In this document: piece after piece, positions 1 through 64,000 of the stretch
How positions within the stretch are numbered: position 1 is the first letter of the stretch
How the letters are laid out: every line of letters begins with the position of its first letter
Assembly (NCBI GenBank): GCA_032622095.1
Contig: CP136061.1
Location: 89,706,983-89,770,982, forward strand
Direction: 5' to 3'
DNA length: 64,000 nt
DNA from: Siphonodentalium dalli
Taxonomy: Eukaryota > Mollusca > Scaphopoda > Gadilida > Siphonodentaliidae
The notes under the pieces: model-generated
Seen by the model: the letters and a program-made list of their open reading frames with translations, nothing else
The model's database searches: none
What the model was told of the DNA's origin: nothing
Made by a program: the position numbers and the translations under genes

Positions 1-2855
1 ACGTTAACTTTGTTGACGTGATTTGGAAGAAGGTGACACTATGTTGATCCATACGCCATATCAACAGTTACTGCCTATGACATGGACAATCCTGTTAATG
101 TCAGAACTAGGTTCAATCTACATTGAATTTTCGCACATGTGTGCCCTTTATTTATACATGTACGATGTGAAGACTAGATCGTAACAAGGAAATTGAAGAA
201 ACTCTTCATTGATCAATGCCGAAGAAAGTTCTGGGCCCAAACGTTCTCAATTATATCACTAATATTAATCTTGCTGTGGCATAAAGAGGCCGAATATAAC
301 GTTAATGTTAAGCATAATGTGTAGACCTAATTGGTTGATCCCTCCAGAACTGGGCCGCGATGTAACAAAATAGAACATAATTTGGACCTTCAATTGACAT
401 TCAAGTACATTTGAGATATTACATACCGGTACATGTAAGTATGTACCTGACAATAGATAATAATTAATAAATACGACACCGTCGATTGCCGACGTCGGAC
501 CAACGTCGGGCCGATGTCGGGTTGCCGACTGCGCTGACAATAGACCAACATTAAATAAATGTTGGCGTGTTAACATACTAAAAGTCTAAAACGTAACAAT
601 CTGTTTGATACAATGAGAAACTCTATACAATAGAGACAAATGTGGCTATATATATTAAGCTGTTTTATTTAGGGGTACCAATCAAGCCCGGAACTTCAGA
701 TGATTTCCATGAGTGTGCAATATATTTTGGATAAATATTAAACTTACCTTTATTATTCCGCCCTGGAAATGTATCCATGTATCCATGGTCCTCTGCGTAA
801 TCATTAAGAAAGAACTGCATGATTGTTTGGTCGATGAACGGAAGAAAATGAACTTACAAAAAATATCAAAACGTGTGCATTTACCGGTATGTAGAAAACA
901 CTACGACAATGACCCCTGTCACATGACACTACGCGAGACTGGTGTGCATCTATGTATAAAACATTACGACAACGTTACAGCAGTTACAACCTAAAATGCT
1001 GATCAGCAGATTTCCCAATTTCGGTATAGTCCGTTGTAGGTTGTCAGATATGGCATGTAATATATTTGTGTTCATATATCCCAATAGGCCTACAGACAGT
1101 AAGTGAACGTTCAGACGACTACGATAAGTGGAAGGATTTCCACGGTAGGAAGTAACCGGTAGTTAGACTGCAAATGTGTAATACTCACGTCAATATAGCA
1201 AATCAAAAAATAATATCAAGCACTGTTTAATTTTAGATTCGAAATCATGGCATATCCTAAGCTTGGATACCTCAACTTGCGATGTAATCGCAGTTGTATG
1301 TATGTAAAAATCGTGGCTGGAGATATTGCAGAGTACCCAGTCACATGCTTACGAACAACCTACGATATCATCATGTACGATGACATCGCATTCGTTTGAA
1401 CAAACTACATGTGTCCATGATTTTGTCGGGCCCGATTCCTCCACTTACGATTGAATTGTGGTCGTCTGAACATTCACTATGGGAACAACATTTGATCAAA
1501 GGCCATGCCATTGCCAGTTAGACAGCTCAAAATCCTATTCAGCAGTTCAAATAGAAGTGAATAAAGTTGGGGCCCCAAGCCAATGCGGCCCCACACGAAG
1601 TCGCTCCCACATGAACTAGACCCCAGAGAATCCCATGGCTTGAATGACCATGTAATGCGTCTATACCTGTAACCGAAAGGTTCCTGCACTGCAATATCTA
1701 CAGATACAGAAACATTGTTTAAAATCACTCGTTATTTATTTATGGATATCAAATAAAAATATGGCAAACACACAATAATGCTGTATAATAACAAAATAAT
1801 AGGGCCTACATAGGCCAATATAAATAAATTGCTAGATTTACATCCAACTTTTTCAGAGAAATGGGGCGGGAGGGCAAATTATATTTTTTATCTTTGATTC
1901 TTCCTAACATACATGTAAATGGTCATGAACAGTTCTAGATATTGAAGCAGTATCCTATCTATACATGTAATACAAGGGCATTTAGATTGTCCAATTTGAT
2001 CAAAATAGACTGTTTAATGGGTCATTGAAATATAATTTGATGGGGCTTGAGAACAAAATTTACATAAATTATATTCAAATAAAAAAATATTGAGAGGACT
2101 AAAATTAGGGTCGGGAGGGGATGTAATCCAGAATTTTTTATATTGGCCTTAACAATAAATATATAACTTATCCGGCATCACATTCACTGTTGATGGGTAA
2201 CAATCGTTAATGATTTTGTATGTCGTAGGTTGGATCTTGTTGTCAATCAAGTGGCCAATGTCTGGTAGAGGTCTGACAAGCTGTTCTGTTGATGGTTGTT
2301 AAATGGCTGGTTGCTCAAAGGAACACCTGGATAGGCTGATTTGGAGGGCATGCATGGAGGCTGTCTGAACTCATTCAAAATAATATTTGGCACCATAAAA
2401 TTTCTATTAAACTCACATGAGAAAAAAAACGAAACGTCTGTCGCATTCTACATGTATGGGTATGGGCGCTTGGCGTTCTCGAACAAGAGATTTGCATTAG
2501 ATGCATTTAATGGGCATTGTGTCGAATTGAGGAATGTATTAAATTGGATAGCTGGGCTAACCTTATATAGGTCTATAAATCTGAAGTGAGAATAATGAGT
2601 TGGCTTCATTCGCTAAGCACCAATCAACAGTACTTACCACTTAGCAGATTTCATTGTCTGCAATTATTGTTTTTATAACTGAGCCGCTGTCAGCTAAGAA
2701 AACATTGCAGACTTCACAATTAGCCTACATAAACACTACATGTATCTCAATCAAAACATATTAAGCTGATTTAAGGTTTCATTCAATTCACATCTTAACA
2801 ATGGGGCCATCTTCTATGGGGTCGAGTTCGCATATGGCCGACTACTCTCGATACT
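1..2855. other. intron or upstream DNA without recognised gene
   Basis: No family-like coding exon was found here; the missing first SLC35B4 exon was specifically looked for and not seen. Holds a short tandem of GACGTCGG-like words at 488-529, one isolated unit of the downstream satellite at about 1465-1600, and AT-rich unique sequence. Confidence 0.5.
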
Positions 2856-3249
2856 AGCAGTTCATCGAGTGCAGTTCAGCAGATCCCCGCGAACGCATTT
2901 TAACTCAATTATAACAAAGATTGTCGGGTATAGGTTGTACAAATGGAATGTAATCAATGGGCCATAACCAAATAGAGTGAGGGAACACTATTTCAGTCTA
3001 TTTGACCACCATGCCAGTTCAACAGTTCAAAATACCTTCCAGCAGTTCAGTGGCTACAGTTTAGCAAATTTTAATGAATGCAGTTTTAAGTTATTTAAAA
3101 AAAAGATAGTCGGGTCTAAGTTATGCAAATGACTTGTAATCAATGGGCCATAACCATATACAGTGAGGGAACACCATTTTAACAACCTCCACCCTAGTTC
3201 AACAGTTCAAAATCCCCCGTTCAGCACTTCAACGAGTAAAGTTCAGTAG

Positions 3250-3251
<2 letters not shown>

Positions 3252-3283
<32 letters not shown>
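3252..3283. repeat. (TC)n microsatellite
   Basis: Uninterrupted TC dinucleotide run inside a satellite unit. Confidence 0.97.
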
Positions 3284-3286
<3 letters not shown>

Positions 3287-3988
3287 TAACTGATTTTTAA
3301 TGACGTTAGTCGGTATACAGTGACTTGTAATCAATGAGCTATAACCAAATACATGTACAGTGAGGGAACACCATTCGCCATGCCAGTTCAGCAGTTCAAA
3401 ATTCCATTCAGCGGCTGCAATTCGGGTATAGGTTGTGAAAATGACTTGTAGTCGATGGGCCGTAACCAAATACAGGGAGCAGTTCAGGAGATTCTCCCAA
3501 ATACAGGGAGGAAAAAAACATTTTGACCATCCTCCACCTCAATTCAACAGTTCAAAATGCCGTTCAACAGTTCTGGTTCATTGGGAGCAGTTCAACAGAT
3601 TCTCTCAAATGCAGTTTAACTTACGTTTAATTAAGATTATCGAGTATAGGTTTATGTATTAAATGACTTATAATTGATGGGCCGTAACCAAATACAGGGG
3701 GCAACACAATATGATCAACTGACATACCAGTTCAAAAGTTCAAAATTCTGTTTAGCAGTTCATCGGGAACAGTTCAGTACATTCTCCCAAATGAGTTTAA
3801 CTGATTTTTATCAAATATAGTTTGTTAAACATTTTACGTGTACATGTAGGTTATACAATTGACTTTTAATCGATGGGCCATAACCAAATACAGGGATGGA
3901 GGGAACACCATTTGGCCGACCACCATGCCAGTGCAAAATCCTATTCAGCTGTTCATCCAGTGTAGTTCAGCACAGTTTAACTCAATTA

Positions 3989-4201
3989 CAGTAATGCCCA
4001 AAATAATCGACTCCTTAACCACAGCCGAATTATGGGTACTTTTTCAGGATTCAGTTGGAAATATGGCTTGTTGCCATTCATCGGAAAGCTCTCACTGAGA
4101 GCTTTACGATGAATGGCAACAAGCCATATTTCCGACTAAATCGTGATAAATTACCCATAATTCTGCTGTGGTTAAAGAGTTGATTATTTAGGGCATTACT
4201 G
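3989..4201. mobile_element. TA-flanked foldback MITE, copy 1
   Basis: Near-complete palindrome with termini CAGTAATGCCC and GGGCATTACTG, flanked by TA on both sides. The flanks join to AATTATAACAAAG, which occurs unbroken in the neighbouring satellite unit near 2907-2920, so the empty site is visible and shows a TA duplication. This fits a Tc1/mariner/pogo-type non-autonomous element. No coding capacity. Confidence 0.85.
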
Positions 4202-4601
4202 TATAACAAAGATAGTCTGAATGGGATTTTGAATTGTTGAGCTGGCATCATGTTTGTTTGGTGTTTGGCTGTATTGGGGTTTATTCCTTGAAGTAAGTTC
4301 ATAATACAGCTATACTTAAAGTAATTGACCTCCTCCAATGTTGTCTCACCTGGTTATAGTGCAGTATTATACAGCGATAACCTCCAACACTGCGATAAGG
4401 TTACCAGTTATTACCGATTCAACACCGCGGTCACACCACGATACATGTAGTCACAGTTCGCGATACCAGGTTGATTTTTATGGACAATATAATAAGCCGG
4501 CTTGGTGTTAGTTATCGCTCAGGATACCTATTTTTCTGTGTCCTAAGACTAAGTGAGACCCCGTTCCTTGTGTGAGGTTGATAATACATTGGTTCATAGT
4601 A

Positions 4602-4776
4602 CAGTAATGCCCTAATTAATCGAATCCTTTAACCACAGCAGAATTATGGGTAACTTTTCAGGATTTAGCCCGAGAGCTTTCCGATGAATGGCAACAAGCC
4701 ATATTTCCGACTAAATCCTGAAAAGTTACCCATAATTCTGCTGTGGTTAAGGGGTCGATTACTTAGGGCAGTACTG
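4602..4776. mobile_element. TA-flanked foldback MITE, copy 2
   Basis: Same termini and core (gatgaatggcaacaagccat) as copy 1, TA on both sides, 175 bp. Confidence 0.82.
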
Positions 4777-4862
4777 TATGTGTTTGTTGTCAATGAACAA
4801 GCTTATCCTTTGAGTGCCCCTCTTGTCCTTGTATATATGTATACCTAAGATTCTGAAGAACA

Positions 4863-4909
4863 TAAAATTCTGCTGTGGTTAAAGGAGTCGATTAATTAGG
4901 GCATTACTG
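4863..4909. mobile_element. TA-flanked foldback MITE, half copy
   Basis: Only the right terminal half is present (ttctgctgtggttaaaggag to CATTACTG, then TA). Confidence 0.75.
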
Positions 4910-4971
4910 TATAAGTATATGAGACATGAGAACGCTCGATAGAAAATAGAATTAGATTTACTGGATTAATA

Positions 4972-5132
4972 CTGTAATGCCCTAAATAATCGACTCCTTA
5001 ACCACAGCAGAGTTATGGAGAATCACTGAGAGCTTTCCGGTGAATGGCAACAAGCCATATTTCCGACTAAATCCTGAAACATCACCCATAATTCTGCTGT
5101 GGTTAAGGAGTTGATTATTTTGGGCATTACTG
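4972..5132. mobile_element. TA-flanked foldback MITE, copy 4
   Basis: Begins CTGTAATGCCC after TA, ends GGGCATTACTG. Left arm shortened by an internal deletion. Ends about 200 bases before SLC35B4 exon a. Confidence 0.8.
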
Positions 5133-5333
5133 CACAATCCATTCTGGGAAAACTCATTCAAAAACTCTTGAGAACTTGTGATTTATATTATGTTATACAT
5201 AAACCAAATTCAAATAAAATTTATCTTATCTTCCTCAACCTGGGCACACTGAAAATTTGTGAAATTGACTATCGATCACTTGACAACATTAAACTACAAC
5301 TGTGTGATCTGTTTATCTGTTCTTTATTCACAG

Positions 5334-5447
5334 TGAGGAAGCTGGAAGTGGAAACCTGGTCACATTTGTTCAGTTCGTCTTCATCGCAATCGAAGGTTTT
5401 ATATTTCAATCCAAATTCGGTACAGTGAAGTCAGTAATACCAATGAA
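5334..5447 (+). CDS. SLC35B4: SLC35B4 exon a (probably exon 2)
   Basis: Acceptor tttattcacag before 5334 and donor AA|gtgagt after 5447. The first base completes a codon begun in the unseen upstream exon; 37 codons follow and the last two bases start a Lys codon. The protein reads [20 protein letters not shown] and continues into FIF, matching the first loop and second membrane helix of SLC35B4. A different frame is also open here but encodes a meaningless Ser-rich stretch. A TTAA-flanked MITE starts at 5480, only 32 bases after the exon. Confidence 0.92.
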
Positions 5448-8400
5448 GTGAGTACAATATTGTTGTTTTTCAAAATTGGTTAACCCTTTCTGTACCAAAT
5501 GGATTCTCCCATTCAGTAATCCCGGGAATGGTCTATTTAGGAAAAATAAACAAAGGATAAAAAAAATGCAGCCTTTTTATTGGAGGGAAATGTTCAGATT
5601 ATAAGTTCAACAAACGACCTATGCATGCATATTAACTTTCCCGAATTCAGGTGTGAGTCTCCTGAATTTCATCCCAATCTCCCACCATCCCGATCGGGAA
5701 ACAGTTTCTCCCGAAATCAGAAAATAATGAAGGACAATGCATTCCACAACACATGCAGCTTCATGTAACTTGGACACAATAAAACCATGTTTTATTGACC
5801 ACAACATCTTATTCACCAAGCAAGAAACATATATTTATTTCACCCAAAAAGACATGATGTCATCCCAAATTCTTGTATAATAACAAGAGTAAACCAACAA
5901 GAATATGACTTTCGGGAAGAATGCAGTTGTGTGAAAGAAAATTTCATCTTGGATGTACATGTACAGCGGTTTTACATTGTATTTGTAATGGTAAAATGTT
6001 GCAATAATTCCCTTTCAAGGAACAAGTGTTTATGATTTTAAGTTAATAAATGAATGATAATCAATTAATAAATGAACATTGAGCCTGTGTCTTCAATTCA
6101 AATGGCACACTATTCAAAGTGAATATAGTCTAAATAAACAAGCGGTTTGTGAGCGCAGATCCAAACAAACAAATGAACTTATTTTGGTTGAAATTTTAAA
6201 AGTTATAGTTAAAAGTTATTTAAAGTTTTTTTTAAATTAAACTATAAGTAAAATAGAAAGTTTTTAATTATAATGAAAAACCTCCCGATTTTACTGCATT
6301 CTGAACTTCGGTCTCCCGAAATTGGCACACCAGAAGTTAACATGGACCTATGGTCATTTGTTAGCTCAACTTTACTTTGTAAAGTTTGAGCTATTGCCAT
6401 GGCTTGGTATCCGTCGTCCGTGTGTGTGTGTGTTGGTGCATGTGTGCATGACTCGTCAACAATTTCCTTTAGCATGGGCTACAGGTCGTACCTTTGGTCG
6501 GATCAATATAAAATTAGTCATGGGTGTTGACATGTAGATGGGAACGAGTCATTTTGGTGTTATTTGGCAAAAAACATGGCCGCCAGTGGCCATCTTGGGT
6601 TTCAAAATTCAATCCATTAGCATGGGCTACAGGCCGGTGTATTCGTCTGATCATCATGAAATTTGTCGTGGAAGTTAATATTGACATGCAGATGGGAACG
6701 AGTAATTTTGGGGTCATTCGGCCAAAAAACATGGCCACCAGCAGCCATATTGGATTTTACTCTTTGCATGACTAAATCCTTTGAGACGGGCTACAGGTCG
6801 TACCTTTGGTCGGATCATTATGAAATTTGTCATGGCTGTTGACATTGACATGTAGATGGGAACGAGTCATTTTGGGGTCATTCGGCCAAAAATACATGGC
6901 CGCCAGCAGCCATCTTGAATTTCAAAATTCAATCCATTAGCACAGACCATAGGCCGGAGTGTTCGTCTGATCATCATGTTGTGGAAGTTAATATTGACAT
7001 GTAGATGGGAACGAGTCATTTGGCAAAAAAACATAGCTGCCAGTGGCCATCTTGGATTTCAAAATTCAATACATTAACACAGGCTATATTAAACAGGCTG
7101 TATTAAACAAACAACCATACACAATGATCATATATTAAATAACCTCGTCAAGATTGTGTGTGTAATTCATAGTTGCAATGTTTGAGCTTTGCAAATGAGC
7201 TCTGTGGAGCAAACAAATTTATATAAAGAGTGTTAAATCCATGTCGCATTCACCAAAATTGTCATCGGGATATCATTTTACTGCAATGACATATGCAACC
7301 TTTTTCTGTTATTGAGATACATATTATTAGCTCCACTTACTTTGTAAGTTTGAGCTATTGCCATGGGTTGGCGTCCGTCGTCCGTGTGTCCGTCAACAAT
7401 TTCCTTTGGCGCGGGCTACAGGTAGTACCTTTGGTCTGATCTTTATGAAATTTGTCATGAATGTTGACATTGACATGTAGATGGGAACGAGTCATTTTGG
7501 GGTCATTCGGCCAAAATTAAATCCATTGGCGCGGTCTACAGGTAGTACTGTTTGTCTGATCTTCATGAAATTTGTCATGGATGTTAACAATGACGGAACG
7601 AGTCATTTTGGGGTCGCTCGGCCAAAAAACATGGCCGCCAGCAGCCATCTTGGATTTTACTCTTTGCATGACTAAATCCTTTGGCGTGGGCTACAGGTCG
7701 TAGCTTTGGTCTGATCTTCATGAAATTGGCCGTGGATGTTAACAATGACATGTAGATGGGAACGAGTCATTTTGGGGTCATTCGGCCAAAAAACATGGCC
7801 GCTGGTGGCCATCTTGGATTTCAAAATTGAATCCATTGGCGCGGTCTACAGGTCGTACTGTTCGTCTGATCTTCATGAAATATGTCATGGATGTTAATAT
7901 TGACATGTAGATCGGAACGAGTGATTTTGGGGTCGTTCGGCCAAAAAACATGGCCGCCAGCAGCCATCTCGGATTTTACTCTTTGCATGACTAAATCCTT
8001 TGGCACGGGCTACAGGTCGTAGCTTTGGTCGGATCTTCATGAATTTGTCATGGATGTTAACAATGACATGTAGACGGGAACGAGTCCTTTTGAGGTTATT
8101 CAGCCACAAAACATGGCCGCTGGAGGCCATCTTGGATTTTAAAATTCAATTCATTGGTGCGGGCTACAGGTCGTACTGTTCGTCTGATGATCATGAAACT
8201 TGTCATGGATGTTAATATTGACATGTAGATGGGAACGAGTCATTTTCAGGTCATTCAGCCAAAAAACATGGCCGCCAGCAGCCATTTTGGATTTTACTCT
8301 TTTCATGACTAAATCCTTTGGCACAGCTACATGTAGGTTAGACATTTCAATTAGCACCTTTCCTATTCCTCCTTTTACTGTCAACCATTAAATTATTCCC

Positions 8401-11400
8401 TTACCTAAGTTGAGCTACAGTGTCATTGACACTTTCATTTGATGAAAAACAGGGGCACCAGCATCCACCTTGGATTTTACTCCTTGCATTACTAAATCCT
8501 TTGGCAGAGTTCCCACACCTCTCATCTGATCATCACCAAACTGCATACATGTATGGATCTTCTGGGTGACCAATAGATGGGAGCCATCAAATCATTGAAA
8601 AACATGGCCAGCAGCCATCTTGGATTTTATTCTTTGCATTACTAACGTTTTCGGCATGCCTTTGCAGGCCACAACCCTCATCTGATCATCACTAAACTTT
8701 ATGTGGATCTACATGTACAGGGTGACAGTTAGATGAGAGCCATCATATTTTCAAATTTTGTTACAAAATACGGCCATCTTGAAATTTCAAATTTGAATCG
8801 ATCGGCACACCATGCATTCAACATTTATTGGAGAAATGTTTTGAAAATTTTCAGGCATGTTCAGGTTCACTCTAAATGGGATCTGTCGAATTTGAACGAT
8901 TTTCAATCAAAAACATGGTAGGCTCTGGTATTACTTAGACATTTAAAATTAACGCATTCCTTATTGCTCCATTGTCTGTAACATTTGAAGTGATCCCCTC
9001 TCCAAGTTGAGCTACATTGTCATTGATACTTTCTTTTTAAAGTCACAGATTCTAAGATAGCTGGTGTGTAACAAACACAGAACATGTTAATGGGTTTGTC
9101 GATACGGCACTTATGCCATTTCAGAAGGATAGAACTCGAGGCTGTGCCCCTCATTCTATCGTTCCGCACCTGTACATTATCGGCAAACATATTAACATAC
9201 AAGTGTTGAATGTCCAAGAATTTGACCATATTAAATATTTTTTTTCTTCTTTTTTTTCAGAAATTATTTTGTTATGGTCTCTATGTTTTTCGTGGTACAA
9301 GTATTCAACAACTATGCTATAAACTTCAACATATCAATGCCGTTACATATGATTTTCAGGGCAGTAAGTAGAGTATTTTATACCATTTATTATTATCATT
9401 GACAGTAAACCCTTTCATGACAGGAGCTGTGTTAGTGCAGCATTAAGATCCTTGCCAGTGCATTCTCTTATATATTTGAGTCTCCTATAGGGAGCCTCAC
9501 ATATATAAGAGAATGCACTTGCTTACACAGTCAAGGTAAATATTGTTAGGTCAATGTATTCTCTTATATATGCAAGGCTCCCTATGGGAGACTCATATAT
9601 ATATAAGAGAATGCATTGGCACAGCGTTTTCGAATAATTTCAGGAAACTCCAGTTATGGAAGGGTTTACCCTTTCTATACTCAACGGATTCTTCGAAAGA
9701 CAGATAAACAGATAATACAATAGCAGTAGGAATCGTGTTCATTGGTGGGAAATGTTCAGATAATAATTCAGATGTTTTGTCATATGTTGAACTTATTGTC
9801 TGAAAATTTCCATAGGGAACTACTCATCAATGAGTTTTTAGTATAGAAAGAGTTGAATATGAATATGGCTATTGTAAATAATCCTGTATTAAATTTTATT
9901 TTGGATCATCTGACAGAGGCTCTTATCTGACATTTTCAAAAGTATGCCTGACAAAAAAATTGGTAACTTTGAGAGAAAAAAAAACATTCCATCACTGGCC
10001 TATATGAAGAAATAAATTTCTTCTTCAATTAAATTTTTTTTATATACAGAAATCACATTACAATTTTGTTTGTTTTATTTTAGTAATTTTCCAGTCCTTA
10101 TCTGTTTATTTTTATAATACAGAGAAAGTCCGAGTATTTTAACATTTTCTGCATATTGTGTTTGACAAAAATTGACATTTGTTTGGTTTATTTTCTGAGT
10201 TTATTGTCCATGATAAGTTGCCAATCAATCTAGTGACGATAGTCCTGACAAATAACTCACAAAAAAACTGTTGGACATAATGTCAGACTCAGAAACAAAT
10301 GATTAGACATTCACAGTTTTGCATCGGACACTGTCCAATGTCACGCAGTTAAATCAAGGTATAATTGCAAAATCTGATTCCGGTTTGTCTGTTACATACG
10401 CTACGTCTCAAATTACTATGGCTTCCAATGTTTTTCCAACAAACTATAATGAATGAAGAGTTTGAAAAGTTATGTCATTAAATATAGGCCATTAAATACA
10501 CCAAAGAGTATTTATTTATCTGGGACTATTTCTTTGCGTGGGCAAACATTGCATAGTTATGTGAAACATTATCACATACCTTGTAGAAGCCGATGTTAGT
10601 TTCGCATACCATTTGTTGATTTAAGTGTGTTTTTTAGTCGAGTTTTTCAAAACTCGACTTATGGTTTGACGATGGACGGTTGGCGGCGGGCGGACCTAAA
10701 GAATGCCTTATAACTTTGACATTTGTGAACGGATTCAAAACAATTTTGGTATGTGAGTTGCTCCCAATGACTATTTACTGCCTGTAGAAAATGGGTCACG
10801 TCCGAACTTTTTGACAAGAGTTATCCATCTTTGATGACTTATTTTTTAGTTTTTCACCGTTAGCGCGATAACTCACGCAAATATTAACCAATTTCAACAA
10901 TATTCAGTACATGAGACTCTTGCAACAATATCTCGGACAAGTTCGAAAACCAGGTTTGTCCAAATTTTTTTTCCGGAGTTATGGGTTTTAGTTTGTCTAT
11001 TTTTAACAATTTTATCACCGTTAGTGCGATAACTCAATGAAATATTAATGGATTCAATTGATATTTGGTATATAGGTCTATTGCAATAATATACCACCGT
11101 CTGACTTTTTTTCCCGGAGTTGTGCACGTTATTGACAGAAGTTTGGTTCGACTGCATGTTAGATGCGTACCCCTTGTTTGAGGTTTTGGATCATGTAATG
11201 AATAGAATCTACAACTCGTCCCCAGTTTATAGCGGAATTTGCAACTCGTCCAGTAAATTATGTCTGGACCTGTTTTGTAAATTCCGCTATAAACTGGGGA
11301 CGAGTTGTAGATCCTCTATTTATCCCACCAGGATGTTAATCATAATGAGAGGTTTGTCTCAATGACAACATTTGATGAATAAATAAAACAACAGGTAGCC

Positions 11401-14400
11401 GAAAACATGTCCATTTTTTCCCCGCCAAAGCGCACATCATAATAAAATAGACTGAAAATTCACACTCATTCTGCATGGCCTCATCTTCTGAGAAGTGTCT
11501 ATAGTCTCAAACTAACATTGTTTTTAGTTACTTTTTCCCTTCTGTTCAGTTTCTATATCTCCTAATTTGCATAATAGAGGTGACTGATGGGTGAATGTCA
11601 CCAACTTAAGTTCAACTGGGGAATTTTAATCTGATTCTAGATCTCCCTTAGTAGTTAAGGCTTTAACCCTTTACCCAACAGAACGGCCCTGTGCCAATGC
11701 ATTCTCTTATATATGCGAGTCGACCATAGGTCGCCTCGCATATATAAGAGAATGCATTGGCTTAACACATTAAAAATTATAAAATTGTTAAAGAATGTAA
11801 GAAAAAATGGTAAAAAGTGTTAAAAAAAGATTTTTTTTAGGCCAATGCATTCTCTTATATATGCGAGGCGACCTATGGTCGACTCGCATATATAAGAGAA
11901 AGCATTGGCACAGGGCATAACTGTAACTATCACAATGTGGTCAAGGAGCCGGTTCCAATGATATCCATATGTGTATGGTTCTATTGAGACAGACCGAAGA
12001 TATTTTAGGCTGTTGAAGCTTTATTTGGCCGGTTATGGCCGTTTTGTTGGGTAAAGGGTTAAGCAGAACAAGATTCTCAGCAGATGAATTTAGTGGTGCT
12101 AATTATTGTTTTGTTTGTTTTAGGGATCCCTAATGGCAAGTCTAGTTCTTGGAGTTATAATATTAAAAAGAAGGTAAATACACTGTTAGAAGCAGACAGG
12201 GACCAGCCAAGAGGGCGAATTGGGAGACATCTTCTCTCTAAAATGTGTCACTTGTTCCATGGAGAAGTGACTTCTCTCTCATTTACCAGTATCCATATGT
12301 TCCAACAGCATACTTAAAGACATATTATCCACTTGTTTGAGTGCGCGAAACTGACAGGTTACTACTCAGGCGCTATGCCAACTGGGGGAATGTAGCATTC
12401 TTCTAAATTGCCTAAAATCTCAAGCAAATTGACCGTACCATGGCCACTCCATAGAAAACATCATCTGAACTACGCTCAATTTAGGGTCCTGTGAATTGGA
12501 GTTTTTGATCGAATTGAATTGAAGAATTCGAATCGAATATCGAATCGAATATCGAATCGAATATCGAATCGAATATCGAATCGAATATCGAATCGAATAT
12601 CGAATCGAATATCGAATCGAATATCGAATCGAATATCGAATCGAATCGAATATCGAATCTCGAATCGAATTATACATGTGTGTTGCATTCTCAATTAGGC
12701 ATGTTTTGCCAACGATTAGATGATGTTTGAAACGTTCTATGAACTTCCATGAAGTTCCATCATAACTTATGTGGCGATCAACCGTCGATCGCGATACTAT
12801 TAACTTCAATTGATTATTGTCGAGAAGAAAAAAAAAACAGATCAAAACGTCATGTGGACGTCACGACGATTAATATATAACCGGCCTATCGGAACTAAAA
12901 TCACACAAAGTTTGTACAGTTTGCATGTACATGCAAAATTGCAAATGGGCATTCGGAAACGCCCGTTGTAAACTTGAAGATGCAACAACAGTCGCAGGGT
13001 AGCCTGTTTATGTAGTACTGGGTGCTTCTGGAACTGATGATTCCATAGATGGGTCGTTGTCCCAGATGCTTGCGATTTATACACCATGTTGTATTCGTCA
13101 CACGTGTAAGTTCTTGCACTGCCTGAGAAGCTTATCATGTTTAAAATAAACATGAATAACGGACGACTTATTGTTAAGTGCCACAGTCAACTTCAAAAGA
13201 AAACTCCACCAACATGCACTTTTCGCCCCCTGAAACACGTGAAGTTTACATCATCAACGATGTCACATACAAATAACACGGAACCTGAGATAGACAGTCG
13301 GCAGATAACGCTAGCAGTTGCTCAGTCTCATAGTTATTATAATTTACGTGCGTCGTCGGTCCAACAGCGATTTCAGAGCTTTTGGCAACCATGTTCAAAG
13401 CTAGAATTCAGACGTATTTAGTGGTCCTAATCTGGTGGCTAATTACTGGCCATAAATATATTTAATAGCATGCGTATATTCGTGATGTACATTAAGAATT
13501 ATAAAGCGCACATACATGTATTCATAATTTTAGGTAATTAAATGGCACAGAAAGAGCTAAGATCGACGTGTGTACGTGTTCGTAAGCAGCTAATAATTTC
13601 ATCCATATATATTCGAAATTTCGAGTTGGAAATGTCGACTCGAATTCGAATCGAATTTGACTTTCGAATCGAATCTCGAATCGAATATCGAATATTCGCA
13701 GGACCCTAGCTCAATTGTGAATATTTACTTCTCATGTTTGGGACGCAGCTAACTGCAATAAACTAACGAAAACGATTTCACCTTAGAGAGTCACTGTATT
13801 TAATTACTATATAATAATGATGGTGTGTGTTGTCAATGTGGATACAGTATTTGTAAAAATAACTACATTGAGCACGATTATTCTCCAGTTATTTTATCAC
13901 CCAACTGGAGTGTTTCACGCCAAGATGGACGCCAAAGTGGGTTCATATAGGTTACTCCCGTGTACCTTACTGGTGGACATCGTATAATTGGGTTGAAAAT
14001 TAGAAAACAAACAACACTCCCATTCATACCCACACAAACTGTACATATACCGGCAAATAGCCACTAATCCAAGATGGCCGCCAATGTCACGTGACCTTGA
14101 TGGGCGTGTCCACGGCGGCATTCGACAGGGTATACCTATGTCTATATACATGTGAAGTTTCAACTAATTATATTAGAAACTGCTTGAGATATAATGTATT
14201 ACCCATATATACCTGAAATACATGGATATATGTACAGGATGCGTGGCACTGGGGGGTACGTCTGTGGTGGCGGGTGGCAGCGAAAGAGTTAAATGGCCAT
14301 AGACAACACATTTAACTTACCAAATTACAATAAATTACAGCGACGATTAATTAAACTGATGGATTTTGTCCACTGACATAATAAATATGTTACGGGACGA

Positions 14401-17400
14401 TTAGTGGTCGGATATGGTGTCATGTGAGGCTCAGGTGAAGCCATAGGCCGAGCCTAATATTGATCTCACTTCGCCTAACATGACTCCAATCCGACCACTA
14501 AGCACCAGGGACCAGCCTAGGCCTGATTTTCACGGCGAAGTGATTTCTCCCCGTCACAAAAATATGGGGAAGTCCTGCGAAGTCGGCGTTTTCCAGGGCG
14601 AAATGCATTTGTAAAATTGAAATCGGCCCGCACTGTAGTCATCTATATAAAGAAAATAGGAGATATGTACTATTTAAATTAAAATGATGAAACAATGGTT
14701 CAAATGTGAAAACTTTATGTTCCAATCATCACACTAATAACTATGAATAATTTCCAAACATAATTGGGAGAGAATGGTAGCATTTTATAAGAATATATTT
14801 TGGAAGAACGGCATTTTTACAACCGCTTATGAATACAAAAGAAATAAAAATTACAAAATGCTTATGAATACGAAAAATATGCTAAAAAAACAAAAAAAAC
14901 AAAAAAACAAAAACAAAACGAAATCTTGAACATTCTCACTCTTTAATAATTAAAGGTCCCTAACATGGGTACAGATATTACTATGTTGAAAAATGAATTT
15001 GTTTTCAAAGCTATTCTGGCCTTTACATAATTTAACAAAGGGGTGATGATCTGATGTAAGGTGTAGAATTGTAATCTTCAGGTGTGATAATCTCAAAATC
15101 ACAAGTCACTGGACACCTGACGATGTATTCACAGCTGTGTGCAATCAACACTCAGGTGTGAATATGCTCCCAAATCGGATTAATACAGATGTTAATAGTA
15201 ACTATGGTGTTATCTACGACAGTGTCAATGGATAACTGGGTTAAATCAATGTTGGCAGTAAATTAGGGTGAATATTTTGTCGATTTTCGTTGGTCAACTT
15301 CGGAAATTTCAGGGCGACTTAAACCTCGCCCGGCTGCAAAATTAGGGCGAAGTGAGCAAGAATAGGTAGACTTCTTCGCCCATGTCGCTTCCTCGGCTGA
15401 TCCCTGCTAAGCACCCCATAACTTATAATAGTCTCTTTCGAGTCCATACTATAGGCATACTAGTATAGTATAACCAGGCACATGATTTAGATTTTGGAAA
15501 TGGATCACCCTACATGGAATCAAATCCCCAATTACCTTGTGCTGCCTGAAGGGCATACATGTGTTCGTTGAATCGGTGCTGAATAAATCAGCAACCGGAT
15601 GCCGCATTTGTTGTAATGAATGCGCTCATTTGATGATGTGACAGATGACATCATGCATGCAATGCATATATCTACGGTACTTTAGCAGTAATACAAAATA
15701 TATTAACATGACCGAAAATGTACCAGATATTTGGTCCTTAATAGTACTTAATGAAGTACTGGAATTAGTAAATTTTGTATAGAATTGCGACAAATATGAG
15801 AACAATTTATCGCATAATCATATTATAGCAAGGAAAAATGAGCTTGAAACGGCTGGGGTTAAACAAAATCAATATTGAATTCCTTATCACAACCAAAGAA
15901 AAAAATATAGTTCCATTTTAAATGTGTCTTTTCGTGTTAAACAAAATTTTCAACCACCCTTATCACCCATGTTTATCTCACAGTCAATGGTAAATAACCC
16001 AACGCAAATCAAATATCTTAATTATATTCTGTGCCAATGCATTCTCTTATAGATATACAAGAGAATGCATTGGCCTAACATATTTTATATTATTTTTTAT
16101 AATTGTTAAAAAATTGTAAGAATAAATTTTAAAAATGAAACAAAATTGGTAATGAATGAAACAAATGATAAAAATTGTTTATATAGAATGTCCGAAAAAA
16201 TGATATAAAAAAATGATAAAAATTGTTAACAATTGTTAGATCAGTGCATTCTCTTATATATGCGAGCTGACCTATGGTCGACTCACATATATGAGAGAAT
16301 GCATTGGCACAGGGTTTTTAATGTTGCGCCAGCACTGCTACCGTCATGAAAGGGTTAAGGGGAAAGTTGAAACTGCTGCACAATTTATTTCTGTCCCTCC
16401 CCTAAGACAAAACTAAACCAATGAGTGTGCAATATATAGATAGAACCGCATGAGTGTCTGGATTTTTACGAAATTATCGCACAAGATTTGTTGGCGGAGC
16501 GATACCTCGAGTGCGGGACACAGTCCCGCACGAGAGGTATCGCGTTCCGCCAACAAATCGAGTGCGATAATTCGTCAAAATCCAGACACTCATGCGGTTC
16601 TATTTTTATGACATATCTTCGTATCATAGTAAGTTGACTCATATTCGTACATCTCCAGTACAGAAAATGTGAAGTTAATTGAGTTTTAACACTGAATGAA
16701 ATAGTTCCGTCGACAGATTGCACTAGTGCGATTCTGAGAATAATCACACGCCTGGAAACTCGTGCGATCATGCGAATTACGTTGATAGATATGTAATAAA
16801 TTATGTTCTCCCTTCCAGTTACCCATGGAGTAAGCATTTCTCAGTGGTGCTAATAAGTATTGGTATATGTGTGTGTACAATGGCATCTGCAAGCAGCGGA
16901 GAGGTTTGTATTCTCAACTAATATTAAAGGTCCACTTAATTTTCGAGTCACCAATTATTGTTACTCAAGTGATGTGGAACACTCCGTTATGGTGATAAAA
17001 TAGAAATGGAGAATTTTGTAGTGATTTTTACAAATAGTATAACCAAATTGACAACACTCACCGTCATTCTTATGTATGAATTAAATGCAGTGACTCTCGA
17101 TGGCGAAATCGTTTTCGTTAGTTTATCTCCGATAGATGCGTTCCGAATCGAGTGGTAAATATTTCGAATTGAGCGTAGTTCTGACAATGTTTTCTATGGA
17201 TTGGTACGGTCGATTTGCTTCAAATTTTTGGCGTTGTTTGTGGAATGTTACATTCTCCAGTTGTCATAGCGCCTGAATAATAATTTATCAGTTTCACACA
17301 CCCGAACAAGTACATAATATGTCTTTAAAGTATCGATATGTGTTTTTATTTCGTAACAACTTATTCAAACCAGATACCATTAGGATTCCAATCCAGCGTG

Positions 17401-20400
17401 TCCCTTTAAATCGCAATATATAAATAGAAGCACTTTTTCGTTATGCGCAACGAAACTTCTGGATTCTAACTCTCGTGGAACAAGATCCCACGTGCTATAC
17501 CATCTTCAAATTTCGGTGTCAGCCAGAAACATCGCAATTTGACTTGCTCCGTTATTTTGAAACGGAATTAGTGTTTTTAACATGCTATTATTAAAGCAAT
17601 GGAACTAAATCCGAACTGCTTGAAACGTGACAATAATGAACGAACGTTCGCGACAGTTCGTCGTCACAGCATACTTCAGATTTGAACTTGCAATTCTGAG
17701 TTTATTCTCCCTTCACTTCCGGCTTCAGAATCAGAGTTGAAACGTGTTTTTAAAAGAATTAACGACCGTTTCACGACAGTTAATTGTCACTGCAATCTTC
17801 CAATTGAAACATGAAATCTCACCTCGGAGATGAGATGAACACGAGTCCTGACTCAATCGGGGAAGACCTGGTATATGAGTACGACTCTCACTGGCAGATA
17901 TCTGATGAAATGACGATTCTGACTCTGAAATTTGATACAATTTCTTTTGCATTTTTTGCAAGTCCCATAACTTCTATCGGAGTTCTAACGAGATGACCTC
18001 ACACAGGGAAGGACCAGGACCTGAGGACTCTTGTCATCTTCTTAGTGTATAAATCATCATCATATTTATCGACAGATGATTCGCTAGTTGTATGGTGCAA
18101 CTGTCGGAGGATAATGCAGACACTGAAATATTGTCCAAATGTACCAATCTGTCATGATACAGGAAAGCACGAAACTAATTTCCAATCATTACGTGCATTC
18201 AGAGTTTTGAGGCATTCATGTAGACCTGACCAAAACTACTATTTCTGTGACTTCGTCCAATGACAATTCTGTTGCATTTAATTTCCCGCGCATGGGTCAT
18301 GACACAGAAGAATTTCGGACAGTGCCGTACTCTCAATCGTTTGAAGAGAATGGGGTACTTCTATAACTTTATAGATATTGTTCGGTTGAGCCGATGACTT
18401 TCGACATCCAACAGAACCCACATGACGAGATACTGATCCCTTATAGAGGATAACTGTGGTCATCAGATCAAGGTCATTTAGTATGTCAAATACATGTACG
18501 GCTTGGGCTCTCTGACGCACGGTGTGTCAATATGCTGAGCTCTGTCAGACACTGAACTTGATGACGTTGTTAAACGTCGATGCTTCTAACCTTCCACTAT
18601 CTGGGAGTATTTCTATGAAGGTTACCGTACCGTACCGTACTTTGTAACATCATAATCGAATTCTAGGCAACAGTAATATTTCAATACATGTCTAGATTAA
18701 TTTCTTATCAACAAGCTGTTAGGGAAAGGTTAACTCAAGGTACTGCACACTCTGACCTGGGGTTACTGATTGGACTTCCTCGATTTCTTGAATCTGACCA
18801 ACTCGAGTGAACATCGACAATTGGTGGCACGGAAAATTCACAATAGAACCGGTTACGTCTCTATCAACTGGGTTTTACCATCCACAGTTCCCAGTAAAAC
18901 AAAATGGACCGATACGTTGTACGTCTAGTATAATGAACCATAAATATATAGTTCACTGTTTACCATTTCGAACTGGACACCTGATCAGAGGTGCTGCAAT
19001 TAGTCCAGGAGATATTGGTCGACCTCTACACCCCCCAGGACTTAACTTCACCCCACTAATTTTCTTCCTTAAGGTCTCCTCTAATTTTTTTCACTTGTTA
19101 ACAAGAAAAAAAAGTGGCCGCAGAGACTCCAGACAAGATGGCGTCCATCATGGCGGCCATTTTTAAAAAATGCACCAGGTCTCTTTGATCGCCGTTATAG
19201 TAAAGATGATGTCACATGCCGTCTTGTTTTCCGCTCGATTCGTTATGCTAATATACAACCCTTACAAATTAGCCAAAAATCCGACACCAGAATCCAATAT
19301 GGCGGCCAAAATATGCTATTTTTCTGTCATGTTACTGCCTTTCGTTTGTCTCTGTGGGAAAATGTTAGAATTTTTGCGTCATTTATACATTTATCATATC
19401 GAGGAGTCATTGGCGAATACATGGGGACCATAATATGCATTCATTGCAGGATATTTTTGTCCGATATCACGTTTTCCCAAATGCCGGTATAATAGGTCAA
19501 AGCCGAATCTCCGTTAATAACTCGATGTAATGTTTCGAATCAATGAATGTTATTGCTATTATAACAACACCCATGCATATATATTTGCAGGAGATACTCG
19601 AGCTAGGATTCCTCTTAAATCTGAGTTGAGGAATATTTACCCAAATCCAAGATGGCGGCCAAAATGGCCACCAGAAATAAAAAATCGCTGAAAATCGCTG
19701 ATTTTAACAACAGTGAGCATTATTGTCATGACAACTCCACACCTGCTTACTATTGTAAGTTGGGAACACTTAGGCGACGAACTTTCCTTGAACCATATCC
19801 AAATAAAAGTTCCCCAAATCCAAAATGGCGCCCACAATGGCGGACAGATTTTGAAAACTCCATCCATGCGTACAGTTGAGTTGGAAATACTGAGGTGAAG
19901 TAATTACCTTACATCTCATGCAAGAAATGGTTTTCCAAATCGAAGATGGTGGCTAAAATGGCGACCGAAATTTGAAAACACGCCTACATTCCTTTACTTT
20001 CTTAGGATTGGCGTTATTGTTTCGCGATTTCTACCCACCATTACATATTGATATGTATGAATTATTCATTAGGGTTTGGCAAGTGATACTCACAGTCAAT
20101 ATGGCGGCCAAACTGGCGGGCAGAAATTGAAAAGAAGCCGATATTATCACATACTAATTTCAACTTTTTGTCATAATATTAATTTGTATAAACGAAACGG
20201 TACATAATATAAGCCATCTATTAGTTCCAATGTAAGTCGTAGCCTTTTGGAAGGATGAAAACCCACAATCGCGATGTGGCATTTCAATATCCATTCTCCA
20301 CTAAGGGCTCATACTGGCCGTAACCGTATATAGGTGCGCCGAATAGTCATATTATGACTTCCAAGAATCATAACAACAGTACCTGAGCTTCATCTGAATT

Positions 20401-23344
20401 GCCACATTCAGCATTATCTAGACTCGTTCCGTCTCTTCATCAGATTAATCTATCTCACTCACAACAACAGTTCACTACTCTTCTTTGTAGAAGGGTGCCA
20501 CTAATCGGAATGTTCAAACAATACATATGCCGGTGTCCAGCTCACGTGTTTGTTTCGAAAGCTTGGAATTCTTAGCGAGTTTCATTCGTGGTATAGCTTA
20601 TGGTATAATTCAGATGCTACATATGGGGTATATGCGTCATCTTGTGCGATACACTATAAAGGTATTCGGTCGATGCATATACTAGCTTTCAGAAAGACCT
20701 ATCTATCTGCGTATTGTCAGCTTTGGTGACCTAATGGGGATAACAACGTGTACACCTGGTGATTTTCCCAAACAGCCACTTCTCAATATATGGTTCATCA
20801 ATTCACATACCCATCTAATGCACTGACGTACCCGGACAACTTCTGTATATGGCTTCGAATGTTGAAAGCCCGACATTTGACGGATGCATTTCTGCTAAGG
20901 CGTAGAAGACCATAATGCATAATATACCTAAACTCCTTGAACATGATCATAAGAACAAGCTTGTTGGCGTCCAGCAATCGTCTCACCGAACAGATCCAAG
21001 CAGATGATAACAATACACACGGTGCTAGTTTGTGGGTATGTGTCATGATAGTGGAAATGAAATTGGACCATGACTGCACCGTCCCTTATTTTGTTATGTT
21101 TTAGATTCAGACAGGATCTCATGTGTGGCTTTGCTTTCCTTGTATGCTAAGATTGTATGTTCCCATCCGTTTGGCAGCCGTTCTTAAACAACTGGACCAG
21201 GAGTATGCCATTGGCTACTGCTGTATCACACTGTCCAATCGGCTCGCGGAATACCAGTGTGAACGGCGGAATACCAGTGTTGTACAGGAGAATACCAGTG
21301 TTTTTAAGCGATATGATGGTACCATAATTAGAACTGGACGGCTAAATAACATGACAAAAGACAAAGGAAAGGTATGAGAAATCCATTTTACATTTACCCC
21401 GTGGAGAGGTCACCTGGTGATGTTCAGTTCGACTCTTGTCGATCTGGCCTTTGTTTAAAGCAGAAATATAGGGTCTACAAACTCGTAGGGTGGAGATCAA
21501 ATTTTGCCCTAATCGGTATTCTAGTGCGTTTTGTTTAATTTCTGGGCATAACTTGCGGAATTTTTTATAAAATTCCGACAGCGGAATATATTGGAAAAAC
21601 GTGCACATCGAAATCACTGGCGTGTATTAGTTTGAAATACACGAAAATAAATCGAAACGAGGGACGGTGATCACAGAAAATGGCACGGCGAACAACCAGT
21701 GCATGCCAACGAGGGCTACCAGTGCCAAATTTTCTTTATATGGTAAGTTATATCGGGTAATTGTCGATAAACGCTTCATACAGAGCACCGGCACCCGAAA
21801 TGCCTCACCATTCCCAAACTAACGACAAAGTTGATCTAGAAGGGTAAATATGTGGATCTATAATAGGAAAGTACGAAACTTTAACTATATACGTTGATAC
21901 TCAAAGTTAGTGTAAAATATAGAACAAATTTCATGATGTCCAGGTCAGAATATGGCGTTTTTGTAGAATTGTTCTTAAAACTATTGGGATACGTCAGTTT
22001 AAAGACATATTGTGTACTTATTCGGGTGCGTGAAACTGATAAGTTAGCATTAATGTGCTATGCCAATTGGAGGGATGTAGCATTCTACTAACATAACCGA
22101 AACTTCAAGCAAATCAACCGTACCGCTCCATAGAAAACATTGTCAGAACTGCGCTGAATTGTAAATATTTACTACTCGATTCGGGACGCATCTATCGGCG
22201 ATAAACTAACGAAAATGATTTCGTCGTCGACAGTTACTGCATTTAATTAATATATAAGAATGACGATATGTGTTGTCAATATACATATAATATTTGTAAA
22301 CATAACTACTTTGAACAAGATTGTTCTCCATTTCTATTTGATCACCCTACCCGAGTGTTTCATATCACTTTGAATGCAATTTTCCGAATTTGTACAGTAG
22401 CTGAACAATTACATTATAAAATGCCAAAATCTGTTTGGCCTAATGGTGAGTGGCGAATAAATCAATTGCTTTAAATATAATCTGTGGTGATTGGTTTCGA
22501 CATCTATCAGTTATGCTGCCTTGTTTATATGTTTATATTGTTTATAAGCAAGTTTATTTGTTCTCCAAAAAGCCTGTATTCTGTTTTCCAGAATGCCGTT
22601 GTCTCCGCGGATTATCTCATTTGCGTGGTTGAATTTAGGGAAAACAACCGAACTGTCTCGATAAATACACGGAATGAAATGTTCTCCATCGGGAATTTTC
22701 CTTTAGCAATCAGATCGAAAAAAGTTTTTATGTCTTTCAAGTATCCAGTTCCTTTTAAGGCGGTTGTTGCTTTAGCTGGTATTGAATATCCATCGTGCCT
22801 CCTTGTTGAAAAAGCACTCTCCTTGCTGGGATGATCCCGCGGTTATAGATCGCTCTCTTAAAGGGCGCCCATGAAAGTTGCTTGCTGAGCACACCTGACT
22901 GTGACCCCGGTGTTACTGGCCCAGTCACATCTGGCTCCGCATTTTCACTATCGTGTCCGTTTCCGCTGTCACGTTTTTTTTCTTCAAATTTTATTCTTTT
23001 CCTCTTGTCCCATTGATTGCCAAGCTTTCCTTTTCTGAAAACAGAAAAATAAAGAGAAAATTAGATATGCATAAAATAAACCCCTAGATTTATCCATATG
23101 CACACTCAGTCATAAAATATATCAATCTATTTGTACACGTATCCACAACATACGTCCAATCACCACGCAACGATCAACCAAAAATAATCCAGCCAACCAT
23201 CGACTCGCCAATCACTCACTGATTCATCAGCACAGCCATCCAACTCCTTTTCCCATCACTCCAGCTCAGAAACATCATATCCATGCATTCAACAATTAAT
23301 TTATTTGACACCAGTCCATCCATCGATATATTTATATATATACT

Positions 23345-23413
<69 letters not shown>

Positions 23414-26400
23414 ATATATATATAAATGCACATTCGTCTACTCGCAGGTCCATCCATATATACATATATACACACATATATATAACTCATTCATCTTTAG
23501 TTAAGACATCCAATACATCAAATAATGACACACACAGATCCATGCATGCATATACATACGGCAACGCCTTAAAATCGACGAAGAACTCAACATATAGGCA
23601 AAGATATGCATGCCCCATAATATCAATTACTTTCTAAATTTTTGGGAACAAGTCTACCCCATATATGCAACATTTGCTGGGATAATTAGAAATATCATTC
23701 CATTAGAATTAGAACGTCTTCCATACTTAATGATAGACTTATTTGCAAATGTTAAACATTAGTTTAAACTAACTGTTTGAATCCAATTGATATGGAACTA
23801 ACTCAGTGCCAATACCGAATAAAGGGAAATTTAAACTCTTGTCAACTAAATTGTTACTTTATGTTCCACCAATGTTGAGTATCGCCGTACTTAAAATTTC
23901 GAACTTTCGTATCAAGAGACCCACACATGTACCATTCTAGATCGATTGTGCCCAAATTTGATGAGGGGATGAGACATTCCTATAGCTTAAACCGAATCTA
24001 AAACATCCCCCGACATATACCCGATATAACTTACCATATAAAGAAAATTTGGCACTGGTAGCCCTCGTTGGCATGCACTGGTAGTTCGCCGTGCCATTTT
24101 CTGTGATCACCGCCCCTCGTTTCGATTTATTTTCGTGTGTTTCCAACTAATACACGCCAGTGATTTCGATGTGCACGTTTTGCCAATAGATTCCGCTGTA
24201 GGAATTTTATAAAAAATTCCGCAAGTTATGCTCAGGAATCAAACAAAACGCACTAAAATACCGATTAGGGCAAAATTTGACCTCCACCCTACGAGTTTGT
24301 AGACCCTATTTTTCTGCTTTAAACGAAGGCCAGATCGCCCAGAGTCGAACTGAACATCACCATGTGACCTCTCCACTGGGTAAAAGTAAAATGGATCGCT
24401 CATACCTTTCCATTGTCTTTTGTCATGTTATTTAGCCGTCCAGTTCTAATTATGGTACCATCATATCGCTTAAAAACACTGGTATTCTCCTGTACAACAC
24501 TGGTATTCCGCCGTTCACACTGGTATTCCGCGAGCCGATTGGACAGTGTGTGTATAAGCCCCACCAAGACTGGGGTGTAGTCTTAAAGGCGATACATTTG
24601 ATAGTTGGTTGATATGTCATACTCTCGCTGGGTGATATGGTTCAAGAAAGTACAAATGCCATCAACAAAAGGGTGAAATGTTCAACGCGAAGAACATCCA
24701 GAGGAATGTTATGTTGATGAGCTCTTGCATTCAGTTCAACAAACGTTGGTACACCAAGTGATTTCTTGGTAACATTACCATTGCGACCATTTTCCTACAT
24801 GAGACATTAACTACTATATTCTAAAGTTATATATATAAAGCTATATGATCATAAAGTTCGCGTTCCCCAACGTCCACAGCCATTGCCATCGAGACTGTAC
24901 ATTGTTCTTTAAATACATAGTGAAATAAATGCACCACAGTTCCTGACATTTTCTTGAATAATACCGCCCACTTACTGACACTAACCCCGAGAGAGGATAA
25001 CAAAACACGCATACATTCATGCTATAAAGACATTATCATTTAGTCCATCCGACTGTTTTTAGGGAGGCTAGCATAGTATTATCCAGACAAAAGTGTACGT
25101 AGTTGAATCAGAAAGGCTTCGAAACGGATGTGGAAATACAATCTTACCACACCAAATAAAACCGACACGCATGACATTCGATATCTTAAACATGCACCAG
25201 GTGTAGGGGTGGTGTATACAGTGGCCCATTTCATTCCCACTATCATGGCGCATGTCCACAAACTAGCACCGCGAGCATTGTTCTTCTCTGCTGGGAGATA
25301 TTCGACGAGACAACTGCGGGGCGTCACACAGTTTGCTTCGGATAATGGTCAAGAAGTGTGGGTAGTCTGTACACTAGGGTCTTCTCCTTAGCAGATAGAC
25401 ATCTGTCCAAGGGAATGAGACAGCTAGCAACCTTCGAAACACTGTCGAAGTTGTCCGCATATGTCAATGCGTTCGCTGAGTTTGTGAGTTGACGAACCAT
25501 CTATTCAGAAGTGACTAGCTAACTGGTTCGCCAGGTGTACACGTCGTTATCCCATGGGGTATGAGACACATACATAGAGATGACCTTCTGTAAGCTTGTA
25601 TACTCATCGGCCATATGCCTTCCTAGTTCAAGATGACGCACAAATATCATAGTTAGCAAATATTTAAAATCGTAAGTTAGACACCGGAAAATGAATTGTT
25701 TGAAACATTATGATTAGAGGGACCCTACTCCCAGGAAGTGGTGAATACTTTGTCGGTGTGAGCGACCTAGATTTATCAGACAAAGAAATGGAAGCTGGTC
25801 CAGATAATTATGGACGTGCATGGCAAATCAGAATCTGTTATCAGGTAATTGTTCTGATATAACTATTTCGCGCACCTACGCTTACGGCCATTATCGGCGC
25901 TAAGTGGAGACTGGATTTTGAAATGCCACATCGCGATATTAATTGTGGTTTTTCATCTTTCCAGAAGGATACGAGCTATGTTATGCGTTTTGATATCTTT
26001 AAGTTGAACTAGTAGATGGTTTATGTACAGTTTCGTCCATACATACCGATATTATGACAAAAAGTTGAAATTAATATGTGAAAATATCGATTTCTTTTCA
26101 ATTTCTAGCCGCCAATTTAGCAGCGATCTTGGCTGTGAGTATCAATTGCCAAACCCTAATGAATACTTCATGTCACTATTCCATATCAACATGCAATGGT
26201 GGATAGAAATCGCGAAACAATAACGCCCATCGTAAGAAAGTAAAGGAATGTAGACTTGTTTTCAAATTTCGGTCGCCATTTTGGCCACCATCTTCGATTT
26301 GGAAAACAATTTCTTGCATGAGATATAATGTAATTACTTCACCTCAGTATTTCCAACTCAATTGTAAGCATGGGTGGAGTTGTCTCGACAATAATGCCCA

Positions 26401-29400
26401 ATGATGTGAATATGAGGGAATTTCGGTGATTTTTCAAAATCTGTCCGCCATTGTGGGCGCCATTTTGGATTTGGGGGACTTTTATTTGGATACGGTACAA
26501 GGAAAGTTCTTCGCCTAAGTGTTTCCAACTCACAATAGTAAGCAGGTGTGGAGTTGTCATGACAATAATGTTCACTGATGTTAAAATCGGCGATTTTCGG
26601 CGATTTTTTATTTCTGGTGGCCATTTTGGCCACCATCTTGGATTTGAGTAAATATTCCTCAACTTAGGTATAAGAGGAATCCTAGCTTGAGTATCTCCTG
26701 CACATATATATGCATGGGTGTTGTTATAATAGCAATAACATTCATTGATTCGAAACATTACATCGCTTTATTAACGGAGATTCGGCTTTGACCTATTATA
26801 CCGGCATTTGGGAAAACGTGATATCGGACAAACATATCCCGCAATGAATGTATATTATGGACCCCATGTGGTCGCCAATGACTGCTCTATATGATAAATG
26901 TATAACATGATGCAAAGATGCCAACATTTTCCCACAGAGACAAACGAAAGGTGGTAACATGTCAGAAAAATAGCATATTTTCACATTTTGGCGGCCATCT
27001 TGGCCGTCATATTGGATTCTGGTGTCGGATGTTTGGCTAATTTGTAAGGGTTGTATATTAGCATAACGAATCGAGCGGAAAACAAGACGGCATGTGACAT
27101 CATCTTTACTTTTACGGCGATCAAAGAGACCTGGTGCATTTAAAAAAAGTCTCTGCGGCCACTTTTTTTTTCTTGTTAACAAGTGAAAAAAATTAGAGGA
27201 GACCTTAAGGAAGACAATTAGTGGGGTGAAGTTAAGTCCTGGGGGGGGGGGGGGGTGCAGAGGTCGACCAATATCTCCTGGACTAAATGATCCGGTATCA
27301 ATAATTTGCTTTAATTACAGTGTTACTTTTTTCACATACCGGTATGTTCAAAACACACCGTCCATACATGTCCATGTATACTGTCTCAGTTTCCGATTTC
27401 GAACCTGTTCGTGGCTATTTCTAGTACTTTACTTTGGGTAGACCCGAGTTCCTGAGTATTTGCCACATCATCTCGGTCGCATTGACTCTTTCGAACTCTC
27501 GGTATCAGCCTGGCAGCCTTTCTGGAAGATTGGATCTGCCTAAATTTATCATTCACTATTTACTCGAACGCGTCAGTAATTCCGATAAGTCACTTGTTCA
27601 TGTGTACATATTGGGAAATATTTTCCGACTACGGATGACCTGATTCTTCCGATACCGTAATAACCCGGGACAACCATAACTGTAGCTTATATATATTGGT
27701 TCCAGGAAAGAACGAACGCACTGAATATCTCAACAGAAGGTTACAATCTGGGAATACATTCGCTTTCTCAGGGTTATCTCTTGGCACTGATGTCGTACCA
27801 CAATTATGTTGCCGAATGCGACCGATTCAGTTACATCTTCTCCAATATTATCTCCTTACCACAAGCATCCCTCTGTATCAGATCGGGGCTCGAATTCTGG
27901 TGAGAACAAGAATCTTGATTCTTAGTTTGATTTTCGTGAAAGCAATTGTTTCACTATCAGAAGTGTAGTTGATTCTCATAACTTTCTGGGTTTTAAGGCC
28001 TGCATGTCACAATTTTTGTCCAGGCCTCTCTCCGACTTTACATTTAACAACATTTATCGGGTACCGCTCTTTCGGCCCCGGTAACAAGAATCTTATCAAT
28101 AACCGCTCCATCTCGGACTTGGCGATGGGGTTGTTATATGGGTCACCAAATTAGTCAAAACCACTGGTAACCAGTGGAGAAATGTCAACATATCACTGAC
28201 TAGAAATGACTGCAGTCTTGAGCAGGTTCCTGCTTTTATTATCTCAACTTTTTATTTGTCAAGTGACACAAGTTCGTTCTACTTCACTAGGCGCCTAGCA
28301 GTCCGTCAGTCACCCAGAATATCCACCAGCCGGGTGAGACGGAATGTGTATGGTTGTGTCGTCTGCCTATACCGTACAACTTTAGGATCTGAAATTAAGA
28401 CACAACTGTCTTCTAACATCAGCTCATGTAGCAGGGAACGTCTTCACTACCAGGTAGAAGATTACTTTAGTCATCATCATTATCGTCCCACTGATGGGAA
28501 TTCGATCAGGTAGTCTCAGCGATCTTTCAAATTTGAAAGATTCCCGGGATCGTTCTGCCTATCATTGATGAACGAGAAATGAGCGCATAATTGTTCGTGG
28601 ACATCACAACCTCAAACTTGAGTGGTTTTTATACTCAATCTATCGATAGGACAATCTGATGGCATACAGGCATGCATATTCACCAATACAGTTGTGATCA
28701 CAGGTCCTCACTTATATTCCATGGACAACTTGCACAATAATAGTGCTTGCTCCCAGTTGACATCGTCAGTATTGACATACCCAACTTTTCAACTTATGAT
28801 TACACCGACCTATCATCTAAGTACTGAATTTTACCAGGTCTCTTATCTCAGAATCAGAACTGGGTGTTGCGACCATCTCAGCCAACAACTTTCAAATAAA
28901 TTCTTTCAATGCATATCACAACCTGATCATGGTAACATGGCTCTCACAGAAATTACAACTGCTGCTACACAATTCAATCGTTGTTGTATTTATCAACATA
29001 TTGATTCAGGACTTAACTTTGGAGCGTCGTGGGTAGGCTGTTCTGATTCCCTACCTCATCTCAATTTTGGCAGGTTTGAAATACTCACATTTGTGAGTTC
29101 TTCGTTCATGAAGTCATCGAGTTTTGCCTTACTTTGAGTGACATACATGTAACATATACCGGAGGTCTCCCGGTACACAGTCTTAATCCACTTGTTAAAA
29201 TGGGGTTTACGTAGGCGTCCTCCTACAATCATTGTTACCATCATGGCCATTATTTATCGTTTACGAAATTCAATTACCCATATCAACATCAATTGTGCCG
29301 TTGTGGGTTGCATCATTGACCTTATTGCCATAGAAAACTTGTGGCTTCATAGTCATCACCTCGTTTCGCCGATACCGTGATTTACAGGCCCTTCGTGTGG

Positions 29401-32400
29401 ATCGCAAACTTCATGGCAATCCAGAATCGAGGTATCAACTTCATCAACATAATTTCACTGAACTGGACCGATCTTTATTCCAAAGTCTATGTTCTGAACA
29501 CATCTTGTTCAACTTCGACCTGTTCGTTCTTGTCGGGAGGCAACTAAGTGTCATCCATCTCGATCACGCTAAGTTGGCATCAGTTTTAATCATGTTCAGT
29601 TACAACGTTTTATATATGGTTTGTTGTATGTCTCCAGCTCTATTTTGAAGAGACTAACCACACCATCCGGTATCTGTGATAAAAGCATATTCTCCATCCC
29701 GTGTACCTTATTTAGGTCATACTCTCCAACAGTTTCTCGATGCTTGTCAACTGATTCTACTTGTCCAATTTAATTATAGCCACAAGAAATTCACTGGGTC
29801 CTTTTCAAGCTTACACCTGTATTGACTTTCGGATTATTATATTTGATTATTTTGGTCACATTCATCTGCATGTGGACTGCGCATTGTTACAGCTGATCAT
29901 ATACCGGTACCTGTTTATATCTTGCGCATAGTTATATACATGTAAACTGTGTATACATGTCTAATCCATGTATAAATCTATCGGTTTATATATATTCTTA
30001 TGTAAGGTGTCATTCTGATATATGTTCCTTGCATTGTTATGAGACGTTTGGTGTTTTGTCTCCTAACCAATATGGACGTTTAATACATCTTGTACTCTCT
30101 TTCGGCGAGTTAACACAGATGGTTATCCTAAGAGATATTGTAGATGCGTTCTTCATATTATACATACGTTAAGGGTCTCTATGGGAATTATAGTGAACAT
30201 ACATCAAGAATCAGTGGTACATGTAGTCACTGGTGCTATTAGTGGGGAAAAATCACTAATAGTGAGTGTATTTGATGCATGTTTGATTAAGCCCACCTCC
30301 AGATAAGTAGAGTGTTTATTGCTACGAAATCTGGTAGAATCCTAATGGTATCTGGTTTGAATAAGTCGTTACGAAATAAAAATGAAAATTTGATTATCAA
30401 ATTGTAGTTTTATGAGTAACAAAGACTTATTCAAACCAGATACCAGCCCACCCTTCCTCCCCGCCGATTGTTATACTTTGTTATGAACTTAATATAACTC
30501 GGTGTTTTCACCATCGTTTGACGTTTTGACACCAATTGAAGATGGTATAGCACGTGGGATCTCATTCCACGAGAGTTAGAATCCAGAAGTTTCGTTGCGC
30601 ATGTGCATAACGAAAAAGTGCTTCTATTTATATATTGCGATTTAAAGGGACACGCTGGTTTGGAATCCTAATGGTATCTGGTTTGAATAAGTCTTTGTTA
30701 CTCATAAAACTACAATTTGATAATCAAATTTTCATTTTTATTCTTAGAAAGTTATATCTGGTCCATGGTTCAGGGTGCATCATCAATATTCTGGTGGTGG
30801 GACTATGATCAAGATGCTAGCTTTACCCTTTCTTTACTAAATGGATTCTTCCACTTAGTTATATTAATATGCATTGGAATGGTCTATTATTTATTTAGAG
30901 GGGTGTTCATGCAATAAAAGTAGACAACAGACAGTAAAACAGATATCACAAAAGCAAAATGATTCATTGGAGGGAAATGTTCAGATAATAATTTCAACAA
31001 ACAATGTTTAATAGGACTCCTTTTGCACTTTTATTATCCTTAGCTTATTTTCCTGAACTCCCCTCCAGATGAATAATTGGAATTTCGGCAAGCCTTAAAA
31101 TAATTTTTATTTGACTCTCTGACATTTTGTCAGGCACCAAACAGACATGGTCTGACATTTAAAAATGAGGCCTGACATGTCTATTTTATCACCCAAAAAA
31201 ATACCATGTGAAACTAATAATGATGTATTTTCCCCCAATTATGTTCCTCTTCTCATTTGTCACTTTTTTACTTTAAATAATGCACATCTGCCCACACTGG
31301 CCACATCATCAAACATGTTTGCCAATTTCATGCTCAATTCTAAGGTTATAGTAATCAGCAATTGCTCTGATCCCGGCATTGTTACCAGTACCATGTAATG
31401 GTAGGCCAATCATCACAAACCTATGACTTCATGGAACGCAGGACAGTAGTATGTTATAACTTGAGCGGGAGAAAAAACACATTCCAAATTTTTTCCAATT
31501 CCAATATTTTGTTGACATCCAAGTTCTAATAATCATACATCTGAAAAAAACAGATTTTGGCAAAACAAATAATTAAAAACTACTCTCCAATAGAATAAGT
31601 TTGATTTAAGAGCACACACTTTATTTTGCAAAATATCACATTACCAGTGATATTTTCCTTAAAAATAAGATAATATTTCAACCTGACATTATGTCAAACA
31701 GTTTCAAAGCCAGGCCTGACAACCTATACAAATTTGAATTTGGCATCTGATAATTGTTTGTGTCAGACCACTTATTTGGAGCCTTGAATTTCGGTGTTTT
31801 TATATATTCTAGAGATTGTCCTATCAAATAAAAAAGTGGAATATTAACTTGAAGTGTCTAAATTAGTTGATATCTTGATTTGAAATAAATGTATAGTGTT
31901 TTGATTCATAAACAAAATGATCTCTCAATGTCTTTTAAATTTCAGAAACATCCAAACCACACTGGTAATGAGTACCATGATTTCCTCATGTGGCTTGTAG
32001 GTAAGATAATATGGCTTGCATGTAAGATAGCCAAGATGTAGCCGAGAGGTCACGTACTAGTCTCTCGTTCTAGCAGATCAGGGATTGAAACCTGGTCAGG
32101 GTATTCTTACAAAAATCAGAATTCAGTCAGACACCAAGTTTGTCAGGCTGAAAAGTCTCAATCGAAATCATTGAAGAAAGATCCAAATGCAAAATGCTGA
32201 CTCCTCCCCCCCCATTTATAGCATTTGTCCAAGTACATGTATATTGTCGTGGGTGCAGTATGCTGTATAATCTGGTGCAGATATTAATGGCTGACCCATG
32301 TACATACCTCAGTATGTTCACGTTAAAGAACACTCGATAAACTTTCTGTTTAAAATGTCAACGTTGCTTTATTATGTTAGTACTACTTTCATGATGTATA

Positions 32401-35400
32401 CAGTATGCAAATTGCACAGGTAACTGGGTATAATGTCATCTGACAAGCTTTGAAATAGTGTGTCTGTCATTTGGAGAATGAGGTCCTCAGAGGGTGAATT
32501 TAGTGACGCTATCGTGCATGGCAGGCTAGCATCACCAAATTCGCCATATGGGAACCTCATTCTTCTAAGGCCTCAACCACTATGGGAGACCTAGGATCAG
32601 AATTAAGTTCCCCAGTTGAAGTTGGTGATGTTCACCCATTTGTCACCACGATTGTGCAATTTATCTTCTGCAAATTAGGGGATATAGAAACTAGACTTAA
32701 TGGGGAAGTAAATAAAACAATCTATTTATTTTTCTTCTGCATACTGGAAATTTTACAACTGGATCATTGGTATTTTATATGTTTCGTTTAATGAAGATCT
32801 ATGACAATCCATAAAAGTTAAAAATTGCTGACTATTAATATCTATTGAATGGCAGTGTTAAGAATGACTCTCAATATAATCTGTCTTCTTACAGGTATTG
32901 CAATGTTAATAATTGCTCTGTTCGTGTCGGCGAGAATGGGAATCTTTCAAGAGCAGTTGTACGGGAAACATGGCAAGCATCCATCAGAGGCGCTCTTCTA
33001 CAATGTATGAATAGTTATTTTGTTTTCTGGCCTACTTAGTATATTAATAGAATCCAACTTAAATTTATGTATATCATTTTTTTCAAATTTGGTATGTGGT
33101 TTACCCAAAGGAAAATACAGGTCAAGTTCAAATTTGGGTTTGGTCGGCCTATTTTTATCAGAGTTATGTCCTTGTTGACTTAGAATTTGCTGATTATTTT
33201 GGAACTATAGTTTAATTATCTGATTATTTTCAAATTTGATAAGTGGATTACCAAAATGAAAATACAGGTCCAGTTCAAATTTGGGTCAAGCCTTGAAATA
33301 GGGTGTCTGTCATTTGCAGAATGAGGTCCCCAGAGGGTGAATTTAGTGATGCTACCCCACATAGCGGGCTAGCATCACCAAATTCACCCTCTGGGAACCT
33401 CAAGGCTTGATTTGGGTTCAGTCTGCCCATGTTTAGCTCAACTTGACAAACCGATTTATTGTCTTTAATGACTTAGAATTTGCCATTATTTTTCAAAGAT
33501 TGTTTTCAAATGAAAATACAGGTCCAGTTCGAAGTCAAGTTTAAGCTATTACCATCAGTTGGTGTACATCGTTTGTTCGCCCGAAAGTGCACTTGTGATG
33601 TGAATTTGGGGAAATCGGCACACAATTTCGATTTGTGAGGTGATTTTGCACTTGAGAGTTGAAGCTCACAAATCGTCACTTAAAAATGCGTTTAAATTGT
33701 ATTAGTGAGCTACAGATGAATTCCTGTCAGTCCTGTCAGTCACCCCACAATGAAAAATGGTTTTCACATTTTGTTCATTTCAAACGGATGGTATCATCCA
33801 ATTAAATCATTGCATTTTCTGCATACCACAGGTGTGTTTTCTTTTTATCTAGACCATGTGACACTGGTCGAAAACTAGTTTGTGCACCTGTGATTGAAGA
33901 GTGATTGATGTTATCAATGGTGATCAGGTTTATCAACTTTACTGGCTAATGAAGCGACAACCAATTGTTTTTCAGTATTCCATGATTGATAGGTTATGAT
34001 TAATTCTAATTCACTTTGCATAAAGGGTAAATCCAATTTCCGCCATGCCGATTGTCAGTTGCCCATGTGTAGCTGTCTTGACTTCTGGCACTGATACATT
34101 GCTAATGGCTTGTCAGCAGTGTAGTACATTGGTTCAATAAGGTCACGTAACTTGCATTTATTAATATAATTTAATCTATATCCTCATGGAGCAGCAGATA
34201 ATTTCTAGGAGGAAGCGACATGGATTGTTTGTAAACTGTCAATCATGTCCAGTTCAGCAACTAATGGATGATTTAATGATTCTCATGTCCATAGCATCAT
34301 TTTTCAGTCGGAGTGAATAGGATGGGGATAAACATGCTGTCTGTTGTGATTTTTTGACGTTTATCAGTGGGTTTTGTGACGTTTATCAGTGGGTTTTGTG
34401 ACGTTTATCAGTGGGTTTGTGACGTTTATCAGTGATTTTGTGACGTTTATCAGTGATTTTGTGACGTTTATCAGTGGGTTTTGTGACGTTTATCAGTGGG
34501 TTTTGTGACGTTTATCAGTGGGTTTTTCAATGAAAAATATCCTCCTATAGTCGGTAAAACAGAATTTTCCATATATATATAAATGAACAGAGATACAGTC
34601 AATTCCAATTAATCGAATAACGGTTAATCAAATAATTCGTTTATTATAATAATATTTCGGCTTCCAATACCATTTTAATAGTACATCTGTATTTTTTAAT
34701 TGCTTATTCGAATAGACTCCCGATGGGACTATCGCTTAATAGAAAATTCGCAAAAATGTGCTCTGAAAGTCGGTATTTTCGTGCATTCTAGAACTCAGTT
34801 GAAGGTATTTCATCCAAAATATTATAGTTTATGTCAAGAAACCGCAGACAATCGTATTAGATCGAAAATGGGTGACATAAAACGTTTCAAAAGCGAGTGC
34901 TTTACGGTCATAAGTTACTATAAGAAAGTGATTTTTCAATTAAATGTGAATATTAAAATATTATAATAACACTTGTCTTGTTGTTTTATTGCCCAACATT
35001 CCCATAATTCACGCCATGATGATGATGATAAGGTGATTTGGGGGGCTAATAATTCACGCCATAAATGACAATATTAAATTTTGTAAGCAGTGCGGGTAAA
35101 TCCCGCATCTATAGTCTATTGTTTATATCAATAAACCTGACGCTTTATTCGTGATCCGTTGTCCACGTAGAGGATGAACAACATTACAATAGCGACTAAT
35201 TGCATGTTTAACAAAAGCCAGTACTGTAGTTGGACAGACACATGTTAGCGACTCGGTTCTTTTGTATTTGATGTCTGAACATGCATAAAGAATTAGACTG
35301 TACAAACTGTTTTGTTCGTTTCACACTCTATGGCGCGAACAAAGGATTGTCCCATTAATGATGACAGCGTGTTTGTTTAAGTATGTGTTTGAGTACACCC

Positions 35401-38400
35401 GCTAACAAAGGGCAAATTAACGTGTCACTTGTAAAAACAAAACCAGGGCTATTATAAATGCGATGCTGTGGGTACACCAGTCATAATTACTCAGTCATTA
35501 TGAACTCGAAACGAAAGCGCAACGACCTCTCCCTGGCTGATAAGTTTGAAGTGATTAAGTTACTAGACCAGAAGTTTTCTCAGACTGAAATCGCGAAAAA
35601 GTTAGGTTGTTCGCAATCCCAAGTGTGTCAAATCAACAAGAAGAAGGATGACATCAGGCAGAAATTGGAGTCTATGTCAACCCGCTAATGAAACGACAGA
35701 GAACCGGCAAAGCTGCAGATGTTGAGAAGGCCCTCGTTACATGGTTTGACAACACCCGACACCGCCCTTACCAAAAACTGCTAACCTAAAACCACATTAG
35801 ATCTAAGCGGATTTCTAATCTGATCGCCAACGTAGAACTAATGTAGAACTAATGTTGTAATTTAACTGTCAAAAGTGAGATGGGCGGAGCTTAAAAACTA
35901 ACATATTGCACATGTGGTCAGGTTAGCGGATATGCACACTAGTTATACGTTGGAAAATTCTCAACCAAATTTTTAACGTAGAACTAACGTGCAAATTTGC
36001 TAACATAAAGCATATGTGCAATTTTATAGCCCTTAAGAGCTGTAAAATTGCACATATGCTTTATGTTAGCAAATTAGCACGTCAGTTCTATGTTAGTAAA
36101 TTTCACATCAGGAATGTATAAAAATGCCACATGTGCAGGCAGGTTATCAAATTAACTTTAAAGTAATTATACATACGTCCAGCAGGGTAACAATTTGTGG
36201 AAAAAAACACACACAAACAATATATCATACCATACGGTATTGCTTTTAAAAACTATATAAATACATAAAATATACATCACATACACTGCAATGTTCCTGT
36301 TAACTGCTCTTCATGGAATATTCCAAATAACTGTAAAAATCACTTCGATGAAAACTGCCATAAATTGTTTATTTCCTACAATTCATTCATTTTGTAAATA
36401 GATTCGCACATTTGTTCTGTCTAATTACTAACTAGAATCCATAAACAATAGCAGAATTTAGATTATTTGATGTGATGGTCCATCATTATTTATTCTAGAA
36501 ATCAGATTGATAGTATTTGAAAATAAAATTTAAATCAACTTTAATATACATGTAGTCTACCTGGTTGATAAATTAGATATTAGAACACGCAGTAAAGGCA
36601 CACAAGAGACCCTTAAACTGCCATGATGTGCGAATGAGATATGAAAACTGACAAAGGATTCTATATATTATTATACATGAATGAATAACTGAATAATTAT
36701 AAATTGACCCTTAATTTCAATGTAAAAACCATAATACTATCATTATGAAATGTTTAAGGTTCAATTTTGGAAAGGAAATTGACAAAAGTAACGATTTTCT
36801 CGTGTCTTAAATTCTTAACTGTTATTTTAAATGCATGCAGTCACTTACCCTGCCATGAAAAAAAACAACGAGGTTTTAATTCGCCAAACAAGAACAATTA
36901 CTTATCCTATCAGTCCCACAGAAAACAAGCAGCTTTAACTTGGGAACATATCTAAGGTAAAGGTTTTCAACTACTCTTCTTAATATATGCTGAAAAGCAC
37001 TTGTGTGAATTATAGTTTGCCGTACATTTGAGAAGATTCCTGTCTGTAGTTTATTCCAAACTTTTTACTTTTCACTATTTTATATACATTTTCTGGGCAA
37101 ATGAAACTTCCCATTTTCACGAAGTAGAAAATTCCTCTTCCTGTTTTGATCCCAAGATATAAATATGTTTTTAAATTTTTTACAGGGTATTAGGAAACAT
37201 TTTTTTTAATTTGCACAAAACATATATTCAGTTTTGTAGTCTCGTAACTCGTATATTGTTTTTTAATTTTTATTGAAATGTTTTTTATTTTTATTTTTCC
37301 AGCATTGTCTACCACTACCTGGGTTTATTTTCCTAGCAAAAGATATCTACAATCAATTAGTCCTATATAGTCTTTCAGGTAAGGTTAATCCTTTCTATAC
37401 TAAATTGATTTCCCCCGCACTCAGTTATAAAAGTATACATTGGAATGTTCTATTATTCATCGGGAGGGATGATTTGGAAAAGTAAGCTGACGACAGATAA
37501 TAAAAGTGCAGAAGGAGTCTTATTGATTGGAGGGAAATGTTCAGATAAAAAGTTCAACAAATGACCTATGTCATTTGATGAACTTATCATCTGAACATTT
37601 CCTAAGGGATAACAACTCATCAATGAGTATTTAGTATGGAAAGGGTTAATGTGTAGGACCTTTCTACTTGACATACGACCCTCCAAATATAGCATTTATT
37701 TATGTTTGGAAGAATAAAATATAAAAAATAAAATTTGCCCTCCCGCCCCATTTTTCTGAAAAAGTTGGATGTAAATATAGCAATTTATTTATATTGCCAC
37801 AGATACCGGCTTTATATCACACGCTAGCAAGGCAATATAATTATAGCATTGTTTTATGTAACCTGCGAATAAACCATTAGCTTTTATCAGGCCTCGAAAT
37901 ATGATGCTAGACATTTGCAGAATTTAGTCCCCAGAGGGTGAATTTAGTGATGCTACCCCGAACAGTAGGCTAGTATCACTAAATTCACCCTCTGGGGACC
38001 TCATTCTGCTTAGTCCTCATCTTCTCTGGAAAGTATATTTATTATCAAACTAACAAGTTTTTTTTAGTTTCTTTAGAATCTTCTTTAAAAAGTTTTATTT
38101 TTTTCAGTTTAGTTTCTCTATATCCCCAAATTGGCAGACAACACGATGCTTAATCGAGGTGCTCAAGGGGTGCACATCACCAACTTCACCATCTGACAAC
38201 ATAAATCTTTGTCTAGGTCTCCCATATATAATATAGAAGTGATCAGAGAAAATTGCATACCGATAATAGAGTATATATTATTTTTTATATAGTGGCTGGG
38301 GTTAAACAAAAATTAATATTGATTTTTCCGCCAAGGAGAAGCCCTTCAACTGAACTATATGGATTATTATCCTCGGCCTTGTGTTATCAGGAGGGTTAAA

Positions 38401-41400
38401 ATTTATTGTCCGTTTATTGCGCACTCCGGTCAATCAGCGATCGGATTAGCTCACGAATAAATGCGTCCTGTGCAAATCCCGCGCTCTTAACAATTCATCT
38501 AGCCAGTTTTATTTCTCTCCTTGGACCTATCAGACGTGGTTTTAACTAAAGGAAGTATTTCTCTATTGCGAGTTTATCAACTCAATATTTATTGTTGATA
38601 ACAAACTTGCAATTTATCCGTTGCTTACCCGGTCGTTTAATATTTTTAAGTACGCGCAGAAACTCTTCGTTTCATAGTATGCGCAACGCAATTTATAAAA
38701 ATTCCGTGTTTTTTATCGACACATTTTATCTCAAAATTTGGGATTGGAATCGACAAAATCACGTTGAAAACTTCGCCATTGATGGCCATTTTGACAATGA
38801 CTACAGACGCACATCGTTTACTTGTAGAAAACCTATATTGCATTATTGTGCAACATATACGGTGGCACGAATCGTCCGATTTCGGAGTCCACGTGGTACG
38901 GTATGCGAAGTCTCCTAATTTCGTGCTAACTATATTTCATGAAGCCGACTTTTCAATACGTTCATTTCATGTACACTACCTCATCGTATATGCAACAGCT
39001 CTGTTAGTGCGCAGAAAGTTGGCCAGGACAGAAATGTCTCCTTTGACGATAATTCACATGTATTCATAAACAAGATAGAACTTGTCATCCAATGAAATTT
39101 CTTTTGCCTCAACAATTGTAAGTTGAAGTTGAGCGACATTTGGATAATGATTATCACAGAACATCATTGTACATATACAACATGTCGTTATAATTAATTG
39201 TGCTTACCGATTAATATTTGCAAATCTTAGCTAGCCCGAATGTATTACTATTAACATGAGGGCTCGTATTTGGATACTTGGAACGTCGCGAATGTTACAT
39301 CGACTTCAAGATATTTATTTGAAATTTTGACCCTGTTCTTGCGATTCCATTTTCTTTCCCTCATTGTATCATCGGAACAATCGTTAGAAACAATGAGATT
39401 ATGTTTGTTACAACATATAGTATTCTATGGCCTGTGTTCAAATAATGCTGTGTCTCTTGAATAGTCTCGTTCTTTACATGCCTGTCCAGTATTACTGACA
39501 GTGTCCGGTTGCTACGAATCGTGCAACTGGTTTGATTGGGGACTAGGATTATCTGACACTAGATTGGGCACCATGGATTTTCATTTCAAGTTCCAGGGCT
39601 CAAAATACATTTAATTTTACGAGAATCAAATGCTGAATCATGTTAGTCATAAAACACTGCAAATTGTAAAGTTTTGTGAGAATCATTACGGGAATCGATT
39701 CGGTGATTCTCGTCGAATCTTGAAGCCTGAGTTCCCATTGTCGAATGGCGATCTCCATCAATTCATACCGGTACTCTGTCGCTATTTCGGCGACAATTGT
39801 GTCTGTTTCTTTGCAATCACTCAATGTATTTTGCTGAATGGGCTTCCCTCTTCCACGACTACACAGATATGCAAGTGCAGTAGCCTGAACCTTCAGCTAT
39901 AGTTTGCTTAAATATCCAAGGATACTTCCGTCCGTGGTCAGAACTCTTTGGAGATATTTTGGATGAGAGCCTTTGGCTGGCCTACTTGTGGCAAGTCACC
40001 ATACCCGTGTGACCTAGCATGGTCGCAGTGTTGAAATGATTCATTGGCTAGCCAGTGTCTCAATAAATTTTCAGTCAATCAATGTTTATACTTTTGATGA
40101 TTTTGATGTTTCACATTTCCATGTGTTCACTGTTAAACAAATAGACAACATCTGAACTGTTATCCTCAGACATTAGTGTTTTCGATACATTCAAATTATG
40201 AATTAACATGATACAAAATGGTGAGCTTAAAAACATGTATGGCGAGCCATAATTGTTCCATACTAGTACAAGGGTGTCAGTGCCTCAAAGGCTCAATGAC
40301 ATACGAACTGACTATATCAATATGGCGTGCGTCAATTTTCACTGATACCGACATACTTCTGCGCTTTCAATCCGTGAATAGTCAAGGTGGACTACTATGC
40401 ATTTATATTGTCATGTGCCCCGATGCACTTCCAATAGCCTTTCCAACAGAGTCCATCACTTGGCTCTCTACCTTCTATTTCCACATATAGAAAAGATCAA
40501 ATGTCAAATAGCCTTCACTCACGTATTAAGCACAGTTACAGGCAATGCTTTTATATTGCGCAGGGCTGCTGCCACTATAATTTCCATCAGAGACCAACAC
40601 ATGACTTTTCCTTCTATTGCCTCATATCCAATTGATTATCGGACAAATAACAGAAAGGACAGCATTTGTATTGTCACACATATAAAGTGCAGTTACATGA
40701 ACAGCGTTTATATTTATATTGCGCACGACCACTGCAGGCCTGCGTATTGGAGGCACACGACGGTTCGGTTCACATGACGGTTGCGAAATCTAGGTTGCGC
40801 CAAGGTTGTGTGAGGTTCTCGCGATACTGATTATAACTGTTTGTGTAACTTATGGGTACCTGAGGACAACCAGACAGCCGACACATACTAGTATGTTATG
40901 GCTTGCGCATATTGCATTCCGCAGACCTGCCAGTGCCAATTTCAGAAGAGTCCAAAACATATCTCTTCTCCTTCTATTACTAAATATCCATATGATTATC
41001 TGGTGAATAGAATACCTAAATGACTAACACAAATGACAGCTTTTGTATCATCACACATATACAGCGCCGTTCCGCAAGAAGCCTCTATATCGTGTATGAC
41101 CAAATCTTCATGGGCGCACGCCTCAGCACCTGAGCCTTAGGGTGGGGAAGACTCGTCATGTGCCGCTGACAGCGCACCAGCCAACCAGCCTTCAGTTCTT
41201 CCCAGATGAAAATGCAGCTCAAGCTCTCGTTTTCTCTCACAATCCAGAAGACGGATGTAATTGCATCCGTAATATAATCGTTCGTTGTGTTTCTCTCAAA
41301 TTAAATGTCTTTGTGGGATAGACCTCGATACATGCATGTTTCGTTGCACTTTCACATTCCCATACTTTAACTGCGATGGGACCGGTTTTTAAATATACCT

Positions 41401-44400
41401 CCAATAGTTTAATATTGAATCAACGGTTACTGTAACCATGCACATTTTGTCAAGAGGGAGAGGGCAACATTTAATGCTCGTGAATTAGAGAATTACAAGT
41501 GCATACGGGTGCGAGTACAATTGCTCCTGTCATCTGGGAAGGACTGAGACTTCTGACTCTTCCCCACGGTCCATGGCCCACTCCATTACGGGAGTGGGTC
41601 TTGTCCCCCTGGAATCATTCTCCCTCGGGATATGTCCAGGCCTGCTCTACCTTCGGAGGACTTTCCGTACGCGTATAAAACATTCTCCTCACCGTAAGCA
41701 AGGGCACCGCGAAAACTGTTCTTGCACAGGAGAAATCGGTTCTCATCGTCCTCTTCGCCGAGAAGTGACAGTATCTTACCTGCAGTTTAATTTCTAGCAG
41801 GTAAGACCACGTGGCCACATAATGAACGGAATTTACCTTATTAACATTATTTTGCATTAACTAACAAAATGTTTTGTGTATTACGCTTGCTAATAACTAA
41901 CAGAATGTCTTGTCTTGCTTATGGTCGACTAGATTCGACTTTGATGGCCACACACCGTGCGGGTTGCTCAAGAAATAAACGCGGCAATATGCGGTATTGT
42001 CATTGTTGGATGAGGGCCCGTTGGTCCATGGTTAAACAATTTGAGCAAACGTACCAGTCTTATCTCGGGTAGGACCAGTTCGGCCCCCCCGGGTCCTGCA
42101 TCAGCAGACCATGGGAGGCAGCGTGCCGTTCTCGGAGATTCGGGCAACCAATCCTCCAGGACATCAGCACCCGCGCCTTTGGCGGCTGTTCTGGGTGGGG
42201 AAGTCTCGATGTCCGGGGCCGCTCAATGCGCTCCAGCCAACAGGCCTTCTGACACTTTAGTTAGGGAGCCCGCATATGTTCTATTTACACTTTTGCGTAC
42301 AAAAGGTTTGACCCCCTAAAGTTGGTACCAATAATGGAACATTCTGAAAAACCGATTTCTTAAGTTGCGCATTCCTGGGGTTTAGGGGCCGCTGAACCCC
42401 AAAAAGTGCCAAAAATCACTTCTATTTACACTTCTGCGTACATCGATGAATTTTGGTTTGATGATACTCCTAAGTGTACTGATTAAGAAAACACAACTTA
42501 AGAAAGGGTTTTTCCTGGGGTTTTCAGATAAGAAAGGGGGTCCCATGCTGAACCCCAAAACGTGATTTTTCACTTTTTTTTACACTTTCGCGTACATCCA
42601 TAATATTTGGTCTCAAAGTACTTTGATATATACTAATTATAAAAACACAACTTAAGAAGCAACTTTTTCTGGGGTTTTAAGTCAAGAAGGGGGTCATCGG
42701 GTCACCCCTCAAAACGTAAAAAATCACTTTTATTTACATGATTGCATTCGTCCAACGTGTGTGTATGTGCGCACACCCCTGGAACGTTGCACTATTACAA
42801 CCAATACATCCCTAAATCGATACGATAAACTTACGAAATATATATTCATGTCGTTTTCTGATAATAACGAGACTTGTTACCCCATGAATGATATGTGGGT
42901 ATATATGGAGTGCCCTGTTGGTATCTTTTGTGATTCTGGTCATATTATTGACAGGAATGGGCAGAACTTTGAGACGGAACTGAGATGAACCATGATGTGT
43001 GGGTATTCTGGTCCAATATGACTGTTGGTAACGGGTGGGACGTATATTTATATATGTTGTGGATGTGTTATCATTGGTGGTGTATGGGGAGTAGATTTAT
43101 TATCATGGCGTGTATGAGTATGGCAAGTATGGAACTCATGAGTGGTCGTATGTGCGGATATTGGTATATCTGGAAGGGCACGCCATTGGTGGTGTGTATA
43201 TGTATACCTGGATTGACTCTATGGGCATGGGTATGGCGAATAGGTATACACGTAGTGGCTGTATGGTCCATGGTGAGGTGAATATGTATACAATGAGTGA
43301 CTGTATGATCGTGAATGTAGTGAATATGTATACATACAGTGACTATATGTGTCGGTGTAGGTGTATACCTGGTGTTCAAGCATGGTGACTCGTGGCTGTA
43401 TCGTCATTTGTGGTATGTACGGGTATAACCAAGTATGGCTGTATGATCAGGTGTACTAGTACATGTACGTGTATAAAGTGGGTGACTATGTTGTCATTTG
43501 TGTGGTGGTGTTTATGTACATATGGAGTGACTGGAGTAATGGGTGGGTTGTACATGTGTACCTTGGGTGGCTATCGCTTTCCACAATAACTCAATGATAT
43601 GTTGATCAATAGAGAGGTCATGTCATATCGTGGAAAGCGATAGCCACCCATTATCACACAGTCATTACATATATACATAAACACCACAGCCATTACAATA
43701 TAGTGACCCACTGAATACATGTACACCTGACCCATGACCACGGATGACCATACAGCCAAGCGTCACAGTGCAGGCACACCGGGTATACTCCAAAACATGA
43801 CCCATAACCATATAGTCACTCATTGTATACCCATTCATCTCACCATTGGCCACAAGGTCATCCCCTGTATACCTATTCTCCAAACGCATGGTCAAATAGT
43901 CAATCAATATATACATCAACACCACAACAATGACCATAAAGTCACTCCGGTATACATATGCACATCACCAATGGCCATATAGCCACTCGCTTCATACACA
44001 TACCCTCACCCATGTTACCTGGTATATTCATTCACCTGACATGTGGCCATATAGTCACCCCGTGTGTACCTATTCAAAACATTCATACACGATCATGGTC
44101 AATCCTTGTATATATATTCACCTCAACATTGGCCATGTCAATCCCTGTATCCCTATTTGTCACACCATAGCCGAATAGCCACTCAAGATATACTAATACA
44201 CACATCCATGTCAGTATAGTCACTCCATGTATGCATATGCACCTCATCCATGGCCATATAGCCACTCGCTATATACACATATCCCTCGCCCATGGCAATA
44301 AAGCAACACGTGTGTGTACTGGTATAACCTACACATGACGATACCGAGACGAGTCACCAAACTAGAACACCAGGTACATGTATACTCCTACGCCTGTCAC

Positions 44401-47400
44401 CCCCTGTATAGCTGTTCATTACATTTATGATCAGACTGTCACTACTTGTATACCTACATGTACTCATATCACCATTAACCATACAGTCACTACCTGTATA
44501 CCTATTCGACACACATAGTCATATAACCACTCGATATACATATGCAGCCCACCCTAGACCATAGATTCACTCCAGGTATACATGTAAACCTCAGTAATGG
44601 CCATTCAGCCCTTCCAGATATACAAAAAATATACGACCACTCAAACAATCCATACTTGCATATACACCTCACACATGACAATTCAGCAATCCACTGTATA
44701 ATCATACACGCCATCCATGATAATACAACTAAGCCCTATACACCCACCAATGATAATACATCCACGAGATATATAAATATACATCCCACCCGTTACCACA
44801 AGGACACTCCCTATGTACCCACACGCTCGATAATGTCCACCCAGCTTAATCCAGGTATTCATATTCAATCATGACCGTACAGTCATTCCATGTATACCTA
44901 TACACATTACCCGTAACCATAAAATCACTACCTATTTATCCACACACCCCATCCATGATCATACAGACAACACATGTACATCCCACCCATGACCTTACAG
45001 TCACTCCATATATACATAATCAACACATAGATGACCATGTAGCTATATCCATACACCACACCAATGACCGGGTGCACCCGTACTGGATATACACAATCAT
45101 ACACCATACAGTCACTACATGCATACCGATTCACCCCACACCTGACCATGACCTCTCCCTGTATACCTAGATGCATCTTACCATGGACAACTCACTCATA
45201 ACCATATAGTCACTCATTGTATACCTACTCACATCAGTCATGACATACAATAACTCCCTGTATACCTATTCACCTCACATATGATCACAGAGTAACTCCC
45301 TGGCTACGGTCTTGGCATCCACACTGTATCCTGTTGACATTTTTTGTTATCATAATGGACCAGAATAGCCAAAGATTATGGTCCATCTCAGTTCTGTCTC
45401 AAAGTTCTGCCCATTTTCTTTCAATAAATATGGCCAAAATCACAAAAGAGGTTCTCGGCAAAATTACATACTTTAAAATGAATTTGTCATGCCCCATTCG
45501 GAACTGGGACAACTGGGAATAGAACATGTAGTTGTTAGTTAATTAACTAACACGTGTAATAACCAAGTGAGTTACAATTTGCTACCTTTTCGGATAATGC
45601 AGAGAATGTTCGGGATATATGTAAAAAATTACTATTTTACAAATTTGGTTGCCATTTTGGAAGCCATCTTGAGCAATTTGGTCTATAAAACACCGTAGTG
45701 TGACACATTTATGATAGACCAAAACAATAAACACCTTTCAATCCAAAGATAGTTATATTTTACGTGAAAACATGGTCTAAACCTGAAAACTTAATTTTTG
45801 CCAATATTTATGTCAAGTTTGTGAGAGAAAAGTCCAATATTTTTGACGATGTCAGTGGTGAAAATAGTAAGAATTAACCATGGTGCATCAGACATGATAG
45901 TATTCAATGTATATAATGCAGAATAGCCAATTATGTACATCAACACAACTTGTAAGCGATTGCAGGACACGCTGGTGTAATATTTACCATTTTCCATATT
46001 TTGGCGGCCATATTGGCAGCCATTTTGAGCCAAAGTAAGAATTTTTGTTCCAGTAATTTGGAATAATCATAGGTAATGATATGCCTCACTTACATTACAA
46101 AGTTCCACGTGATACGTCCAGGCCTGCTCCTCTGCCGTCATGGGATCCTAGTGGTATGTCATCAACGTTTATTCCACCTTGTCTGGACCACCTGCATTCG
46201 GGAGATTCGGTGGGGGGGTTTTCTCTGGTCAAATGGATCCTTCTAATTTTATCTTTTTGCTGACCTTATGGCATTGGGGTGGGCCAAAGCACCTTAACTT
46301 CAACTGCGAGAGCATTTATACCTCGTTCGAGCCATTCCCTGAGTGGGCTTCCCTATAGTACCTTATCTCAACCTGATGCAGGGTGTTCTGTTGCTGTGGT
46401 CGATACTGACATGCTTCCTATACTTCTCATGGCGTCTGATGGCTTTGACGACGATGGGCAAGAATCACGGGATTCTGTCGTTCCTAAGGAACTCGCTTTG
46501 CGTATGGAAACGAAATGGGTCGATCTCTTGTACAAAACTTCATCACAGGATATTGTCAACTGACTTACACAAACTTGCACAACTGTACCAGTCTTTACCT
46601 CGGGATGAACCAGTTCGAGCCCCATGGTCCTGCACCAGCAGTCCGTGGCAGGCGGGGTGCCGTTCTCGGAGATTCGGGCAACCAATCCTCCAGGACAATT
46701 GCACCCGAGCCTTTGGAGGCTGTTCTGTGTGGGGACGACTCGATGTGTGGCACTGCATGGGACGTTTCTTCCTAAAACCAGGGGGGGGGGGGGGGGGGGG
46801 CAGGTACAAGCTTGAGCAATACTGGAATCTGAATTTATGAGCTATTTCACATAACATATCAAAGCTGATTCATGACTAAATCACATTTACATGACATCTG
46901 TTTTGGAAGAGTACATTCCCGTCAAACTGGAATATTAAATTTATTGCTCGTTGCCTCCTCCTGGGCTTGCATTCTAATCCATATAGTTCAGTTGAAGGGC
47001 TTCTCCTTGGCGGAAAAATATAATTTTTAATATTAAAATTAGTTTTTCCTCAAGGGAAGCCCGAAACTGAACTATCATATATCCCTCCCATGGCGGTGCC
47101 ATTCCCAACCCCGCGACACTCCCTATGTACCCACACGCTCGATAATGTCCACCCAGCTTAATCCAGGTATTCATATTCAATCATGACCGTACAGTCATTC
47201 CATGTATACCTATACACATTACCCGTAACCATAAAATCACTACCTATTTATCCACACACCCCATCCATGATCATACAGACAACACATGTACATCCCACCC
47301 ATGACCTTACAGTCACTCCATATATACATAATCAACACATAGATGACCATGTAGCTATATCCATACACCACACCAATGACCGGGTGCACCCGTACTGGAT

Positions 47401-48828
47401 ATACACAATCATACACCATACAGTCACTACATGCATACCGATTCACCCCACACCTGACCATGACCTCTCCCTGTATACCTAGATGCATCTTACCATGGAC
47501 AACTCACTCATAACCATATAGTCACTCATTGTATACCTACTCACATCAGTCATGACATACAATAACTCCCTGTATACCTATTCACCTCACATATGATCAC
47601 AGAGTAACTCCCTGGCTACGGTCTTGGCATCCACACTGTATCCTGTTGACATTTTTTGTTATCATAATGGACCAGAATAGCCAAAGATTATGGTCCATCT
47701 CAGTTCTGTCTCAAAGTTCTGCCCATTTTCTTTCAATAAATATGGCCAAAATCACAAAAGAGGTTCTCGGCAAAATTACATACTTTAAAATGAATTTGTC
47801 ATGCCCCATTCGGAACTGGGACAACTGGGAATAGAACATGTAGTTGTTAGTTAATTAACTAACACGTGTAATAACCAAGTGAGTTACAATTTGCTACCTT
47901 TTCGGATAATGCAGAGAATGTTCGGGATATATGTAAAAAATTACTATTTTACAAATTTGGTTGCCATTTTCGAAGCCATCTTGAGCAATTTGGTCTATAA
48001 AACACCGTAGTGTGACACATTTATGATAGACCAAAACAATAAACACCTTTCAATCCAAAGATAGTTATATTTTACGTGAAAACATGGTCTAAACCTGAAA
48101 ACTTAATTTTTGCCAATATTTATGTCAAGTTTGTGAGAGAAAAGTCCAATATTTTTGACGATGTCAGTGGTGAAAATAGTAAGAATTAACCATGGTGCAT
48201 CAGACATGATAGTATTCAATGTATATAATGCAGAATAGCCAATTATGTACATCAACACAACTTGTAAGCGATTGCAGGACACGCTGGTGTAATATTTACC
48301 ATTTTCCATATTTTGGCAGCCATTTTGAGCCAAAGTAAGAATTTTTGTTCCAGTAATTTGGAATAATCATAGGTAATGATATGCCTCACTTACATTACAA
48401 AGTTCTGTTCATTTCTTGTTGAAATATGACTAGAATCCCAATTGTGATTTTTTTGTGAAATTTTATACCGCATTCTGTACAATCGAATTTTTGAGGGATC
48501 GGAAGGGGTTAGGACCCCAATAATTGCATATTTAATTGCTCCAATGATCATTTAATATACAAAACACAAAATAAAGTTGCATTACTCAAACAGTTCCAAA
48601 CAGCATGAATTGATCTAGAAGATTTTTGTGAAAAAATGTCATATTTTCAACTTCTGGCGGCCATTTTGGTGGCCATCTTGGATGGTGAGTTTCAATTTTG
48701 GCCCAAAAAGTGTCATTATGTCTTATCTTCACGAAAATATATACATTTGTATACATTTTACTAGATTTTCCAGCTATAATTTTCATAAAACTGGCTCACT
48801 TATAATTCTAGAAAATGGATCCGGTTGT

Positions 48829-48864
<36 letters not shown>

Positions 48865-50232
48865 GGGTAACAAGTCTCGTTCTTATCAAAAGAAGACATG
48901 AATATATATTTCTTAAGTTGATCGTATCGATTTAGGGATGTATTGGTTGTAATAGTGCAACGTTCCAGGTGTGTACGCACATACACACACGTTGGACAAA
49001 TGCAATCATGTAAATAAAAGTGATTTTTTACGTTTTGAGGGGTGACCCGATGACCCCCTTCTTAACTTAAAACCCCAGGAAAAGTTGCTTCTTAAGTTGT
49101 GTTTTTATAATTAGTATATATCAAAGTACTTTGAGACCAAAAATTATGGATGTACGCGAAAGTGTAACAAAAAGTGAACAATCACGTTTTGGGGTTCAGC
49201 ATGGGACCCCCTTTCTTATCTGAAAACCCCAGGAAAATCCCTTTCTTAAGTTGTGTTTTCTTAATCAGTACACTAATAGGAGTATCATCAAACCAAAATT
49301 CATCGATGTACGCGAAAGTGTAAATAGAAGTGATTTTTGGCACTTTTTGGGGTTCAGCGGCCCCTAAACCCCAGGAATGCGCAACTTAAGAAATCGGTTT
49401 TTCAGAATGTTCCATTATTGGTACCAACTTTAGGGGGTCAAACCTTTTGTACGCAAAAGTGTAAATAGAACATATGCGGGCTCCCCAACTACTTCCCCAC
49501 GGCGCCGTGGCCCACCTCATTACGAGAGTGGGTCCTGTCCCCCTGGAAACGTCATCCCACGTGATACGTCCAGGCCTGCTCCTCTGCCGTCATGGGATCC
49601 TAGTGGTATGTCATCAACGTTTATTCCACCTTGTCTGGACCACCTGCATTCGGGAGATTCGGTGGGGGGGTTTTCTCTGGTCAAATGGATCCTTCTAATT
49701 TTATCTTTTTGCTGACCTTATGGCATTGGGGTGGGCCAAAGCACCTTAACTTCAACTGCGAGAGCATTTATACCTCGTTCGAGCCATTCCCTGAGTGGGC
49801 TTCCCTATAGTACCTTATCTCAACCTGATGCAGGGTGTTCTGTTGCTGTGGTCGATACTGACATGCTTCCTATACTTCTCATGGCGTCTGATGGCTTTGA
49901 CGACGATGGGCAAGAATAACGGGATTCTGTCGTTCCTAAGGAACTCGCTTTGCGTATGGAAACGAAATGGGTCGATCTCTTGTACAAAACTTCATCACAG
50001 GATATTGTCAACTGACTTACACAAACTTGCACAACTGTACCAGTCTTTACCTCGGGATGAACCAGTTCGAGCCCCATGGTCCTGCACCAGCAGTCCGTGG
50101 CAGGCGGGGTGCCGTTCTCGGAGATTCGGGCAACCAATCCTCCAGGACAATCGCACCCGAGCCTTTGGAGGCTGTTCTGTGTGGGGACGACTCGATGTGT
50201 GGCACTGCATGGGACGTTTCTTCCTAAAACCA

Positions 50233-50271
<39 letters not shown>

Positions 50272-53200
50272 GTACAAGCTTGAGCAATACTGGAATCTGA
50301 ATTTATGAGCTATTTCACATAACATATCAAAGCTGATTCATGACTAAATCACATTTACATGACATCTGTTTTGGAAGAGTACATTCCCGTCAAACTGGAA
50401 TATTAAATTTATTGCTCGTTGCCTCCTCCTGGGCTTGCATTCTAATCCATATAGTTCAGTTGAAGGGCTTCTCCTTGGCGGAAAAATATAATTTTTAATA
50501 TTAAAATTAGTTTTTCCTCAAGGGAAGCCCGAAACTGAACTATCATAGATCCCTCCCATGGCGGTGCCATTCCCAACCCCGCGACTCGCAAATCTTCTTA
50601 TTAAAAGTCGGAAATAAAACTGGCTAGATGAATTGTTAAGAGCGCGGGATTTGCACAGGACGCATTCATGCGTGAGATAATCCGATCGCTGATTGACCGG
50701 AGTACGCAATAAACGGACAATAAATTTTAACCCTCCTGATAACACAAGGCCGAGGATAATAATCCATATAGTTCAGTTTCTGGCTTCCCTTGAGGAAAAA
50801 CTAATTTTAATATTAAAAATTATATTTCCTTATCACAACCAAAGAGGACGTAAAGATAACTTCAAGAAAAAACATAGTTCCATTTTAAATGTGTCTTTTC
50901 ATGTTGACAAAATTTTTCAACCACACTTATCACACATGTTTATCTCACAGCCACACTAAATAGCCCAACATAAAGTGATTATCATAGTTATATTCTTAAT
51001 AACATAATAATAAAGTTCTGGCATTGACATAAAAATTATTGCGCTAAGCTCTCGCATCACTGTGCAGATAACACACGTGTGTCTTACGAAAAAATATGAG
51101 GCCGGATTTATGGGCTAATTACGTTTTGACTCACGTTTTATTACAGCCATTTTACATAACGTCCGATCTTTGTCCTACATATATCAATATTATGTCCATC
51201 AATATAGCATCAGATATTTCATTGGCTCTTGATTTCTTGGTTTGACCATTTCTCGAAATCAACGAATAAAGGACCCCCACGAATTAATTTTGCAGTATGT
51301 ACATGTAGATGGTTGGTTGAAATTGATGATTTTTAACCTGCATTTTTCTTCCTATGTCTTGATTTATTCCATAGTGTTTTGTTTCATCATGTATCTTTAT
51401 CTAATCTATTCACTTGTAACCAAGCCTGGAAATAGGTTTCTGACATTTGCAGAATGAGGTCCCCAGAGGGTGAATTTAGTGATGCTATTCCTTACAGCTG
51501 GTTAGCATCACCAAATTCACCCTCTGGGGACCTCATTCTGCTTTGGCCTTATCTTTTGGGAATATCTAGTCTCAAATTAACATTGTTTTAGTTACTTTTT
51601 CCCTTCTGTTTATATATCCCCTAATTTGCATAAGATAAGATGCATTATTGAGGTGACTAATGGGTGAACATCACCAACTTCAACTGGGGAACTTTAATCT
51701 GATCCTAGGTCTCCATAGCAGTTGAGGCCTGAGCAAAAAGAGGTTCCCAGAGGGTGAATTTGGTGATGCTAGCCTGTCGTGTGGGGTAGCGTCACTAAAT
51801 TCACCCTCTGGCGACCTCATTCTGCAAATGTCAGACATGCTATTTCCAAACTTGCTTGTAACAGTATGGGTATCTTGACCTGTTTTTATCTATTTCAGCT
51901 CCTGTATCTGTTATGGGTTTCATGGTGCCAAAGATGTATTTATACCTGCTGCTCAACACACTTACACAGTATCCTTTAAAGTGATATGAAGCATTCCAGT
52001 AGAGTGATCAAATAGCCTTGAAATTGCGCGTCTGTCATTTGCAGAATGAGGTCCCCAGAGGGCGAATTTAGTGATGCTACCCCCGCATAGCAGGCTAGCA
52101 TCACCAAATTCACCCTCTGGGGACCTCATTCTGCTTACAACTCAGCAGAATGAGGTACCTAGATGGTGAATTTGGTGATGCTAGCCCGCTATGCGGGGTA
52201 GCATCACTAAATTCACCCTCTGGGGACCTCATTCTGCAAATGACAGGCACGCTATTTCAAGGCTTGGTGATCAAATAGAAATGGAGAATAATTTTGCTCA
52301 AAGTAGTTATTTTTACAAATATTAATCCAACTTGACAACAAACACCATCATTCTTATATATTAATTAAATACAATGACTCTCGGTGGAGAAATAATTTGT
52401 GGTAGTTTTTCGCCAAGAATTGCGTCCCGAATCTAGATGTAAATATTTAAATTTGAGCGTAGTTCAGATGATGTTTTCTCTGGAGTGGTATGGTTGATTT
52501 CTTAGAAATGTTCACAATGTTAGTAGAATGCTACATTCCCCTAGTTGGCATAGCGCCTGAGTACTAACGTATAAGTACCATGCACCCGAACAAGTCCATA
52601 ATATGTCTTTAAAGTGATATTAATTACTTATTTGATGTTCATAATATGCCATATGCTATTAGCATAGAATAGATAGAATAAATACTATGTGTCAAATATT
52701 AGCCACTAAGAACAACGCGATTTAAAATAACATAAAAACGTGATTGGTAACATTTCATCCAATCGTCTCGGTCTGGAATCAAGTATCTCAAAATGCAAAC
52801 ATAGTTAGCACGAAGTGAATACCGGGGGTAAAAAATATTTGATTCGAGTCGAGGAACCCACCCATCAATGCTCAAGAGTGATCAGATATCAATTTTTGAA
52901 ATCTTTTATTTTTCACCACCGGTCTCGGACCAAATTGCGGATGAAAATGGATAACACTAAAATCAAGTGGTTTAGTGTTCGATATATGACAAACCGGCCA
53001 AATTGAAAAAAATGCTGATAAATAACAGGTTTTCAGCAATTTTATACTATAGTTGACTGTTGTTAGCATTACTTTTGGGCAATTAATTGATTCTGATAAC
53101 TGAAGTGGCATTTCAAAATTTTGTTGTTGTTGTTGGAATCTGATGATATGAGGACCAATGAATTGGATTGAATACCTTTAACATATTTAACCTGTAAATT

Positions 53201-56200
53201 GAATGTGGTCATTTCCACACTTCTGGTTTGTCACTAATCAATTCAAGTATGTTTTGTATCCATGCTAGGAAACAGGAATGGTGGCTCGACTGTCATTTCT
53301 ATTCACAGTTGCTTCACTCGATTTTGATAATCTGTTTCTTCTCGTCGTGATATGGCTTTATTGCTAAAACGACGTTAAACCCCAATCAATCAATCAATCG
53401 ACTTTCGGCATATACATTGTTTATGTAAAGCATATTTTGAGCTACACTTTATGTATTGGGTTTTATGGTGCCAAAGATGTATTTATACGTTCTGCTCAGC
53501 ACCCTTACACAGAATCCTTTAAAGGTACTCAATCTGATCAGGCGGGTCCCCATATCAAGATACAACAACAACAACAACATTTCTTCAAAATACGCTTTAG
53601 TTATCAGAATCAATTAACTGCAACAAAATAATGCTAACCACTGTCAACAATGGTATCAAATTTCACAAAACATGTTATTTATCAGCATTTTGTTCAACGA
53701 AATATGTCCGTATTATCACTTGAGTATCACAAAATTTGGCCGTATTACCACTTGATTTTAGAGTTATCCATCCTAATCCGCAATTTTATTCCGAGACCTT
53801 TGGTTTGAAGGCTGTTTTCTGGGCCACAAATAATTTCTTGAGAAATAACGAACTTCAAAAATTTATATCTGATCACTCTGAGCTTTGATGGGTGGGTTCC
53901 ATGACTCGTATCAAATATATTTTACCCCCAAAGCCAAAGAAATAGTCAATTGGGAGCGTTAATTCAGATAATGCATCTTTATAGTGATATTATGTACTTT
54001 TTTGATCGCCATATGCTATTAACCCTTTATTTACTGAATGGATTCTCCCGTCAGTTATAAAAGTATACATTGGAATGATATATTATTTATTTAGAGGGGT
54101 GTGCAGATAATAAAAGTTGATGACAGACATAAAAAACAGATAATACAAGAGCATAATGATTCATATTCATTGGTGGGAAATGTTCAGATGATAAGTTCAA
54201 TAAATACGATAGAGATGGGCGGTACTCGGTATTTATTACATGATCCTACCCTTATTCCATTCAATAAACCCATTCTATAAATTGTGATATTAAACGTTCG
54301 TTTAATAACAGGAAATAGTGCCAGGTAGCCTTTGACTTCCGGTTTGTCATCTGTTAACACTCCGTACGCTATGTCTCAAAACACTATGGCTTCCAATATT
54401 TTTCTAACAAACTATCATGAATGAAAAGTTTGAAAAGTTATGTCATTAACTATACGCCATTGAATGCGCCAAAGAGTCTTTAGTTATAGGGACTATTTCT
54501 TTACGCGGGCAAACAACGAATAGTTACGTGAAACGTCATCGCATGCCTTATAGAAGCTGATGTTACTATCATGTTAGTTTCGTGTCCCATTTGTTGATTT
54601 AAGTATGTTTTGTCGATGTTTTGAATCATGTAATAAATAGAATCTTCAACTCGTCCCCATTTTATAGCGGAAATGACAAAACTCGTCCAGTAAATTAGGT
54701 CTGGACCTCGCCAAAGGCTCGGTCCAGACCTAATTTACTGGACTCGTTTTGTAAATTCCGCTATAAACTGGGAACTCGTTGTAGATCCTCTATTTACCAT
54801 GCGGTATCGGTATCAGTGTAATACCGATTTACCGTACCGAATCAAAACTAAAAATACCGAATTTTCGGTATTGAAATTATTGATGTGTTGCCAACTTGTG
54901 TGTCTTCGTATTGAGTAAAGTTTCTCAGTAAACAGTTTTGATTCGGTACTTTAATTAAAATTAATCTCAGAATTATACAAATCCATCAGACCATCACAAA
55001 GAACCCGACTGGTAAAAAGCATCCACTTGATAAGAACTCAGCTGACTGTGGCCTGTTATCAGTTTGACAGGCCTTGTGCTCACAGATGGCTGACCTAGTT
55101 ACGGGCCTAACAATCAATGCAGTTGTTAGAATAGATACACACTACACAGTGTATCAAAGAAGCTGTGCTGTAATGTATTGCTACATTGTAACGTCGTCAA
55201 TGCCACACTGACTGTCACTGTGTAATACTCAGGCGGTGGCAGTCCGTATAGCACGTGGCTTTGGCGACTTCAAAGACACCGACAATGCAAGCGGCATAAA
55301 CAGAAATAAGGCCGATTTCATTTATACAGTGAATCAGAATCTACTTTCACTTTCTAAAAATAGAACAGATCCATCAATTGATTAAATTCTAAGATTTATT
55401 TCGCGTTGCGACTATTGATAGAGATTTGTGAATTGTGATCACTGATTACTACTCACAATTCTATTCATGTGACGAAATTGACACGTATTGATATTGTATC
55501 CATGCAATGATGCAATCTCTTATTCTTTTCAAAAGCGGTGCGACGGTGTGCATGTAAATCATCAAAGAGATGTGTGAATATCACTTAATTGAATAATTGT
55601 GTAGGTCATTGTTTTGCCTCATTTAGCTGTTGTCACGATTGTAGTAAATCCGTGGGCATATATACATGTATATGTTCAGTTAAAAACTTGAATTACCAAA
55701 ATTTACCGGGAATCTCTACTCTGGTTTTATAATTTAATAGCATTACCGTACCGATACCGCGGTAAATCAACGAAAATTTACCAATACCGATACCGAGCTT
55801 GAAATTTCAATACCACCCATCTCTAAAATACGACTCCGTCTCTTCACTTTTCATCTGCATAGTTAGTTAGTTAGTTTTAAACATATACATCATGAGTGAG
55901 ATTGGTGTCAATGCTTAATAATTTTATGCATTGTAAAGTTACAGCACTTCCACATGGAAGTAGTGTAGTCAAAGGAAATCTGGGCCATACATATTCCCCA
56001 CATGATATAATTATAGACAATATCACATGAATTGTATGCTAGTAAATGTTATTGTCCCTAGTTACGGGCCTTTTTGTAAGGCCTCATTTAGCTATTGTCA
56101 CGAATGTAGTAAATCCGTGGGCATATATACATGTATATGTTCAGTTAAAAACTTGAATTACCAAAATTTACCGGGAATCTCTACTCTGGTTTTGTAATTT

Positions 56201-59200
56201 AATAGCAATACCGATTACCGTACCGATACCGCGGTAAATCGATGAAAATTTACCAATACCGATACCGAGCTTGAAATTTCAATACCGCCCATCTCTAAAA
56301 TACGACTCCGTCTCTTCACTTTTCATCTGCATAATTAGTTAGTTAGTTTTAAACATATACATCATGAGTGAGATTGGTGTCAATGCTTAATAATTTTATA
56401 CATTGTAAAGTTACAGCATTTCCACATGGAAGTAGTGTAGTCAAAGGAAATCTGGGCCATACATATTCCCCACATGATATAATTATAGACAATATCACAT
56501 GAATTGTATGCTAGTAAATGTTATTGTCCCTAGTTACGGGCCTTTTTGTAAGGCCTCATTTAGCTATTGTCACGAATGTAGTAAATCCGTGGGCATATAT
56601 ACATGTATATGTTCAGTTAAAAACTTGAATTACCAAAATTTACCGGGAATCTCTACTCTGGTTTTGTAATTTAATAGCAATACCGATTACCGTACCGATA
56701 CCGCGGTAAATCGATGAAAATTTACCGATACCGATACCGAGCTTGAAATTTCAATACCGCCCATCTCTAAAATACGACTCCGTCTCTTCACTTTTCATCT
56801 GCATAATTAGTTAGTTAGTTTTAAACATATACATCATGAGTGAGATTGGTGTCAATGCTTAATAATTTTATACATTCATTGTAAAGTTACAGCACTTCCA
56901 CATGGAAGTAGTGTAGTCAAAGGAAATCTGGGCTATACATATTCCCCACATGATATAATTATAGACAATATCACATGAATTGTATGCTAGTAAATGTTAT
57001 TGTCCCTCGAAAAAAAAAAATTCGGGGGACTATAGAAACGGGCTCCATCCGTCTAGCAGCCGTTCATCCGTCCGTCACACTTTTGAGTACCTTCATGGTG
57101 TAATCATCTCCTCCTACAGATTTCATCCCAGAGATTTGAAACTTCAGAATATTGTTGCCGATATATTGAAGATGAGCAACATGTATATAGATGACAGAAA
57201 AATTATTTTTTGACGGGAGTTATTAACCCTTTTCGACTTTTCAACTATCAAAATTTCAACATTTTTTTTAATTCCTTTAACAAAGCGGCATCGACTTGCC
57301 ACATTTTCGGTGGACACTGTGGTCAGCTGACCTTTATCTTTATAATGACATAATATTAATGACAGTTTTGCTGTAGTTTGATCAGAACATGCTCTGATAC
57401 TCAACAGTATAATAAGCTGACAGATTCCCGTTTAACGCATGAGTGGTGACAAACAGACGCAGTATGAGCGACCTTGCTCAAGGGTTACAACATGGCACGG
57501 GATTTGAAACGGCGAACAATCCTACAATGCACTTCGCTCAAAGCAGCCAAGCCACTGCTGTGTGAAGACTCACAATAGACCAGCTAGTCGCTGCTAACTC
57601 GTATCGTGTTTACAGCGAACACAAGTCGGACACGCTAACCACTGGACCACGGAGCTCCACATTCAGGGTTCGCGCTGCCACTTGCCAAATTTACCAATGG
57701 CAAAAATAATTCACATTTGGCAAAAATAATTCACATTTGGCAAAAAATATTTTCATTTGGCAAGTCACTTTTTATACGCCCGTTTGAAAAAACAGCCGTA
57801 TTATAGTATTGGTCTGTCGAGCCGTCCGTCCAGGCGTCCGGGCGTCCGTTAACCTGGTTTCCGGATGATAACTTTAGTTAGAGTGAACCAAATTTAATAA
57901 AATTTGGTATGTGGGTTTATTAGCCGAAAAGTAAGTTCAAGTTCGAATTTGGGTTCCGCCCGCTAATTTTCACCGGAGTTATGCCCCTTATTTGACGTTT
58001 TTTTTACTTAGAAAATCCTTGAAATTTGTCGTCCGGATGATAACTTTAGTATATTTATCGGAATGAATCCAAATTTGGTATATAGAGGATCTCACATGAG
58101 TTCCTATTTTATACGGAATTTATCAACCGAGTTCACTAAATTCGATTTGAGCCGAGGTTTACCGAGGCTCAAATAGAATTTAGTGGACGAGGTTGATAAA
58201 TTACGTATAAAATAGGACGAGTGTGAGATACCTTTTATCACATGATCAAATAAACCCGAAGCAACGCGAAATATTCATCGAAAACAACAATCATAAACTA
58301 TAGCGATCGCAAGTTATTTGAAGAACGCCGTGACGTCATCGCACGCGCTGATATTAAACGTGTCTATTACCGATAATTATGAAACTGCTTTTATGGCCAA
58401 ATTATGTGATAAATTACTTTCTCCCACCAAAACACAGGTCAAGTTCGAACTTGGGTTCTGTCTGTTATGCCTTTTTTGACTCAGAAAATTCAGTTTTTTA
58501 TGCCCCCGACTTGAAGTAGGCGGGTATATAGTCGACGTCTCCGTCCGTACGTACGTCCGTACGTCTGTACATCCGTCTGTCCAAACATTTTGCATTATTG
58601 TTCAGCAGATTTAGCTGATATTTGGTATGGTGATAGAGCAGCACGGGGGAAGAGCTACATGCATAGCGCGGGTTTCGTCCACCCATTTTCACCAGAGTTA
58701 TGGCCCTTTTTTACTTAGAAAATTCAATTTATTCCGTCCATACAAACATTTTGCATTATTGTCCAGCAACCGCTGGGCAGATTTAGCTGATATTTGGTAT
58801 GGTGATAGAGCAGCATGGAGGAACAGCTACATGCATAGCGCGGGTTTCATCCACCAATTTTCACTAGAGTTATGGCCCTTTTTTTACTTAGAAAATTCAA
58901 TTTTTTTCTGTTTTTTTTGGGGTTTCCAAATGATAGCGCAAGCTTTGGTGGTACGATTGCAAATCCCGTATTTTTGTGGATCAGTTATATGAAAATACAT
59001 GTCAAGTGTGAATTTGGGTATGATCTGATGATTTTTGCCAGAGTTATGGCCCTTTTTTTTCAACTTAGAAAATTAGAATTTTTGCTTGTTTTTGGGTTTC
59101 CGGATCGCTTGTTTTTCGGTTTCTGGAATTTCTAGTACGAACTTCTTTTGGAATGGTCATATAGACCTCCTCGGATATCCGCTGTTTCGTCCATGCTTAA

Positions 59201-60320
59201 TCCGAATTGCTACGGTCGGGGGCAAATGCCACGCGACAGCGTACCTCTTGTCTTATGTTTTTTGGTTTCCGGATGATAACTCGTTTTTGGAACGTTTATA
59301 CGCAAAACCCGTATGGATTACATATATCGAAATACAGCTCAAGTCCGAATTTCGTTTTAATCCGATAATTTTTGCGAGAGTTATGGCCCCTTTTTTGACG
59401 TAATTTGACTTAGAAAATCCCTGAAATTTGTTGTCCGGATGATAACTTTAGTGAACCGATTTCAATCAAATTTGGTATGTGGGTTTATTAGGAGAAAAGA
59501 CAGCTCAAGTTCGAATTTGGGTTCCATCCGCCAATTTTCCCCAGAGAGGGCGTATTTTGCACGCCCAGCGTAGCTCTTGTTAATTCCTCAAGAAAGTTGA
59601 AAAATATTGGTTAATTAATACCATTCATGTGATGTTTTATATGGTATAGGTCAAGTTAACACCTCTATTAAGATGCAGTTAATCTCGTAGCATTATTACG
59701 GATGGTTGGAGGGATTACTAGTATTTAGTGTGGTGGTGATGTTTACATAGCTAATCCTCCTATGATGTGCTCTTCTGCATGATGAGGAAACCCTTCTAAT
59801 ATTGTATTATTCGGTGATTGGCTTATTGTATTATGATAAACCACAATAGAGATGCGAGTATAATTCATTATTAACTAACTGGTTTTCTATCGAAAGTCGT
59901 TCAAACCGTGAGTGTCGAAACATAAGATTTAAGGTTGCAGAAAATGATACTATCAGTGACAGCATTAGGTAAATGCTAAATAATTTGGCAAAAAATAATT
60001 TCATTTGGCAAATTATTTGGCAAAAGTAAATTTTGGTCCAGCGCGGACCCTGTCCACATTTGACCTTTATGCCATGAGTTTCCTTAACCCAGATTAGATA
60101 TGTCTGCATCAGATCTGTCTTCATCTTAACAACGGAGTGTAAATCGCTCACTGTCACACTCATTCTTACTCTTAGGAAATTTCTGTCTCTGTTATTTTCA
60201 GTTTGGTATTTTAACAATGTTTTTACGATCTACCACTGGATTGGTTCAGCATGCCTGTTTGTAGGTACTCTCATATTTACTGAAGTTTTACCATTTGGTC
60301 AAAAGGTGAAAACACAATAA
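5334..60320 (+). CDS. SLC35B4: SLC35B4-like nucleotide-sugar transporter, 5'-partial, 9 exons visible
   Basis: Joined exons: 5334-5447, 9261-9363, 12124-12173, 16819-16903, 31946-32000, 32895-33004, 37303-37378, 51899-51968, 60098-60320. Seen: all borders are GT/AG, every split codon closes in frame, and the join gives 294 residues plus a TAA stop. Family knowledge: the order and spacing of blocks ([59 protein letters not shown]) follow vertebrate SLC35B4, a multi-pass ER/Golgi antiporter for UDP-xylose and UDP-GlcNAc. The vertebrate protein is about 330 residues, so about 30 N-terminal residues (first coding exon) are missing, presumably left of the window. The chain ends KVKTQ, which fits a KxKxx ER-retrieval signal (inference). 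Introns range from 0.9 to 15 kb and are full of mobile elements. No frame break was seen, so the gene looks functional. SLC35B1/B2/B3 are less likely given the TTEC and ARMGIFQE blocks. Confidence 0.93.
5480..5640. mobile_element. TTAA-type MITE (family PB1), left end
   Basis: Begins TTAACCCTTTCTGTACC and contains 'attggagggaaatgttcaga'. The complete copy at 37385-37649 shows both ends. The right end is lost here. Confidence 0.6.
6352..9050. repeat. tandem array of 155-165-bp repeat, first array
   Basis: Units carry 'gggctacaggtcgtac', 'atgaaatttgtcatgg', 'gacatgtagatgggaacgag', 'cattttggggtcattcggcc' and 'acatggccgccagcagccat'. About a dozen units, partly alternating two subtypes, begin after 'agctcaacttactttgtaa' leaders near 6363 and 7330. 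They decay into diverged units with 'gagctacattgtcattgata' near 8410 and 9010. A second array lies at 62110-63445. Short open frames through the array are repeat artefacts. Confidence 0.85.
9261..9363 (+). CDS. SLC35B4: SLC35B4 exon b
   Basis: Long pyrimidine tract and cag before 9261; strong donor gtaagt at 9364. One base closes the Lys codon, then 34 codons. Encodes a membrane helix followed by [19 protein letters not shown], the most diagnostic block of the N-terminal half of SLC35B4. Ends in phase 0. A TIR element begins 42 bases downstream at 9406. Confidence 0.95.
9406..9668. mobile_element. TAAACCC-type MITE with paired palindromes (family PB2)
   Basis: Termini TAAACCCTTTCATGACAGGAG-like and its inverse near 9650-9668. 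Inside are two palindromes built on 'gcattctcttatatatg'. Related to the TTAA-bounded copy at 11663-12062. Starts 42 bases after SLC35B4 exon b. Confidence 0.75.
9665..9856. mobile_element. PB1-family MITE, diverged copy
   Basis: Left end TTTACCCTTTCTATACT overlaps the right end of the previous element. The right end is AGTATAGAAAGAGTTGA. Shares 'gggaaatgttcagataata' with the other PB1 copies. Confidence 0.65.
10380..11330. mobile_element. foldback element (family FB2) split by another repeat
   Basis: 10380-10635 and 11178-11330 together align with the continuous stretch 54340-54797. The right part is a palindrome on 'tctacaactcgtccccagtt' and 'tttatagcggaat', internally deleted compared with 54640-54797. 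The stretch 10636-11177 is absent from the other copy. It starts with the hairpin gtcgagtttttcaaaactcgac-like word and carries 'gttagcgcgataactca' repeats, so it is a nested insertion. Confidence 0.7.
11455..11660. mobile_element. internal fragment of the CAAGCC palindromic MITE
   Basis: Matches the interior of the full copy at 51421-51854 (tctcaaactaacattgtttt, ctaatttgcataa, gtgactgatgggtgaa). Both termini are missing. Confidence 0.6.
11663..12062. mobile_element. TTAA-flanked MITE (family PB2), complete
   Basis: TTAA at 11663-11666 and 12059-12062. Inverted ends CCCTTTACCCAACA and its complement, extended by GGCCGTT words. Two internal palindromes (11695-11761 and 11840-11909) use 'gccaatgcattctcttatat'. 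The TTAA duplication and CCCTTT ends suggest piggyBac mobilisation (inference). Ends about 60 bases before exon c. Confidence 0.85.
12124..12173 (+). CDS. SLC35B4: SLC35B4 exon c (50 bp)
   Basis: Acceptor gttttgtttgttttag, donor AG|gtaaat. Encodes [16 protein letters not shown] plus two bases of a split Ser codon; corresponds to the GSL...LGIIILKKR helix of SLC35B4. Very short exon, recognisable only from the family and from phase continuity with exons b and d. A TTAA element ends at 12062, about 60 bases upstream. Confidence 0.92.
12528..12671. repeat. 12-bp minisatellite (gaatcgaatatc)n
   Basis: About ten head-to-tail copies in the left subterminal region of the hAT element. Open frames here encode only FDIR/YSIR repeats. 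Confidence 0.95.
12842..13153 (-). pseudogene. degraded BED zinc-finger fragment of a hAT transposase
   Basis: Residues 16-45 of this frame read [20 protein letters not shown] then [10 protein letters not shown]. This resembles a BED finger (Cx2C ... GTT.xL..H....H) in which the second Cys is now Tyr; Cys18, His39 and His44 remain. The rest of the frame is not recognisable and no catalytic region is seen. Its position inside a hAT-ended element supports the reading. Confidence 0.5.
13936..15840. other. intronic DNA with little recognised
   Basis: No gene seen. Contains a small palindrome at 14401-14501 (TTAGTGGTCGGAT and inverse), an A-rich run at 14884-14922 and an E-box-like CACGTG at 14088-14093 of unknown meaning. 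Confidence 0.4.
15845..16018. repeat. repeat H, uninterrupted copy
   Basis: Reads 'gctggggttaaacaaaatca' then 'atattgaattccttatcaca' and onwards. The same sequence is split at 38290-38322 and 50825-50980 by the 12.5-kb DIRS-like insertion, so this is the reference for the empty site. Confidence 0.75.
16018..16358. mobile_element. PB2-family MITE, left end unclear
   Basis: Two palindromes on 'caatgcattctcttata' (16024-16073 and 16240-16313). The right end is gtcatgaaagggTTAA. The left terminus is not clear. Confidence 0.7.
16441..16602. mobile_element. 162-bp near-perfect palindromic MITE
   Basis: Ends TAGAACCGCATGAGTGTCTG and its inverse, with the arms meeting near 16518. Only one copy in the window. 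Lies about 215 bases before exon d. Confidence 0.75.
16819..16903 (+). CDS. SLC35B4: SLC35B4 exon d
   Basis: Acceptor ctcccttccag, donor GAG|gtttgt. One base completes AG|T (Ser), then 28 codons: [20 protein letters not shown] followed by MASASSGE. This matches the KYTS-to-GIFICT helix region of SLC35B4. Ends in phase 0, ahead of a 15-kb intron. The donor (gtttgt) is weaker than the others. Confidence 0.9.
16925..17335. repeat. R4 dispersed repeat, uninterrupted, inverted orientation
   Basis: Reads 'ggtgataaaatagaaatgga', 'cgttttcgttagtttatc', 'gtcatagcgcctga' and 'cataatatgtctttaaag'. Serves as reference for both interrupted R4 copies. Confidence 0.8.
17346..17525. repeat. left member of an inverted pair with 30331-30745
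   Basis: Starts tttttatttcgtaacaactt, then 'attcaaaccagataccatta' and 'cacgtgctataccatcttca'. The same sequence occurs inverted near 30331-30377 and 30535-30695. Possibly the terminal repeat of a ~13-kb composite unit. Confidence 0.6.
17526..18995. other. intronic DNA without recognised feature
   Basis: No exon-like or repeat-family sequence recognised. Composition (many tcg/cgt words, few long A/T runs) resembles 27290-30320, so both may be one older sequence into which the 19.0-27.3-kb foldback went. Confidence 0.35.
19000..21910. mobile_element. left arm of an 8.3-kb foldback element
   Basis: Pairs in inverted orientation with 23869-27286. Outer end TTAGTCCAGGAGATATTGGT. Landmarks shared with the other arm: 'cttgttaacaagaaaaaaaa', 'gtgtacacctgg', 'cggaataccagtgtgaac', 'gcatgccaacgagggctacc'. 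Contains degenerate units with 'aagatggcggccaaaatgg' between 19290 and 20120, and three 20-bp 'gaataccagtgt' units at 21248-21302. Confidence 0.8.
21996..22365. repeat. R4 dispersed repeat, copy in the foldback loop
   Basis: Aligns end to end with 16925-17335 in the opposite orientation, including 'caaatcaaccgtaccgctcc' and 'gaaaatgatttcgtcgtcga'. Confidence 0.75.
22530..23036 (-). pseudogene. protein fossil in the foldback loop, family not identified
   Basis: On the minus strand a frame open from 23036 to a stop at 22755 starts behind a good acceptor-like tract (tttatttttctgttttcag). It is Lys/Arg-rich and includes [19 protein letters not shown] second minus frame from 22800 reads [40 protein letters not shown] and NSTTQMR. 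It meets a TAA at 22612-22614 where Tyr would fit, then continues [16 protein letters not shown]. The regular amphipathic text across a frameshift and one stop suggests a dead element-encoded protein. I recall similar blocks in multicopy uncharacterised invertebrate proteins but cannot name the family. Confidence 0.45.
23350..23424. repeat. (TA)n microsatellite
   Basis: About 37 TA units with one interruption near 23411, at roughly the middle of the foldback loop. Open frames reading YIYIYI are artefacts. Confidence 0.97.
23869..27286. mobile_element. right arm of the 8.3-kb foldback element
   Basis: Inverse of 19000-21910, ending CTCCTGGACTAA at 27286. About 500 bases longer because of indels: part of 24560-25070 and segments near 25570-25860 have weak or no partner. 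Arms are clearly diverged, so the element is not recent. Confidence 0.8.
27241..27255. repeat. poly-G run (15)
   Basis: Fifteen consecutive G; the matching site in the other arm (around 19030) has only CCCCCC, so the run expanded after the arms formed. Confidence 0.95.
27290..30320. other. intronic DNA, no supported gene
   Basis: Several medium frames (up to 171 codons at 28622-29137) have no family resemblance, no splice support and unusual composition. I see no repeat family apart from small palindromes such as 28530-28545. Confidence 0.35.
30331..30745. repeat. cluster of inverted repeats, right member of pair with 17346-17525
   Basis: 30378-30447 and 30672-30745 form a ~70-bp inverted repeat (aaaatttgattatcaaattg). 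30331-30377 and 30535-30695 are inverse to 17346-17525. Confidence 0.7.
30822..31015. mobile_element. PB1-family MITE, left part
   Basis: TTTACCCTTTCTTTACTAAA then 'cattggaatggtctattatt' and 'ggagggaaatgttcagataa'. No right terminus. Confidence 0.6.
31946..32000 (+). CDS. SLC35B4: SLC35B4 exon e
   Basis: Acceptor cttttaaatttcag, donor TAG|gtaaga. Eighteen codons, reading [18 protein letters not shown], plus the first base of a split Gly codon. The [12 protein letters not shown] block aligns with NDGFQAFVWWLLG of the vertebrate protein (from memory of the family). The upstream loop is variable in the family. Confidence 0.9.
32030..32105 (+). mobile_element. tRNA-derived SINE head
   Basis: 'tgtagccgagaggtca' resembles a pol III A box and 'gggattgaaacctgg', about 45 bases later, a B box. 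No tRNA cloverleaf is convincing and no tail is seen. Lies in the 894-bp intron between exons e and f. Confidence 0.5.
32445..32690. mobile_element. CAAGCC palindromic MITE, truncated copy
   Basis: Starts CAAGCTTTGAAATAG and contains the arms 'gagggtgaatttagtgacgc'. The interior continues with 'ccactatgggagacctagga'. The right end is missing. Confidence 0.7.
32895..33004 (+). CDS. SLC35B4: SLC35B4 exon f
   Basis: Acceptor ctgtcttcttacag, donor AAT|gtatga. Two bases complete Gly, then 36 codons: a membrane helix, [20 protein letters not shown] and [15 protein letters not shown] and EALFYN are hallmark SLC35B4 segments. Ends in phase 0. Confidence 0.95.
33060..33540. repeat. 'agttatgtcc / aaatacaggtc' dispersed repeat
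   Basis: Repeated blocks of 'tttcaaatttggtatgtgg', 'gaaaatacaggtcaagttca' and 'cagagttatgtcc', also at 57890-59560 and 61560-61850. Interrupted by a MITE at 33287-33409. Confidence 0.65.
33287..33409. mobile_element. CAAGCC palindromic MITE, 123-bp copy with 8-bp duplication
   Basis: CAAGCCTTGAAATAG start, CAAGGCTTG end, flanked by ATTTGGGT at 33279-33286 and 33410-33417. Confidence 0.85.
34354..34526. repeat. 21-22-bp minisatellite (gacgtttatcagtgggtttt)n
   Basis: Eight near-identical tandem copies without spacers. Confidence 0.95.
34596..35789 (+). mobile_element. 5' part of a Tigger/pogo-like DNA transposon
   Basis: Left end CAGTCAATTCCAATTAATCG preceded by TA, typical of Tigger/pogo elements, followed about 0.9 kb later by a transposase N-terminus. 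No right terminal repeat was found, so the element is truncated. Confidence 0.65.
35500..35789 (+). pseudogene. Tigger/jerky-type transposase N-terminus (CENP-B HTH), frameshifted
   Basis: 62 codons from 35500 read [20 protein letters not shown] ... [18 protein letters not shown], a CENP-B/pogo-type N-terminal helix-turn-helix. The frame stops at 35686-35688. A shifted frame overlapping it (35688-35789) continues [13 protein letters not shown], the start of the second CENP-B-type DNA-binding domain, then stops. The DDE catalytic part is absent. Domain-derived host genes (TIGD/JRK) are intact and longer, so this is a dead transposon copy in an SLC35B4 intron. Confidence 0.8.
35968..36102. mobile_element. 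135-bp palindromic element
   Basis: Arms carry 'gtagaactaacgtgcaaatt' and 'gcatatgtgcaattttatag' with their inverses, centre near 36028-36033. The words 'gtagaactaatg' at 35830-35855 just upstream may be a further fragment. Confidence 0.7.
36110..37270. other. AT-rich intron, nothing recognised
   Basis: No repeat family or exon recognised before the pyrimidine tract of exon g. Confidence 0.4.
37303..37378 (+). CDS. SLC35B4: SLC35B4 exon g
   Basis: Acceptor tttatttttccag, donor CAG|gtaagg. Twenty-five codons beginning [20 protein letters not shown], plus one base of a split Ala. Continues directly from EALFYN of the previous exon. A 265-bp TTAA-flanked MITE begins at 37385, immediately after the six donor bases, so the insertion abuts the splice site without destroying it. 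Confidence 0.95.
37385..37649. mobile_element. TTAA-flanked MITE (family PB1), complete copy
   Basis: TTAA at 37385-37388 and 37646-37649; ends TTAATCCTTTCTATACTAAA and its inverse. Internal hairpin on 'aaatgttcagataaaaagtt' / 'aacttatcatctgaacattt'. The first TTAA follows directly on the exon g donor gtaagg. Confidence 0.85.
37888..38235. mobile_element. CAAGCC palindromic MITE, diverged copy
   Basis: Starts CAGGCCTCGAAATATG and has the arm words 'gtccccagagggtgaattta' and inverse. The interior runs to 'tctaggtctccc'. The right terminal arm is missing. Confidence 0.7.
38323..38530 (+). repeat. left inverted terminal repeat of the DIRS-like element
   Basis: Matches the inverse of 50600-50824 over about 200 bases (cctcggccttgtgttatcag, cgctcttaacaattcatcta). 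Confidence 0.8.
38531..41105. other. interior of the DIRS-like element, no recognised protein
   Basis: Short frames only; none resembles gag, reverse transcriptase or recombinase. May be heavily decayed coding sequence or further insertions. Confidence 0.35.
41130..42257 (+). pseudogene. retroelement coding relic, repeated blocks
   Basis: A block at 41560-41660 ([17 protein letters not shown] reading) and one at 42060-42250 ([13 protein letters not shown]) recur with the same frames preserved at 49500-50220 and 46600-46740. Conservation of reading frame between copies suggests a once-coding region of the host retroelement. A terminal piece is repeated at 41135-41200. Many stops and frameshifts. 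Product not identified. Confidence 0.45.
42990..43584 (-). repeat. 41-43-bp satellite, left arm
   Basis: About 14 degenerate units of gtgaatatgtatacaatgag-type sequence (complement of the right-arm units). Confidence 0.85.
43565..43649. other. hairpin centre of the foldback
   Basis: Perfect 20-bp arms gggtggctatcgctttccac (43565-43584) and its inverse (43630-43649) around a 45-base spacer. Confidence 0.95.
43630..45330 (+). repeat. 41-43-bp satellite, right arm
   Basis: About 40 units near the consensus gtatacctattcacctcacc + catggccatatagtcactcc. Translated frames of Thr/His/Ile-rich text are artefacts. Confidence 0.88.
44803..46105. repeat. segmental duplication block A
   Basis: Nearly identical to 47115-48405 (block A'); differences seen are a 12-bp gap at about 46003-46014 and a G/C change near 45660. 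Confidence 0.95.
46279..46563 (+). pseudogene. retroelement relic frame in block B
   Basis: 94 codons reading [20 protein letters not shown] ... [20 protein letters not shown]. The copy at 49731-49919 has a stop in place of Ser (tcacgg to taacgg), which shortens it. Gag-like position but no diagnostic motif; not named. Confidence 0.4.
46781..46800. repeat. poly-G run (20)
   Basis: The corresponding run in block B' has 36 G. Confidence 0.97.
46975..47078. repeat. internal complementary region of the DIRS-like element, copy in block B
   Basis: Joined, complemented left and right element ends around a tataatttttaatattaaaa spacer. Confidence 0.75.
47115..48405. repeat. segmental duplication block A'
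   Basis: Copy of 44803-46105. Here the sequence continues into 48406-49491, which is the true outer right arm of the foldback. Confidence 0.95.
48829..48863. repeat. poly-G run (35)
   Basis: 35 consecutive G, absent from the matching place in the left arm (near 42885). Confidence 0.97.
50233..50268. repeat. poly-G run (36)
   Basis: 36 consecutive G inside block B'. Confidence 0.97.
50443..50546. repeat. internal complementary region of the DIRS-like element
   Basis: First half equals the exact inverse of the left end (38323 onwards); second half equals the inverse of the right end up to 50824 with one mismatch in the nearest 45 bases. Confidence 0.8.
50600..50824 (-). repeat. right inverted terminal repeat of the DIRS-like element
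   Basis: Inverse of 38323-38530. Immediately followed by 'tttccttatcacaacc', the right half of repeat H. Confidence 0.8.
51421..51854. mobile_element. CAAGCC palindromic MITE, complete 434-bp copy
   Basis: CAAGCCTGGAAATAG start and its inverse at the end, flanked by CTTGTAAC at 51413-51420 and 51855-51862. Each end is itself followed by a foldback arm (gaggtccccagagggtgaat and inverse). The middle ~200 bases are non-palindromic. Confidence 0.9.
51899..51968 (+). CDS. SLC35B4: SLC35B4 exon h
   Basis: Acceptor gtttttatctatttcag; donor taken as ACACA|gtatcc because it lets the split Gln (CA|A) close in frame with exon i. Encodes (A)[20 protein letters not shown] and LT(Q), aligned to the P..W.YLLMN..TQ helix. 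A 434-bp palindromic MITE ends at 51854, 44 bases upstream. A near copy of this exon lies at 53442-53511. Confidence 0.88.
51975..52613. repeat. R4 dispersed repeat split by a MITE
   Basis: 51975-52011 plus 52267-52613 reconstruct the R4 order seen at 16960-17335 (gaagcattccag, gtgatcaaatagaaatgg, catagcgcctgagta, cataatatgtctttaaag). Confidence 0.8.
52012..52266. mobile_element. CAAGCC palindromic MITE in R4, 8-bp duplication
   Basis: Flanked by GTGATCAA at 52004-52011 and 52267-52274; the single-copy site is visible in the other R4 copies (GTGATAAA). Two successive foldback arms lie inside. Confidence 0.88.
52825..53155. repeat. left arm of an inverted repeat around a copied exon
   Basis: Inverse of 53545-53935 (gaggaacccacccatcaatg, gcggatgaaaatggataac, ttttgttgttgttgttgga). 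Arms diverged by many changes. Confidence 0.8.
53330..53401 (+). mobile_element. SINE 3' tail
   Basis: 'cgtcgtgatatggctttatt' then 'aaaacgacgttaaacccc' and an (aatc)n tail, a sequence type I know from molluscan and other invertebrate tRNA-SINE tails. The head is not clear. Confidence 0.65.
53442..53511 (+). pseudogene. duplicate of SLC35B4 exon h
   Basis: Same length (70 bp) and phase as exon h. Reads [20 protein letters not shown] + LT, 16 of 22 full codons giving the same residue. The donor gtatcc has become gaatcc and the upstream tract is poor in pyrimidines (catattttgag), so splicing is doubtful. The frame stays open. Confidence 0.8.
53545..53935. repeat. right arm of the inverted repeat around the copied exon
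   Basis: Pairs with 52825-53155; the loop 53156-53544 holds the SINE tail and the exon copy. Confidence 0.8.
54019..54201. mobile_element. PB1-family MITE, interrupted
   Basis: TTAACCCTTTATTTACTGAA then 'attggtgggaaatgttcaga'; interrupted at 54202 by a hAT element. Confidence 0.65.
54210..55825. mobile_element. hAT-like element, 1.6 kb, with 8-bp target duplication
   Basis: Ends TAGAGATGGGCGGTA and TACCACCCATCTCTA; AAATACGA at 54202-54209 and 55826-55833. Subterminal ataccgataccgcggtaaat words. Contains a nested FB2 foldback (54225-54800). No transposase frame recognised. Confidence 0.88.
54225..54800. mobile_element. FB2 foldback element, nested copy
   Basis: Ends 'tatttattacatgatcc' and 'gatcctctatttacc'. 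The 3' part is a palindrome (54640-54797) on 'ttatagcggaaatgacaaaa' and 'cagacctaatttactggac'. Homologous to 10380-11330; a diverged relative is at 58085-58380. Confidence 0.7.
55616..57005. repeat. three tandem copies of a 465-472-bp unit
   Basis: Units start at 55616, 56081 and 56553 (gcctcatttagctattgtca). Each contains the right ~210 bases of the hAT element plus its flank, so the array arose after that insertion. Units 2 and 3 are nearly identical. Confidence 0.93.
57006..57240. repeat. 'tcgggggactatagaaacgg' dispersed repeat
   Basis: Begins with a small hairpin (cccTCGAAAA.. ttcgggggac) followed by 'ccatccgtctagcagccg'. Comparable openings are common in molluscan repeats (from memory). 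Inserted where the third tandem unit would continue. Confidence 0.5.
57540..57657 (-). mobile_element. possible tRNA-derived SINE head (minus strand)
   Basis: The complement reads 'ggagctccgtggtccagtgg' then 'ttagcgtgtccgac', a good pol III A box context. The B box is degraded. Confidence 0.4.
57775..59580. repeat. composite of 'tacgcccg / gagttatggcc' repeats nested in the hAT element
   Basis: Opens 'tatacgcccgtttgaaaaaa' and closes 'gcacgcccagcgtagctctt'. Inside, 'atgcccccgacttgaagtag' at 58500 begins a second element of the same style, and blocks of 'atttggtatggtgatagagc' repeat at 58618 and 58793. Confidence 0.7.
58085..58250. mobile_element. palindromic element related to FB2
   Basis: Arms 'tcctattttatacggaattt' and 'gagttcactaaattcgattt' with inverses; centre near 58162. 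Confidence 0.7.
60098..60320 (+). CDS. SLC35B4: SLC35B4 last exon i
   Basis: Acceptor cccagattag before 60098; one base completes Gln, then 73 codons and TAA. Carries [32 protein letters not shown], then [13 protein letters not shown] and a last helix, ending QKVKTQ. The internal ttttcag at 60195-60201 looks like an acceptor but the coding frame reads straight through it, so I treat it as exonic. A hAT element ends at 60052, so only about 45 bases separate it from the exon. Confidence 0.94.
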
Positions 60321-60325
60321 GGCCA

Positions 60326-60331
60326 AATAAA
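60326..60331 (+). promoter_or_regulatory. possible polyadenylation signal AATAAA
   Basis: AATAAA begins 5 bases after the SLC35B4 stop codon. If used, the 3' UTR would be extremely short. It may be fortuitous in AT-rich sequence. Confidence 0.3.
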
Positions 60332-60544
60332 ATGAAAGTTTTGCCTCTCTGACACCTGTTCCCTAATAATAGTATGGTGTTTTGTAGCCCAGTTTAATAG
60401 TTAGCTAAATGAGTCAAATACACATAAATAACATGTACACTTGAGAGAACATTGCATGTGTTGCTCTTACAATCATCGAAATTGGCCACGGCAATAAGCA
60501 ATGCCATGGGAAACACTGTGGCAACATTTGGAATCTAACATGCA

Positions 60545-60695
60545 CAAGCCTTGAAATAGCGTGGCTGTCATTTGCAGAATGAGGTCCCCAGAGGGTGAAT
60601 TTAGTGATGCTAGCTCACTATGCGGGGTAGCATCACTAAATTCACCCTCTGGGGACCTCATTCTGCAAATGACAGACACGCTATTTCAAGGCTTG
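60545..60695. mobile_element. CAAGCC palindromic MITE, 151-bp near-perfect hairpin
   Basis: Stem of about 68 bp with one mismatch, loop about 15 bases. No clear flanking duplication. Open frames on both strands across it are shadows of the palindrome. Confidence 0.9.
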
Positions 60696-60855
60696 AATGC
60701 CACATCATTAAATTGCTGCGGGACATTTTTCCTAATGTGGAGGGCTGCTCTTATGCGCATGCCCATTTTCAGATGTTATTTCATTTCCTGTATCACAATA
60801 CACATGACACAATATTAAATGCGTATCATATGAAAGTGGATCAAGATACAATATA

Positions 60856-60940
60856 CAGTATTTTAACAATGTTTTTACGATCTACCACTGTATTGGTTCA
60901 GCATGTGTGTTTGTAGGTTCCACTGGATTGGTTCAGCATT
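60856..60940 (+). pseudogene. partial copy of the last SLC35B4 exon
   Basis: From 60859 reads [20 protein letters not shown], matching exon i but with Trp to Cys, then a second short copy of 'ccactggattggttcagca' and a stop. A further scrap lies at 61887-61915. Confidence 0.8.
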
Positions 60941-61339
60941 AGGGGCCTGCAAATCTTAGATTTTGGTTTGAATCAAATCTTGAATCGAATATTCAAATAT
61001 TTTCAAATTGCCTCAAATCTCGAATCCCTGAAATCCAAATGCTGAAATCATCAATATTTACATCAAAATTTCCAGCAAAAGAAACTTAATTTTGATCTTG
61101 TCTGTACTTCCAATGTATTATTCTCAATGGAATGTGAATAACTCTATCTCTTAGTTGTGAATTATGATGCATTCTGGGGTAAATAACACAGGAAGTCTTG
61201 GGGTGAACTTGAGCATATTTATCAAAGCTGTATTATGGTGGAATATATATGTATTTGGGTTCCTCTTCCAAATGGTATATAATATGGAATATGTTGTGTA
61301 TAGTGTGCTCTGGTCATTCAAAAATTAAGTGGGCCTTTA

Positions 61340-61500
61340 ATGTTCTGTCACTCAGATACCTGGCCCCTAATAATACTATGGTGCTTTTTATGGCACAGTT
61401 TAATTGTTAGCTAGATGAGTCAAATACACATAATAAACATGTACACTTGAGAGAACATTTCAGGTGTTGCTCTTATGCACATGGCCATCTTCAGAAATTA
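61340..61500. repeat. copy of the SLC35B4 3' flank
   Basis: Matches 60339-60476 (cctaataatagtatggtg, agtttaatagttagctaaat, catgtacacttgagagaaca). Part of the same local duplication as the exon pieces. Confidence 0.8.
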
Positions 61501-61922
61501 TTTGATTTTGATTTGAAAGTGTATCGAGGTATTTGAATTAAGAGGTGTTCTTCTGTCCCAGATGGTTTCTGGATGATAACTTTAGTTTTAGTTATCTGAT
61601 TTTTTTCAAATTTTGTATGTTGATTTTAATAGCCATATGAAAATACAGATCAAGTTTGAATTTGGATTCGGTCCACCCATTTTTGCTGGAGTTATGGTCC
61701 TTGTGACTTAGAATTTGCCGATTATTTTGGTTTCCGGGTTATAGCTTTAGTTAAAGTTATCTGTTTGTTTTCAAATTTGGCACATGGATTACTCACATGA
61801 GAATACAGATCATGTTAAAATTTAGGTTCAGTCTGCCCATTTTACTGCAATTATTCTACAAAGCCCCAGCTCCAAATGAAGACCTCCTACTGGATTGGTT
61901 CAGCAGTTTGTAGGTACATGTA

Positions 61923-62095
61923 CAAGCCTTGAAATAGGGTGTCTGTCATTTGCAGAATGAGGTCCCCAGAGGGTGAATTTAGTGATGCTACCCCGCATAG
62001 TGGGCTAGCATCACCCGCTATGCGGGGTAGCATCACTAAATTCACCCTCTGGGGACCTCATTCTGCAAATGACAGACACCCTATTTCAAGGCTTG
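61923..62095. mobile_element. CAAGCC palindromic MITE with 8-bp duplication
   Basis: Flanked by TACATGTA at 61915-61922 and 62096-62103. The loop contains an extra partial copy of 'tagcatcacc'. Confidence 0.85.
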
Positions 62096-62109
62096 TACAT
62101 GTACTACAT

Positions 62110-63445
62110 GCATTATTAGCTCAACTTACTTTGTAAGTTTGAGCTATTGCCATGGTTTGGCATCCGTCGTCCATTTGTCCGTCAACAATTTCCTTTGGCG
62201 CGGGCTACAGGTCGTACCTTTGGTCTGATCTTTATGAAAATTGTCATGAATGTTGACATTGACATGTAGATGGGAACAAGTCATTTTGGGGTCATTCCGC
62301 CAAAAAACATGGTCGCTGGTGGCCATCTTGGATTTCAAAATTCAATCCATAGGCGCGGGCTACAGGTCGTACTGTTCGTCTGATCATCATGAAATTTGTC
62401 ATGGATGTTAATATTGACATGTAGATGGGAATGAGTGATTTTGGGGTCGTTCGGCCAAAAAACATGGCCGCCAGCAGCCATCTTGGATTTTACTCTTTGC
62501 ATGACTAAATCCTTTGGCGCGGGCTACAGGTCGTTGCGTTGGTCGGAAGTTCATGAAATTTGTCATGGATGTTAACACGGACATGTAGATGGGAACGAGT
62601 CATTTTGGGGTCGTTCGGCCAAAAAACATGGCCACCAGCAGCCATCTTGTATTTTACTCTTTGCATGACTAAATCCTTTGGCGCGGGCTACAGGTCGTAC
62701 CTTTAGTCTGATCTTTATGAAATTTGTCATGAATGTTGACATGTAGATGGGAACGAGTCATTTTGGGGTTATTCGGCCAAAAAACATGGCCGCTGGTGGC
62801 CATCTTGGATTTCAAAATTCAATCCATTGGCGCGGGCTACAGGTCGTACTGCTTGCCTAATCATCATGAAATTTGTCGTGGATGTTAATATTGACATGTA
62901 GATGGGAACGAGTCATTCTGGGGTTGTTCGGCCAAAAAACATGGCCGTCAGCAGCCATCTTGGTTTTACTCTTTGCATGACTAAATCCTTTGGCGCGGGC
63001 TACAGGTCGTAGCTTTGGTCAGATCGTCATGAAATTTGTCATGGATGATAACAATGACATGTTGATGGGAACGAGTCGTTTTGGGGTCATTCGGTCAAAA
63101 AACATGGACGCCAGCAGCCATCTTGGATTTTACTCTTTGCATGACTAAATCCTTTGGCGCGGGCTACAGGTCGTACCTTTGGTCTGATCTTTATGAAATT
63201 TGTCATGAATGTTGACATTGACATGTACCGGTAGATGGGAACGAGTCATTTTGGAGTCATTCGGCAAAAAACATGGCTGCCAGCGGCCATCTTGGATTTC
63301 AAAATTCAATACATTGGCGCAGGCTACAGGTCGTACTGCTTGTCTGATCATCATGAAATTTGTCATGGATGTTAATATTGACATGTAGATGGGAACGAGT
63401 CATTTTCTGGTCATTTGGCCAAAAAACATGGCCGCCAGCATTAAA
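62110..63445. repeat. tandem array of 155-165-bp repeat, second array
   Basis: About eight units with the same landmarks as 6352-9050, opening with the same 'agctcaacttactttgtaag' leader. Breaks off in mid-unit near 63441. Confidence 0.88.
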
Positions 63446-63717
63446 CAATGTATTAACTACTGACCAATGATGCAACTTCACAAGCATTTGATATATCATT
63501 TGTACTCTATGAAACTATTAAAGTTTTCTTTTTGGTTTGTTTAAACTATATGTACATGGGTTGTACATCAGACTTTAAATGAATAGTAAATTTTTACATC
63601 CAACAATGTTTTTTTGATAAATCAAGAGTAAACATAAAACCCTGTTGCTGGGCAATTTGAGCATAAATAGCGGGAATAAAAAAGTGTCCAATGAACAGTT
63701 AATTAACTTTGTGTGGC

Positions 63718-63935
63718 CCAACCAGTGAAGGATCCAGGTTTTTTTTTGGGGGCACCTGTTTTTGGGCAAAGATATGCTGAAGGCATATCCCGAAGACCTG
63801 AGCAAGGGAGGTTCGGGTGGGGGTATCCCCCTGCTGATGGTGGGGAGTCTGGGGGTTCTCCCCCTGGAATTTTTTTTTTAATCCAATGCGTTGAGAGCTA
63901 AATTAGCTCTCAATGCATTGGATTTAAAAAAAAAT
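63718..63935. repeat. 'ggatccaggttttt ... ccccctggaa' dispersed repeat and hairpin
   Basis: G-rich text with 'ggtgggggtatccccctg' and 'gggggttctccccctggaat', a type of degraded repeat found in many invertebrate genomes (from memory), followed by a palindrome at 63881-63936 (aatccaatgcgttgagagct and inverse). Confidence 0.55.
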
Positions 63936-64000
63936 TAGCTCAGCTAATCTAGGGCTCTCGGAATCAGTATTATGAATTTTACTGAGAGGTCAATTTGATC

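Follow-up and report, generated by a model that had tools for sequence, protein, structure and literature searches.

The FB elements of Drosophila melanogaster and the Rehavkus-type MULEs have long inverted repeats that are themselves made of tandem repeats, and their target duplications are about 9 bp long. Tetris of Drosophila virilis is presented, in the relevant part of its published description, as a non-autonomous foldback with long inverted arms, an outer flanking domain and TIR-220 tandem repeats; its target duplications are 8-10 bp, that part of the account reports that no transposase copy was found, and an affiliation with Mutator is suggested (PMC4079207). Galileo, also from Drosophila, belongs with its P-type transposase to the P superfamily and duplicates 7-8 bp; the part of the source that bears on its structure describes terminal inverted repeats that grow by repeat expansion, and one D. 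willistoni copy whose inverted repeats are extended by ~140-bp direct tandem repeats (PMC4168063). Short satellite-like arrays are also carried by the mobile HINE/Helentron elements of oysters, as the portion of the source dealing with them sets out (PMC7492417). In the passages that concern their target sites, PIF/Harbinger elements are described as duplicating TWA, with repeats that usually start with A or G (PMC4482050), and Zator as duplicating 3 bp (PMC10045372).

Here we describe an element from the scaphopod Siphonodentalium dalli that resembles these systems in architecture and differs from the foldbacks among them in its 3-bp target duplication. It lies in a window of 64,000 nucleotides (assembly GCA_032622095.1, contig CP136061.1, positions 89,706,983 to 89,770,982), where the initial annotation had recognised a foldback whose arms are a 41-43-bp satellite, inverted around a 45-base spacer with perfect 20-bp hairpin arms and bounded by unique inverted ends. 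The inversion, the hairpin and the ends are borne out by our analysis; the satellite is confined to the core, and the arms outside it are mostly ordinary non-satellite sequence, ~1.9 kb per side in intact copies. We read the element as a non-autonomous cut-and-paste (TIR-type) DNA transposon in foldback form, ~6.08 kb when intact, moved in trans and carrying its satellite core along, with a probability of about 0.9. The features of the window copy are these:

42255-42257, no strand: target-site duplication CTT, left copy (the rejoined flanks match a paralogue at 41550-41647 with a gapless junction)
42258-42882, plus strand: left terminal inverted repeat, the outer part of a shortened left arm (96.8% identical to the inverse of 48865-49491)
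42274-42728, plus strand: three degenerate ~150-bp tandem units in the left terminal repeat, starting near a TTTACACTTTYGCGTACA-like motif
42896-43574, minus strand: ~42-bp satellite, short side (profile hits)
42924-43021, plus strand: remnant of the inner left arm (inverse of 47662-47761, 87%)
43565-43584, plus strand: left arm of the central, perfect 20-bp hairpin (exact inverse of 43630-43649)
43585-43629, no strand: central spacer of 45 bp between the hairpin arms
43630-43649, minus strand: right arm of the central hairpin (exact inverse of 43565-43584)
43646-44802, plus strand: ~42-bp satellite, long side, first part (profile hits)
44803-46105, plus strand: duplicate of 47115-48405, satellite end and inner right arm (1 mismatch, one 12-bp gap)
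46106-47114, no strand: copy of right-flank DNA (within 49557-50585), non-transposon (3 mismatches and a 16-base G-run difference)
47115-47650, plus strand: ~42-bp satellite, long side, second part (profile hits and comparison with the intact copy L019)
47651-48864, plus strand: inner right arm, apparently non-coding, with a poly-G run (contiguous with satellite and terminal repeat in L019)
48865-49491, minus strand: right terminal inverted repeat with three tandem units as on the left (pairs with the left repeat)
49492-49494, no strand: target-site duplication CTT, right copy (flank comparison)

The interval measures 7,234 bp. It begins with TAGTTAGGGAGCCCGC at 42258, the inverse of which stands at 49491 with one mismatch; the copy opens with TAGTTAGGGAGCCCGCATATG and closes with its inverse, likewise with one mismatch, and the ends of the family as a whole are TAGTTRGGGAGCCCGC in inverse orientation to each other. 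A 19-base end pattern, allowed up to 3 mismatches, matches twice in the window and not once in 100 shuffles. The left and right terminal inverted repeats measure 625 and 627 bp, and their identity is counted over 627 columns. Within them the TTTACACTTTYGCGTACA motif stands at 42284, 42425 and 42579, and its inverse at 49448, 49307 and 49151; with up to 2 mismatches it has 6 matches in the window and 0 in 100 shuffles. Neighbouring ~150-bp units are about 73-74% alike over their aligned parts. The window has 38.5% GC, a CpG observed/expected ratio of 0.79 and no stop-to-stop frame above 172 aa.

Inside the terminal repeats lies the satellite. A lag of 42 was the top autocorrelation in all three stretches tried, and the monomers are 41 to 43 bp long. 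A profile gave 35 hits of at least 8 bits in the region, against 2 in 50 dinucleotide shuffles taken together; because it was built from 14 monomers of the same region, the hit count is partly circular, and the strand pattern is not. At E≤1 the element has 44 hits: 9 before the hairpin, reaching up to 43574, every one on the minus strand, and 35 after it, starting at 43646, every one on the plus strand. The switch coincides with a perfect 20-bp inverted repeat around the 45-bp spacer; folded as DNA, 43555-43660 reaches z = -7.9, and none of 200 shuffles folds equally well. When flipped, the left satellite at 43026-43564 is colinear with 44185-44798 (score 399, against 32 unflipped), and 200 permutations of monomer order reached at most 280. 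Since the colinear alignment beats permuted monomers, an inverted duplication links the two sides, which do not merely share a satellite.

The element is repeated throughout the genome. The 16-base end has 637 exact matches (312 plus, 325 minus) on 9 contigs of the 2,226,750,531-base assembly, and the reversed pattern, searched as a control over the whole assembly, has none on either strand. The 637 include the left end of the window copy and exclude its mismatched right end, so the initial annotation's proviso that no other copy might share these ends falls away. At two ends per copy they represent at least 319 copies or end-bearing fragments, with copies whose ends have changed coming on top. 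At position 17 only 11 ends depart from A; they were sought as possible members of different families, and the one read, L057, is an ordinary copy over the first 1,197 bases of its locus.

Among the 100 ends listed of the 637, many are paired plus to minus about 6.05-6.1 kb apart. We fetched 58 of these 100, namely 19 pairs (38 ends, as 20 stretches) and 20 ends with no partner among the 100 (single-end stretches L037-L056), together with the one short stretch, L057; two further listed pairs lie outside the sample. The copies were picked by spacing and strand, so the frequencies given here differ from those of a random sample. Excluded from the duplication and hairpin counts are L039, L047, L050, L051, L053 and L055, whose second end could not be placed, L031/L032, which split an interval of 12.3 kb between them, and likewise L057. 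Nine copies, taken from 18 for their absence of large indels, give a consensus of 6,087 bp with one arm at 1-1962, the satellite core, and the other arm at 4164-6087: an intact foldback of ~6.08 kb with two ~1.9-kb arms. At ungapped columns these nine are 96.1-99.6% identical. L024 and L027 form a pair of 99.4% identity, whose identity to a cluster of six is 96.1-96.7%, and L018 is 96.2-97.3% identical to the remaining consensus copies, again at ungapped columns. By BLAST with gaps, the cluster is 97.8-98.2% identical to L019, about 1% below the ungapped figures. Because the six copies of the cluster are 99.1-99.6% identical to one another (gaps not counted), the 6-kb foldback has moved recently as a unit.

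Against this standard the window copy, which has the mirror orientation of L019, is an atypical, damaged member of its family. About 1.2 kb of its left arm is gone (around L019 element position 4175-5477), a loss that adjoins the inner left arm remnant. In addition, ~2.3 kb of the interval is a later local duplication that takes in the right flank: 44803-46105 and 47115-48405 show a single substitution across 1,291 aligned bp besides the 12-bp gap, and 46105-47117 repeats 49557-50585 with 3 substitutions in 1,013 bp besides the 16-base difference in the G-run. Since this second duplicated pair is the right flank, 46106-47114 is not part of the transposon. The sequences on either side of the duplicated block adjoin directly in L019, and the junctions show 1-bp and 3-bp microhomology. 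That the duplication is an assembly artefact, with two alleles placed end to end, is a serious contender, to which we give slightly less than even odds: the duplicated stretches differ so little that alleles or sequencing error would suffice, whereas the microhomology fits a real end-joining or template-switch event, such short matches also being prone to arise by chance. An artefact of this kind would concern the window copy only and leave the family unaffected.

Identical 3-bp flanks, read as target-site duplications, border 28 of the 33 two-ended copies, window copy included, where the chance expectation for a match is about 1 in 64, somewhat higher in A/T-rich DNA. The duplicated triplets are TAA (6), ATA (5), TAT (5), CTA (2) and ten that occur once; 18 of the 28 consist of A and T only. 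Of the other five, L017, L024 and L056 have no duplication, L030 has 4 bp (TATA) and L035 apparently 2 bp; four copies stay without a 3-bp duplication even after L035 is reread as set out below. At the window copy part of the right flank recurs in diverged form in the left flank (41559-41647 against 49492-49581, 84%), and a second paralogy joins 42038-42212 and 50024-50198 (83.5%). Joined again around a single CTT, the flanks agree with the paralogous empty site at 11 of 12 bases up to and including CTT; a duplicated CTT scores 68, no duplication 66 and TA 63, a modest preference, and it is the other copies that settle the matter. A TA target duplication, suggested by the terminal TA, was rejected on the empty site and on the 3 bp of 28 of 33 copies. 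The 3-bp length and the A/T-rich targets would also suit a deletion derivative of a PIF/Harbinger-type element specifically, but we regard that origin as unlikely, as TWA accounts for only 7 of the 28 duplications (TAA 6, TTA 1) and the repeat begins with T.

The inverted core is a shared property of the family. Both hairpin arms are present in 26 of the 32 two-ended copies fetched, one arm in three and neither in the last three; the spacer is 45 bp in 25 of the 26 and 26 bp in L018. Satellite orientation could be scored in 29 of the 32; wrong-side hits are absent from 28 and number two in L046, so the satellite inversion reported for the window recurs at independent insertions in this assembly. 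Satellite-bearing copies have 6-8 monomer hits on the short side and 18-27 on the long side, apart from L036 with 19 and 1. Divergence of the satellite between copies is about 1-3%, within the range of the inner arms. Because monomer number varies little among most copies and divergence is like that of the inner arms, the core looks like a passenger, mostly without fresh amplification in each copy. Two short derivatives lack the satellite: L029 (1,952 bp, 3-bp duplication) and L030 (687 bp, with the 4-bp duplication), which retains about 93 bp at one end. If L030 moved in that form, ~93 bp of one end suffices; the cores of both may have been deleted after insertion.

Foldbacks are hard to assemble, and the near-identical local duplication of the window copy could be false, but it is very improbable that the inversion itself is a misassembled tandem array, given that independent insertions, each with its own target duplication, share this inverted architecture. 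A satellite-carrying element of the Helentron/Helitron type, like oyster HINE, carries practically no weight with us, since the likeness lies in the short satellite-like arrays (PMC7492417, as above), whereas Helentron-type elements have no target duplication and short subterminal inverted repeats, and the present family has 3 bp in 28 of 33 copies and repeats that reach the very ends.

The two arms are not equally similar along their length. In the consensus they are identical at 598 of the outer 600 positions and, leaving gaps aside, at 83-97% in each 100-bp step towards the interior; BLAST gives 90.2% over the whole arm, and the satellite sides are about 64% identical. The same trend, high outside and low inside, appears in the 17 single copies profiled. 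Over the outer 600 bp, copies depart from the consensus by 0.5-0.8%; in the rest of the element the figure is 1.0-3.4%. The evidence for a gradient comes from the nine-copy consensus and the 17 single copies; in the window copy alone the difference is not significant (1/162 outer against 17/463 inner, p = 0.054). Such a gradient would follow if the arms copy each other near the tips, if selection acts on the ends that bind the transposase, or if both occur.

L035 preserves a product of such copying. About 207 bp of its left flank recurs inverted, at 97.6% identity, immediately outside the right end; past it come ~183 bp of a further terminal repeat, followed by AAT, the triplet found before the left end too. 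The terminal repeat beside the inverted flank equals the left repeat at 183 of 183 bases, and the outer, original right end differs from the left repeat by 8 substitutions and 2 gap positions. A check for AAT after the outer end found it present, which effectively brings the copies with a 3-bp duplication to 29. Most simply, the right arm was being copied when synthesis moved over to the left arm, overran the left end by 207 bp into the flank and then returned. This one copy is direct evidence that the arms can template each other, and it suggests how the arm tips stay identical; across the family, arm-to-arm copying may be a general process.

The initial annotation had proposed a search for copies with a transposase. 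Among the copies read we found no recognisable one, with the proviso that a transposase split into short exons would escape this search. Pfam gave no match at E ≤ 0.1 for ten proteins (nine window ORFs, one of them in the element, and one typed translation), none at E ≤ 0.01 for six of the twelve ORFs of at least 85 aa in L019, and none for six frames of at least 165 aa inside two-ended copies, which are all such frames in L017-L056; the longest has 212 aa (L041). Other frames lie outside the element or in stretches without a second end. There, a 296-aa frame of L040 matches reverse transcriptase, a 211-aa frame of L048 that straddles the element end has a reverse transcriptase match below the curated cut-off, and frames of 412 aa in L039 and 232 aa in L052 have no Pfam match; the Pfam search left out frames in L031 (170 aa), L050 (6816-7460), L052 (199 aa) and L055 (199 aa) and the second frame of L053. 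The longest frame of L019, 161 aa, sits in the satellite, and satellite frames were rejected as genes because a ~42-bp period yields frames with a 14-aa period and the period varies from 41 to 43. The inner right arm of the window copy was judged by eye from its six-frame translation. There were no Rfam matches and no tRNAs in the window, no match to 42258-43640 in the phage collection, and no occurrence of a 21-base motif in viral and genome contigs; 8 stretches of viral contigs share a 15-mer, none reaching 18 bases, which we take as chance.

The ends, the fixed duplication length and mobility as a unit fit cut-and-paste transposition, and since no copy read encodes a recognisable transposase, we infer that one acts in trans. 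A transposase encoded elsewhere would bind the terminal repeats, with the 16-bp tip and the three subterminal ~150-bp units as probable binding sites, excise the element and reinsert it, for the most part at A/T-rich triplets, duplicating 3 bp of the target and taking the satellite core along as a passenger. During repair or replication the two arms may pair, and template switching between them, with or without selection on the ends, would keep the outer ~600 bp near-identical while the inner arms and the satellite drift apart. The window copy would have inserted at CTT, suffered the deletion of ~1.2 kb from its left arm and acquired the 2.3-kb local duplication with right-flank DNA. More speculatively, and in our view improbably as a whole, the transposase might be neither of the Mutator nor of the P type and possibly belong to an undescribed 3-bp lineage with TAGTT termini, the inverted satellite and hairpin snapping the arms together so that the terminal repeats are continually repaired by arm-to-arm copying.

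This is a real, recently mobile family of satellite-bearing foldbacks, not a single oddity; no title or abstract among those that our searches of open-licence papers listed describes it, in keeping with the initial annotation, which knew of no described element of this sequence. Its foldback traits are plain: long inverted repeats make up most of the element (1-1962 and 4164-6087 of 6,087 bp), the arms hold tandem repeats (three ~150-bp units per end and the ~42-bp satellite), and it is repeated in the genome (637 ends) with target duplications (3 bp in 28 of 33 copies). It shows a satellite carried as a fixed transposon core, and L035, with its flank overrun, preserves arm-to-arm copying, so hundreds of natural copies within a single genome now offer a test of how foldback arms stay identical.

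The likeness to FB and Galileo drawn by the initial annotation holds for architecture and not for membership, as target sites are duplicated over 3 bp and no transposase ties the family to Mutator or P. The 8-10 bp of Mutator and MULE elements (FB, Tetris, Rehavkus) and the 7-8 bp of the P superfamily (Galileo) both disagree with 3 bp in 28 of 33 copies, as do the roughly 9 bp of FB and the Rehavkus-type MULEs taken alone. Zator agrees in duplication length (PMC10045372). The long, foldback-like inverted repeats recall Galileo's longest D. willistoni copy, a likeness of architecture, and the 3-bp duplication sets the family apart from Galileo's 7-8 bp and P-type transposase, as far as that description extends (PMC4168063). 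Like Tetris in the relevant part of its account, the family is non-autonomous and has long inverted arms with tandem repeats; unlike Tetris, with its 8-10-bp duplications and ~220-bp arm repeats, it has 3-bp duplications and a 42-bp satellite core that flips at a fixed hairpin (PMC4079207). Multi-copy, recently mobile and marked by 3-bp duplications, it appears to extend the foldback form to another transposase group.

Window positions 41550-42212 and 49492-50198 are two diverged tandem units sharing two conserved blocks that are 84% alike, and the foldback element lies near the start of the second unit. Two sequences of this tandem unit, an ORF and a typed translation, were searched against Pfam and had no match.

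Long runs of G (~20-40) occur both within the element and around it:
48829-48867, inside the right arm of the foldback element
about 46781-46800
50233-50268
The right-arm run is found at the same place in other foldback copies too, and G-run length is unequal between the duplicated flank copies of the window.

The right end of L035, a family copy in the same assembly (with flanks L009 and L010; G000:C1:10683985-10689837), is rearranged. The left 183 bp are present there as an exact copy, along with 207 bp of left flank in inverted orientation, and beyond these lies the right end that the copy had originally, followed by AAT, the partner of the duplication on the left.

Several other repeats share the window. 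Besides the foldback element there is a further very long inverted repeat (18997-21930 and 23848-27289), which aligns in two blocks, 75% and 88% alike, and has an (AT)n run at its centre. A single tandem repeat of ~155-164 bp forms two arrays ~54 kb apart (6465-8331 and 62191-63440), and a 472-bp unit stands three times in tandem at 55616-57007, its copies being 95-98% alike. A short, mostly self-complementary MITE-like family of ~120 bp has at least nine sites:
32444-32563, 33287-33402 and 37888-38009
51421-51541, 51733-51854, 52014-52134 and 52145-52266
60545-60695 and 61923-62095

The fetched stretch L053 opens with a truncated foldback end; the same 186-aa ORF appears twice in it, in inverse orientation (3628-4188 and 5314-5874). 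By eye, the start of this ORF resembles a zinc finger, and a Pfam search with one of the two copies returned no match. In another fetched stretch, L050 (815-7462; G000:C1:161605739-161613200), a foldback copy is broken 755 bp in by DNA that carries these ORFs:
deoxynucleoside kinase, Pfam dNK, 7.5e-54
PC4 domain, 3.5e-21
packaging-ATPase-like, Pox_A32, 0.005, under the curated cut-off
The interrupting DNA is taken as an insertion of a virus-like or Polinton-like kind.
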